From: Loxodes magnus
Lineage: Eukaryota; Ciliophora; Karyorelictea; Loxodida; Loxodidae
NCBI GenBank assembly: GCA_946699065.1
Contig: CAMPDV010000118.1
Span: 672,448-736,447, forward strand
DNA length: 64,000 nt
Direction of reading: 5' to 3'
Below are positions 1 through 64,000 of the stretch, piece by piece (within the stretch, counting starts at the first letter, position 1; the number at the start of each line of letters is the position of its first letter). The translations under genes were made by a program, and so were the position numbers. A model generated the notes under the pieces. That model was not told the DNA's origin and searched no databases. It worked only from the letters and a program-made list of their open reading frames with translations.

Positions 1-4670
<4,670 letters not shown>

Positions 4671-4856
4671 TAATGTTTATTAAACAGAATATATACTTAC
4701 TCACATTAAAGATGCTTATACTATATAAAAATTAATGCAGTCTTGCAAAGCAAAGATAAGTAGAAAGTATTGAACTTGGAATTTATTTAAGTTTTACTTA
4801 ATTTTATTTAATATTTATTAAAGAGAAAAGTTTAATTTTAGAGTTTCTAAGTTATA

Positions 4857-7800
4857 TCACCAACTTGTATTTTTTTCGATCCAGCCAGGCTTGTTATCAT
4901 GCTTAGTCCTATGTCTTCTTATGAGCATTTTTCTTACTTCATCATAAATTAGAATAAAAATGAAGAAAGGAAAAGCAGGGAGACAAAAATGTTCAAATTA
5001 TAAATCTCTCGTTCCAAGTCTTACTGCAATTTGTGGCTGATAACATATGAAAGCTGCTAGAACTATTTCAAAAATAATCCCTAGGTTAGCCATATTATTT
5101 TTCATTCCTTATTAAAAAAGACTCAACTTTCTAGTTTTAGCTACTAGCAAGCAACTAACTTAAACTACTACAATACTTACAAAAAAGGCACTCTGAGCAT
5201 GTCTTAATGCTTCTGTTGTATAGCAAATTGCATGACCTGAAACATACGAATCTCTATGAACTCTACATTATGACCATTCTTCATCAGCTCTATTTAAGTA
5301 CCATATTCTCAGGTCATATTTATTATCTGAATCAGTTATAAAATCTACAGTATCCTACTTAGAATCAAAATTTAGAGGGTCTTCATTAAATTTTTCCCAT
5401 GCTATAGAATTTCCTTTGAATCTATCTAGAGGATCATATAAATCAGTATGATGAGGTTTTATTCTTTTTTCTTTAACCATGAAAAATAAAGTAGAAGGAT
5501 AAAAGCCATAGTCATTCATTACTAAAAAGTAAGTATAAAATCCTGCACAAGCTTGGAATATTCCTATTTACATATAACTTCAATACATTAATCTTATATT
5601 AACAAGATGATCAGTAGCTGCATTTCTTGGCTTTCTTTACATAATATCAAGTTCAGAAGGCTCGTAAGCTAAAGAAATTGCAGGCCACATATTTGTTGTA
5701 ATATCAACACAAAGAATTAGAATAGTTGAAAGAGGTAAAGGAATTTAGCAGATAATGAATATAATGAAAGGGAAAAGTTCTGGAACATTGGAAGCTAATG
5801 TATACGCAATTGATTTCTTTAAGTTATCAAAAATAAGTCTTCCTTCTTCTATTCCTGCTACTATCGAAGTAAAATCATCATTTAATAGTAGCATATCTGC
5901 GGCATCTTTTGCAAAATCAGATCCTATTTTTCCCATAGCTATACCAATATCCGCTTTTTCTATCGCTGGAGAATCATTAACTACATCACTTGTTACTGCA
6001 ACTATATGTTTTAGTTTTTGACATCCTTCTACAATAATCAATTTCTGAGCAGGTGTCGTTCTAGCAAAGCTACATTCTTTTTTAAGAAGCCAACTTTCTA
6101 AAGCTTTTCCTCTTTCTTCTTCAGGTTTATTTTCATCTTTTCCACACTCTTTAGCCAGTTTATCTCCATGAATAATTACACATTCTGCTTCTTCAATTGC
6201 TTAATCTTCTAATCTTTCTCTTTCAACTGGATCGTTTATTTTAGTAATATCAATTCCTTTTTCTGCAAGTACATCGAAGTTTGTTTTTCCAGTAAGAATT
6301 CCAACATCTTTAGCAATCAATTCTGCTGTACCAGGTTAATCACCAGTGATCATAATAACTTTTATACCTATGGAACGGCACAAAGCAACAGCTTCAGGAA
6401 CTCCTTGACGAGGTGGGTCCACAAAAGAAATAAGCCCAGTGAAAATAAACTCATATCTACAAGCTTCAATTTCTAATTTTATTTCTTACATATCGAGTTC
6501 CTCAAAATTTACTCTTTGGCTAATACATATAAGCAAATCCTTAAGCTCTTTCTCCTCTTCTACCTAAGTATAAGTTAGTAGACTTAAAATCTTCTTCCCA
6601 ACTATTATCTTTAGGCATTTCTTTCTTATTTGCAAGAGCTTTAGTACAAAAAGACCATACTTTTTCAGGAATTCCTTTCAATAAAAATAAATAATCGTAA
6701 GGTCTAAATTTATCTTCAATAATAGTAAGTGCATATTTATGGCTTGATGAAAATGGAATTGCTGCAGGTTAACCTTCTGTATTTAAGGCTTTTGGATATT
6801 TTCTTCTCATTTCAAGAACATCTTAAATAGGTTAGAAAAATTTGACTAAAGCATTTTCTGAAGCATCAGAGTTTACTTTTCTCTCTTTCCATTTTTTAGA
6901 TTTCTCTTCTTATTCATATTATTAAGCTCTTTTAGCTTCTTCTTATTGTATCTTTTAATTATCATAATGTAAACGAGCTTTATCTTTTTCTGTTAATCCT
7001 TTTTCTGCTGGAATAGAGTAATCAAATTCTCCTTTATTATTTACTACTGCAATCACTTGTAACATTTAAAATGTTGGATTTTCTTCGTCGTATTCTGCCT
7101 TTTCGTTTTATTTTAGGTCTTCTTTTGTAACTGCTCTAATTGGATTTTTCTTATCATACCACATTGAACTTACAGACATTGTATTTTGAGTTAGAATTCC
7201 TGTTTTTTCCGAGCAAATACAAGTAGTGGAGCCTAATGTCTCCACTGATTCTAAATTTTTTACAAGTACTTGCTTTTTCGCCATTCTTTGAGCAGTAAGT
7301 GTAAGAGAGACTGCTACAGTTGCTATTAAACCTTATGGGACATTAGCTACAATAATTGCAATAGCAAATGTAAGGCAAGTAATAATAGGATAACCATAGA
7401 TAAAACTTAAAACGAAAAAAACTATACCATAACTTATAGCAACAGCACTAATCATTTTTATAAAACGATTTATTTCTCTATGAAGAGGAGTTTCTTCAGA
7501 ATGAGTACTTTATGCCTTATTAGCTATTTATCCAATGACTGTATTATCTCCTATATTTATTACTATTCCTCTACAGTATCCTTCTTTACAAAGTGTACCG
7601 AAAAATGCCAGGTTTTCAGTTTCAAGTGGATTTTCAGAAGTTTGCATGTGAGATCTTTTAAGAGCAAGATTTTCGCCTGTTAAAGAAGAGTTATCTACTT
7701 TCATTCCATGAACTTCAATCACACGAATATCCGCAGGAATTCTATCTCCTGGTCTTATTTCAACAACATCTCCTAACACAATTTTTGAAGCAGCTATTTA

Positions 7801-8613
7801 CTTCAAATTTCCCTCTCGAATAACTTAAGTTTATGGTGGTACAAAGTTTTTAAAGCTTGCCATAATAGAAGAAGATTTGTTCTCTTAATAAAAACTAAAT
7901 ATTCCAGTACCTAGCACAATAATGGCAATGACAACTCCTAGATATAAGTTAGTTGGATCAGAAGGATACAATCCATATCCAATAAAACAAAGTACACATC
8001 CAGTCCATAGTAATAAACTAGAGAATCCAGTTAATTACTTGAAAAGTAATACATACCATGGAGTTCTAGGCTTTTCAGTTATAGCATTATCTCCATCTCT
8101 CAGCAAACGCTCTTTTACCTATTAATATGTTAATCCTTAAGAAAAATCTTCAAGCCCAAGATCTTCTAAAAGCATTTCTAAAGGTATTTTGTGATCATCC
8201 ATATCTCTAAGCTTTTCATAAGCTTCTTTTCCCTTTTCTTTTTTATGTTTAACCTTGGCTTTAGGAATGTCTTTTTTTTCTTGAAGTTATTTCATTTGTT
8301 CTTAAGACTCTAATTACTACTTAAGCTTAGTAAATGTGCCAATAATATTGCTTGATTGATTTTTATCCAATTAAGGTGGTAAATCATAATCCGGAAGAGG
8401 CTGATACTCTTTCTCAAGACCTAATCCACTACTTAATCTTTTATTTAATCCAGGTTGAGCTTCTTAATCGGTAGTCTACTTATTAATAGTGCTAGATTGT
8501 TTTTTTTGCAAACCAGTAGAGGTTTCATTATCTTATACACCATAGGTCTATTTTTAGGCTTGCGAATCTAAAATATTCTAATTTGTATTTTGGTTAGTTT
8601 TCAGTTGTTCCAT
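4857..8613 (-). pseudogene. Type IIC (Na+/K+-like) P-type ATPase alpha subunit relic, unit A
   Basis: This reads as about 1250 residues against roughly 1020 in animal alpha subunits; the excess is a Gln-rich N-terminal extension and a charged insert in the nucleotide domain. Family landmarks in order are the M1-M2 region ending [113 protein letters not shown] and the tail YDEVRKMLIRRH...GWIEKNTSW. The phosphorylated Asp of DKTG is Glu (residue 469). Unit A has one extra base near 6500, shared with unit C, that shifts the frame, and all units share a TGA (5580-5582) before M7. A patch at about 7650-8160 differs from the other units. It is unlikely to make an active pump. Confidence 0.9.
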
Positions 8614-9310
8614 TTTTAGATTTTATAGTGTTCTTTTAGCCTTAAATAAGAATTTTAAATAGCTGCTTAAAATTTAATTAAAAGGGAATAATAATCATAA
8701 TTTGATGAATTGTTTTTATTGGAGTAACTTTACCTATTTTATAAAAGTAGTAGGTACATTAATATTATAAAAAGACTAAAGATAGTTACTTTAAAAATAA
8801 CTAAGACACTATCTTAAATATCTATAAAGCTAAACTTTTCTTAGTTTAATACAGAATAAATTAATATAAAGTAAAATCCTAAATTTATTTTAGATCAATT
8901 AGCATAACTTCAAATACTTAGTCTATATTCATGTATATTGAATTGTTGCTTTGTCTAAGAGATTTAGCTATTAAAGGCAATAATAAATTACTTTCAAATA
9001 TTAAAATAGTTATTTTACGTATATTAGATTAAGAATCAAAACTTAAAAGAAGCATTTCATATAAAGCAAATATTTATAAAGCTAAAAGAAAATATACTTT
9101 CAGATATTAATGTTCCTATTTAAAATAGCATTTTGTACTAATAGTCAGAAAACAATAACTCAAATATAATCCTAGATGGAATATTAGATATAAATAAGTA
9201 ATTGTTTATAATTAAAAATAGAATTTATCTAAATTTATTCCTTTAATATCATTTAAATCTTTTAAGAATTAATTCAACTATAAATGCTTTTTATTCAATT
9301 GTTTTTATGA
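8614..9310. other. Intergenic region between ATPase relic and MLF-like gene, unit A
   Basis: About 700 bases of very AT-rich sequence lie upstream of the ATPase start and downstream of the MLF-like stop. It should hold the ATPase promoter and the MLF terminator, but no motif can be assigned. No coding similarity was seen in any frame. A small inverted repeat (AGTTACTTT and AAAAATAACT near 8777-8800) is visible, but such repeats are expected in AT-rich DNA. Confidence 0.6.
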
Positions 9311-9940
9311 TCAAAGCTTGGCTATAGGCACTTTTTCAGCACTATCATTTTAATTTTCTTTTGACTCTTTTTGGTTAGATTTTTTAGCTGAATAGTAACT
9401 TCCATTCCATTGAATATTTTCAGTATTTGGTTCTTATGAAGCAATCTTTTTCTCTTATTTCTGTTCTTTTTCATACTAGTCTGTTAAATCTTAAATTGCT
9501 TTTTCATAGACTTTATCGAACTCCTAACTATCTTTGGTTTCAAGGTTACTGAACTTTTCTTCTTATTATGTTTTTCCGTTTCTTGTTTCCCTTATTATTT
9601 TCTTAGCTCTGCCATTTAAATTTCTCTCATCAATAAATTGCTTTTCTCCAGTTTATGTGTTTTCATAAATTGATAGGTTTTAATATATTCTTTAGCCATC
9701 CTAAGTATAACCATTTATATACTTCGTTTCAACCTTCCTAAGTTAGGGTTTGTTGCTTTTGTCGTTTTAGGAATGAATTTCTGTAAGATGCCTATATAAA
9801 GTTGGATTAGGGTTTTAAGGAGTTCTATATCTTACTTTCTATGGAGGAGGTGGTAATCTCCATGGAAAATCTTCTTAATTTTAGTGGAAAGGAAATACAT
9901 TAGATGTGAATAAATAATCAAAAGCTTAGAAGAAATCCAT
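9311..9940 (-). CDS. MLF-like (myeloid leukaemia factor family) protein, unit A
   Basis: This is an intact single-exon frame of 209 residues with TAA/TAG as Gln, starting MDFFQAFDYLF and ending at TGA. The N-terminus is rich in Pro and aromatic residues. The central block YENTQTGEKQFIDERN, then GRAKKIIRETRNGKT and EEKFSNLETKDSQEFDKVY, follows the MLF order: a G-x-(E/K) strand, D-R, a basic R-x-R-x-G segment, then an N-L-x-x-(acidic)-x-EFD motif. The C-terminus is a charged Gln/Lys/Glu-rich tail. MLF proteins are small adaptors reported in nucleus and cytoplasm with chaperone-linked roles. The family call rests on recalled motif order, not a search. The neighbour across a 456-base gap is the divergently transcribed MYND-RING gene. 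Confidence 0.6.
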
Positions 9941-10396
9941 AATAATTGTAATTTATAATTTTGAAAGTTTCTCAGTTTAAAGCACTATTCTAGAAAATAG
10001 TTTGGTTCTATAGAACAATATTACTTATGGCTTAATAGCATTATATACAATAGCTTAATTTGATATATTATAAAAATAAGAAGCTAATTATAAAGCTAAC
10101 TATAAGATTTACTAATAAATAATTAGTTAATAGTGCTTTATGCTTATTATTAGTTTTCTTTTAAATAAAGAGATATATTTTTATAATTAAGCTAATACAC
10201 TGTAATCTTCTATTTAAGTTTCAATGTATTTCATTATTTATATTACTTTAACCTTGCTTTCTATATCTTCCATACTAGATTATTCAACTTACTGCTAAAA
10301 CCCTTTAGCTTAGAAAACAGTCAATTAAGATAGTTCAATAATGTAAATAAGGAAGGCTATATGTTTAAATCAAATTAAAAGCTTCTTCTTTTAAAA
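9941..10396. promoter_or_regulatory. Divergent intergenic region, MLF-like / MYND-RING, unit A
   Basis: These 456 bases separate two genes transcribed away from each other, so both promoters must lie here. It is highly AT-rich with no open frame of note. No specific TATA or factor site can be assigned with confidence because TATA-like strings are everywhere at this composition. Confidence 0.5.
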
Positions 10397-11569
10397 ATGC
10401 CAGATTGCTTAACTTGCAAGGCATCTGAGGCTATAATTAAATGCCATTTTTGTAATTAACTAAAATACTGCAGTGAGATTTGCAAAATAACAGATACAGC
10501 TCATCAAAGTGAGTGCAAATACAACAAAGGCAATTTACTTTCAATAATAAATCAAATTCAGTCTCTTACTCAGCAAGATTAATCTTCTGAAATAGAAAGT
10601 AAAGATGAAGAGTTCAACGACGAATTATCATAGAATGAAATAGATCATTATGGACTCAACTCTCTTAAACTATAACTACAAACTGCTGAAGAATAGCTTC
10701 ATAGGTATAAATCCTTATACCATAAGATTTTGGACTAAAACTTCCAATTTAAAAAGCAATTGGAATCATAGCAAGCTGAAATTAACAATAAGCATGACTT
10801 ATAAAAGTAACTAATAATGAAGAATGAAGAGATTTAAAGCCTTAAACTGTAGAGTAAAGAAATTTAGATCTTTAAAGGTGATCCCAATGTAATTAAAAAA
10901 CTTAGCTTAAATGAGCTATAGAATTATAGTTCTTAACTACTAAAATCTCTTACATAAATCTAGCAGATTTAATAAAGTAAACTATAAGAAGAGCAATAAA
11001 AATATTAGTAATTATAGACTCAATTATCTGATATTTATAAATGCATTATTTGTGTAAATAGAGATGTAGAAATTCTAGCAAAGCCATGCAATCATGCTTG
11101 CATGTGTGAATTTTGTGTTTTTAAAGTTGATTCATGCCCAATGTGTAGGAAAGCTATAATCTCCACTGAAAAGATATTTTTGCTTCGTTCTTAATTAGCT
11201 AATTTATTAAAGAATTAAGTTCTAGTTTGTATAATTTAAGTAATATGCTCATTATTTAGCAGCTTTATAGAAGTTAAATTGATTAGCTAGGCACAAAGTT
11301 ATTACTCTTAGTTATAATCTAAAATATAAAATTTCTAATATGCTTATTAATATATTATATAACGAGAGCATTTAGAAAAGATATAGTCTAATTACAGTAT
11401 AAAAATAGTTATTCACATTTAAGCAAATCTAATTAAGATATAGATAGTCAAATTTATAAACTAATCTTATAAAATATTAAAATAATACTAAATATAGCTA
11501 CTATTATTCAAACCTACTAGTTATATTAAGAAAAATAGATCTTCAGTTTCTTAAATAATAATTGGCTGA
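10397..11569 (+). CDS. MYND zinc finger - coiled coil - RING protein, likely E3 ubiquitin ligase, unit A
   Basis: The frame gives 390 residues from ATG to the first in-frame TGA. The N-terminal MYND finger has the full ligand set: Cys 4, 7, 16, 19, 25 and 29, His 36 and Cys 40, with YCSEIC at the core. A Gln/Glu/Leu-rich region from about residue 55 to 210 should form coiled coil. A C3HC4 RING begins at residue 216 (CIICVNRDVEILAKPCNHAC) and continues through CEFC to CPMCRKAI. RING domains recruit E2 enzymes; MYND usually binds Pro-rich peptides. The roughly 130 residues after the RING are low-complexity and may be untranslated or contain an unrecognised intron, since RINGs of this type usually lie at the very C-terminus. 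Confidence 0.8.
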
Positions 11570-12342
11570 TTATTTAAAATCATAATCATATAAGATAATG
11601 CTATGTATAATTATATAAATTCTAATAATTTCAAGAGATAGGCTAGTAATACTGAACAAAGGAAAAATTAAAGATATTTAGATAAATAAAATAAACTAAA
11701 CTATCATATAAACATTTATAAAGATACTAATATACATTTAACTTTATTTTTTAATATTATACTTATTTATTCTTCAAATAACTATCTCCTTTATCATTTA
11801 TCTTTCTATTGCTTTTCTTTACTTAAAGTTATTTAGCTATAGGAAAGAAAAACTTATATTACTAGACAAATCTTATAGAAATGTATTAAAGAATAAGAAC
11901 ATTTAATCATTATTAACTTTTCTTAGTTATATCGAATATTTAATGGCATATTATATAGCAAATTATTTAAGCTAGCATTTTACTTAAATGTATAGATTAC
12001 TACTATATAGCAAAATAGGATGAAATAATAACTAATATCTGCTTTAAAGAAACTTAAATTTTATTCTAAATAAAACCAAAGCATCATTTAATTATATAAA
12101 TCAAAAATTAAATGCTAAACCTTTACTAACTCTTAACTAAATTACTCTATAAGATAGAAGCTTAATCAACTCTTATACTTACAGTTTGCTTTTAATACTT
12201 AGTCCTTTAGAACATTATAATTTAAAACTTCTTAGTTTATTACTTTTTTAATTTTAGGTCTTTATAAAGTAGAAATAGTCAACTTAAGCAAAGTGATTAA
12301 AGCATAAACTTAATAATAATAATAATATACTTAAAGTTAGTA
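11570..12342. other. AT-rich intergenic region after MYND-RING, unit A
   Basis: About 770 bases follow the MYND-RING stop. The sequence is dominated by short A/T runs and ends in a small (TAA)5 run near 12310. No recognisable coding segment or RNA was found. It should contain the MYND-RING 3' end. Confidence 0.6.
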
Positions 12343-13139
12343 GAGTTTTGCATTCTCTGGAATTGCAACCAGTTCCTGCGGACAGTTTTTTTAACGTGGG
12401 TGTGATCCACGACCTTTTTATTAAGTGGAAGGTTGCCACTGTAACCGTTCAAGTGGTCTTGCAAAAAGCTTTTATTTGTAGATCCCTGTTGGAGTTATTT
12501 ATAGTTTATTGAGTTGTCTCCATGTTCTTTTCTGCTCTTATTCGTTTATTTTCTTTCATTATCAACAGTTTTTTAAAATATGTTGATTTGATTTGCAACA
12601 TCAACAAAGTTTGTATTATTGTCTTTATTTCGTTCTTTTCTATGATAATTTATTTTCTATATTTTCTAATCTTTTAATGAAACTTGTAGCAATCATTTCT
12701 TTTTCTGGATTCAATTCTGTTTTTAATTCTATTGGTATTTTTTCTATTTCCATTTTGTGTCGTTTTTAAAATTTTATTATGATTAAGTTCAGAGTTATTC
12801 TTCCGTTATTAATTTGCTACAAATAAGTTATCTTCTAAGTATTAGTAATTCGTTGTTCTAATCTTCTATGTTACTCATTAGTTCCCGTATTTTTTCGCCT
12901 AAGTTGTAAGTTGTTTCTTCATAATTTGAGATTACTTTTTACATTTGGTCTAATTAAATTTAAAGTTTTTGATTAGTTTCGTTTTTATGTTAACTTATCT
13001 CTATTTATCCTACCCTAACTTTACCTTCTGAAGAAGAGCTTGACTCCTCCTATTGTTATTATTTTTTCTAAATTTCTTTTGCCGCTTTTCTCTTTAGGTT
13101 TCTAAGCTAATTTTTTGAGAGTCGAAGAGATTAATCCAT
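12343..13139 (-). pseudogene. LINE ORF1-like coiled-coil relic, unit A
   Basis: On the minus strand an ATG at 13137-13139 opens a frame of 116 residues to a TGA at 12789-12791. It begins with a basic, Gln-rich stretch, then SSSSSEGKVRVGQIEIS and a coiled coil with ELMSNIEDQNNELLILRRQL. The same frame continues past two more TGAs to FVDVANQINIF and VVDHTHVKKTVRRNWLQF near 12343. The layout (Ser-rich, EGKVR, then coiled coil) parallels the ORF1 block at 14828-15830, so I read it as a diverged ORF1 of the same LINE family. Short perfect hairpins (CGTGG/CCACG at 12395-12411 and AGTGG/CCACT at 12424-12440) lie at its 3' end. Confidence 0.5.
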
Positions 13140-13440
13140 TTTTTTTTCTAAGCATAAACTTAATAAAGATATTCTAAATAATATGCTAATTAATAATTAC
13201 CACTGCTAAATTGAGATATGCCAAACTATAATAGAATGTAAAGCTTAGCTTTAGTAATAGAGATATTATAATATACTATATTTGCTTAAATCAACAACAA
13301 ATTTTATCATCTAAACTAAATAATGAATCAAAGCTTTACTAGTTTTACCTTATTAAATAATATTAATAAATATAATAAAAATTAACTTAAAACTAAATTT
13401 TTTCTTATATTAACTATTATCAATATTTATATTTAAATTT
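13140..13440. other. AT-rich spacer between two LINE relics, unit A
   Basis: About 300 bases with no coding signal seen in either strand. It lies upstream of one ORF1 relic and immediately downstream of the 3' end of the minus-strand LINE fragment, so it may include that element's target site or tail. No poly(A) or target-site duplication could be delimited. Confidence 0.55.
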
Positions 13441-14827
13441 AAAAGAATCTTGTGACATCTTTTCAGAGTTGGAATTGCTTCGTTCACCTAAACATTATAT
13501 AATGTTATTTAAAAGTTTTCTAACTCTTTCTGCTTTCATTTTTCTTCAGCTAGATTATCTTCGTCATCAGTTTATTCCCTTCTAATCTTCAATTTACTCT
13601 TTTTATTCTTTTCCTTCCTCATTTTATGTATTCTCACCATCCTTTTCTTGATCTTTCACTTCTTTTCCCTTAATCTCAGAGCTTTTTAATCAATAATATT
13701 TTTCCAATTCGAATAATTCTAATTTTCTTTTAAGAAACACCCTATGAAAAATCTGTATCTGCAAATCAATATATTCTAATTTGTTTTTTGTAAATTAATG
13801 ATATAATTTTGGTCGAAGATTATTAATCTTCTAATGTCGCATTATCCAATCTTCGCTATTTGTCATTCTCTCACAATTCTATATATTAATTACAATCCAG
13901 AATTGGTTCGAATGAATCAAATTTTCCACAGATAAAATGGTAATTCTCTATTAAATAATTTTTATCTAGAATTTATTTGCGAAAGTTGTAGTTTTAGTTC
14001 TTAGTTTGTATACACCAATTATTTATTTTCGCTACTATTATTTAATTTGGATAGATAATTTAAGGGAATTAATATTATTATTCTAGTTAGTCTATAAATA
14101 ACTTGGCTAAATCCTTTTAGTCTTAAGTAGTTACTTTAATAATTATGATGAATTTTACTTTTAACATATTTCGTAAAAGTATTAATGCTACTATTATATT
14201 TCTAATTATTATGCCTATTTCGTGGTATTCAGATAGTTTTGCTATTTAATCTCTATATCAATATCCTTCTTATCAGTTATTCTTACTAAAGGATCCTATT
14301 ATTTATTAGGGAATATTTATACTTTATTATCGTATTTTGTAAAAATATCTAAAAAACCTAAGAGATTAGTATAATTAAATGGCATTCAGTTAAGATCTAT
14401 TTAATAAGACTCATTAAAAGTATTTTCAGGTGCTTAAGGACTTTTCTTGCTATCAACTAATACTCTTAGCAAATTTATTGAAGTAATTCCATTTTAGATA
14501 GATCAATGTGCTAGTTCACCACATTCTGTTTTAGAGGCGTCAACATTATGAACAAAGTCTGAAAGTGATAAGGCGTCACATTTTTATATCTTGATATATT
14601 TACTCACAAAACTAAGATTTAAATAAGTAAAATTTAAGTAAAAAGTGTAGAGTAATAAAATCGCAAGAGTAAACTATTAGCGATTCTTTTTTATTTTAAA
14701 ATAAAGAAATTCCTATCAAAAGTTTGAACATAGGAGATGCTTCATTACTTCTAAAACATAATTTGAGTCTCTAAAATTATAACCTTTTGGCAATATTATA
14801 AACCTATTAAGAAAATTATTTAATATT
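13441..14827 (-). mobile_element. LINE ORF2 3' fragment, minus strand, unit A
   Basis: Reverse-complemented, this matches the 3' part of the plus-strand LINE in the same unit while being clearly diverged. Shared points are TTAGAATATATTGAT, the Cys-rich motif ICGKFDSFEPILDC (against ICGEFDKFEHILDC), and the acidic tail with KDQEKD. It lacks the endonuclease and most of the RT. Upstream coding-like stretches (MPFNYTNLLGFLDIFTKYDN and VDSKKSPQAPENTFNESY) read across in-frame TGAs. In transcriptional order it lies after the ORF1 block at 14828-15830, which fits ORF1-ORF2 order with a large internal deletion. Confidence 0.7.
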
Positions 14828-15830
14828 AATCATTAAAATAACTGTTCGCCTTCCGGCTTAATTGAAGTTTTAAATGTATAAAATCTCCTTTCCTGCATGT
14901 TCGTTCCTTGTGCTCTTTTTCCTGGACTTCTCTCTTTTTAATTGAGCTAAGAATTTGTTTTTTCCAGATTTTCCCATTTCCCGATGGGAAGAATTCCGTC
15001 GCTCGCCATTTCAGTTGCTATTAGTTAATATTAATCCAAATATTCATCCTTATTCTTTTCTATTGGGGACATTTTTGCCATAGATGTCAAGTGCTGTTGC
15101 AAATATAACATCTTTTCCTTGCTCTCGGAAATATCTTTTCTTGTTTCTCTATTTCCATTGGAATTCCTTAAGAAGGCTTCTTTTCTTAATTTTAGTCTAG
15201 AATCTAATTTTACTCAGTTTTTCTCGTCTTGCATTACTCAAATTTCATTCTCTAAACTTGTCATTTGCTCATAAACTCCGGCTTTGCTCTTCGATCTACC
15301 ATATGGGCTTCATCATCATCTTCATGATTTATAAAATCCTGACTTAATACAAACATCTCTTCCTTCTGGGAGTTTAATTCCTCTTCGAGTTTTTTTATGT
15401 TTCTAATAAGTTGATGAATCAGCTGTTTCATCTACTCAGAGTTCATTTGTTCTATTTCAATGTTGTCTAAATCAAAGGTAATAGGATCTATATTGAATTA
15501 TCGTACTTTACCTTCTTCGTTTATTTCTTCGTTATCATTTTTATCGATTCAGTTGAGTGGTCTCTTTTTTCAGTTAATTGAGGCGTTGAGAGCTGTGGCA
15601 ACTTTTCTGTTCTGAATTTTTGTCTCAATTTCTGCTTGTGCTTTGATGGAAGAAGTCCGCTTTATTTTAATTTGTAGGAGTTAGTATTTTTTATTAGTTC
15701 TTCTAATTTATTAGATAGTTCTGGTTATTTTGATTAAGAAGAGCGTTAAGTTGAAGAAGACGTGGTGAGAATATGTGCTTCTGGTTTTCTCTCCTGTTCT
15801 GAGGTGGTAAAAAAAGGCTTCTTGAAGCCA
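14828..15830 (-). pseudogene. LINE ORF1 (gag-like, CCHC zinc knuckle), array block 1
   Basis: One minus-strand frame spans the whole block: a coiled coil (IEIEQMNSEQMKQLIHQL, then RNIKKLEEELNSQKEEM), an acidic stretch HEDDDEAHMVD, and a zinc knuckle RKRCYICNST-x-HLWQKC with exact C-x2-C-x4-H-x4-C spacing. It ends in a basic tail. Four TGAs interrupt this frame, one of them inside the knuckle directly before His. CCHC knuckles in LINE ORF1/gag proteins bind element RNA. The N-terminal third also has a Ser/Thr-rich open frame (TTSEQERKPEAHILTTSSS) in another phase, so the true start is uncertain. It is non-functional if TGA always terminates. Confidence 0.65.
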
Positions 15831-15855
15831 TTTATATTATATATTTATTTAAGAT

Positions 15856-16996
15856 ATGTAGTAATTTATAAATTAACAAGTTACTTCAAATTCCACTAAA
15901 ATAGCTACTCTCTTAAACGTGGAAAATAATTGTAGAGAATCTAAAAAAGCTTAGAAGTATGTCTATAGGTAAAAGAACCAGAATGTCACCAAAGACGCAT
16001 CAGAAATATCTAAAATATCCTCTAAAATGTTTGATACTTTAGATAATTAGAATATTTAGGATACTTAGGATACTTCTTTAATTAACGTTAAAGCGCAAAT
16101 CTAAATAGAATAGCAACTTAAGAGTTATTTTAGCACTATACTAAAAGGAAAAATTAGCAAAAGATAGTAAGTAGGATAATTCTTAGCAAATCCATACTGA
16201 AAATTAAGATATCAATACTAGAAAGTACTCGAAATGAAGAATGAATAAATATAAATGAATTTGCAAAATTTAAAATCCAAATACTAAAAAGGATAAAAGA
16301 GACTAAGCTTTTTAAAACTTAAGCTCTTAATTAAATTGAAGTATTTTACTTTTAAATTTATTAAAATTTACAAAAATTTACTTTAATTTGAGATTTACAA
16401 TTCAATAAACTTTATCACAGGGAAATACATACTTATTAAAAGATCCAAATGTAAACTTAGAAAGAAGTAGTTTAAGTTAATTCAAGCTTAAGCAAATATT
16501 GCAATACTAACTTAAAAAATCAAAAATCAAAAGCACTTATACATAAACAAATTTTCATTATGTTAAGACTTAAGAAACGTAAATTTAAATTTAATAAAGT
16601 GGTTCAATATCTCAGGCAACTGCTTAAACCTTTGAATCTTCCACAAATACTGAGTTAATAATCTTGGATTAATCAGTTTAATGTAACCTCGTTGATTAAA
16701 ATTATAAAAAATTGTAAAGTTCATATGATCAAATTAATAAACGATTTATCAATTAAGTAAAAGAATATGAAGCTGTACTTAAAGAAAATATTGAGACAGA
16801 AAAGAATCTAAGAAAAATGTAAGCTTTATATGAGTAAACATCTTCTAACTTAACAGATTTATCAGAAAAATTTTGTAAATAATCATTTTAAATTATCAAC
16901 AATTCTCATCCATAAACCTTAAACTAAGAAATACAAACAGATAATAAGAATGAAGAATACATTAACGATACAAAAAGAAAATGCCCAGACCCATGA
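15856..16996 (+). CDS. Gln-rich coiled-coil protein of unknown function, array spacer 1
   Basis: An ATG at 15856 opens MQQFINQQVTSNSTKIATLL and stays open for over 100 codons. A long in-phase frame later reads GNTYLLKDPNVNLERSSLSQ through VKEYEAVLKENIETEKNLRK to a TGA at 16994-16996. Two short AT-rich GT...AG introns would join the parts without any internal stop: 16171-16221 (51 nt) and 16341-16392 (52 nt), giving 345 residues. Alternative splice pairs (16167-16186 with 16341-16420) leave one TGA. The product is rich in Gln, Asn and Lys with a predicted coiled coil near the C-terminus. I do not recognise the family. It lies back to back with the preceding ORF1 block. Confidence 0.45.
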
Positions 16997-17374
16997 TATC
17001 CAATTCCTAAATAAAGTTTTGACAAGACAAAAGAAAATTAAAATATAATTGTAACAATGTAAAATCACAACATTTAAGGGAATTTATCATATCTAACATT
17101 TGGAGAAGAGTAAATTACTAGACTGTAATTTCAAATCGATATGTTGTGCTGGATTCAGAGCTAGTAAGAGGATAGATTGATAGTTAGATAGTTAAAATTA
17201 ATATAGACTAAGAACTCTTGAAACTATACAGCAGGTAATTTCTATATATTTTAATACAATTTTTTGATTAGCATCCAGAACATCATAAGATTATATCCAT
17301 GTGGAAATAAGAGAGTAAAAAAGAGTAATTGTCATTTTTGAATCTGGTCTTAAAGGAGAATCATAAAAAAATTA

Positions 17375-18377
17375 AATCATTAAAATAACTGTTCGCCTTC
17401 CGGCTTAATTGAAGTTTTAAATGTATAAAATCTCCTTTCCTGCATGTTCGTTCCTTGTGCTCTTTTTCCTGGACTTCTCTCTTTTTAATTGAGCTAAGAA
17501 TTTGTTTTTTCCAGATTTTCCCATTTCCCGATGGGAAGAATTCCGTCGCTCGCCATTTCAGTTGCTATTAGTTAATATTAATCCAAATATTCATCCTTAT
17601 TCTTTTCTATTGGGGACATTTTTGCCATAGATGTCAAGTGCTGTTGCAAATATAACATCTTTTCCTTGCTCTCGGAAATATCTTTTCTTGTTTCTCTATT
17701 TCCATTGGAATTCCTTAAGAAGGCTTCTTTTCTTAATTTTAGTCTAGAATCTAATTTTACTCAGTTTTTCTCGTCTTGCATTACTCAAATTTCATTCTCT
17801 AAACTTGTCATTTGCTCATAAACTCCGGCTTTGCTCTTCGATCTACCATATGGGCTTCATCATCATCTTCATGATTTATAAAATCCTGACTTAATACAAA
17901 CATCTCTTCCTTCTGGGAGTTTAATTCCTCTTCGAGTTTTTTTATGTTTCTAATAAGTTGATGAATCAGCTGTTTCATCTACTCAGAGTTCATTTGTTCT
18001 ATTTCAATGTTGTCTAAATCAAAGGTAATAGGATCTATATTGAATTATCGTACTTTACCTTCTTCGTTTATTTCTTCGTTATCATTTTTATCGATTCAGT
18101 TGAGTGGTCTCTTTTTTCAGTTAATTGAGGCGTTGAGAGCTGTGGCAACTTTTCTGTTCTGAATTTTTGTCTCAATTTCTGCTTGTGCTTTGATGGAAGA
18201 AGTCCGCTTTATTTTAATTTGTAGGAGTTAGTATTTTTTATTAGTTCTTCTAATTTATTAGATAGTTCTGGTTATTTTGATTAAGAAGAGCGTTAAGTTG
18301 AAGAAGACGTGGTGAGAATATGTGCTTCTGGTTTTCTCTCCTGTTCTGAGGTGGTAAAAAAAGGCTTCTTGAAGCCA
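17375..18377 (-). pseudogene. LINE ORF1 CCHC block, array block 2
   Basis: Second copy of the gag-like block with the coiled coil, the acidic stretch and the same CCHC knuckle containing a TGA. No difference from block 1 was noticed by eye. It begins at a junction reading AAATCATTAAAATAAC instead of AATCATTAAAATAAC, which marks the spacer/block seam. Confidence 0.65.
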
Positions 18378-18402
18378 TTTATATTATATATTTATTTAAG
18401 AT

Positions 18403-19543
18403 ATGTAGTAATTTATAAATTAACAAGTTACTTCAAATTCCACTAAAATAGCTACTCTCTTAAACGTGGAAAATAATTGTAGAGAATCTAAAAAAGCTTA
18501 GAAGTATGTCTATAGGTAAAAGAACCAGAATGTCACCAAAGACGCATCAGAAATATCTAAAATATCCTCTAAAATGTTTGATACTTTAGATAATTAGAAT
18601 ATTTAGGATACTTAGGATACTTCTTTAATTAACGTTAAAGCGCAAATCTAAATAGAATAGCAACTTAAGAGTTATTTTAGCACTATACTAAAAGGAAAAA
18701 TTAGCAAAAGATAGTAAGTAGGATAATTCTTAGCAAATCCATACTGAAAATTAAGATATCAATACTAGAAAGTACTCGAAATGAAGAATGAATAAATATA
18801 AATGAATTTGCAAAATTTAAAATCCAAATACTAAAAAGGATAAAAGAGACTAAGCTTTTTAAAACTTAAGCTCTTAATTAAATTGAAGTATTTTACTTTT
18901 AAATTTATTAAAATTTACAAAAATTTACTTTAATTTGAGATTTACAATTCAATAAACTTTATCACAGGGAAATACATACTTATTAAAAGATCCAAATGTA
19001 AACTTAGAAAGAAGTAGTTTAAGTTAATTCAAGCTTAAGCAAATATTGCAATACTAACTTAAAAAATCAAAAATCAAAAGCACTTATACATAAACAAATT
19101 TTCATTATGTTAAGACTTAAGAAACGTAAATTTAAATTTAATAAAGTGGTTCAATATCTCAGGCAACTGCTTAAACCTTTGAATCTTCCACAAATACTGA
19201 GTTAATAATCTTGGATTAATCAGTTTAATGTAACCTCGTTGATTAAAATTATAAAAAATTGTAAAGTTCATATGATCAAATTAATAAACGATTTATCAAT
19301 TAAGTAAAAGAATATGAAGCTGTACTTAAAGAAAATATTGAGACAGAAAAGAATCTAAGAAAAATGTAAGCTTTATATGAGTAAACATCTTCTAACTTAA
19401 CAGATTTATCAGAAAAATTTTGTAAATAATCATTTTAAATTATCAACAATTCTCATCCATAAACCTTAAACTAAGAAATACAAACAGATAATAAGAATGA
19501 AGAATACATTAACGATACAAAAAGAAAATGCCCAGACCCATGA
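18403..19543 (+). CDS. Gln-rich coiled-coil protein, array spacer 2
   Basis: Second copy of the spacer gene, with the same ATG context, candidate introns and TGA (19541-19543) shifted by 2547 bases. It appears identical to the copy in spacer 1. Coding is supported by residue composition in one phase only, not by any family match. Confidence 0.45.
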
Positions 19544-19921
19544 TATCCAATTCCTAAATAAAGTTTTGACAAGACAAAAGAAAATTAAAATATAATTGTA
19601 ACAATGTAAAATCACAACATTTAAGGGAATTTATCATATCTAACATTTGGAGAAGAGTAAATTACTAGACTGTAATTTCAAATCGATATGTTGTGCTGGA
19701 TTCAGAGCTAGTAAGAGGATAGATTGATAGTTAGATAGTTAAAATTAATATAGACTAAGAACTCTTGAAACTATACAGCAGGTAATTTCTATATATTTTA
19801 ATACAATTTTTTGATTAGCATCCAGAACATCATAAGATTATATCCATGTGGAAATAAGAGAGTAAAAAAGAGTAATTGTCATTTTTGAATCTGGTCTTAA
19901 AGGAGAATCATAAAAAAATTA

Positions 19922-20923
19922 AATCATTAAAATAACTGTTCGCCTTCCGGCTTAATTGAAGTTTTAAATGTATAAAATCTCCTTTCCTGCATGTTCGTTC
20001 CTTGTGCTCTTTTTCCTGGACTTCTCTCTTTTTAATTGAGCTAAGAATTTGTTTTTTCCAGATTTTCCCATTTCCCGATGGGAAGAATTCCGTCGCTCGC
20101 CATTTCAGTTGCTATTAGTTAATATTAATCCAAATATTCATCCTTATTCTTTTCTATTGGGGACATTTTTGCCATAGATGTCAAGTGCTGTTGCAAATAT
20201 AACATCTTTTCCTTGCTCTCGGAAATATCTTTTCTTGTTTCTCTATTTCCATTGGAATTCCTTAAGAAGGCTTCTTTTCTTAATTTTAGTCTAGAATCTA
20301 ATTTTACTCAGTTTTTCTCGTCTTGCATTACTCAAATTTCATTCTCTAAACTTGTCATTTGCTCATAAACTCCGGCTTTGCTCTTCGATCTACCATATGG
20401 CTTCATCATCATCTTCATGATTTATAAAATCCTGACTTAATACAAACATCTCTTCCTTCTGGGAGTTTAATTCCTCTTCGAGTTTTTTTATGTTTCTAAT
20501 AAGTTGATGAATCAGCTGTTTCATCTACTCAGAGTTCATTTGTTCTATTTCAATGTTGTCTAAATCAAAGGTAATAGGATCTATATTGAATTATCGTACT
20601 TTACCTTCTTCGTTTATTTCTTCGTTATCATTTTTATCGATTCAGTTGAGTGGTCTCTTTTTTCAGTTAATTGAGGCGTTGAGAGCTGTGGCAACTTTTC
20701 TGTTCTGAATTTTTGTCTCAATTTCTGCTTGTGCTTTGATGGAAGAAGTCCGCTTTATTTTAATTTGTAGGAGTTAGTATTTTTTATTAGTTCTTCTAAT
20801 TTATTAGATAGTTCTGGTTATTTTGATTAAGAAGAGCGTTAAGTTGAAGAAGACGTGGTGAGAATATGTGCTTCTGGTTTTCTCTCCTGTTCTGAGGTGG
20901 TAAAAAAAGGCTTCTTGAAGCCA
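19922..20923 (-). pseudogene. LINE ORF1 CCHC block, array block 3 (one-base deletion)
   Basis: This copy is one base shorter: the run of three G in CATATGGGCTTC is two G near 20400. On the minus strand this falls between the acidic stretch and the zinc knuckle and shifts the frame, so the knuckle is no longer in phase with the coiled coil. Confidence 0.65.
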
Positions 20924-20948
20924 TTTATATTATATATTTATTTAAGAT

Positions 20949-22089
20949 ATGTAGTAATTTATAAATTAACAAGTTACTTCAAATTCCACTAAAATAGCTA
21001 CTCTCTTAAACGTGGAAAATAATTGTAGAGAATCTAAAAAAGCTTAGAAGTATGTCTATAGGTAAAAGAACCAGAATGTCACCAAAGACGCATCAGAAAT
21101 ATCTAAAATATCCTCTAAAATGTTTGATACTTTAGATAATTAGAATATTTAGGATACTTAGGATACTTCTTTAATTAACGTTAAAGCGCAAATCTAAATA
21201 GAATAGCAACTTAAGAGTTATTTTAGCACTATACTAAAAGGAAAAATTAGCAAAAGATAGTAAGTAGGATAATTCTTAGCAAATCCATACTGAAAATTAA
21301 GATATCAATACTAGAAAGTACTCGAAATGAAGAATGAATAAATATAAATGAATTTGCAAAATTTAAAATCCAAATACTAAAAAGGATAAAAGAGACTAAG
21401 CTTTTTAAAACTTAAGCTCTTAATTAAATTGAAGTATTTTACTTTTAAATTTATTAAAATTTACAAAAATTTACTTTAATTTGAGATTTACAATTCAATA
21501 AACTTTATCACAGGGAAATACATACTTATTAAAAGATCCAAATGTAAACTTAGAAAGAAGTAGTTTAAGTTAATTCAAGCTTAAGCAAATATTGCAATAC
21601 TAACTTAAAAAATCAAAAATCAAAAGCACTTATACATAAACAAATTTTCATTATGTTAAGACTTAAGAAACGTAAATTTAAATTTAATAAAGTGGTTCAA
21701 TATCTCAGGCAACTGCTTAAACCTTTGAATCTTCCACAAATACTGAGTTAATAATCTTGGATTAATCAGTTTAATGTAACCTCGTTGATTAAAATTATAA
21801 AAAATTGTAAAGTTCATATGATCAAATTAATAAACGATTTATCAATTAAGTAAAAGAATATGAAGCTGTACTTAAAGAAAATATTGAGACAGAAAAGAAT
21901 CTAAGAAAAATGTAAGCTTTATATGAGTAAACATCTTCTAACTTAACAGATTTATCAGAAAAATTTTGTAAATAATCATTTTAAATTATCAACAATTCTC
22001 ATCCATAAACCTTAAACTAAGAAATACAAACAGATAATAAGAATGAAGAATACATTAACGATACAAAAAGAAAATGCCCAGACCCATGA
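20949..22089 (+). CDS. Gln-rich coiled-coil protein, array spacer 3
   Basis: Third copy of the spacer gene. The frame is as in spacers 1 and 2 up to the TGA at 22087-22089. The extra A of this period (run of five A near 22130) lies 3' of that stop and does not affect the predicted protein. Confidence 0.45.
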
Positions 22090-22468
22090 TATCCAATTCC
22101 TAAATAAAGTTTTGACAAGACAAAAGAAAAATTAAAATATAATTGTAACAATGTAAAATCACAACATTTAAGGGAATTTATCATATCTAACATTTGGAGA
22201 AGAGTAAATTACTAGACTGTAATTTCAAATCGATATGTTGTGCTGGATTCAGAGCTAGTAAGAGGATAGATTGATAGTTAGATAGTTAAAATTAATATAG
22301 ACTAAGAACTCTTGAAACTATACAGCAGGTAATTTCTATATATTTTAATACAATTTTTTGATTAGCATCCAGAACATCATAAGATTATATCCATGTGGAA
22401 ATAAGAGAGTAAAAAAGAGTAATTGTCATTTTTGAATCTGGTCTTAAAGGAGAATCATAAAAAAATTA

Positions 22469-23471
22469 AATCATTAAAATAACTGTTCGCCTTCCGGCTT
22501 AATTGAAGTTTTAAATGTATAAAATCTCCTTTCCTGCATGTTCGTTCCTTGTGCTCTTTTTCCTGGACTTCTCTCTTTTTAATTGAGCTAAGAATTTGTT
22601 TTTTCCAGATTTTCCCATTTCCCGATGGGAAGAATTCCGTCGCTCGCCATTTCAGTTGCTATTAGTTAATATTAATCCAAATATTCATCCTTATTCTTTT
22701 CTATTGGGGACATTTTTGCCATAGATGTCAAGTGCTGTTGCAAATATAACATCTTTTCCTTGCTCTCGGAAATATCTTTTCTTGTTTCTCTATTTCCATT
22801 GGAATTCCTTAAGAAGGCTTCTTTTCTTAATTTTAGTCTAGAATCTAATTTTACTCAGTTTTTCTCGTCTTGCATTACTCAAATTTCATTCTCTAAACTT
22901 GTCATTTGCTCATAAACTCCGGCTTTGCTCTTCGATCTACCATATGGGCTTCATCATCATCTTCATGATTTATAAAATCCTGACTTAATACAAACATCTC
23001 TTCCTTCTGGGAGTTTAATTCCTCTTCGAGTTTTTTTATGTTTCTAATAAGTTGATGAATCAGCTGTTTCATCTACTCAGAGTTCATTTGTTCTATTTCA
23101 ATGTTGTCTAAATCAAAGGTAATAGGATCTATATTGAATTATCGTACTTTACCTTCTTCGTTTATTTCTTCGTTATCATTTTTATCGATTCAGTTGAGTG
23201 GTCTCTTTTTTCAGTTAATTGAGGCGTTGAGAGCTGTGGCAACTTTTCTGTTCTGAATTTTTGTCTCAATTTCTGCTTGTGCTTTGATGGAAGAAGTCCG
23301 CTTTATTTTAATTTGTAGGAGTTAGTATTTTTTATTAGTTCTTCTAATTTATTAGATAGTTCTGGTTATTTTGATTAAGAAGAGCGTTAAGTTGAAGAAG
23401 ACGTGGTGAGAATATGTGCTTCTGGTTTTCTCTCCTGTTCTGAGGTGGTAAAAAAAGGCTTCTTGAAGCCA
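22469..23471 (-). pseudogene. LINE ORF1 CCHC block, array block 4
   Basis: Fourth gag-like block. It has the full-length GGG run that block 3 lacks and the same four in-frame TGAs on the minus strand. Confidence 0.65.
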
Positions 23472-23496
23472 TTTATATTATATATTTATTTAAGAT

Positions 23497-24637
23497 ATGT
23501 AGTAATTTATAAATTAACAAGTTACTTCAAATTCCACTAAAATAGCTACTCTCTTAAACGTGGAAAATAATTGTAGAGAATCTAAAAAAGCTTAGAAGTA
23601 TGTCTATAGGTAAAAGAACCAGAATGTCACCAAAGACGCATCAGAAATATCTAAAATATCCTCTAAAATGTTTGATACTTTAGATAATTAGAATATTTAG
23701 GATACTTAGGATACTTCTTTAATTAACGTTAAAGCGCAAATCTAAATAGAATAGCAACTTAAGAGTTATTTTAGCACTATACTAAAAGGAAAAATTAGCA
23801 AAAGATAGTAAGTAGGATAATTCTTAGCAAATCCATACTGAAAATTAAGATATCAATACTAGGAAGTACTCGAAATGAAGAATGAATAAATATAAATGAA
23901 TTTGCAAAATTTAAAATCCAAATACTAAAAAGGATAAAAGAGACTAAGCTTTTTAAAACTTAAGCTCTTAATTAAATTGAAGTATTTTACTTTTAAATTT
24001 ATTAAAATTTACAAAAATTTACTTTAATTTGAGATTTACAATTCAATAAACTTTATCACAGGGAAATACATACTTATTAAAAGATCCAAATGTAAACTTA
24101 GAAAGAAGTAGTTTAAGTTAATTCAAGCTTAAGCAAATATTGCAATACTAACTTAAAAAATCAAAAATCAAAAGCACTTATACATAAACAAATTTTCATT
24201 ATGTTAAGACTTAAGAAACGTAAATTTAAATTTAATAAAGTGGTTCAATATCTCAGGCAACTGCTTAAACCTTTGAATCTTCCACAAATACTGAGTTAAT
24301 AATCTTGGATTAATCAGTTTAATGTAACCTCGTTGATTAAAATTATAAAAAATTGTAAAGTTCATATGATCAAATTAATAAACGATTTATCAATTAAGTA
24401 AAAGAATATGAAGCTGTACTTAAAGAAAATATTGAGACAGAAAAGAATCTAAGAAAAATGTAAGCTTTATATGAGTAAACATCTTCTAACTTAACAGATT
24501 TATCAGAAAAATTTTGTAAATAATCATTTTAAATTATCAACAATTCTCATCCATAAACCTTAAACTAAGAAATACAAACAGATAATAAGAATGAAGAATA
24601 CATTAACGATACAAAAAGAAAATGCCCAGACCCATGA
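23497..24637 (+). CDS. Gln-rich coiled-coil protein, array spacer 4
   Basis: Fourth copy of the spacer gene. It carries one A-to-G change near 23863 (CTAGGAAG instead of CTAGAAAG), immediately 3' of the proposed acceptor of the first intron. If that splice model is right, the first codon of exon 2 changes from Lys to Glu. Confidence 0.45.
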
Positions 24638-25015
24638 TATCCAATTCCTAAATAAAGTTTTGACAAGACAAAAGAAAATTAAAATATAATTGTAACAATG
24701 TAAAATCACAACATTTAAGGGAATTTATCATATCTAACATTTGGAGAAGAGTAAATTACTAGACTGTAATTTCAAATCGATATGTTGTGCTGGATTCAGA
24801 GCTAGTAAGAGGATAGATTGATAGTTAGATAGTTAAAATTAATATAGACTAAGAACTCTTGAAACTATACAGCAGGTAATTTCTATATATTTTAATACAA
24901 TTTTTTGATTAGCATCCAGAACATCATAAGATTATATCCATGTGGAAATAAGAGAGTAAAAAAGAGTAATTGTCATTTTTGAATCTGGTCTTAAAGGAGA
25001 ATCATAAAAAAATTA

Positions 25016-26018
25016 AATCATTAAAATAACTGTTCGCCTTCCGGCTTAATTGAAGTTTTAAATGTATAAAATCTCCTTTCCTGCATGTTCGTTCCTTGTG
25101 CTCTTTTTCCTGGACTTCTCTCTTTTTAATTGAGCTAAGAATTTGTTTTTTCCAGATTTTCCCATTTCCCGATGGGAAGAATTCCGTCGCTCGCCATTTC
25201 AGTTGCTATTAGTTAATATTAATCCAAATATTCATCCTTATTCTTTTCTATTGGGGACATTTTTGCCATAGATGTCAAGTGCTGTTGCAAATATAACATC
25301 TTTTCCTTGCTCTCGGAAATATCTTTTCTTGTTTCTCTATTTCCATTGGAATTCCTTAAGAAGGCTTCTTTTCTTAATTTTAGTCTAGAATCTAATTTTA
25401 CTCAGTTTTTCTCGTCTTGCATTACTCAAATTTCATTCTCTAAACTTGTCATTTGCTCATAAACTCCGGCTTTGCTCTTCGATCTACCATATGGGCTTCA
25501 TCATCATCTTCATGATTTATAAAATCCTGACTTAATACAAACATCTCTTCCTTCTGGGAGTTTAATTCCTCTTCGAGTTTTTTTATGTTTCTAATAAGTT
25601 GATGAATCAGCTGTTTCATCTACTCAGAGTTCATTTGTTCTATTTCAATGTTGTCTAAATCAAAGGTAATAGGATCTATATTGAATTATCGTACTTTACC
25701 TTCTTCGTTTATTTCTTCGTTATCATTTTTATCGATTCAGTTGAGTGGTCTCTTTTTTCAGTTAATTGAGGCGTTGAGAGCTGTGGCAACTTTTCTGTTC
25801 TGAATTTTTGTCTCAATTTCTGCTTGTGCTTTGATGGAAGAAGTCCGCTTTATTTTAATTTGTAGGAGTTAGTATTTTTTATTAGTTCTTCTAATTTATT
25901 AGATAGTTCTGGTTATTTTGATTAAGAAGAGCGTTAAGTTGAAGAAGACGTGGTGAGAATATGTGCTTCTGGTTTTCTCTCCTGTTCTGAGGTGGTAAAA
26001 AAAGGCTTCTTGAAGCCA
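25016..26018 (-). pseudogene. LINE ORF1 CCHC block, array block 5, abutting the unit B LINE
   Basis: The last block of the array has no spacer gene. Its ORF1 5' end carries the palindrome GGCTTC-TT-GAAGCC (26004-26017), directly followed by AGGCATTTTTAA and the head-to-head plus-strand LINE. The same join is present at the end of units B and C. Confidence 0.65.
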
Positions 26019-29000
26019 GGCATTTTTAATTTTTAATTATATGATAATAAAAAATAAATAAGTTAAATATAAAACATGATTCAAATAATAACTAAATATA
26101 AAAGATTAAGATTGACATATAAATATCAATTGAATTGGAAGTAAACAAACGAATGTGGAAGAATTCATTAAGGAAAATTAAATAGAACATATTATCAATA
26201 AATGAGACTTTATAAAAACATTAATTTCCACAAATTTTAATTAATGGTTGTAGAATGTATTTTAAGAATTCTGACAAAGGAGTTGGAAGTTGTTTAATTG
26301 TAGGAGATTAACTTAACAGTACAGAGTTATCCAGAACAGATGAAGAATAGGATAGATTCATAACAATTAAATTAGATGATGCTTATATTACATCTTGTTA
26401 CATGCCGGATAACAGTAAAAGGGAAAAGGTTAAAGAAGAAGCATGTGAACATTTAAATACATTTTTTAATTAATTTCAGACAATCCACATATATTGCTAG
26501 GAGATTTCAATGCTTTACTTGTTGATTACGGAAATAATCCAGATAATAATAATAATAATAATAAATTTGATTATAGAGCGCGTAGCACACTCGTTGGTGC
26601 GCAGCTCTTTAAAAAATGTTTCATACTGACAAGAATGTTTGTTACTGATAAAATTATCAGATTCTGATAAATCTTGTTCAATACTGGTATAATTATTCAG
26701 TACTGATAAAAATGTTAATACTGATATAATTTCAGAATACTCGTAATCTTTAATACTTGTTGGCGGTTCAAGGACATGGCAGGGTTACGTCTCATTGCAT
26801 CACAAAAACAGAGAATGATATGTGTAAATTATGGGTACTTAAATTCCCCACCTCTGATGAAGCTCGCAAAAATAATTCCCTTTTATTTCCAGAATTAAAA
26901 ACTCAAGTAAGCCAGTGCCGAAAGTCAAACTAGCAGATGTCTCGAGGCCAAGCCAAAACAGAGGAAGACATAAAGTCGATTATGGGTACTTAGCTTCCCC
27001 TACCTCTGATGAAGCTGCCCCTTGTTGTTCACCTTTGAACAACTATTGCGATTTAATAAATATATATAATAATTATGATAACACAAATAGATTTCAAGAA
27101 TTTTTTATATAAAATGATCTAGAAATATTAAAATTAAGAGTGCTAATACATGTATACACAAAGGTACTGGATTTAATTACTACAATGATTATATTGTTAT
27201 AAATAATAATTTAAACTGTAATTAATTTGCTAATTTTCAGTCACATAATGATAGTTTATTTACTGATCATATTCCTATCACAATTGATTTCATTTCTAAT
27301 ATATCCATTCATATGGAAAAGTAAATATAATAAAAATATAAATAAGTAGACTTTGAGATCCAATTGATAGGAAGAAATATCAAGATTCTTTCCTTTGATC
27401 TTATATTGAATTCTTTCAAATTGATAGTAATAATGTAGAAGGATAATATTTATGCATAAAAAACAATATAGAAGATAATGCAGACCTAATTTAGGATCAT
27501 TTATTCCTATTCCAAAATATAATAAACTTACTAGAGTTTTAGCAAACAAATATATTTAGGCAAAAAGAGCAAGTTCACTGTATAAAATAACTCATGTATA
27601 ATTTTGAAGAGTCAATCAATAAGTTATCAATCTTCATTAAGCAGCTATAGGACTTTGAAAAACTTCATACATCACTTATGAAGATTTAGAAAAAACAAAG
27701 CCAAAAAAAATTTATACTTCTTAATGAAAATGCAAAAGATATGTTTTCCTAAGCCAAGAAAATTCTTAATCCTAGAATAAAAAACTAAATGAATTTTAAC
27801 TAATAAAAATAAGATTAATTCGTTAACTAATGAGAGAACTTTGTATTCGATAAACATGAAAAACTCACTTAATAGGAAATTGATATAAGTAACAAGAGAA
27901 TTGATCAAATTTACGAAAATATTGAAGAGATATAAAAGAAATAACCTTCACATTGCTAAGGGTTTGATCTCTTTACAATTGAGGAAATTAAAGAAGTTAT
28001 AAAAGAAATTCAAAATGGAAAAGCAGCAGATCCAGATGGAATTAAAGGAGAATTGTTGAAATATGGAGGCAATTATTTAACTTTAATACTTCGTTCCTTT
28101 TTGAATAATATGTTTAGACTTGCAAAAATTCCTGATGAGCTCAACAAATCAATAATCATCCGATTTTTTAAAATGGAAACAAAGATGATTCAAAGAATTG
28201 ACGACCAATCTCTTTTATAACAGTATACTGAAATTGTTATGATAGAATACTCTCAAAAAGATTATATTAGTTAATATATTAAAGGAACTTAATCCATCAG
28301 AGTTAAATGGGATTTTTAAAATAGAAATAGACTACTCAGTAAATTTGAGTAATACAATAAATAATAGATTTATTTCGAAAGTAAACCAAAGGAAAAACAA
28401 AACTAATAGCAACTTTGATTGATGTGGAAAAAATGTTCGACTCAATAGAAAGAAAGTTACCTTTTCATCACCTGAAACGAGTCAAGTTACCATTAGGATT
28501 GATATTATCATTTGAATCTTTCTACAAAAATCTAAGTTCTTAATTCCTTATAGATGGAAACTTTTCTAAAAAACTTAAATGTAGCAATGGAGTAATGTAA
28601 GGAAGTTCGCATGTATCAGTGCTAGCGTTATTGTATTATGATATTGTTATCAGATATATAGAAAGTAAAGGAAATAGTATTGGATTCAAATGTAACAGCT
28701 TCAATAATAGTTTTACTTGCAGAGGATGGGCAGATGACTTAATACTCCTTTCAAAATCTAAAAAAACATGTAAAAATTAACAGATGAAACAAATAGAGTT
28801 TTGAATTGAACTTAGCTTAAAATAAAAGCCTCTAAATGTGAATCAATTCAGTTTCTAAAAAAGCATAAAAGAAAAGAGGAAAATTTAAATTTGAAGATTG
28901 GAAATCAGGTTATCGCTCAAAAATAGCAAGTTTCATATATTTAGGAGCATTCGTTTTATAAAGTAGCCACTTAAAGACTAAAAGGATGCCCACTGCAAAG

Positions 29001-29685
29001 TTATTTATAGAATAATTCTAATAAAAATAATAATTACTGTAAATATCCTATCCGAAATTAAATAAATAATATCCAAGAGAAATAATTAGTATATACAAAC
29101 TCAGAATATAAGGCTACAACTTTCGAAAAAATCTCCAAGACAGACATTATTCTATCGAGAATCCCTACTGCATATGTGGAGAATTTGATAAGTTTGAGCA
29201 TATTCTGGATTGCGATTGCTATATAGACATGCGGGAATGGATAATAGCAAAGGATTAGGTGATATTAGAAGACTAATATCATATGACCAAAACTATATCA
29301 ATTAATTTCCAAAAAACAAATTAGAATACATTGATCTACAAATAAAAAATTTTCATAGGATGTTAATTAAAAGAGATTAGAATTATTTGAACTGGAAAAA
29401 GATGATTGATTAGAAAATTCTGCAACTAAGGGAGAAGAAATTAAAGATCAAGAAAAAGATGAAGAGAATGAGGAAGATAAAGAGGACGAAGAAGAACATG
29501 TGAGTAAAAGGAAGAATAGAGGAATAAATTGACGAAGAAGATGATCAAGCTGAAGAAGAAGATTAAGATGAAAGTTAGAAGAAATGAAAAACTTTTAAAT
29601 AAAATTATAACATCTTGAATTGAAGGAAGCAATTCCAACAATGAAAAGATGTTACAAGACAATTTTAGTTAAATTTAAATAAGTA
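26019..29685 (+). mobile_element. Decayed LINE (EN-RT), unit B, most complete copy
   Basis: This is a non-LTR retrotransposon ORF2. The endonuclease begins in the frame reading NILSINETL (NET at 26211-26219, the family Q/N-E-T motif), then GVGSCLIV and DRFITIKLDDAYITSCYMP. A frameshift near 26480 is followed by ILLGDFNA (GDFNA 26510-26524), a six-Asn run, the inserted block, and TDHIPITIDF (27262). The RT reads GKAADPDGI (about 28018), LIDVEKMFDSIER (Asp codon 28421) and WADD (28727-28738, where most elements have Y/FADD). The Cys-rich motif is near 29168. At least three frame changes and several TGAs make it inactive. It lies head to head with the ORF1 block that ends at 26018. Confidence 0.88.
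26565..27051 (+). other. GC-richer insertion splitting the endonuclease, unit B
   Basis: This is the unit B copy of the block described at 1549-2035, with the same hairpin (26575-26608), TACTGATA-like motifs and 37/38-bp direct repeat. It has small differences, such as CACAAAAAC for CACCAAAAC and CTATTGCG for CTATGGCG. Its presence at the same site in all four units shows the insertion predates the amplification. Confidence 0.5.
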
Positions 29686-29868
29686 TAATGTTTATTAAAC
29701 AGAATATATACTTACTCACTTTAAAGATGCTTATAGAAAATTAAAAGCTTATGAATATAAAGCAAGGATAAATGGAAAGTATTGAACTTGGAATTTATTT
29801 AAGTTTTACTTAATTTTATTTAATATTTATTAAAGAGAAAAGTTTAATTTTAGAGTTTCTAAGTTATA

Positions 29869-32800
29869 TCACCAACTTGTATTTTTTTCGATCCAGCCAG
29901 GCTTGTTATCATGCTTAGTCCTATGTCTTCTTATGAGCATTTTTCTTACTTCATCATAAATTAGAATAAAAATGAAGAAAGGAAAAGCAGGGAGACAAAA
30001 ATGTTCAAATTATAAATCTCTCGTTCCAAGTCTTACTGCAATTTGTGGCTGATAACATATGAAAGCTGCTAGAACTATTTCAAAAATAATCCCTAGGTTA
30101 GCCATATTATTTTTCATTCCTTATTAAAAAAGACTCAACTTTCTAGTTTTAGCTACTAGCAAGCAACTAACTTAAACTACTACAATACTTACAAAAAAGG
30201 CACTCTGAGCATGTCTTAATGCTTCTGTTGTATAGCAAATTGCATGACCTGAAACATACGAATCTCTATGAACTCTACATTATGACCATTCTTCATCAGC
30301 TCTATTTAAGTACCATATTCTCAGGTCATATTTATTATCTGAATCAGTTATAAAATCTACAGTATCCTACTTAGAATCAAAATTTAGAGGGTCTTCATTA
30401 AATTTTTCCCATGCTATAGAATTTCCTTTGAATCTATCTAGAGGATCATATAAATCAGTATGATGAGGTTTTATTCCTTTTTCTTTAACCATGAAAAATA
30501 AAGTAGAAGGATAAAAGCCATAGTCATTCATTACTAAAAAGTAAGTATAAAATCCTGCACAAGCTTGGAATATTCCTATTTACATATAACTTCAATACAT
30601 TAATCTTATATTAACAAGATGATCAGTAGCTGCATTTCTTGGCTTTCTTTACATAATATCAAGTTCAGAAGGCTCGTAAGCTAAAGAAATGGCAGGCCAC
30701 ATATTTGTTATATCAACACAAAGAATTAGAATAGTTGTAAAAGGTAAAGGAATTTAGCAGATAATGAATATAATGAAAGGGAAAAGTTCTGGAACATTGG
30801 AAGCTAATGTATACGCAATTGATTTCTTTAAGTTATCAAAAATAAGTCTTCCTTCTTCTATTCCTGCTACTATCGAAGTAAAATCATCATTTAATAGTAA
30901 CATATCTGCGGCATCTTTTGCAAAATCAGATCCTATTTTTCCCATAGCTATACCAATATCCGCTTTTTCTATCGCTGGAGAATCATTAACTACATCACTT
31001 GTTACTGCAACTATATGTTTTAGTTTTTGACATCCTTCTACAATAATCAATTTCTGAGCAGGTGTCGTTCTAGCAAAGCTACATTCTTTTTTAAGAAGCC
31101 AACTTTCTAAAGCTTTTCCTCTTTCTTCTTCAGGTTTATTTTCATCTTTTCCACACTCTTTAGCCAGTTTATCTCCATGAATAATTACACATTCTGCTTC
31201 TTCAATTGCTTAATCTTCTAATCTTTCTCTTTCAACTGGATCGTTTATTTTAGTAATATCAATTCCTTTTTCTGCAAGTACATCGAAGTTTGTTTTTCCA
31301 GTAAGAATTCCAACATCTTTAGCAATCAATTCTGCTGTACCAGGTTAATCACCAGTGATCATAATAACTTTTATACCTATGGAACGGCACAAAGCAACAG
31401 CTTCAGGAACTCCTTGACGAGGTGGGTCCACAAAAGAAATAAGCCCAGTGAAAATAAACTCATATCTACAAGCTTCAATTTCTAATTTTATTTGATCCAT
31501 ATCGAGTTCCTAAAATTTACTCTTTGGCTAATACATATAAGCAAATCCTTAAGCTCTTTCTCCTCTTCTACCTAAGTATAAGTTAGTAGACTTAAAATCT
31601 TCTTCCCAACTAATATCTTTAGGCATTTCTTTCTTATTTGCAAGAGCTTTAGTACAAAAAGACCATACTTTTTCAGGAATTCCTTTCAATAAAAATAAAT
31701 AATCGTAAGGTCTAAATTTATCTTCAATAATAGTAAGTGCATATTTATGGCTTGATGAAAATGGAATTGCTGCAGGTTAACCTTCTGTATTTAAGGCTTT
31801 TGGATATTTTCTTCTCATTTCAAGAACATCTTAAATAGGTTAGAAAAATTTGACTAAAGCATTTTCTGAAGCATCAGAGTTTACTTTTCTCTCTTTCCAT
31901 TTTTTAGATTTCTCTTCTTATTCATATTATTAAGCTCTTTTAGCTTCTTCTTATTGTATCTTTTAATTATCATAATGTAAACGAGCTTTATCTTTTTCTG
32001 TTAATCCTTTTTCTGCTGGAATAGAGTAATCAAATTCTCCTTTATTATTTACTACTGCAATCACTTGTAACATTTAAAATGTTGGATTTTCTTCGTCGTA
32101 TTCTGCCTTTTCGTTTTATTTTAGGTCTTCTTTTGTAACTGCTCTAATTGGATTTTTCTTATCATACCACATTGAACTTACAGACATTGTATTTTGAGTT
32201 AGAATTCCTGTTTTTTCCGAGCAAATACAAGTAGTGGAGCCTAATGTCTCCACTGATTCTAAATTTTTTACAAGTACTTGCTTTTTCGCCATTCTTTGAG
32301 CAGTAAGTGTAAGAGAGACTGCTACAGTTGCTATTAAACCTTATGGGACATTAGCTACAATAATTGCAATAGCAAATGTAAGGCAAGTAATAATAGGATA
32401 ACCATAGATAAAACTTAAAACGAAAAAAACTATACCATAACTTATAGCAACAGCACTAATCATTTTTATAAAACGATTTATTTCTCTATGAAGAGGAGTT
32501 TCTTCAGAATGAGTACTTTATGCCTTATTAGCTATTTATCCAATGACTGTATTATCTCCTATATTTATTACTATTCCTCTACAGTATCCTTCTTTACAAA
32601 GTGTACCGAAAAATGCCAGGTTTTCAGTTTCAAGTGGATTTTCAGAAGTTTACATGTGAGATCTTTTAAGAGCAAGATTTTCGCCTGTTAACGAAGAATT
32701 ATCTACTTTCATATAACGAGCTTCAATCACACGAATATCCGCAGGAATTCTATCTCCTGGTCTTATTTCAACAACATCTCCTAACACAATTTTTGAGGTA

Positions 32801-33621
32801 GGTAATTAAATCATTCTACCCTCTCGAATAACTATAGCTTATGGTGGTACAAAGTTTTTAAAGCTTGCTACGTCAGAAGAAGATTTGCTCTCTTAATAAA
32901 AACTAAATATTCCAGTACCTAAAACAATAATGGCAATGACAACTCCTAGATATAAGTTAGTTGGATCAGAAGGAGACAATCCATATCCAATAAAACAAAG
33001 TACACATCCAGTCCATAGTAATAAACTAGAGAATCCAGTTAATTACTTGAAAAGTAATACATACCATGGAGTTCTAGGCTTTTCAGTTATAGCATTATCT
33101 CCATCTCTCAGCAAACGCTCTTTTACCTATTAAAATGTTAATCCTTATGAAAAATCTTCAAGTCCAAGATCTTCTAAAAGCATTTCTAAAGGTATTTTGT
33201 GATCATCCATATCTCTAAGCTTTTCATAAGCTTCTTTTCCCTTTTCTTTTTTATGTTTAACCTTGGCTTTAGGAATGTCTTTTTTTTCTTGAAGTTATTT
33301 CATTTGTTCTTAAGACTCTAATTACTACTTAAGCTTAGTAAATGTGCCAATAATATTGCTTGATTGATTTTTATCCAATTAAGGTGGTAAATCATAATCC
33401 GGAAGAGGCTGATACTCTTTCTCAAGACCTAATCCACTACTTAATCTTTTATTTAATCCAGGTTGAGCTTCTTAATCGGTAGTCTACTTATTAATAGTGC
33501 TAGATTGTTTTTTTTGCAAACCAGTAGAGGTTTCATTATCTTATACACCATAGGTCTATTTTTAGGCTTGCGAATCTAAAATATTCTAATTTGTATTTTG
33601 GTTAGTTTTCAGTTGTTCCAT
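29869..33621 (-). pseudogene. Type IIC P-type ATPase relic, unit B (no indel frameshift)
   Basis: This copy gives a continuous phase of 1251 codons from ATG (33619-33621) to TGA, broken only by a TGA at codon 1010 (30592-30594), just before M7. Changed functional residues are: Asp to Glu at the phosphorylation site and Thr to Ile three residues later (SEKTGILT, Glu 469); TGES to TGEN; TGDGVND to TSDVVND; M4 PEGL to PQGL (residue 427); and the second M6 Asp to Asn. A 3-base deletion relative to the other units makes M6 CVDITNMW instead of CVDITTNMW. The frame is intact where units A and C are shifted (near 31500). If made, it would be a truncated, catalytically dead protein. Confidence 0.9.
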
Positions 33622-34318
33622 TTTTAGATTTTATAGTGTTCTTTTAGCCTTAAATAAGAATTTTAAATAGCTGCTTAAAATTTAATTAAAAGGGAATAAT
33701 AATCATAATTTGATGAATTGTTTTTATTGGAGTAACTTTACCTATTTTATAAAAGTAGTAGGTACATTAATATTATAAAAAGACTAAAGATAGTTACTTT
33801 AAAAATAACTAAGACACTATCTTAAATATCTATAAAGCTAAACTTTTCTTAGTTTAATACAGAATAAATTAATATAAAGTAAAATCCTAAATTTATTTTA
33901 GATCAATTAGCATAACTTCAAATACTTAGTCTATATTCATGTATATTGAATTGTTGCTTTGTCTAAGAGATTTAGCTATTAAAGGCAATAATAAATTACT
34001 TTCAAATATTAAAATAGTTATTTTACGTATATTAGATTAAGAATCAAAACTTAAAAGAAGCATTTCATATAAAGCAAATATTTATAAAGCTAAAAGAAAA
34101 TATACTTTCAGATATTAATGTTCCTATTTAAAATAGCATTTTGTACTAATAGTCAGAAAACAATAACTCAAATATAATCCTAGATGGAATATTAGATATA
34201 AATAAGTAATTGTTTATAATTAAAAATAGAATTTATCTAAATTTATTCCTTTAATATCATTTAAATCTTTTAAGAATTAATTCAACTATAAATGCTTTTT
34301 ATTCAATTGTTTTTATGA
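33622..34318. other. Intergenic region between ATPase relic and MLF-like gene, unit B
   Basis: About 700 AT-rich bases equivalent to 8614-9310 in unit A. No coding or RNA signal was seen, and no structural difference from unit A was noticed. Confidence 0.55.
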
Positions 34319-34948
34319 TCAAAGCTTGGCTATAGGCACTTTTTCAGCACTATCATTTTAATTTTCTTTTGACTCTTTTTGGTTAGATTTTTTAGCTGAA
34401 TAGTAACTTCCATTCCATTGAATATTTTCAGTATTTGGTTCTTATGAAGCAATCTTTTTCTCTTATTTCTGTTCTTTTTCATACTAGTCTGTTAAATCTT
34501 AAATTGCTTTTTCATAGACTTTATCGAACTCCTAACTATCTTTGGTTTCAAGGTTACTGAACTTTTCTTCTTATTATGTTTTTCCGTTTCTTGTTTCCCT
34601 TATTATTTTCTTAGCTCTGCCATTTAAATTTCTCTCATCAATAAATTGCTTTTCTCCAGTTTATGTGTTTTCATAAATTGATAGGTTTTAATATATTCTT
34701 TAGCCATCCTAAGTATAACCATTTATATACTTCGTTTCAACCTTCCTAAGTTAGGGTTTGTTGCTTTTGTCGTTTTAGGAATGAATTTCTGTAAGATGCC
34801 TATATAAAGTTGGATTAGGGTTTTAAGGAGTTCTATATCTTACTTTCTATGGAGGAGGTGGTAATCTCCATGGAAAATCTTCTTAATTTTAGTGGAAAGG
34901 AAATACATTAGATGTGAATAAATAATCAAAAGCTTAGAAGAAATCCAT
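34319..34948 (-). CDS. MLF-like protein, unit B
   Basis: Intact 209-residue frame with the same start and TGA stop as in unit A, and no disabling change seen. Retention of a full frame here and in A and C, while flanking sequence collects indels, is compatible with constraint, although the copies may simply be too recent to have diverged. Confidence 0.6.
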
Positions 34949-35404
34949 AATAATTGTAATTTATAATTTTGAAAGTTTCTCAGTTTAAAGCACTATTCTA
35001 GAAAATAGTTTGGTTCTATAGAACAATATTACTTATGGCTTAATAGCATTATATACAATAGCTTAATTTGATATATTATAAAAATAAGAAGCTAATTATA
35101 AAGCTAACTATAAGATTTACTAATAAATAATTAGTTAATAGTGCTTTATGCTTATTATTAGTTTTCTTTTAAATAAAGAGATATATTTTTATAATTAAGC
35201 TAATACACTGTAATCTTCTATTTAAGTTTCAATGTATTTCATTATTTATATTACTTTAACCTTGCTTTCTATATCTTCCATACTAGATTATTCAACTTAC
35301 TGCTAAAACCCTTTAGCTTAGAAAACAGTCAATTAAGATAGTTCAATAATGTAAATAAGGAAGGCTATATGTTTAAATCAAATTAAAAGCTTCTTCTTTT
35401 AAAA
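34949..35404. promoter_or_regulatory. Divergent intergenic region, MLF-like / MYND-RING, unit B
   Basis: 456 bases between the two divergent starts, the same length as in unit A. Both promoters are expected here; no individual element can be named. Confidence 0.5.
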
Positions 35405-36577
35405 ATGCCAGATTGCTTAACTTGCAAGGCATCTGAGGCTATAATTAAATGCCATTTTTGTAATTAACTAAAATACTGCAGTGAGATTTGCAAAATAACA
35501 GATACAGCTCATCAAAGTGAGTGCAAATACAACAAAGGCAATTTACTTTCAATAATAAATCAAATTCAGTCTCTTACTCAGCAAGATTAATCTTCTGAAA
35601 TAGAAAGTAAAGATGAAGAGTTCAACGACGAATTATCATAGAATGAAATAGATCATTATGGACTCAACTCTCTTAAACTATAACTACAAACTGCTGAAGA
35701 ATAGCTTCATAGGTATAAATCCTTATACCATAAGATTTTGGACTAAAACTTCCAATTTAAAAAGCAATTGGAATCATAGCAAGCTGAAATTAACAATAAG
35801 CATGACTTATAAAAGTAACTAATAATGAAGAATGAAGAGATTTAAAGCCTTAAACTGTAGAGTAAAGAAATTTAGATCTTTAAAGGTGATCCCAATGTAA
35901 TTAAAAAACTTAGCTTAAATGAGCTATAGAATTATAGTTCTTAACTACTAAAATCTCTTACATAAATCTAGCAGATTTAATAAAGTAAACTATAAGAAGA
36001 GCAATAAAAATATTAGTAATTATAGACTCAATTATCTGATATTTATAAATGCATTATTTGTGTAAATAGAGATGTAGAAATTCTAGCAAAGCCATGCAAT
36101 CATGCTTGCATGTGTGAATTTTGTGTTTTTAAAGTTGATTCATGCCCAATGTGTAGGAAAGCTATAATCTCCACTGAAAAGATATTTTTGCTTCGTTCTT
36201 AATTAGCTAATTTATTAAAGAATTAAGTTCTAGTTTGTATAATTTAAGTAATATGCTCATTATTTAGCAGCTTTATAGAAGTTAAATTGATTAGCTAGGC
36301 ACAAAGTTATTACTCTTAGTTATAATCTAAAATATAAAATTTCTAATATGCTTATTAATATATTATATAACGAGAGCATTTAGAAAAGATATAGTCTAAT
36401 TACAGTATAAAAATAGTTATTCACATTTAAGCAAATCTAATTAAGATATAGATAGTCAAATTTATAAACTAATCTTATAAAATATTAAAATAATACTAAA
36501 TATAGCTACTATTATTCAAACCTACTAGTTATATTAAGAAAAATAGATCTTCAGTTTCTTAAATAATAATTGGCTGA
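35405..36577 (+). CDS. MYND - coiled coil - RING protein, unit B
   Basis: Intact 390-residue frame. All MYND and RING metal ligands described for the unit A copy are present (YCSEIC core; CIIC ... CPMC RING). No indel relative to unit A was noticed. Confidence 0.8.
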
Positions 36578-37350
36578 TTATTTAAAATCATAATCATATA
36601 AGATAATGCTATGTATAATTATATAAATTCTAATAATTTCAAGAGATAGGCTAGTAATACTGAACAAAGGAAAAATTAAAGATATTTAGATAAATAAAAT
36701 AAACTAAACTATCATATAAACATTTATAAAGATACTAATATACATTTAACTTTATTTTTTAATATTATACTTATTTATTCTTCAAATAACTATCTCCTTT
36801 ATCATTTATCTTTCTATTGCTTTTCTTTACTTAAAGTTATTTAGCTATAGGAAAGAAAAACTTATATTACTAGACAAATCTTATAGAAATGTATTAAAGA
36901 ATAAGAACATTTAATCATTATTAACTTTTCTTAGTTATATCGAATATTTAATGGCATATTATATAGCAAATTATTTAAGCTAGCATTTTACTTAAATGTA
37001 TAGATTACTACTATATAGCAAAATAGGATGAAATAATAACTAATATCTGCTTTAAAGAAACTTAAATTTTATTCTAAATAAAACCAAAGCATCATTTAAT
37101 TATATAAATCAAAAATTAAATGCTAAACCTTTACTAACTCTTAACTAAATTACTCTATAAGATAGAAGCTTAATCAACTCTTATACTTACAGTTTGCTTT
37201 TAATACTTAGTCCTTTAGAACATTATAATTTAAAACTTCTTAGTTTATTACTTTTTTAATTTTAGGTCTTTATAAAGTAGAAATAGTCAACTTAAGCAAA
37301 GTGATTAAAGCATAAACTTAATAATAATAATAATATACTTAAAGTTAGTA
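36578..37350. other. AT-rich intergenic region after MYND-RING, unit B
   Basis: About 770 bases with no recognisable gene or RNA, ending in the same short TAA run (near 37320) as unit A. Confidence 0.55.
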
Positions 37351-38147
37351 GAGTTTTGCATTCTCTGGAATTGCAACCAGTTCCTGCGGACAGTTTTTTT
37401 AACGTGGGTGTGATCCACGACCTTTTTATTAAGTGGAAGGTTGCCACTGTAACCGTTCAAGTGGTCTTGCAAAAAGCTTTTATTTGTAGATCCCTGTTGG
37501 AGTTATTTATAGTTTATTGAGTTGTCTCCATGTTCTTTTCTGCTCTTATTCGTTTATTTTCTTTCATTATCAACAGTTTTTTAAAATATGTTGATTTGAT
37601 TTGCAACATCAACAAAGTTTGTATTATTGTCTTTATTTCGTTCTTTTCTATGATAATTTATTTTCTATATTTTCTAATCTTTTAATGAAACTTGTAGCAA
37701 TCATTTCTTTTTCTGGATTCAATTCTGTTTTTAATTCTATTGGTATTTTTTCTATTTCCATTTTGTGTCGTTTTTAAAATTTTATTATGATTAAGTTCAG
37801 AGTTATTCTTCCGTTATTAATTTGCTACAAATAAGTTATCTTCTAAGTATTAGTAATTCGTTGTTCTAATCTTCTATGTTACTCATTAGTTCCCGTATTT
37901 TTTCGCCTAAGTTGTAAGTTGTTTCTTCATAATTTGAGATTACTTTTTACATTTGGTCTAATTAAATTTAAAGTTTTTGATTAGTTTCGTTTTTAGGTTA
38001 ACTTATCTCTATTTATCCTACCCTAACTTTACCTTCTGAAGAAGAGCTTGACTCCTCCTATTGTTATTATTTTTTCTAAATTTCTTTTGCCGCTTTTCTC
38101 TTTAGGTTTCTAAGCTAATTTTTTGAGAGTCGAAGAGATTAATCCAT
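37351..38147 (-). pseudogene. LINE ORF1-like coiled-coil relic, unit B
   Basis: Copy of the relic at 12343-13139, with the ATG at 38145-38147, the Ser-rich EGKVR segment and the coiled coil. One visible substitution (TTTTTAGGTTAAC for TTTTTATGTTAAC near 37995) separates it from unit A. Confidence 0.5.
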
Positions 38148-38449
38148 TTTTTTTTCTAAGCATAAACTTAATAAAGATATTCTAAATAATATGCTAATTA
38201 ATAATTACCACTGCTAAATTGAGATATGCCAAACTATAATAGAATGTAAAGCTTAGCTTTAGTAATAGAGATATTATAATATACTATATTTGCTTAAATC
38301 AACAACAAATTTTATCATCTAAACTAAATAATGAATCAAAGCTTTACTAGTTTTACCTTATTAAATAATATTAATAAATATAATAAAAATTAACTTAAAA
38401 CTAAATTTTTTCTTATATTAACTATTATCAATATTTATATTTAAATTTA
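38148..38449. other. AT-rich spacer between two LINE relics, unit B
   Basis: About 300 bases matching 13140-13440 in unit A. Nothing recognisable was seen. Confidence 0.5.
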
Positions 38450-39836
38450 AAAGAATCTTGTGACATCTTTTCAGAGTTGGAATTGCTTCGTTCACCTAAA
38501 CATTATATAATGTTATTTAAAAGTTTTCTAACTCTTTCTGCTTTCATTTTTCTTCAGCTAGATTATCTTCGTCATCAGTTTATTCCCTTCTAATCTTCAA
38601 TTTACTCTTTTTATTCTTTTCCTTCCTCATTTTATGTATTCTCACCATCCTTTTCTTGATCTTTCACTTCTTTTCCCTTAATCTCAGAGCTTTTTAATCA
38701 ATAATATTTTTCCAATTCGAATAATTCTAATTTTCTTTTAAGAAACACCCTATGAAAAATCTGTATCTGCAAATCAATATATTCTAATTTGTTTTTTGTA
38801 AATTAATGATATAATTTTGGTCGAAGATTATTAATCTTCTAATGTCGCATTACCCAATCTTCGCTATTTGTCATTCTCTCACAATTCTATATATTAATTA
38901 CAATCCAGAATTGGTTCGAATGAATCAAATTTTCCACAGATAAAATGGTAATTCTCTATTAAATAATTTTTATCTAGAATTTATTTGCGAAAGTTGTAGT
39001 TTTAGTTCTTAGTTTGTATACACCAATTATTTATTTTCGCTACTATTATTTAATTTGGATAGATAATTTAAGGGAATTAATATTATTATTCTAGTTAGTC
39101 TATAAATAACTTGGCTAAATCCTTTTAGTCTTAAGTAGTTACTTTAATAATTATGATGAATTTTACTTTTAACATATTTCGTAAAAGTATTAATGCTACT
39201 ATTATATTTCTAATTATTATGCCTATTTCGTGGTATTCAGATAGTTTTGCTATTTAATCTCTATATCAATATCCTTCTTATCAGTTATTCTTACTAAAGG
39301 ATCCTATTATTTATTAGGGAATATTTATACTTTATTATCGTATTTTGTAAAAATATCTAAAAAACCTAAGAGATTAGTATAATTAAATGGCATTCAGTTA
39401 AGATCTATTTAATAAGACTCATTAAAAGTATTTTCAGGTGCTTAAGGACTTTTCTTGCTATCAATCTAATACTTTTAGCAAATTTATTGAAGTAATTCCA
39501 TTTAAGATAGATCAATGTGCTAGTTCACCACATTCTGTTTTAGAGGCGTCAACATTATGAACAAAGTCTGAAAGTGATAAGGCGTCACATTTTTATATCT
39601 TGATATATTTACTCACAAAACTAAGATTTAATTAAGTAAAATTTAAGTAAAAAGTGTAGAGTAATAAAATCGCAAGAGTAAACTATTAGCGATTCTTTTT
39701 TATTTTAAAATAAAGAAATTCCAATCAAAAGTTTGAACATAGGAGATGCTTAATTACTTCTAAAACATAATTTGAGTCTCTAAAATTATAACCTTTAGGC
39801 AATATTATAAACCTATTAAGAAAATTATTTAATATT
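38450..39836 (-). mobile_element. LINE ORF2 3' fragment, minus strand, unit B
   Basis: Same diverged 3' fragment as in unit A, with the ICGKFDSFEPILDC motif on the minus strand. It reads TATCAATCTAATACTTTTAGC where unit A has TATCAACTAATACTCTTAGC (near 39460), a small indel that alters the frame locally and is shared with unit C. Confidence 0.7.
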
Positions 39837-40839
39837 AATCATTAAAATAACTGTTCGCCTTCCGGCTTAATTGAAGTTTTAAATGTATAAAATCTCCTTT
39901 CCTGCATGTTCGTTCCTTGTGCTCTTTTTCCTGGACTTCTCTCTTTTTAATTGAGCTAAGAATTTGTTTTTTCCAGATTTTCCCATTTCCCGATGGGAAG
40001 AATTCCGTCGCTCGCCATTTCAGTTGCTATTAGTTAATATTAATCCAAATATTCATTCTTATTCTTTTTTATTGGGGACATTTTCGCCATAGATGTCAAG
40101 TGCTGTTGCAAATGTAACATCTTTTCCTTGCTCTCGGAAATATCTTTTCTTGTTTCTCTATTTCCATTGGAATTCCTTAAGAAGGCTTCTTTTCTTAATT
40201 TAAGTCTTGAATCTAATTTTACTCAGTTTTTCTCGTCTTGCATTACTCAAATTTCATTCTCTAAACTTGACATTTGCTCATAAACTCCGGCTTTGCTCTT
40301 CGATCTACCATATGGGCTTCATCATCATCTTCATGATTTATAAAATCCTGACTTAATACAAACATCTCTTCCTTCTGGGAGTTTAATTCCTCTTCGAGTT
40401 TTTTTATGTTTCTAATAAGTTGATGAATCAGCTGTTTCATCTACTCAGAGTTCATTTGTTCTATTTCAATGTTGTCTAAATCAAAGGTAATAGGATCTAT
40501 ATTGAATTATCGTACTTTACCTTCTTCGTTTATTTCTTCGTTATCATTTTTATCGATTCAGTTGAGTGGTCTCTTTTTTCAGTTAATTGAGGCGTTGAGA
40601 GCTGTGGCAACTTTTCTGTTCTGAATTTTTGTCTCAATTTCTGCTTGTGCTTTGATGGAAGAAGTCCGCTTTATTTTAATTTGTAGGAGTTAGTATTTTT
40701 TATTAGTTCTTCTAATTTATTAGATAGTTCTGGTTATTTTGATTAAGAAGAGCGTTAAGTTGAAGAAGACGTGGTGAGAATATGTGCTTCTGGTTTTCTC
40801 TCCTGTTCTGAGGTGGTAAAAAAAGGCTTCTTGAAGCCA
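39837..40839 (-). pseudogene. LINE ORF1 CCHC block, unit B (single copy)
   Basis: Single gag-like block with no tandem array. It differs from all five unit A blocks at shared sites, for example TTCATTCTTATTC for TTCATCCTTATTC and CATTTTCGCC for CATTTTTGCC, and resembles the unit C block there. The CCHC knuckle and in-frame TGAs are retained. It ends with the GGCTTC-TT-GAAGCC palindrome at the join to the unit C LINE. Confidence 0.65.
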
Positions 40840-43800
40840 GGCATTTTTAATTTTTAATTATATGATAATAAAAAATAAATAAGTTAAATATAAAACATGA
40901 TTCAAATAATAACTAAATATAAAAGATTAAGATTGACATATAAATATCAATTGAATTGGAAGTAAACAAACGAATGTGGAAGAATTCATTAAGGAAAATT
41001 AAATAGAACATATTATCAATAAATGAGACTTTATAAAAACATTAATTTCCACAAATTTTAATTAATGGTTGTAGAATGTATTTTAAGAATTCTGACAAAG
41101 GAGTTGGAAGTTGTTTAATTGTAGGAGATTAACTTAACAGTACAGAGTTATCCAGAACAGATGAAGAATAGGATAGATTCATAACAATTAAATTAGATGA
41201 TGCTTATATTACATCTTGTTACATGCCGGATAACAGTAAAAGGGAAAAGGTTAAAGAAGAAGCATGTGAACATTTAAATACATTTTTTAATTAATTTCAG
41301 ACAATCCACATATATTGCTAGGAGATTTCAATGCTTTACTTGTTGATTACGGAAATAATCCAGATAATAATAATAATAATAATAAATTTGATTATAGAGC
41401 GCGTAGCACACTCGTTGGTGCGCAGCTCTTTAAAAAATGTTTCATACTGACAAGAATGTTTGTTACTGATAAAATTATCAGATTCTGATAAATCTTGTTC
41501 AATACTGGTATAATTATTCAGTACTGATAAAAATGTTAATACTGATATAATTTCAGAATACTCGTAATCTTTAATACTTGTTGGCGGTTCAAGGACATGG
41601 CAGGGTTACGTCTCATTGCATCACCAAAACAGAGAATGATATGTGTCAATTATGGGTACTTAAATTCCCCACCTCTGATGAAGCTCGCAAAAATAATTCC
41701 CTTTTATTTCCAGAATTAAAAACTCAAGTAAGCCAGTGCCGAAAGTCAAACTAGCAGATGTCTCGAGGCCAAGCCAAAACAGAGGAAGACATAAAGTCGA
41801 TTATGGGTACTTAGCTTCCCCTACCTCTGATGAAGCTGCCCCTTGTTGTTCACCTTTGAACAACTATGGCGATTTAATAAATATATATAATAATTATGAT
41901 AACACAAATAGATTTCAAGAATTTTTGATATAAAATGATCTAGAAATATTAAAATTAAGAGTGCTAATACATGTATACACAAAGGTACTGGATTTAATTA
42001 CTACAATGATTATATTGTTATAAATAATAATTTAAACTATAATTAATTTGCTAATTTTCAGTCACATAATGATAGTTTATTTACTGATCATATTCCTATC
42101 ACAATTGATTTCATTTCTAATATATCCATTCATATGGAAAAGTAAATATAATAAAAATATAAATAAGTAGACTTTGAGATCCAATTGATAGGAAGAAATA
42201 TCAAGATTCTTTCCTTTGATCTTATATTGAATTCTTTCAAATTGATAGTAATAATGTAGAAGGATAATATTTATGCATAAAAAGCAATATAGAAGATAAT
42301 GCAGACCTAATTTAGGATCATTTATTCCTATTCCAAAATATAAGAAACTTACTAGAGTTTTAGCAAACAAATATATTTAGGCAAAAAGAGCAAGTTCACT
42401 GTATAAAATAACTCATGTATAATTTTGAAGAGTCAATCAATAAGTTATCAATCTTCCTTAAGCAGCTATAGGACTTTGAAAAACTTCATACATCACTTAT
42501 GAAGATTTAGAAAAAACAAGGTCAAAAAAAATTTATACTTCTTAATGAAAATGCAAAAGATATGTTTTCCTAAGCCAAGAAAATTCTTAATCCTAGAATA
42601 AAAAACTAAATGAATTTTAACTAATAAAAATAAGATTAATTCGTTAACTAATGAGAGAACTTTGTATTCGATAAACATGAAAAACTCACTTAATAGTAAA
42701 TTGATATAAGTAACAAGAGAATTGATCAAATTTACGAAAATATTGAAGAGATATAAAAGAAATAACCTTCACATTGCTAAGGATTTGATCTCTTTACAAT
42801 TGAGGAAATTAAAGAAGCTATAAAAGAAATTCAAAATGGAAAAGCAGCAGATCCAGATGGAATTAAAGGAGAATTGTTGAAATATGGAGGCAATTATTTA
42901 ACTTTAATACTTCGTTCCTTTTTGAATAATATGTTTAGACTTGCAAAAATTCCTGATGAGCTCAACAAATCAATAATCATCCGATTTTTTAAAATGGAAA
43001 CAAAGATGATTGAAAGAATTGACGACCAATCTCTTTTATAACAGTATACTGAAATTGTTATGATAGAATACTCTCAAAAAGATTATATTAGTTAATATAT
43101 TAAAGGAACTTAATCCATCAGAGTTAAATGGGATTTTTAAAATAGAAATAGACTACTCAGTAAATTTGAGTAATACAATAAATAATAGATTTATTTCGAA
43201 AGTAAACCAAAGGAAAAACAAAACTAATAGCAACTTTGATTGATGAGGAAAAAATGTTCGACTCAATAGAAAGAAAGTTGCTTTTTCATCACTTGAAAAG
43301 AGTCAAGTTACCATTAGGATTGATATTAGCATTTGAATCTTTCTACAAAAATCTAAGTTCTTAATTCCTTATAGATGGAAACTTTTCTAAAAAACTTAAA
43401 TGTAGCAATGGAGTAATATAAGGAAGTTCGCATGTATCAGTGTTAGCGTTATTGTATTATGATATTGTTATCAGATATATAGAAAGTAAAGGAAATAGTA
43501 TTGGATTCAAATGTAACAGCTTCAATAATAGTTTTACTTGCAGAGGATGGGCAGATGACTTAATACTCCTTTCAAAATCTAAAAAAACATGTAAAAATTA
43601 ACAGATGAAACAAATAGAGTTTTTGAATTGAACTTAGCTTAAAATAAAAGCCTCTAAATGTGAATCAATTCAGTTTCTAAAAAAGCATAAAAGAAAAGAG
43701 GAAAATTTAAATTTGAAGATTGGAAATCAGGTTATCGCTCAAAAATAGCAAGTTTCATATATTTAGGAGCATTCGTTTTATAAAGTAGCCACTTAAAGAC

Positions 43801-44500
43801 TAAAAGGATGCCCACTGCAAAGTTATTTATAGAATAATTCTAATAAAAATAATAATTACTGTAAATATCCTATCCGAAATTAAATAAATAATATCCAAGA
43901 GAAATAATTAGTATATACAAACTCAGAATATAAGGCTACAACTTTCGAAAAAATCTCCAAGACAGACATTATTCTATCGAGAATCCCTACTGCATATGTG
44001 GAGAATTTGATAAGTTTGAGCATATTCTGGATTGCGATTGCTATATAGACATGCGGGAATGGATAATAGCAAAGGATTAGGTGATATTAGAAGACTAATA
44101 TCATATGACCAAAACTATATCAATTAATTTCCAAAAAACAAATTAGAATACATTGATCTACAAATAAAAAATTTTCATAGGATGTTAATTAAAAGAGATT
44201 AGAATTATTTGAACTGGAAAAAGATGATTGATTAGAAAATTCTGCAACTAAGGGAGAAGAAATTAAAGATCAAGAAAAAGATGAAGAGAATGAGGAAGAT
44301 AAAGAGGACGAAGAAGAACATGTGAGTAAAAGGAAGAATAGAGAAATAAATTGACGAAGAAGATGATCAAGCTGAAGAAGAAGATTAAGATGAAAGTTAG
44401 AAGAAATGAAAAAACTTTTAAATAAAATTATATCATCTTGAATTGAAGGAAGCAATTCCAACAATGAAAAGATGTTACAAGACAATTTTAGTTTAAATTT
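40840..44500 (+). mobile_element. Decayed LINE (EN-RT), unit C
   Basis: Same element as in unit B, with NET, GDFNA, TDH, DPDGI, WADD and the Cys-rich motif. At the RT motif-A region it has the Glu variant (IDEEKMFDSIER near 43241) and a five-T run (GAGTTTTTGAATTG near 43620), both shared with unit A rather than with B or D. In that phase the frame reads FLN-TGA-TQLKIKASKCESIQF. Confidence 0.85.
41386..41872 (+). other. GC-richer insertion splitting the endonuclease, unit C
   Basis: Same block as at 1549-2035, with the hairpin, the TACTGATA-like motifs and the direct repeat. It reads TGTGTCAATTATGGG where A and B read TGTGTAAATTATGGG; unit D shares this change. Confidence 0.5.
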
Positions 44501-44695
44501 AAATAAGTATAATGTTTATTAAACAGAATATATACTTACTCACTTTAAAGATGCTTATACTAAATTAAAAGCTTATGCAATATGCAAAGCAAGGATAAAT
44601 AGAAAGTATTGAACTTGGAATTTATTTAAGTTTTACTTAATTTTATTTAATATTTATTAAAGAGAAAAGTTTAATTTTAGAGTTTCTAAGTTATA

Positions 44696-47600
44696 TCACC
44701 AACTTGTATTTTTTTCGATCCAGCCAGGCTTGTTATCATGCTTAGTCCTATGTCTTCTTATGAGCATTTTTCTTACTTCATCATAAATTAGAATAAAAAT
44801 GAAGAAAGGAAAAGCAGGGAGACAAAAATGTTCAAATTATAAATCTCTCGTTCCAAGTCTTACTGCAATTTGTGGCTGATAACATATGAAAGCTGCTAGA
44901 ACTATTTCAAAAATAATCCCTAGGTTAGCCATATTATTTTTCATTCCTTATTAAAAAAGACTCAACTTTCTAGTTTTAGCTACTAGCAAGCAACTAACTT
45001 AAACTACTACAATACTTACAAAAAAGGCACTCTGAGCATGTCTTAATGCTTCTGTTGTATAGCAAATTGCATGACCTGAAACATACGAATCTCTATGAAC
45101 TCTACATTATGACCATTCTTCATCAGCTCTATTTAAGTACCATATTCTCAGGTCATATTTATTATCTGAATCAGTTATAAAATCTACAGTATCCTACTTA
45201 GAATCAAAATTTAGAGGGTCTTCATTAAATTTTTCCCATGCTATAGAATTTCCTTTGAATCTATCTAGAGGATCATATAAATCAGTATGATGAGGTTTTA
45301 TTCCTTTTTCTTTAACCATGAAAAATAAAGTAGAAGGATAAAAGCCATAGTCATTCATTACTAAAAAGTAAGTATAAAATCCTGCACAAGCTTGGAATAT
45401 TCCTATTTACATATAACTTCAATACATTAATCTTATATTAACAAGATGATCAGTAGCTGCATTTCTTGGCTTTCTTTACATAATATCAAGTTCAGAAGGC
45501 TCGTAAGCTAAAGAAATGGCAGGCCACATATTTGTTGTAATATCAACACAAAGAATTAGAATAGTTGAAAGAGGTAAAGGAATTTAGCAGATAATGAATA
45601 TAATGAAAGGGAAAAGTTCTGGAACATTGGAAGCTAATGTATACGCAATTGATTTCTTTAAGTTATCAAAAATAAGTCTTCCTTCTTCTATTCCTGCTAC
45701 TATCGAAGTAAAATCATCATTTAATAGTAGCATATCTGCGGCATCTTTTGCAAAATCAGATCCTATTTTTCCCATAGCTATACCAATATCCGCTTTTTCT
45801 ATCGCTGGAGAATCATTAACTACATCACTTGTTACTGCAACTATATGTTTTAGTTTTTGACATCCTTCTACAATAATCAATTTCTGAGCAGGTGTCGTTC
45901 TAGCAAAGCTACATTCTTTTTTAAGAAGCCAACTTTCTAAAGCTTTTCCTCTTTCTTCTTCAGGTTTATTTTCATCTTTTCCACACTCTTTAGCCAGTTT
46001 ATCTCCATGAATAATTACACATTCTGCTTCTTCAATTGCTTAATCTTCTAATCTTTCTCTTTCAACTGGATCGTTTATTTTAGTAATATCAATTCCTTTT
46101 TCTGCAAGTACATCGAAGTTTGTTTTTCCAGTAAGAATTCCAACATCTTTAGCAATCAATTCTGCTGTACCAGGTTAATCACCAGTGATCATAATAACTT
46201 TTATACCTATGGAACGGCACAAAGCAACAGCTTCAGGAACTCCTTGACGAGGTGGGTCCACAAAAGAAATAAGCCCAGTGAAAATAAACTCATATCTACA
46301 AGCTTCAATTTCTAATTTTATTTCTTACATATCGAGTTCCTCAAAATTTACTCTTTGGCTAATACATATAAGCAAATCCTTAAGCTCTTTCTCCTCTTCT
46401 ACCTAAGTATAAGTTAGTAGACTTAAAATCTTCTTCCCAACTATTATCTTTAGGCATTTCTTTCTTATTTGCAAGAGCTTTAGTACAAAAAGACCATACT
46501 TTTTCAGGAATTCCTTTCAATAAAAATAAATAATCGTAAGGTCTAAATTTATCTTCAATAATAGTAAGTGCATATTTATGGCTTGATGAAAATGGAATTG
46601 CTGCAGGTTAACCTTCTGTATTTAAGGCTTTTGGATATTTTCTTCTCATTTCAAGAACATCTTAAATAGGTTAGAAAAATTTGACTAAAGCATTTTCTGA
46701 AGCATCAGAGTTTACTTTTCTCTCTTTCCATTTTTTAGATTTCTCTTCTTATTCATATTATTAAGCTCTTTTAGCTTCTTCTTATTGTATCTTTTAATTA
46801 TCATAATGTAAACGAGCTTTATCTTTTTCTGTTAATCCTTTTTCTGCTGGAATAGAGTAATCAAATTCTCCTTTATTATTTACTACTGCAATCACTTGTA
46901 ACATTTAAAATGTTGGATTTTCTTCGTCGTATTCTGCCTTTTCGTTTTATTTTAGGTCTTCTTTTGTAACTGCTCTAATTGGATTTTTCTTATCATACCA
47001 CATTGAACTTACAGACATTGTATTTTGAGTTAGAATTCCTGTTTTTTCCGAGCAAATACAAGTAGTGGAGCCTAATGTCTCCACTGATTCTAAATTTTTT
47101 ACAAGTACTTGCTTTTTCGCCATTCTTTGAGCAGTAAGTGTAAGAGAGACTGCTACAGTTGCTATTAAACCTTATGGGACATTAGCTACAATAATTGCAA
47201 TAGCAAATGTAAGGCAAGTAATAATAGGATAACCATAGATAAAACTTAAAACGAAAAAAACTATACCATAACTTATAGCAACAGCACTAATCATTTTTAT
47301 AAAACGATTTATTTCTCTATGAAGAGGAGTTTCTTCAGATTGAGTACTTTATGCCTTATTAGCTATTTATCCAATGACTGTATTATCTCCTATATTTATT
47401 ACTATTCCTCTACAGTATCCTTCTTTACAAAGTGTACCGAAAAATGCCAGGTTTTCAGTTTCAAGTGGATTTTCAGAAGTTTACATGTGAGATCTTTTAA
47501 GAGCAAGATTTTCGCCTGTTAACGAAGAATTATCTACTTTCATATAACGAGCTTCAATCACACGAATATCCGCAGGAATTCTATCTCCTGGTCTTATTTC

Positions 47601-48452
47601 AACAACATCTCCTAACACAATTTTTGAGGTAGGTAATTAAATCATTCTACCCTCTCGAATAACTATAGCTTATGGTGGTACAAAGTTTTTAAAGCTTGCT
47701 ACGTCAGAAGAAGATTTGCTCTCTTAATAAAAACTAAATATTCCAGTACCTAAAACAATAATGGCAATGACAACTCCTAGATATAAGTTAGTTGGATCAG
47801 AAGGAGACAATCCATATCCAATAAAACAAAGTACACATCCAGTCCATAGTAATAAACTAGAGAATCCAGTTAATTACTTGAAAAGTAATACATACCATGG
47901 AGTTCTAGGCTTTTCAGTTATAGCATTATCTCCATCTCTCAGCAAACGCTCTTTTACCTATTAAAATGTTAATCCTTATGAAAAATCTTCAAGTCCAAGA
48001 TCTTCTAAAAGCATTTCTAAAGGTATTTTGTGATCATCCATATCTCTAAGCTTTTCATAAGCTTCTTTTCCCTTTTCTTTTTTATGTTTAACCTTGGCTT
48101 TAGGAATGTCTTTTTTTTCTTGAAGTTATTTCATTTGTTCTTAAGACTCTAATTACTACTTAAGCTTAGTAAATGTGCCAATAATATTGCTTGATTGATT
48201 TTTATCCAATTAAGGTGGTAAATCATAATCCGGAAGAGGCTGATACTCTTTCTCAAGACCTAATCCACTACTTAATCTTTTATTTAATCCAGGTTGAGCT
48301 TCTTAATCGGTAGTCTACTTATTAATAGTGCTAGATTGTTTTTTTTGCAAACCAGTAGAGGTTTCATTATCTTATACACCATAGGTCTATTTTTAGGCTT
48401 GCGAATCTAAAATATTCTAATTTGTATTTTGGTTAGTTTTCAGTTGTTCCAT
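44696..48452 (-). pseudogene. Type IIC P-type ATPase relic, unit C
   Basis: Same altered motifs as the other copies ([23 protein letters not shown]) and the shared TGA before M7. It also has the extra base near 46340 (CGAGTTCCTCAAAATTT instead of CGAGTTCCTAAAATTT), shared with unit A, which shifts the frame after QPKSKF in the P-domain region. Outside this site the N-terminal half follows the B/D sequence, including the region where unit A is diverged. Confidence 0.9.
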
Positions 48453-49149
48453 TTTTAGATTTTATAGTGTTCTTTTAGCCTTAAATAAGAATTTTAAATA
48501 GCTGCTTAAAATTTAATTAAAAGGGAATAATAATCATAATTTGATGAATTGTTTTTATTGGAGTAACTTTACCTATTTTATAAAAGTAGTAGGTACATTA
48601 ATATTATAAAAAGACTAAAGATAGTTACTTTAAAAATAACTAAGACACTATCTTAAATATCTATAAGCTAAACTTTTCTTAGTTTAATACAGAATAAATT
48701 AATATAAAGTAAAATCCTAAATTTATTTTAGATCAATTAGCATAACTTCAAATACTTAGTCTATATTCATGTATATTGAATTGTTGCTTTGTCTAAGAGA
48801 TTTAGCTATTAAAGGCAATAATAAATTACTTTCAAATATTAAAATAGTTATTTTACGTATATTAGATTAAGAATCAAAACTTAAAAGAAGCATTTCATAT
48901 AAAGCAAATATTTATAAAGCTAAAAGAAAATATACTTTCAGATATTAATGTTCCTATTTAAAATAGCATTTTGTACTAATAGTCAGAAAACAATAACTCA
49001 AATATAATCCTAGATGGAATATTAGATATAAATAAGTAATTGTTTATAATTAAAAATAGAATTTATCTAAATTTATTCCTTTAATATCATTTAAATCTTT
49101 TTAAGAATTAATTCAACTATAAATGCTTTTTATTCAATTGTTTTTATGA
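48453..49149. other. Intergenic region between ATPase relic and MLF-like gene, unit C
   Basis: About 700 AT-rich bases, equivalent to 8614-9310. It has one A fewer near 48665 (CTATAAGCTAAAC for CTATAAAGCTAAAC) and one T more near 49100 than unit A. Nothing recognisable was seen. Confidence 0.55.
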
Positions 49150-49779
49150 TCAAAGCTTGGCTATAGGCACTTTTTCAGCACTATCATTTTAATTTTCTTT
49201 TGACTCTTTTTGGTTAGATTTTTTAGCTGAATAGTAACTTCCATTCCATTGAATATTTTCAGTATTTGGTTCTTATGAAGCAATCTTTTTCTCTTATTTC
49301 TGTTCTTTTTCATACTAGTCTGTTAAATCTTAAATTGCTTTTTCATAGACTTTATCGAACTCCTAACTATCTTTGGTTTCAAGGTTACTGAACTTTTCTT
49401 CTTATTATGTTTTTCCGTTTCTTGTTTCCCTTATTATTTTCTTAGCTCTGCCATTTAAATTTCTCTCATCAATAAATTGCTTTTCTCCAGTTTATGTGTT
49501 TTCATAAATTGATAGGTTTTAATATATTCTTTAGCCATCCTAAGTATAACCATTTATATACTTCGTTTCAACCTTCCTAAGTTAGGGTTTGTTGCTTTTG
49601 TCGTTTTAGGAATGAATTTCTGTAAGATGCCTATATAAAGTTGGATTAGGGTTTTAAGGAGTTCTATATCTTACTTTCTATGGAGGAGGTGGTAATCTCC
49701 ATGGAAAATCTTCTTAATTTTAGTGGAAAGGAAATACATTAGATGTGAATAAATAATCAAAAGCTTAGAAGAAATCCAT
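49150..49779 (-). CDS. MLF-like protein, unit C
   Basis: Intact 209-residue frame with unchanged length and no disabling change noticed, even though its immediate flanks carry single-base indels relative to unit A. Confidence 0.6.
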
Positions 49780-50235
49780 AATAATTGTAATTTATAATTT
49801 TGAAAGTTTCTCAGTTTAAAGCACTATTCTAGAAAATAGTTTGGTTCTATAGAACAATATTACTTATGGCTTAATAGCATTATATACAATAGCTTAATTT
49901 GATATATTATAAAAATAAGAAGCTAATTATAAAGCTAACTATAAGATTTACTAATAAATAATTAGTTAATAGTGCTTTATGCTTATTATTAGTTTTCTTT
50001 TAAATAAAGAGATATATTTTTATAATTAAGCTAATACACTGTAATCTTCTATTTAAGTTTCAATGTATTTCATTATTTATATTACTTTAACCTTGCTTTC
50101 TATATCTTCCATACTAGATTATTCAACTTACTGCTAAAACCCTTTAGCTTAGAAAACAGTCAATTAAGATAGTTCAATAATGTAAATAAGGAAGGCTATA
50201 TGTTTAAATCAAATTAAAAGCTTCTTCTTTTAAAA
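49780..50235. promoter_or_regulatory. Divergent intergenic region, MLF-like / MYND-RING, unit C
   Basis: 456 bases, the same length as in A and B. It is expected to hold both promoters; no element is assignable. Confidence 0.5.
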
Positions 50236-51409
50236 ATGCCAGATTGCTTAACTTGCAAGGCATCTGAGGCTATAATTAAATGCCATTTTTGTAATTAACT
50301 AAAATACTGCAGTGAGATTTGCAAAATAACAGATACAGCTCATCAAAGTGAGTGCAAATACAACAAAGGCAATTTACTTTCAATAATAAATCAAATTCAG
50401 TCTCTTACTCAGCAAGATTAATCTTCTGAAATAGAAAGTAAAGATGAAGAGTTCAACGACGAATTATCATAGAATGAAATAGATCATTATGGACTCAACT
50501 CTCTTAAACTATAACTACAAACTGCTGAAGAATAGCTTCATAGGTATAAATCCTTATACCATAAGATTTGGACTAAAACTTCCAATTTAAAAAGCAATTG
50601 GAATCATAGCAAGCTGAAATTAACAATAAGCATGACTTATAAAAGTAACTAATAATGAAGAATGAAGAGATTTAAAGCCTTAAACTGTAGAGTAAAGAAA
50701 TTTAGATCTTTAAAGGTGATCCCAATGTAATTAAAAAACTTAGCTTAAATGAGCTATAGAATTATAGTTCTTAACTACTAAAATCTCTTACATAAATCTA
50801 GCAGATTTAATAAAGTAAACTATAAGAAGAGCAATAAAAAATATTAGTAATTATAGACTCAATTATCTGATATTTATAAATGCATTATTTGTGTAAATAG
50901 AGATGTAGAAATTCTAGCAAAGCCATGCAATCATGCTTGCATGTGTGAATTTTGTGTTTTTAAAGTTGATTCATGCCCAATGTGTAGGAAAGCTATAATC
51001 TCCACTGAAAAGATATTTTTGCTTCGTTCTTAATTAGCTAATTTATTAAAGAATTAAGTTCTAGTTTGTATAATTTAAGTAATATGCTCATTATTTAGCA
51101 GCTTTATAGAAGTTAAATTGATTAGCTAGGCACAAAGTTATTACTCTTAGTTATAATCTAAAATATAAAATTTCTAATATGCTTATTAATATATTATATA
51201 ACGAGAGCATTTAGAAAAGATATAGTCTAATTACAGTATAAAAATAGTTATTCACATTTAAGCAAATCTAATTAAGATATAGATAGTCAAATTTTATAAA
51301 CTAATCTTATAAAATATTAAAATAATACTAAATATAGCTACTATTATTCAAACCTACTAGTTATATTAAGAAAAATAGATCTTCAGTTTCTTAAATAATA
51401 ATTGGCTGA
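50236..51409 (+). pseudogene. MYND - coiled coil - RING gene, frameshifted, unit C
   Basis: The MYND finger is intact, but a T is missing near 50568 (AAGATTTGG for AAGATTTTGG), shifting the frame in the coiled-coil region and meeting TGA within about 30 codons. An extra A near 50839 would restore the original phase before the RING, and a third change, an extra T near 51292, lies after it. As read, the product would be a MYND-only fragment of about 140 residues. All three changes are in homopolymers, so sequencing error is a live alternative. Confidence 0.75.
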
Positions 51410-52182
51410 TTATTTAAAATCATAATCATATAAGATAATGCTATGTATAATTATATAAATTCTAATAATTTCAAGAGATAGGCTAGTAATACTGAACAAA
51501 GGAAAAATTAAAGATATTTAGATAAATAAAATAAACTAAACTATCATATAAACATTTATAAAGATACTAATATACATTTAACTTTATTTTTTAATATTAT
51601 ACTTATTTATTCTTCAAATAACTATCTCCTTTATCATTTATCTTTCTATTGCTTTTCTTTACTTAAAGTTATTTAGCTATAGGAAAGAAAAACTTATATT
51701 ACTAGACAAATCTTATAGAAATGTATTAAAGAATAAGAACATTTAATCATTATTAACTTTTCTTAGTTATATCGAATATTTAATGGCATATTATATAGCA
51801 AATTATTTAAGCTAGCATTTTACTTAAATGTATAGATTACTACTATATAGCAAAATAGGATGAAATAATAACTAATATCTGCTTTAAAGAAACTTAAATT
51901 TTATTCTAAATAAAACCAAAGCATCATTTAATTATATAAATCAAAAATTAAATGCTAAACCTTTACTAACTCTTAACTAAATTACTCTATAAGATAGAAG
52001 CTTAATCAACTCTTATACTTACAGTTTGCTTTTAATACTTAGTCCTTTAGAACATTATAATTTAAAACTTCTTAGTTTATTACTTTTTTAATTTTAGGTC
52101 TTTATAAAGTAGAAATAGTCAACTTAAGCAAAGTGATTAAAGCATAAACTTAATAATAATAATAATATACTTAAAGTTAGTA
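51410..52182. other. AT-rich intergenic region after MYND-RING, unit C
   Basis: About 770 bases matching 11570-12342 in unit A. No gene or RNA recognised. Confidence 0.55.
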
Positions 52183-52981
52183 GAGTTTTGCATTCTCTGG
52201 AATTGCAACCAGTTCCTGCGGACAGTTTTTTTAACGTGGGGTGTGATCCACGACCTTTTTATTAAGTGGAAGGTTGCCACTGTAACCGTTCAAGTGGTCT
52301 TGCAAAAAGCTTTTATTTGTAGATCCCTGTTGGAGTTATTTATAGTTTATTGAGTTGTCTCCATGTTCTTTTCTGCTCTTATTCGTTTATTTTCTTTCAT
52401 TATCAACAGTTTTTTAAAATATGTTGATTTGATTTGCAACATCAACAAAGTTTGTATTATTGTCTTTATTTCGTTCTTTTCTATGATAATTTATTTTCTA
52501 TATTTTCTAATCTTTTAATGAAACTTGTAGCAATCATTTCTTTTTCTGGATTCAATTCTGTTTTTAATTCTATTGGTATTTTTTCTATTTCCATTTTGTG
52601 TCGTTTTTAAAATTTTATTATGATTAAGTTCAGAGTTATTCTTCCGTTATTAATTTGCTACAAATAAGTTATCTTCTAAGTATTAGTAATTCGTTGTTCT
52701 AATCTTCTATGTTACTCATTAGTTCCCGTATTTTTTTCGCCTAAGTTGTAAGTTGTTTCTTCATAATTTGAGATTACTTTTTACATTTGGTCTAATTAAA
52801 TTTAAAGTTTTTTATTAGTTTCGTTTTTAGGTTAACTTATCTCTATTTATCCTACCATAACTTTACCTTCTGAAGAAGAGCTTGACTCCTCCTATTGTTA
52901 TTATTTTTTCTAAATTTCTTTTGCCGCTTTTCTCTTTAAGTTTCTAAGCTAATTTTTTGAGAGTCGAAGAGATTAATCCAT
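52183..52981 (-). pseudogene. LINE ORF1-like coiled-coil relic, unit C
   Basis: Copy of the relic at 12343-13139. It has one extra G (ACGTGGGGTGTG for ACGTGGGTGTG near 52237) and an extra T near 52736, both of which shift the minus-strand frame, plus several substitutions. This is the most diverged of the three copies. Confidence 0.5.
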
Positions 52982-53281
52982 TTTTTTTCTAAGCATAAAC
53001 TTAATAAAGATATTCTAAATAATATGCTAATTAATAATTACCACTGCTAAATTGAGATATGCCAAACTATAATAGAATGTAAAGCTTAGCTTTAGTAATA
53101 GAGATATTATAATATACTATATTTGCTTAAATCAACAACAAATTTTATCATCTAAACTAAATAATGAATCAAAGCTTTACTAGTTTTACCTTATTAAATA
53201 ATATTAATAAATATAATAAAAATTAACTTAAAACTAAATTTTTTCTTATATTAACTATTATCAATATTTATATTTAAATTT
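52982..53281. other. AT-rich spacer between two LINE relics, unit C
   Basis: About 300 bases equivalent to 13140-13440, with nothing recognisable. Confidence 0.5.
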
Positions 53282-54668
53282 AAAAGAATCTTGTGACATC
53301 TTTTCAGAGTTGGAATTGCTTCGTTCACCTAAACATTATATAATGTTATTAAAAGTTTTTCTAACTCTTTCTGCTTTCATTTTTCTTCAGCTAGATCATC
53401 TTCGTCATCAGTTTATTCCCTTCTAATCTTCAATTTACTCTTTTTATTCTTTTCCTTCCTCATTTTATGTATTCTCACCATCCTTTTCTTGGTCTTTCAC
53501 TTCTTTTCCCTTAATCTCAGAGCTTTTTAATAAATAATATTTTTCCAATTCGAATAATTCTAATTTTCTTTTAAGAAACACCCTATGAAAAATCTGTATC
53601 TGCAGATCAATATATTCTAATTTGTTTTTTGCAAATTAATGATATAATTTTGGTCGAAGATTATTAATCTTCTAATGTCGCATTACCCAATCTTCGCTAT
53701 TTGTCATTCTCTCACAATTCTATATAGTAATCACAATCCGAATTGGTTCGAATGAATCAAATTTTCCACAGATAAAATAGTAATTCTCTATTAAATAATT
53801 TTTATCTAGAATTTATTTGTGAAAGTTGTAGTTTTAGTTCTTAGTTTGTATACACCAATTATTTATTTTCGCTACTATTATTTAATTTGGATAGATAATT
53901 TAAGGGAATTAATATTATTATTCTAGTTAGTCTATAAATAACTTGGCTAAATCCTTTTAGTCTTAAGTAGTTACTTTAAAAATTATGATGAATTTTACTT
54001 TTAACATATTTCGTAAAAGTATTAATGCTACTATTATATTTCTAATTATTATGCCTATTTCGTGGTATTCAGATAGTTTTGCTATTTAATCTCTATATTA
54101 ATATCCTTCTTATCAGTTATTCTTAATAAAGGATCCTATTATTTATTAGGGAATATTTATACTTTATTATCGTATTTTGTAAAAATATCTAAAAAACCTA
54201 AGAGCTTAGTATAATTAAATGGCATTCAGTTAAGATCTATTTAATAAGACTCATTAAAAGTATTTTCAGGTGCTTAAGGACTTTTCTTGCTATCAATCTA
54301 ATACTTTTAGCAAATTTATTGAAGTAATTCCATTTAAGATAGATCAATGTGCTAGTTCACCACATTCTGTTTTAGAGGCGTCAACATTATGAACAAAGTC
54401 TGAAAGTGATAAGGCGTCACATTTTTATATCTTGATATATTTACTCACAAAACTAAGATTTAAATAAGTAAAATTTAAGTAAAAAGTGTAGAGTAATAAA
54501 ATCGCAAGAGTAAACTATTAGCGATTCTTTTTTATTTTAAAATAAAGAAATTCCTATCAAAAGTTTGAACATAGGAGATGCTTCATTACTTCTAAAACAT
54601 AATTTGAGTCTCTAAAATTATAACCTTTTGGCAATATTATAAACCTATTAAGAAAATTATTTAATATT
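53282..54668 (-). mobile_element. LINE ORF2 3' fragment, minus strand, unit C
   Basis: Same 3' fragment as in A and B, carrying more substitutions than the B copy, for example TAGTAATCACAATCC for TATTAATTACAATCC near 53727 and ATTTATTTGTG for ATTTATTTGCG near 53812. The Cys-rich motif is still recognisable on the minus strand. Confidence 0.7.
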
Positions 54669-55671
54669 AATCATTAAAATAACTGTTCGCCTTCCGGCTT
54701 AATTGAAGTTTTAAATGTATAAAATCTCCTTTCCTGCATGTTCGTTCCTTGTGCTCTTTTTCCTGGACTTCTCTCTTTTTAATTGAGCTAAGAATTTGTT
54801 TTTTCCAGATTTTCCCATTTCCCGATGGGAAGAATTCCGTCGCTCGCCATTTCAGTTGCTATTAGTTAATATTAATCCAAATATTCATTCTTATTCTTTT
54901 CTATTGGGGACATTTTCGCCATAGATGTCAAGTGCTGTTGCAAATGTAACATCTTTTTCTTGCTCTCGGAAATGTCTTTTCTTGTTTCTCTATTTCCATT
55001 GGAATTCCTTAAGAAGGCTTCTTTTCTTAATTTAAGTCTTGAATCTAATTTTACTCAGTTTTTCTCGTCTTGCATTACTCAAATTTCATTCTCTAAACTT
55101 GTCATTTGCTCATAAACTCCGGCTTTGCTCTTCGATCTACCATATGGGCTTCATCATCATCTTCATGATTTATAAAATCCTGACTTAATACAAACATCTC
55201 TTCCTTCTGGGAGTTTAATTCCTCTTCGAGTTTTTTTATGTTTCTAATAAGTTGATGAATCAGCTGTTTCATCTACTCAGAGTTCATTTGTTCTATTTCA
55301 ATGATGTCTAAATCAAAGGTAATAGGATCTATATTGAATTATCGTACTTTACCTTCTTCGTTTATTTCTTCGTTATCATTTTTATCGATTCAGTTGAGTG
55401 GTCTCTTTTTTCAGTTAATTGAGGCGTTGAGAGCTGTGGCAACTTTTCTGTTCTGAATTTTTGTCTCAATTTCTGCTTGTGCTTTGATGGAAGAAGTCCG
55501 CTTTATTTTAATTTGTAGGAGTTAGTATTTTTTATTAGTTCTTCTAATTTATTAGATAGTTCTGGTTATTTTGATTAAGAAGAGCGTTAAGTTGAAGAAG
55601 ACGTGGTGAGAATATGTGCTTCTGGTTTTCTCTCCTGTTCTGAGGTGGTAAAAAAAGGCTTCTTGAAGCCA
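54669..55671 (-). pseudogene. LINE ORF1 CCHC block, unit C (single copy)
   Basis: Single block, closest to the unit B block, with its own changes (ATCTTTTTCTTGC near 54951, GAAATGTCTTTTC near 54970, and CAATGATGTC near 55301). The knuckle and the in-frame TGAs are retained. It ends at the same palindrome and head-to-head join, here to the unit D LINE. Confidence 0.65.
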
Positions 55672-58600
55672 GGCATTTTTAATTTTTAATTATATGATAA
55701 TAAAAAATAAATAAGTTAAATATAAAACATGATTCAAATAATAACTAAATATAAAAGATTAAGATTGACATATAAATATCAATTGAATTGGAAGTAAACA
55801 AACGAATGTGGAAGAATTCATTAAGGAAAATTAAATAGAACATATTATCAATAAATGAGACTTTATAAAAACATTAATTTCCACAAATTTTAATTAATGG
55901 TTGTAGAATGTATTTTAAGAATTCTGACAAAGGAGTTGGAAGTTGTTTAATTGTAGGAGATTAACTTAACAGTACAGAGTTATCCAGAACAGATGAAGAA
56001 TAGGATAGATTCATAACAATTAAATTAGATGATGCTTATATTACATCTTGTTACATGCCGGATAACAGTAAAAGGGAAAAGGTTAAAGAAGAAGCATGTG
56101 AACATTTAAATACATTTTTTAATTAATTTCAGACAATCCACATATATTGCTAGGAGATTTCAATGCTTTACTTGTTGATTACGGAAATAATCCAGATAAT
56201 AATAATAATAATAATAAATTTGATTATAGAGCGCGTAGCACACTCGTTGGTGCGCAGCTCTTTAAAAAATGTTTCATACTGACAAGAATGTTTGTTACTG
56301 ATAAAATTATCAGATTCTGATAAATCTTGTTCAATACTGGTATAATTATTCAGTACTGATAAAAATGTTAATACTGATATAATTTCAGAATACTCGTAAT
56401 CTTTAATACTTGTTGGCGGTTCAAGGACATGGCAGGGTTACGTCTCATTGCATCACCAAAACAGAGAATGATATGTGTCAATTATGGGTACTTAAATTCC
56501 CCACCTCTGATGAAGCTCGCAAAAATAATTCCCTTTTATTTCCAGAATTAAAAACTCAAGTAAGCCAGTGCCGAAAGTCAAACTAGCAGATGTCTCGAGG
56601 CCAAGCCAAAACAGAGGAAGACATAAAGTCGATTATGGGTACTTAGCTTCCCCTACCTCTGATGAAGCTGCCCCTTGTTGTTCACCTTTGAACAACTATG
56701 GCGATTTAATAAATATATATAATAATTATGATAACACAAATAGATTTCAAGAATTTTTTATATAAAATGATCTAGAAATATTAAAATTAAGAGTGCTAAT
56801 ACATGTATACACAAAGGTACTGGATTTAATTACTACAATGATTATATTGTTATAAATAATAATTTAAACTGTAATTAATTTGCTAATTTTCAGTCACATA
56901 ATGATAGTTTATTTACTGATCATATTCCTATCACAATTGATTTCATTTCTAATATATCCATTCATATGGAAAAGTAAATATAATAAAAATATAAATAAGT
57001 AGACTTTGAGATCCAATTGATAGGAAGAAATATCAAGATTCTTTCCTTTGATCTTATATTGAATTCTTTCAAATTGATAGTAATAATGTAGAAGGATAAT
57101 ATTTATGCATAAAAAGCAATATAGAAGATAATGCAGACCTAATTTAGTATCATTTATTCCTATTCCAAAATATAAGAAACTTACTAGAGTTTTAGCAAAC
57201 AAATATATTTAGGCAAAAAGAGCAAGTTCACTGTATAAAATAACTCATGTATAATTTTGAAGAGTCAATCAATAAGTTATCAATCTTCATTAAGCAGCTA
57301 TAGGACTTTGAAAAACTTCATACATCACTTATGAAGATTTAGAAAAAACAAGGTCAAAAAAAATTTCTACTTCTTAATGAAAATGCAAAAGATATGTTTT
57401 CCTAAGCCAAGAAAATTCTTAATCCTAGAATAAAAAACTAAATGAATTTAAACTAATAAAAAATAAGATTAATTCGTTAACTAATGAGAGAACTTTGTAT
57501 TCGATAAACATGAAAAACTCACTTAATAGTAAATTGATATAAGTAACAAGAGAATTGATCAAATTTACGAAAATATTGAAGAGATATAAAAGAAATAACC
57601 TTCACATTGCTAAGGATTTGATCTCTTTACTATTGAGGAAATTAAAGAAGCTATAAAAGAAATTCAAAATGGAAAAGCAGCAGGTCCAGATGGAATTAAA
57701 GGAGAATTGTTGAAATATGGAGGCAATTATTTAACTTTAATACTTCGTTCCTTTTTGAATAATATGTTTAGACTTGCAAAAATTCCTGATGAGCTCAACA
57801 AATCAATAATCATCCGATTTTTTAAAATGGAAACAAAGATGATTGAAAGAATTGACGACCAATCTCTTTTATAACACTATACTGAAATTGTTATGATAGA
57901 ATATTCTCAAAAAGATTATATTAGTTAATATATTAAAGGAACTTAATCCATCAGAGTTAAATGGGATTTTTAAAATAGAAATAGACTACTCAGTAAATTT
58001 GAGTAATATAATAAATAATAGATTTATTTCGAAAGTAAACCAAAGGAAAAACAAAACTAATAGCAACTTTGATTGATGTGGAAAAAATGTTCGACTCAAT
58101 AGAAAGAAAGTTGCTTTTTCATCACCTGAAACGAGTCAAGTTACCATTAGGATTGATATTAGCATTTGAATCTTTCTACAAAAATCTAAGTTCTTAATTC
58201 CTTATAGATGGAAACTTTTCTAAAAAACTTAAATGTAGCAATGGAGTAATGTAAGGAAGTTCGCATGTATCAGTGTTAGCGTTATTGTATTATGATATTG
58301 TTATCAGATATATAGAAAGTAAAGGAAATAGTATTGGATTCAAATGTAACAGCTTCAATAATAGTTTTACTTGCAGAGGATGGGCAGATGACTTAATACT
58401 CCTTTCAAAATCTAAAAAAACATGTAAAAATTAACAGATGAAACAAATAGAGTTTTGAATTGAACTTAGCTTAAAATAAAAGCCTCTAAATGTGAATCAA
58501 TTCAGTTTCTAAAAAAGCATAAAAGAAAAGAGGAAATTTAAATTTGAAGATTGGAAATCAGGTTATCGCTCAAAAATAGCAAGTTTCATATATTTAGGAG

Positions 58601-59340
58601 CATTCGTTTTATAAAGTAACCGCTTAAAGAATAAAAGGATGCCCACTGCAAAGTTATTTATAGAATAATTCTAATAAAAATAATAATTACTGTAAATATC
58701 CTATCCGAAATTAAATAAATAATATCCAAGAGAAATAATTAGTATATACAAACTCAGAATATAAGGCTACAACTTTCGAAAAAATCTCCAAGACAGACAT
58801 TATTCTATCGAGAATCCCTACTGCATATGTGGAGAATTTGATAAGTTTGAGCATATTCTGGATTGCGATTGCTATATAGACATGCGGGAATGGATAATAG
58901 CAAAGGATTAGGTGATATTAGAAGACTAATATCATATGACCAAAACTATATCAATTAATTTCCAAAAAACAAATTAGAATACATTGATCTACAAATAAAA
59001 AATTTTCATAGGATGTTAATTAAAAGAGATTAGAATTATTTGAACTGGAAAAAGATGATTGATTAGAAAATTCTGCAACTAAGGGAGAAGAAATTAAAGA
59101 TCAAGAAAAAGATGAAGAGAATGAGGAAGATAAAGAGGACGAAGAAGAACATGTGAGTAAAAGAAAGAATAGAGAAATAAACTGACGAAGAAGATGATCA
59201 AGCTGAAGAAGAAGATTAAGATGAAAGTTTGAAGAAATGAAAAACTTTTAAATAAAATTGTATCATCTTGAATTGAAGGAAGCAATTCCAACAATGAAAA
59301 GATGTTACAAGACAATTTTAGTTAAATTTAAATAAGTATA
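55672..59340 (+). mobile_element. Decayed LINE (EN-RT), unit D
   Basis: Same element. It keeps GPDGI (near 57680), which fits the RT family consensus better than the DPDGI of the other units, and has the motif-A Val variant (IDVEKMFDSIER near 58072) shared with unit B. Its 3' end (TATATAAAAATTAATGCAGTC near 59387) follows unit A rather than B or C. The reading frame is still broken at several points. Confidence 0.85.
56218..56704 (+). other. GC-richer insertion splitting the endonuclease, unit D
   Basis: Same block as at 1549-2035, with the hairpin, the TACTGATA-like motifs and the 37/38-bp direct repeat conserved. It shares TGTGTCAATTATGGG with unit C. Confidence 0.5.
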
Positions 59341-59524
59341 ATGTTTATTAAACAGAATATATACTTACTCACTTTAAAGATGCTTATACTATATAAAAAT
59401 TAATGCAGTCTTGCAAAGCAAAGATAAGTAGAAAGTATTGAACTTGGAATTTATTTAAGTTTTACTTAATTTTATTTAATATTTATTAAAGAGAAAAGTT
59501 TAATTTTAGAGTTTCTAAGTTATA

Positions 59525-62500
59525 TCACCAACTTGTATTTTTTTCGATCCAGCCAGGCTTGTTATCATGCTTAGTCCTATGTCTTCTTATGAGCATTTTT
59601 CTTACTTCATCATAAATTAGAATAAAAATGAAGAAAGGAAAAGCAGGGAGACAAAAATGTTCAAATTATAAATCTCTCGTTCCAAGTCTTACTGCAATTT
59701 GTGGCTGATAACATATGAAAGCTGCTAGAACTATTTCAAAAATAATCCCTAGGTTAGCCATATTATTTTTCATTCCTTATTAAAAAAGACTCAACTTTCT
59801 AGTTTTAGCTACTAGCAAGCAACTAACTTAAACTACTACAATACTTACAAAAAAGGCACTCTGAGCATGTCTTAATGCTTCTGTTGTATAGCAAATTGCA
59901 TGACCTGAAACATACGAATCTCTATGAACTCTACATTATGACCATTCTTCATCAGCTCTATTTAAGTACCATATTCTCAGGTCATATTTATTATCTGAAT
60001 CAGTTATAAAATCTACAGTATCCTACTTAGAATCAAAATTTAGAGGGTCTTCATTAAATTTTTCCCATGCTATAGAATTTCCTTTGAATCTATCTAGAGG
60101 ATCATATAAATCAGTATGATGAGGTTTTATTCCTTTTTCTTTAACCATGAAAAATAAAGTAGAAGGATAAAAGCCATAGTCATTCATTACTAAAAAAGTA
60201 AGTATAAAATCCTGCACAAGCTTGGAATATTCCTATTTACATATAACTTCAATACATTAATCTTATATTAACAAGATGATCAGTAGCTGCATTTCTTGGC
60301 TTTCTTTACATAATATCAAGTTCAGAAGGCTCGTAAGCTAAAGAAATTGCAGGCCACATATTTGTTGTAATATCAACACAAAGAATTAGAATAGTTGAAA
60401 GAGGTAAAGGAATTTAGCAGATAATGAATATAATGAAAGGGAAAAGTTCTGGAACATTGGAAGCTAATGTATACGCAATTGATTTCTTTAAGTTATCAAA
60501 AAATAAGTCTTCCTTCTTCTATTCCTGCTACTATCGAAGTAAAATCATCATTTAATAGTAGCATATCTGCGGCATCTTTTGCAAAATCAGATCCTATTTT
60601 TCCCATAGCTATACCAATATCCGCTTTTTCTATCGCTGGAGAATCATTAACTACATCACTTGTTACTGCAACTATATGTTTTAGTTTTTGACATCCTTCT
60701 ACAATAATCAATTTCTGAGCAGGTGTCGTTCTAGCAAAGCTACATTCTTTTTTAAGAAGCCAACTTTCTAAAGCTTTTCCTCTTTCTTCTTCAGGTTTAT
60801 TTTCATCTTTTCCACACTCTTTAGCCAGTTTATCTCCATGAATAATTACACATTCTGCTTCTTCAATTGCTTAATCTTCTAATCTTTCTCTTTCAACTGG
60901 ATCGTTTATTTTAGTAATATCAATTCCTTTTTCTGCAAGTACATCGAAGTTTGTTTTTCCAGTAAGAATTCCAACATCTTTAGCAATCAATTCTGCTGTA
61001 CCAGGTTAATCACCAGTGATCATAATAACTTTTATACCTATGGAACGGCACAAAGCAACAGCTTCAGGAACTCCTTGACGAGGTGGGTCCACAAAAGAAA
61101 TAAGCCCAGTGAAAATAAACTCATATCTACAAGCTTCAATTTCTAATTTTATTTGATCCATATCGAGTTCCTAAAATTTACTCTTTGGCTAATACATATA
61201 AGCAAATCCTTAAGCTCTTTCTCCTCTTCTACCTAAGTATAAGTTAGTAGACTTAAAATCTTCTTCCCAACTATTATCTTTAGGCATTTCTTTCTTATTT
61301 GCAAGAGCTTTAGTACAAAAAGACCATACTTTTTCAGGAATTCCTTTCAATAAAAATAAATAATCGTAAGGTCTAAATTTATCTTCAATAATAGTAAGTG
61401 CATATTTATGGCTTGATGAAAATGGAATTGCTGCAGGTTAACCTTCTGTATTTAAGGCTTTTGGATATTTTCTTCTCATTTCAAGAACATCTTAAATAGG
61501 TTAGAAAAATTTGACTAAAGCATTTTCTGAAGCATCAGAGTTTACTTTTCTCTCTTTCCATTTTTTAGATTTCTCTTCTTATTCATATTATTAAGCTCTT
61601 TTAGCTTCTTCTTATTGTATCTTTTAATTATCATAATGTAAACGAGCTTTATCTTTTTCTGTTAATCCTTTTTCTGCTGGAATAGAGTAATCAAATTCTC
61701 CTTTATTATTTACTACTGCAATCACTTGTAACATTTAAAATGTTGGATTTTCTTCGTCATATTCTGCCTTTTCGTTTTATTTTAGGTCTTCTTTTGTAAC
61801 TGCTCTAATTGGATTTTTCTTATCATACCACATTGAACTTACAGACATTGTATTTTGAGTTAGAATTCCTGTTTTTTTCCGAGCAAATACAAGTAGTGGA
61901 GCCTAATGTCTCCACTGATTCTAAATTTTTTACAAGTACTTGCTTTTTCGCCATTCTTTGAGCAGTAAGTGTAAGAGAGACTGCTACAGTTGCTATTAAA
62001 CCTTATGGGACATTAGCTACAATAATTGCAATAGCAAATGTAAGGCAAGTAATAATAGGATAACCATAGATAAAACTTAAAACGAAAAAAACTATACCAT
62101 AACTTATAGCAACAGCACTAATCATTTTTATAAAACGATTTATTTCTCTATGAAGAGGAGTTTCTTCAGATTGAGTACTTTATGCCTTATTAGCTATTTA
62201 TCCAATGACTGTATTATCTCCTATATTTATTACTATTCCTCTACAGTATCCTTCTTTACAAAGTGTACCGAAAAATGCCAGGTTTTCAGTTTCAAGTGGA
62301 TTTTCAGAAGTTTACATGTGAGATCTTTTAAGAGCAAGATTTTCGCCTGTTAACGAAGAATTATCTACTTTCATATAACGAGCTTCAATCACACGAATAT
62401 CCGCAGGAATTCTAGTCTCCTGGTCTTATTTCAACAACATCTCCTAACACAATTTTTGAGGTAGGTAATTAAATCATTCTACCCTCTCGAATAACTATAG

Positions 62501-63284
62501 CTTATGGTGGTACAAAGTTTTTAAAGCTTGCTACGTCAGAAGAAGATTTGCTCTCTTAATAAAAACTAAATATTCCAGTACCTAAAACAATAATGGCAAT
62601 GACAACTCCTAGATATAAGTTAGTTGGATCAGAAGGAGACAATCCATATCCAATAAAACAAAGTACACATCCAGTCCATAGTAATAAACTAGAGAATCCA
62701 GTTAATTACTTGAAAAGTAATACATACCATGGAGTTCTAGGCTTTTCAGTTATAGCATTATCTCCATCTCTCAGCAAACGCTCTTTTACCTATTAAAATG
62801 TTAATCCTTATGAAAAATCTTCAAGTCCAAGATCTTCTAAAAGCATTTCTAAAGGTATTTTGTGATCATCCATATCTCTAAGCTTTTCATAAGCTTCTTT
62901 TCCCTTTTCTTTTTTATGTTTAACCTTGGCTTTAGGAATGTCTTTTTTTTCTTGAAGTTATTTCATTTGTTCTTAAGACTCTAATTACTACTTAAGCTTA
63001 GTAAATGTGCCAATAATATTGCTTGATTGATTTTTATCCAATTAAGGTGGTAAATCATAATCCGGAAGAGGCTGATACTCTTTCTCAAGACCTAATCCAC
63101 TACTTAATCTTTTATTTAATCCAGGTTGAGCTTCTTAATCGGTAGTCTACTTATTAATAGTGCTAGATTGTTTTTTTTGCAAACCAGTAGAGGTTTCATT
63201 ATCTTATACACCATAGGTCTATTTTTAGGCTTGCGAATCTAAAATATTCTAATTTGTATTTTGGTTAGTTTTCAGTTGTTCCAT
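59525..63284 (-). pseudogene. Type IIC P-type ATPase relic with four extra bases, unit D
   Basis: Same altered motifs and the shared TGA before M7. The A/C frameshift is absent. Four single-base insertions break the frame: an extra A near 60190, an extra A near 60500, an extra T near 61870 beside the SEKTG codons, and an extra G near 62415 (TTCTAGTCTCC for TTCTATCTCC). Three are in homopolymers and one is not. The length of 3760 bases equals the unit B length plus the 3-base codon and these four insertions. Confidence 0.88.
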
Positions 63285-63981
63285 TTTTAGATTTTATAGT
63301 GTTCTTTTAGCCTTAAATAAGAATTTTAAATAGCTGCTTAAAATTTAATTAAAAGGGAATAATAATCATAATTTGATGAATTGTTTTTATTGGAGTAACT
63401 TTACCTATTTTATAAAAGTAGTAGGTACATTAATATTATAAAAAGACTAAAGATAGTTACTTTAAAAATAACTAAGACACTATCTTAAATATCTATAAAG
63501 CTAAACTTTTCTTAGTTTAATACAGAATAAATTAATATAAAGTAAAATCCTAAATTTATTTTAGATCAATTAGCATAACTTCAAATACTTAGTCTATATT
63601 CATGTATATTGAATTGTTGCTTTGTCTAAGAGATTTAGCTATTAAAGGCAATAATAAATTACTTTCAAATATTAAAATAGTTATTTTACGTATATTAGAT
63701 TAAGAATCAAAACTTAAAAGAAGCATTTCATATAAAGCAAATATTTATAAAGCTAAAAGAAAATATACTTTCAGATATTAATGTTCCTATTTAAAATAGC
63801 ATTTTGTACTAATAGTCAGAAAACAATAACTCAAATATAATCCTAGATGGAATATTAGATATAAATAAGTAATTGTTTATAATTAAAAATAGAATTTATC
63901 TAAATTTATTCCTTTAATATCATTTAAATCTTTTAAGAATTAATTCAACTATAAATGCTTTTTATTCAATTGTTTTTATGA
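63285..63981. other. Intergenic region between ATPase relic and MLF-like gene, unit D
   Basis: AT-rich, equivalent to 8614-9310, and indistinguishable by eye from unit A. No gene or RNA signal. Confidence 0.55.
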
Positions 63982-64000
63982 TCAAAGCTTGGCTATAGGC
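63982..64000 (-). CDS. MLF-like protein, last six codons only, unit D
   Basis: Only the TGA stop and the codons for the C-terminal residues fall inside the window; the rest lies beyond its end. Identified by exact match to the same stretch in units A, B and C. Confidence 0.7.

Follow-up and report, generated by a model that had tools for sequence, protein, structure and literature searches.

The analysed window is a 64,000-nucleotide stretch of Loxodes magnus DNA (contig C118, positions 672448-736447), and its right end is the end of the contig. Its minus strand carries a type IIC P-type ATPase gene four times, in repeated units of about 14.8 kb: copy 1 (4857..8613, beginning with the first Met, at codon 28 of the stop-to-stop frame, and ending with the terminal TGA), copy 2 (29869..33621), copy 3 (44696..48452) and copy 4 (59525..63284), the last of which is near the end of the contig. 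Identity to copy 2 over the ORF is 98.6% for copy 1 and 99.6% for each of copies 3 and 4. Copy 2 is the only window copy open throughout; the frames of copies 1 and 3 are broken by a +1 shift at codon 731, and copy 4 has four single-base insertions, three of them inside homopolymer runs.

Composition of the array and its genetic code

The spacing between copies 1 and 2 is 25.0 kb, and here a 2547-bp sequence is expanded: it is repeated five times in tandem between them (14828-25793) and is present once in each of the next two units; two ORFs tested in this region (16392-17180 and 21485-22315) had no Pfam match. The repeated unit also carries, on the plus strand, a RING-finger gene (10385-11204; PF13920, E 8.1e-10) and, about 1 kb from the ATPase gene, the remnant of a reverse transcriptase (2901-4001; PF00078, E 1.6e-20). 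The window opens with about 1.5 kb of pure (TAA)n (1-1548), one frame of which is poly-Gln in this code.

At lower positions of contig C118 the same strand carries, in ascending order, an intact pump gene at 641k and a variant at 661k; the window copies, all four, come after these and take the series to the end of the contig. Contigs C839, C2042 and C3623 have a pump-type gene as well, oriented there opposite to the window-type copies; that of C839 (10k) is open in one frame, and those of C2042 and C3623 (both at 7k) are broken in the assembly.

The window DNA is of the AT-rich ciliate type, with TAA and TAG read as Gln. Karyorelicts are described as using NCBI table 27, in which UGA is the sole stop and is also translated as Trp when it lies far enough 5' of the poly-A tail (PMC11441545). 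Since TAA and TAG, and TGA inside a gene, all encode amino acids, a decaying copy can hardly acquire a nonsense codon except near its 3' end, and an open frame in these pump copies is therefore not informative. A germline-limited origin of the DNA was considered and set aside: the genome searched (705,730,643 bases in 7843 contigs) fits the macronuclear assembly reported as 706 Mbp, and the title of that paper speaks of nuclear dualism without extensive DNA elimination (PMC11441545).

An in-frame TGA occurs at codon 1037, in M7 (30592..30594, minus strand, in copy 2). In the DNA alignment it is found in all 24 family loci examined, pumps included, so that we read it as a conserved Trp codon and reject it as a premature stop indicating decay; the frame-based table lists it in 22 of the 24, copy 4 and C2042:7k lacking it there because a shifted frame supplied their codons. 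Reading TGA as Trp gives copy 2 an uninterrupted frame of 1277 codons from stop to stop, and its long translation scores 1004.6 bits against TIGR01106 (Na,K / H,K-ATPase alpha, P2C), above the curated cut-off of 946.1; a translation cut at the TGA falls below it (864.7 bits). Five Pfam matches were obtained, the N, A, P and M domains and M7-M10 are present, and Cation_ATPase_C is matched over its full length (1-175 of 175). Identity to a solved Na,K-ATPase alpha chain is 51% over the aligned part, and the C-terminus ends as is usual in the Na,K / H,K-ATPase alpha family. By sequence, then, the window copies are type IIC P-type ATPases. They differ from the family in five respects: the catalytic Asp is Glu, the second Thr of DKTGT is Ile, TGDGVND reads TSDVVND, the M4 Glu is Gln and the second M6 Asp is Asn.

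The 24 loci comprised the four window copies, 15 loci of one 20-locus set (L014, L021, L026, L030 and L033 of this set had no match and were left out) and five further genome matches; later comparisons used subsets of them. The counts of the genome search are lower bounds, as the best 44 of 290 candidates were scored and at least 56 matches exist; matches on contigs C1 and C193 (30-42% identity) were left out of the analysis, as were five distant prokaryotic loci in a collection of genome contigs (L001-L005) and P-type ATPases of less than 60% identity in at least 5000 plasmid records. Viral contigs contained no relatives, and the Rfam search gave no match.

Catalytic codon and motif states in the family

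The position of the phosphorylated Asp (codon 496, which is Glu 469 counted from the Met at codon 28) is occupied by GAA in all four window copies: at 7207..7209 in copy 1, where the Glu stands in an 11-residue context, at 32215..32217 in copy 2, at 47046..47048 in copy 3 and at 61877..61879 in copy 4, in each case on the minus strand. In copy 4 an extra A follows in the adjoining run. This insertion shifts the frame, and the Lys apparent at the catalytic site of copy 4 and of three copies on C2042 and C3643 was rejected for this reason, the codon being GAA there too.

Alignment with the other type IIC genes of the organism, which the earlier note had proposed, confined GAA to the window type: it is present in 12 of the 12 examined window-type loci (at least 12 exist), on contigs C118, C2042, C3623, C3643 and C839, and GAT or GAC is present in 12 of the 12 other type IIC loci examined (again at least 12). 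These are assembled loci and not independent genes, as the near-identical pairs L018/L019, L023/L024 and L028/L029 may be haplotypes or overlapping contigs. All 12 window-type loci thus lack the phosphorylated Asp of DKTGT, and alongside the Glu the window type has Ile for Thr at codon 500 and TSDVVND in place of the TGDGxND of the P domain. We conclude that the Asp-to-Glu change is real and probably of single origin. The emphasis that the earlier note had laid on all four copies is correct as to the codon; however, being near-identical members of one tandem array, the copies record one ancestral state and one event rather than four.

The motif residues considered here belong to the ion sites and the catalytic centre of P-type ATPases. 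The changes reported in the earlier note, namely TSDVVND, PQGL in M4 and an Asn in place of the second Asp of M6, are all present, but they are not of one kind, and TGEN has to be struck from its list. TGEN occurs in 11 of the 12 non-window-type IIC loci, intact pumps included (the remaining one, C118:386k, has TGEM), and on this distribution it is the normal state in Loxodes magnus and no lesion. The M4 Gln (a TAA codon) and the M6 Asn (TNM) are shared with C118:661k and C3643:18k, both of which keep DKTGT and TGDGVND. These two changes are therefore not tied to the loss of the Asp, with which they had been grouped; they probably preceded it or were spread by conversion. The same two loci (L022 and L025) also have KGTPQ and FFRVTP.

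In type IIC pumps Glu is not known to take the place of the phosphorylated Asp. A literature search for mutants of this kind yielded one relevant case, the engineered yeast Pma1 D378E, which has the same change at the phosphorylation site and appears in a list of dominant lethal alleles, described there as a misfolded, ER-retained class (PMC3692421). This case differs from the window type in being a single change in a plasma-membrane proton pump. Among the papers listed in searches for a natural P-type pseudoenzyme none was a matching case, by which the absence of such cases is not proved. Among alveolates, the P4-ATPase domain of Plasmodium falciparum GC-beta is comparable as a P-type ATPase domain with losses, and it is described as having lost most signature residues (PMC6592433); that domain is fused to a guanylate cyclase, whereas the window-type gene is as a whole a pump copy.

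Mosaic tracts, frameshifts and selection

Copy 2 differs from C118:661k by 0-1% per 50-codon bin over codons 1-250 and 1001-1277 and by up to 19% between them. Copy 1 remains within 0-2% of C118:661k as far as about codon 350, a point at which copy 2 differs by 12%, and it has a recombination-like tract at codons 180-351 (7644..8157, minus strand) in which its bases match the 661k type. A junction of window-type and 661k-type sequence lies at 6485..6503 (minus strand), where the +1 at codon 731 is accompanied by 661k-type bases at codons 736-737; copy 3, C2042:46k and C3623:44k have the same combination. Since the +1 is linked to these bases and reads as two T runs joined in different phase, we take it as real, or else as an assembly chimera. 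In addition, bases of a 641k-like and of an 839:10k-like type occur together in the window core.

Most other frameshifts are single-base indels in homopolymer runs, confined to one or a few copies. In some copies indels outnumber substitutions (gap openings to mismatches are 12 to 7 in C3623:14k and 5 to 1 in C3623:30k), and we did not rely on most copy-specific frameshifts as biology; the homopolymer indels of the window copies and of those on C2042, C3623 and C3643 probably reflect a poorly polished repeat consensus, and gene models across them will break. A disabling lesion in every copy was not found, as copy 2 is open, although it lacks one codon in the ion-site loop of M6. Nor is any frame-breaking indel common to all 11 window-type copies aligned (C839:3k lay outside the alignment).

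The number of indels that could be expected can be estimated from about 6 kb of the array units outside the ATPase gene, the RING gene included. Indels to substitutions are 1 to 5 between units 1 and 2, 10 to 23 between units 1 and 3 and 9 to 20 between units 2 and 3, and the indels outside homopolymers number 1, 3 and 2, respectively. At 0.1-0.2 indels per substitution, about 4-9 indels would thus be expected beside the 45 substitutions of the core. This leaves two alternatives: an ancestor that was still being held open, or a frame preserved by conversion with open donors.

Selection was assessed over codons 250-1040, on the bases that a window copy has and that none of six reference genes (661k and five pumps) shares. 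Copy 2 has 45 such unique substitutions in the 2373-nt core (1.9%), of which 39 are nonsynonymous and 6 synonymous (39N:6S); random placement of the same changes gives about 34:11 (34.2 N). The ratio of nonsynonymous to synonymous change, called for in the earlier note, is accordingly about 2 and not below 1: omega is about 2.06 for copy 2 (P(N<=obs) 0.98) and 2.48 for copy 3, with P values for the N excess of 0.048 and 0.02. Without the cluster of changes at codons 270-331 the omegas are 1.71 and 2.12 (P 0.16 and 0.09), and for codons 352-1040 they are 1.74 and 2.13 (P 0.14 and 0.08). With the references enlarged by C3643:18k, C5 and C118:386k, the count becomes 34N:5S.

Three of the five pumps were run as controls over codons 250-1040, and their omegas are 0.26-0.31: the intact pump C118:641k of the same cluster has 27N:37S (0.31), C525:61k has 104N:143S (0.26) and C839:10k has 7N:7S (0.30). 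The window type departs strongly from the first of these (Fisher P=2.9e-6), and a signature of purifying selection, present in the controls, is lost in it. This relaxed ratio is read directly from the aligned sequences, as are the motif states and their distribution, the array and the mosaic tracts. The window type also changes reference-invariant residues at about the chance rate (19 of 36 changed codons, or 0.53, against a neutral 0.62, sd 0.08; P 0.12); C118:641k (8 of 24) and C525:61k (40 of 87) are both depleted in such changes, and the 4 of 5 in C839:10k are too few to tell.

Motif residues are changed five times in the window type against about 2.1 expected, with P of 0.057 for copy 2 and 0.065 for copy 3 over codons 250-1040 and of 0.022-0.034 in two sub-ranges (0.026 for copy 2 over codons 352-1040); the three control pumps have 0, 0 and 2 such changes. 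The list of 50 motif residues behind these counts was compiled on general grounds once the window sequence was known. The clustering at catalytic motifs is marginal, and the clustering at catalytic and ion sites asserted in the earlier note holds to this extent only. The good preservation of fold-defining sequence that it described is due mainly to recency, given the 1.9% of unique substitutions and the near-neutral rate at invariant sites. Taken together, the N excess and the motif changes lean slightly to positive selection.

The ion-site variant 661k is not clearly under constraint by its own N:S (27N:11S, omega 0.72); of its 23 changed codons, 19 lie at invariant residues, and it has four motif changes. 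C118:661k and C3643:18k differ from each other by 6N:8S, which is why constraint may still act on this paralogue in the form of an ion-site variant.

Probable loss of constraint and competing readings

We consider it probable that the window holds a young, recombining tandem array of Na,K-ATPase-like pump copies which has lost selective constraint. These copies resemble recently formed pseudogenes, their decay masked by a code nearly without internal stops. The earlier note had offered a pseudoenzyme lineage or an old pseudogene; the loss of the catalytic residues stands, but the 45 changes in 2373 nt, at 39N:6S, favour a recent loss of constraint over an old one. The array resembles an ordinary set of duplicated pseudogenes or relaxed paralogues under gene conversion in its near-identical tandem copies, in an omega not below 1, in its mosaic tracts and in the frameshift of copies 1 and 3, and it differs from such a set in that nonsense codons cannot accumulate except near the 3' end.

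How the array came about, and its loss of function, may be inferred as follows. A working pump gene would have been duplicated, its C118:641k and C839:10k types surviving in the same clusters. One branch would first have lost two ion-site carboxylates (PEGL to PQGL and M6 Asp to Asn, both seen in C118:661k). In the window type, GAT of the phosphorylated Asp would then have become GAA, Ile would have replaced the second Thr of DKTGT, and two of the glycines in TGDGVND would have gone. Subsequently, the Asp-less copy would have multiplied, in repeat units of about 14.8 kb, into descendants that exchanged segments with the 661k type, one exchange joining T runs out of phase and giving the frameshift of copies 1 and 3. 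Decay of this kind would leave no nonsense codons, so that a dead copy could still look open. If translated, the window-type protein would be expected to form no aspartyl-phosphate and not to pump.

Given that the 11 aligned copies share no frameshift, and given the slight N excess, there is still room for a selected pseudo-pump, in which copy 2 and its kin would be translated as a full-length, pump-dead alpha subunit selected for a non-transport role (for example as a decoy or assembly partner, a scaffold or a regulator of active pumps), the changes themselves being driven by selection (omega at or above 1). The open, full-length frame of copy 2, its family-type C-terminus and its score above the IIC cut-off are in line with such a role, as are the N excess in both copies and the surplus of motif changes. 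Both signals are marginal, however, and the first weakens to P 0.08-0.16 without one cluster; invariant residues are changed at nearly the neutral rate, the open copy 2 lacks an M6 codon, and copies 1 and 3 have a frameshift that looks real. An expressed copy would also be expected to do harm, to judge from the dominant lethality listed for Pma1 D378E (PMC3692421). We therefore regard a selected pseudoenzyme lineage as unlikely. That the window type encodes a full-length, pump-dead Na,K-ATPase alpha subunit, tandem-amplified beside intact pumps and changed by positive selection, i.e., a true P2C pseudo-pump which perhaps competes for partner subunits or tunes active pumps, seems to us distinctly unlikely as well; if true, it would offer a natural test of the pump-independent roles of P2C alpha subunits.

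Dead copies might also serve as, or be shaped as, gene conversion cassettes that diversify the neighbouring pump genes. The 661k-type segments in copies 1 and 3, C2042:46k and C3623:44k, the mixed bases of the window core and the presence of arrays and pump-type genes on the same contigs would suit such a donor reservoir, but the tracts detected run into window-type copies, none into an intact pump (in a non-systematic search), and ordinary concerted evolution accounts for them. We consider this role quite improbable.

A consensus error in a badly polished repeat is a very improbable source of the Glu codon. The array does contain many 1-nt homopolymer indels, the catalytic codon borders an A run, and the read mappings are reported to have passed a samtools view -q 20 filter ahead of polishing (PMC11441545), so that repeats may have remained unpolished. 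The same T-to-A change nevertheless recurs in all 12 examined loci (at least 12 exist), which lie on five contigs, and each time the Ile codon at 500 and AGT/GTA at 902/904 accompany it; the copy-to-copy noise consists mostly of indels and not of linked substitutions. An active pump in which Glu takes the phosphate, or whose cycle runs otherwise, is hardly credible, since the open frame is all that speaks for it and the two altered TGDGVND glycines, the changed second Thr of DKTGT, an omega not below 1 and the lethality listed for Pma1 D378E (PMC3692421) stand against it.

Under the preferred reading, a recent loss of constraint in a recombining array, the loss of the Asp is ordinary as evolution and is instructive since the genetic code conceals the signs by which decay is normally recognised. 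The locus keeps a series of steps, from the intact pump through an ion-site variant with a normal P domain to the Asp-less form, with recombination active, and this series makes it a usable natural system for the loss of constraint in tandem pump copies. Its main lesson is one of caution: where TGA, TAA and TAG are sense codons inside genes, long open frames are no proof of function, and decayed genes in a code of the table-27 type may be annotated as intact proteins.

Two further paralogues may be mentioned. C525:61k and C525:69k (L018 and L019) stand in inverted orientation to each other and represent a IIC pump that is under constraint (omega about 0.26) and has an unusual M5/M6, with TANIPE and AICV...TDM; it is without the first M6 Asp and possibly has an altered ion specificity. 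C118:386k (L032), about 250 kb from the 641k pump on the same contig, is a degenerate IIC copy with LDKTGF and GEGIKD, the frame of which is open over codons 126-1277 and contains seven in-frame TGA codons over the matched part.
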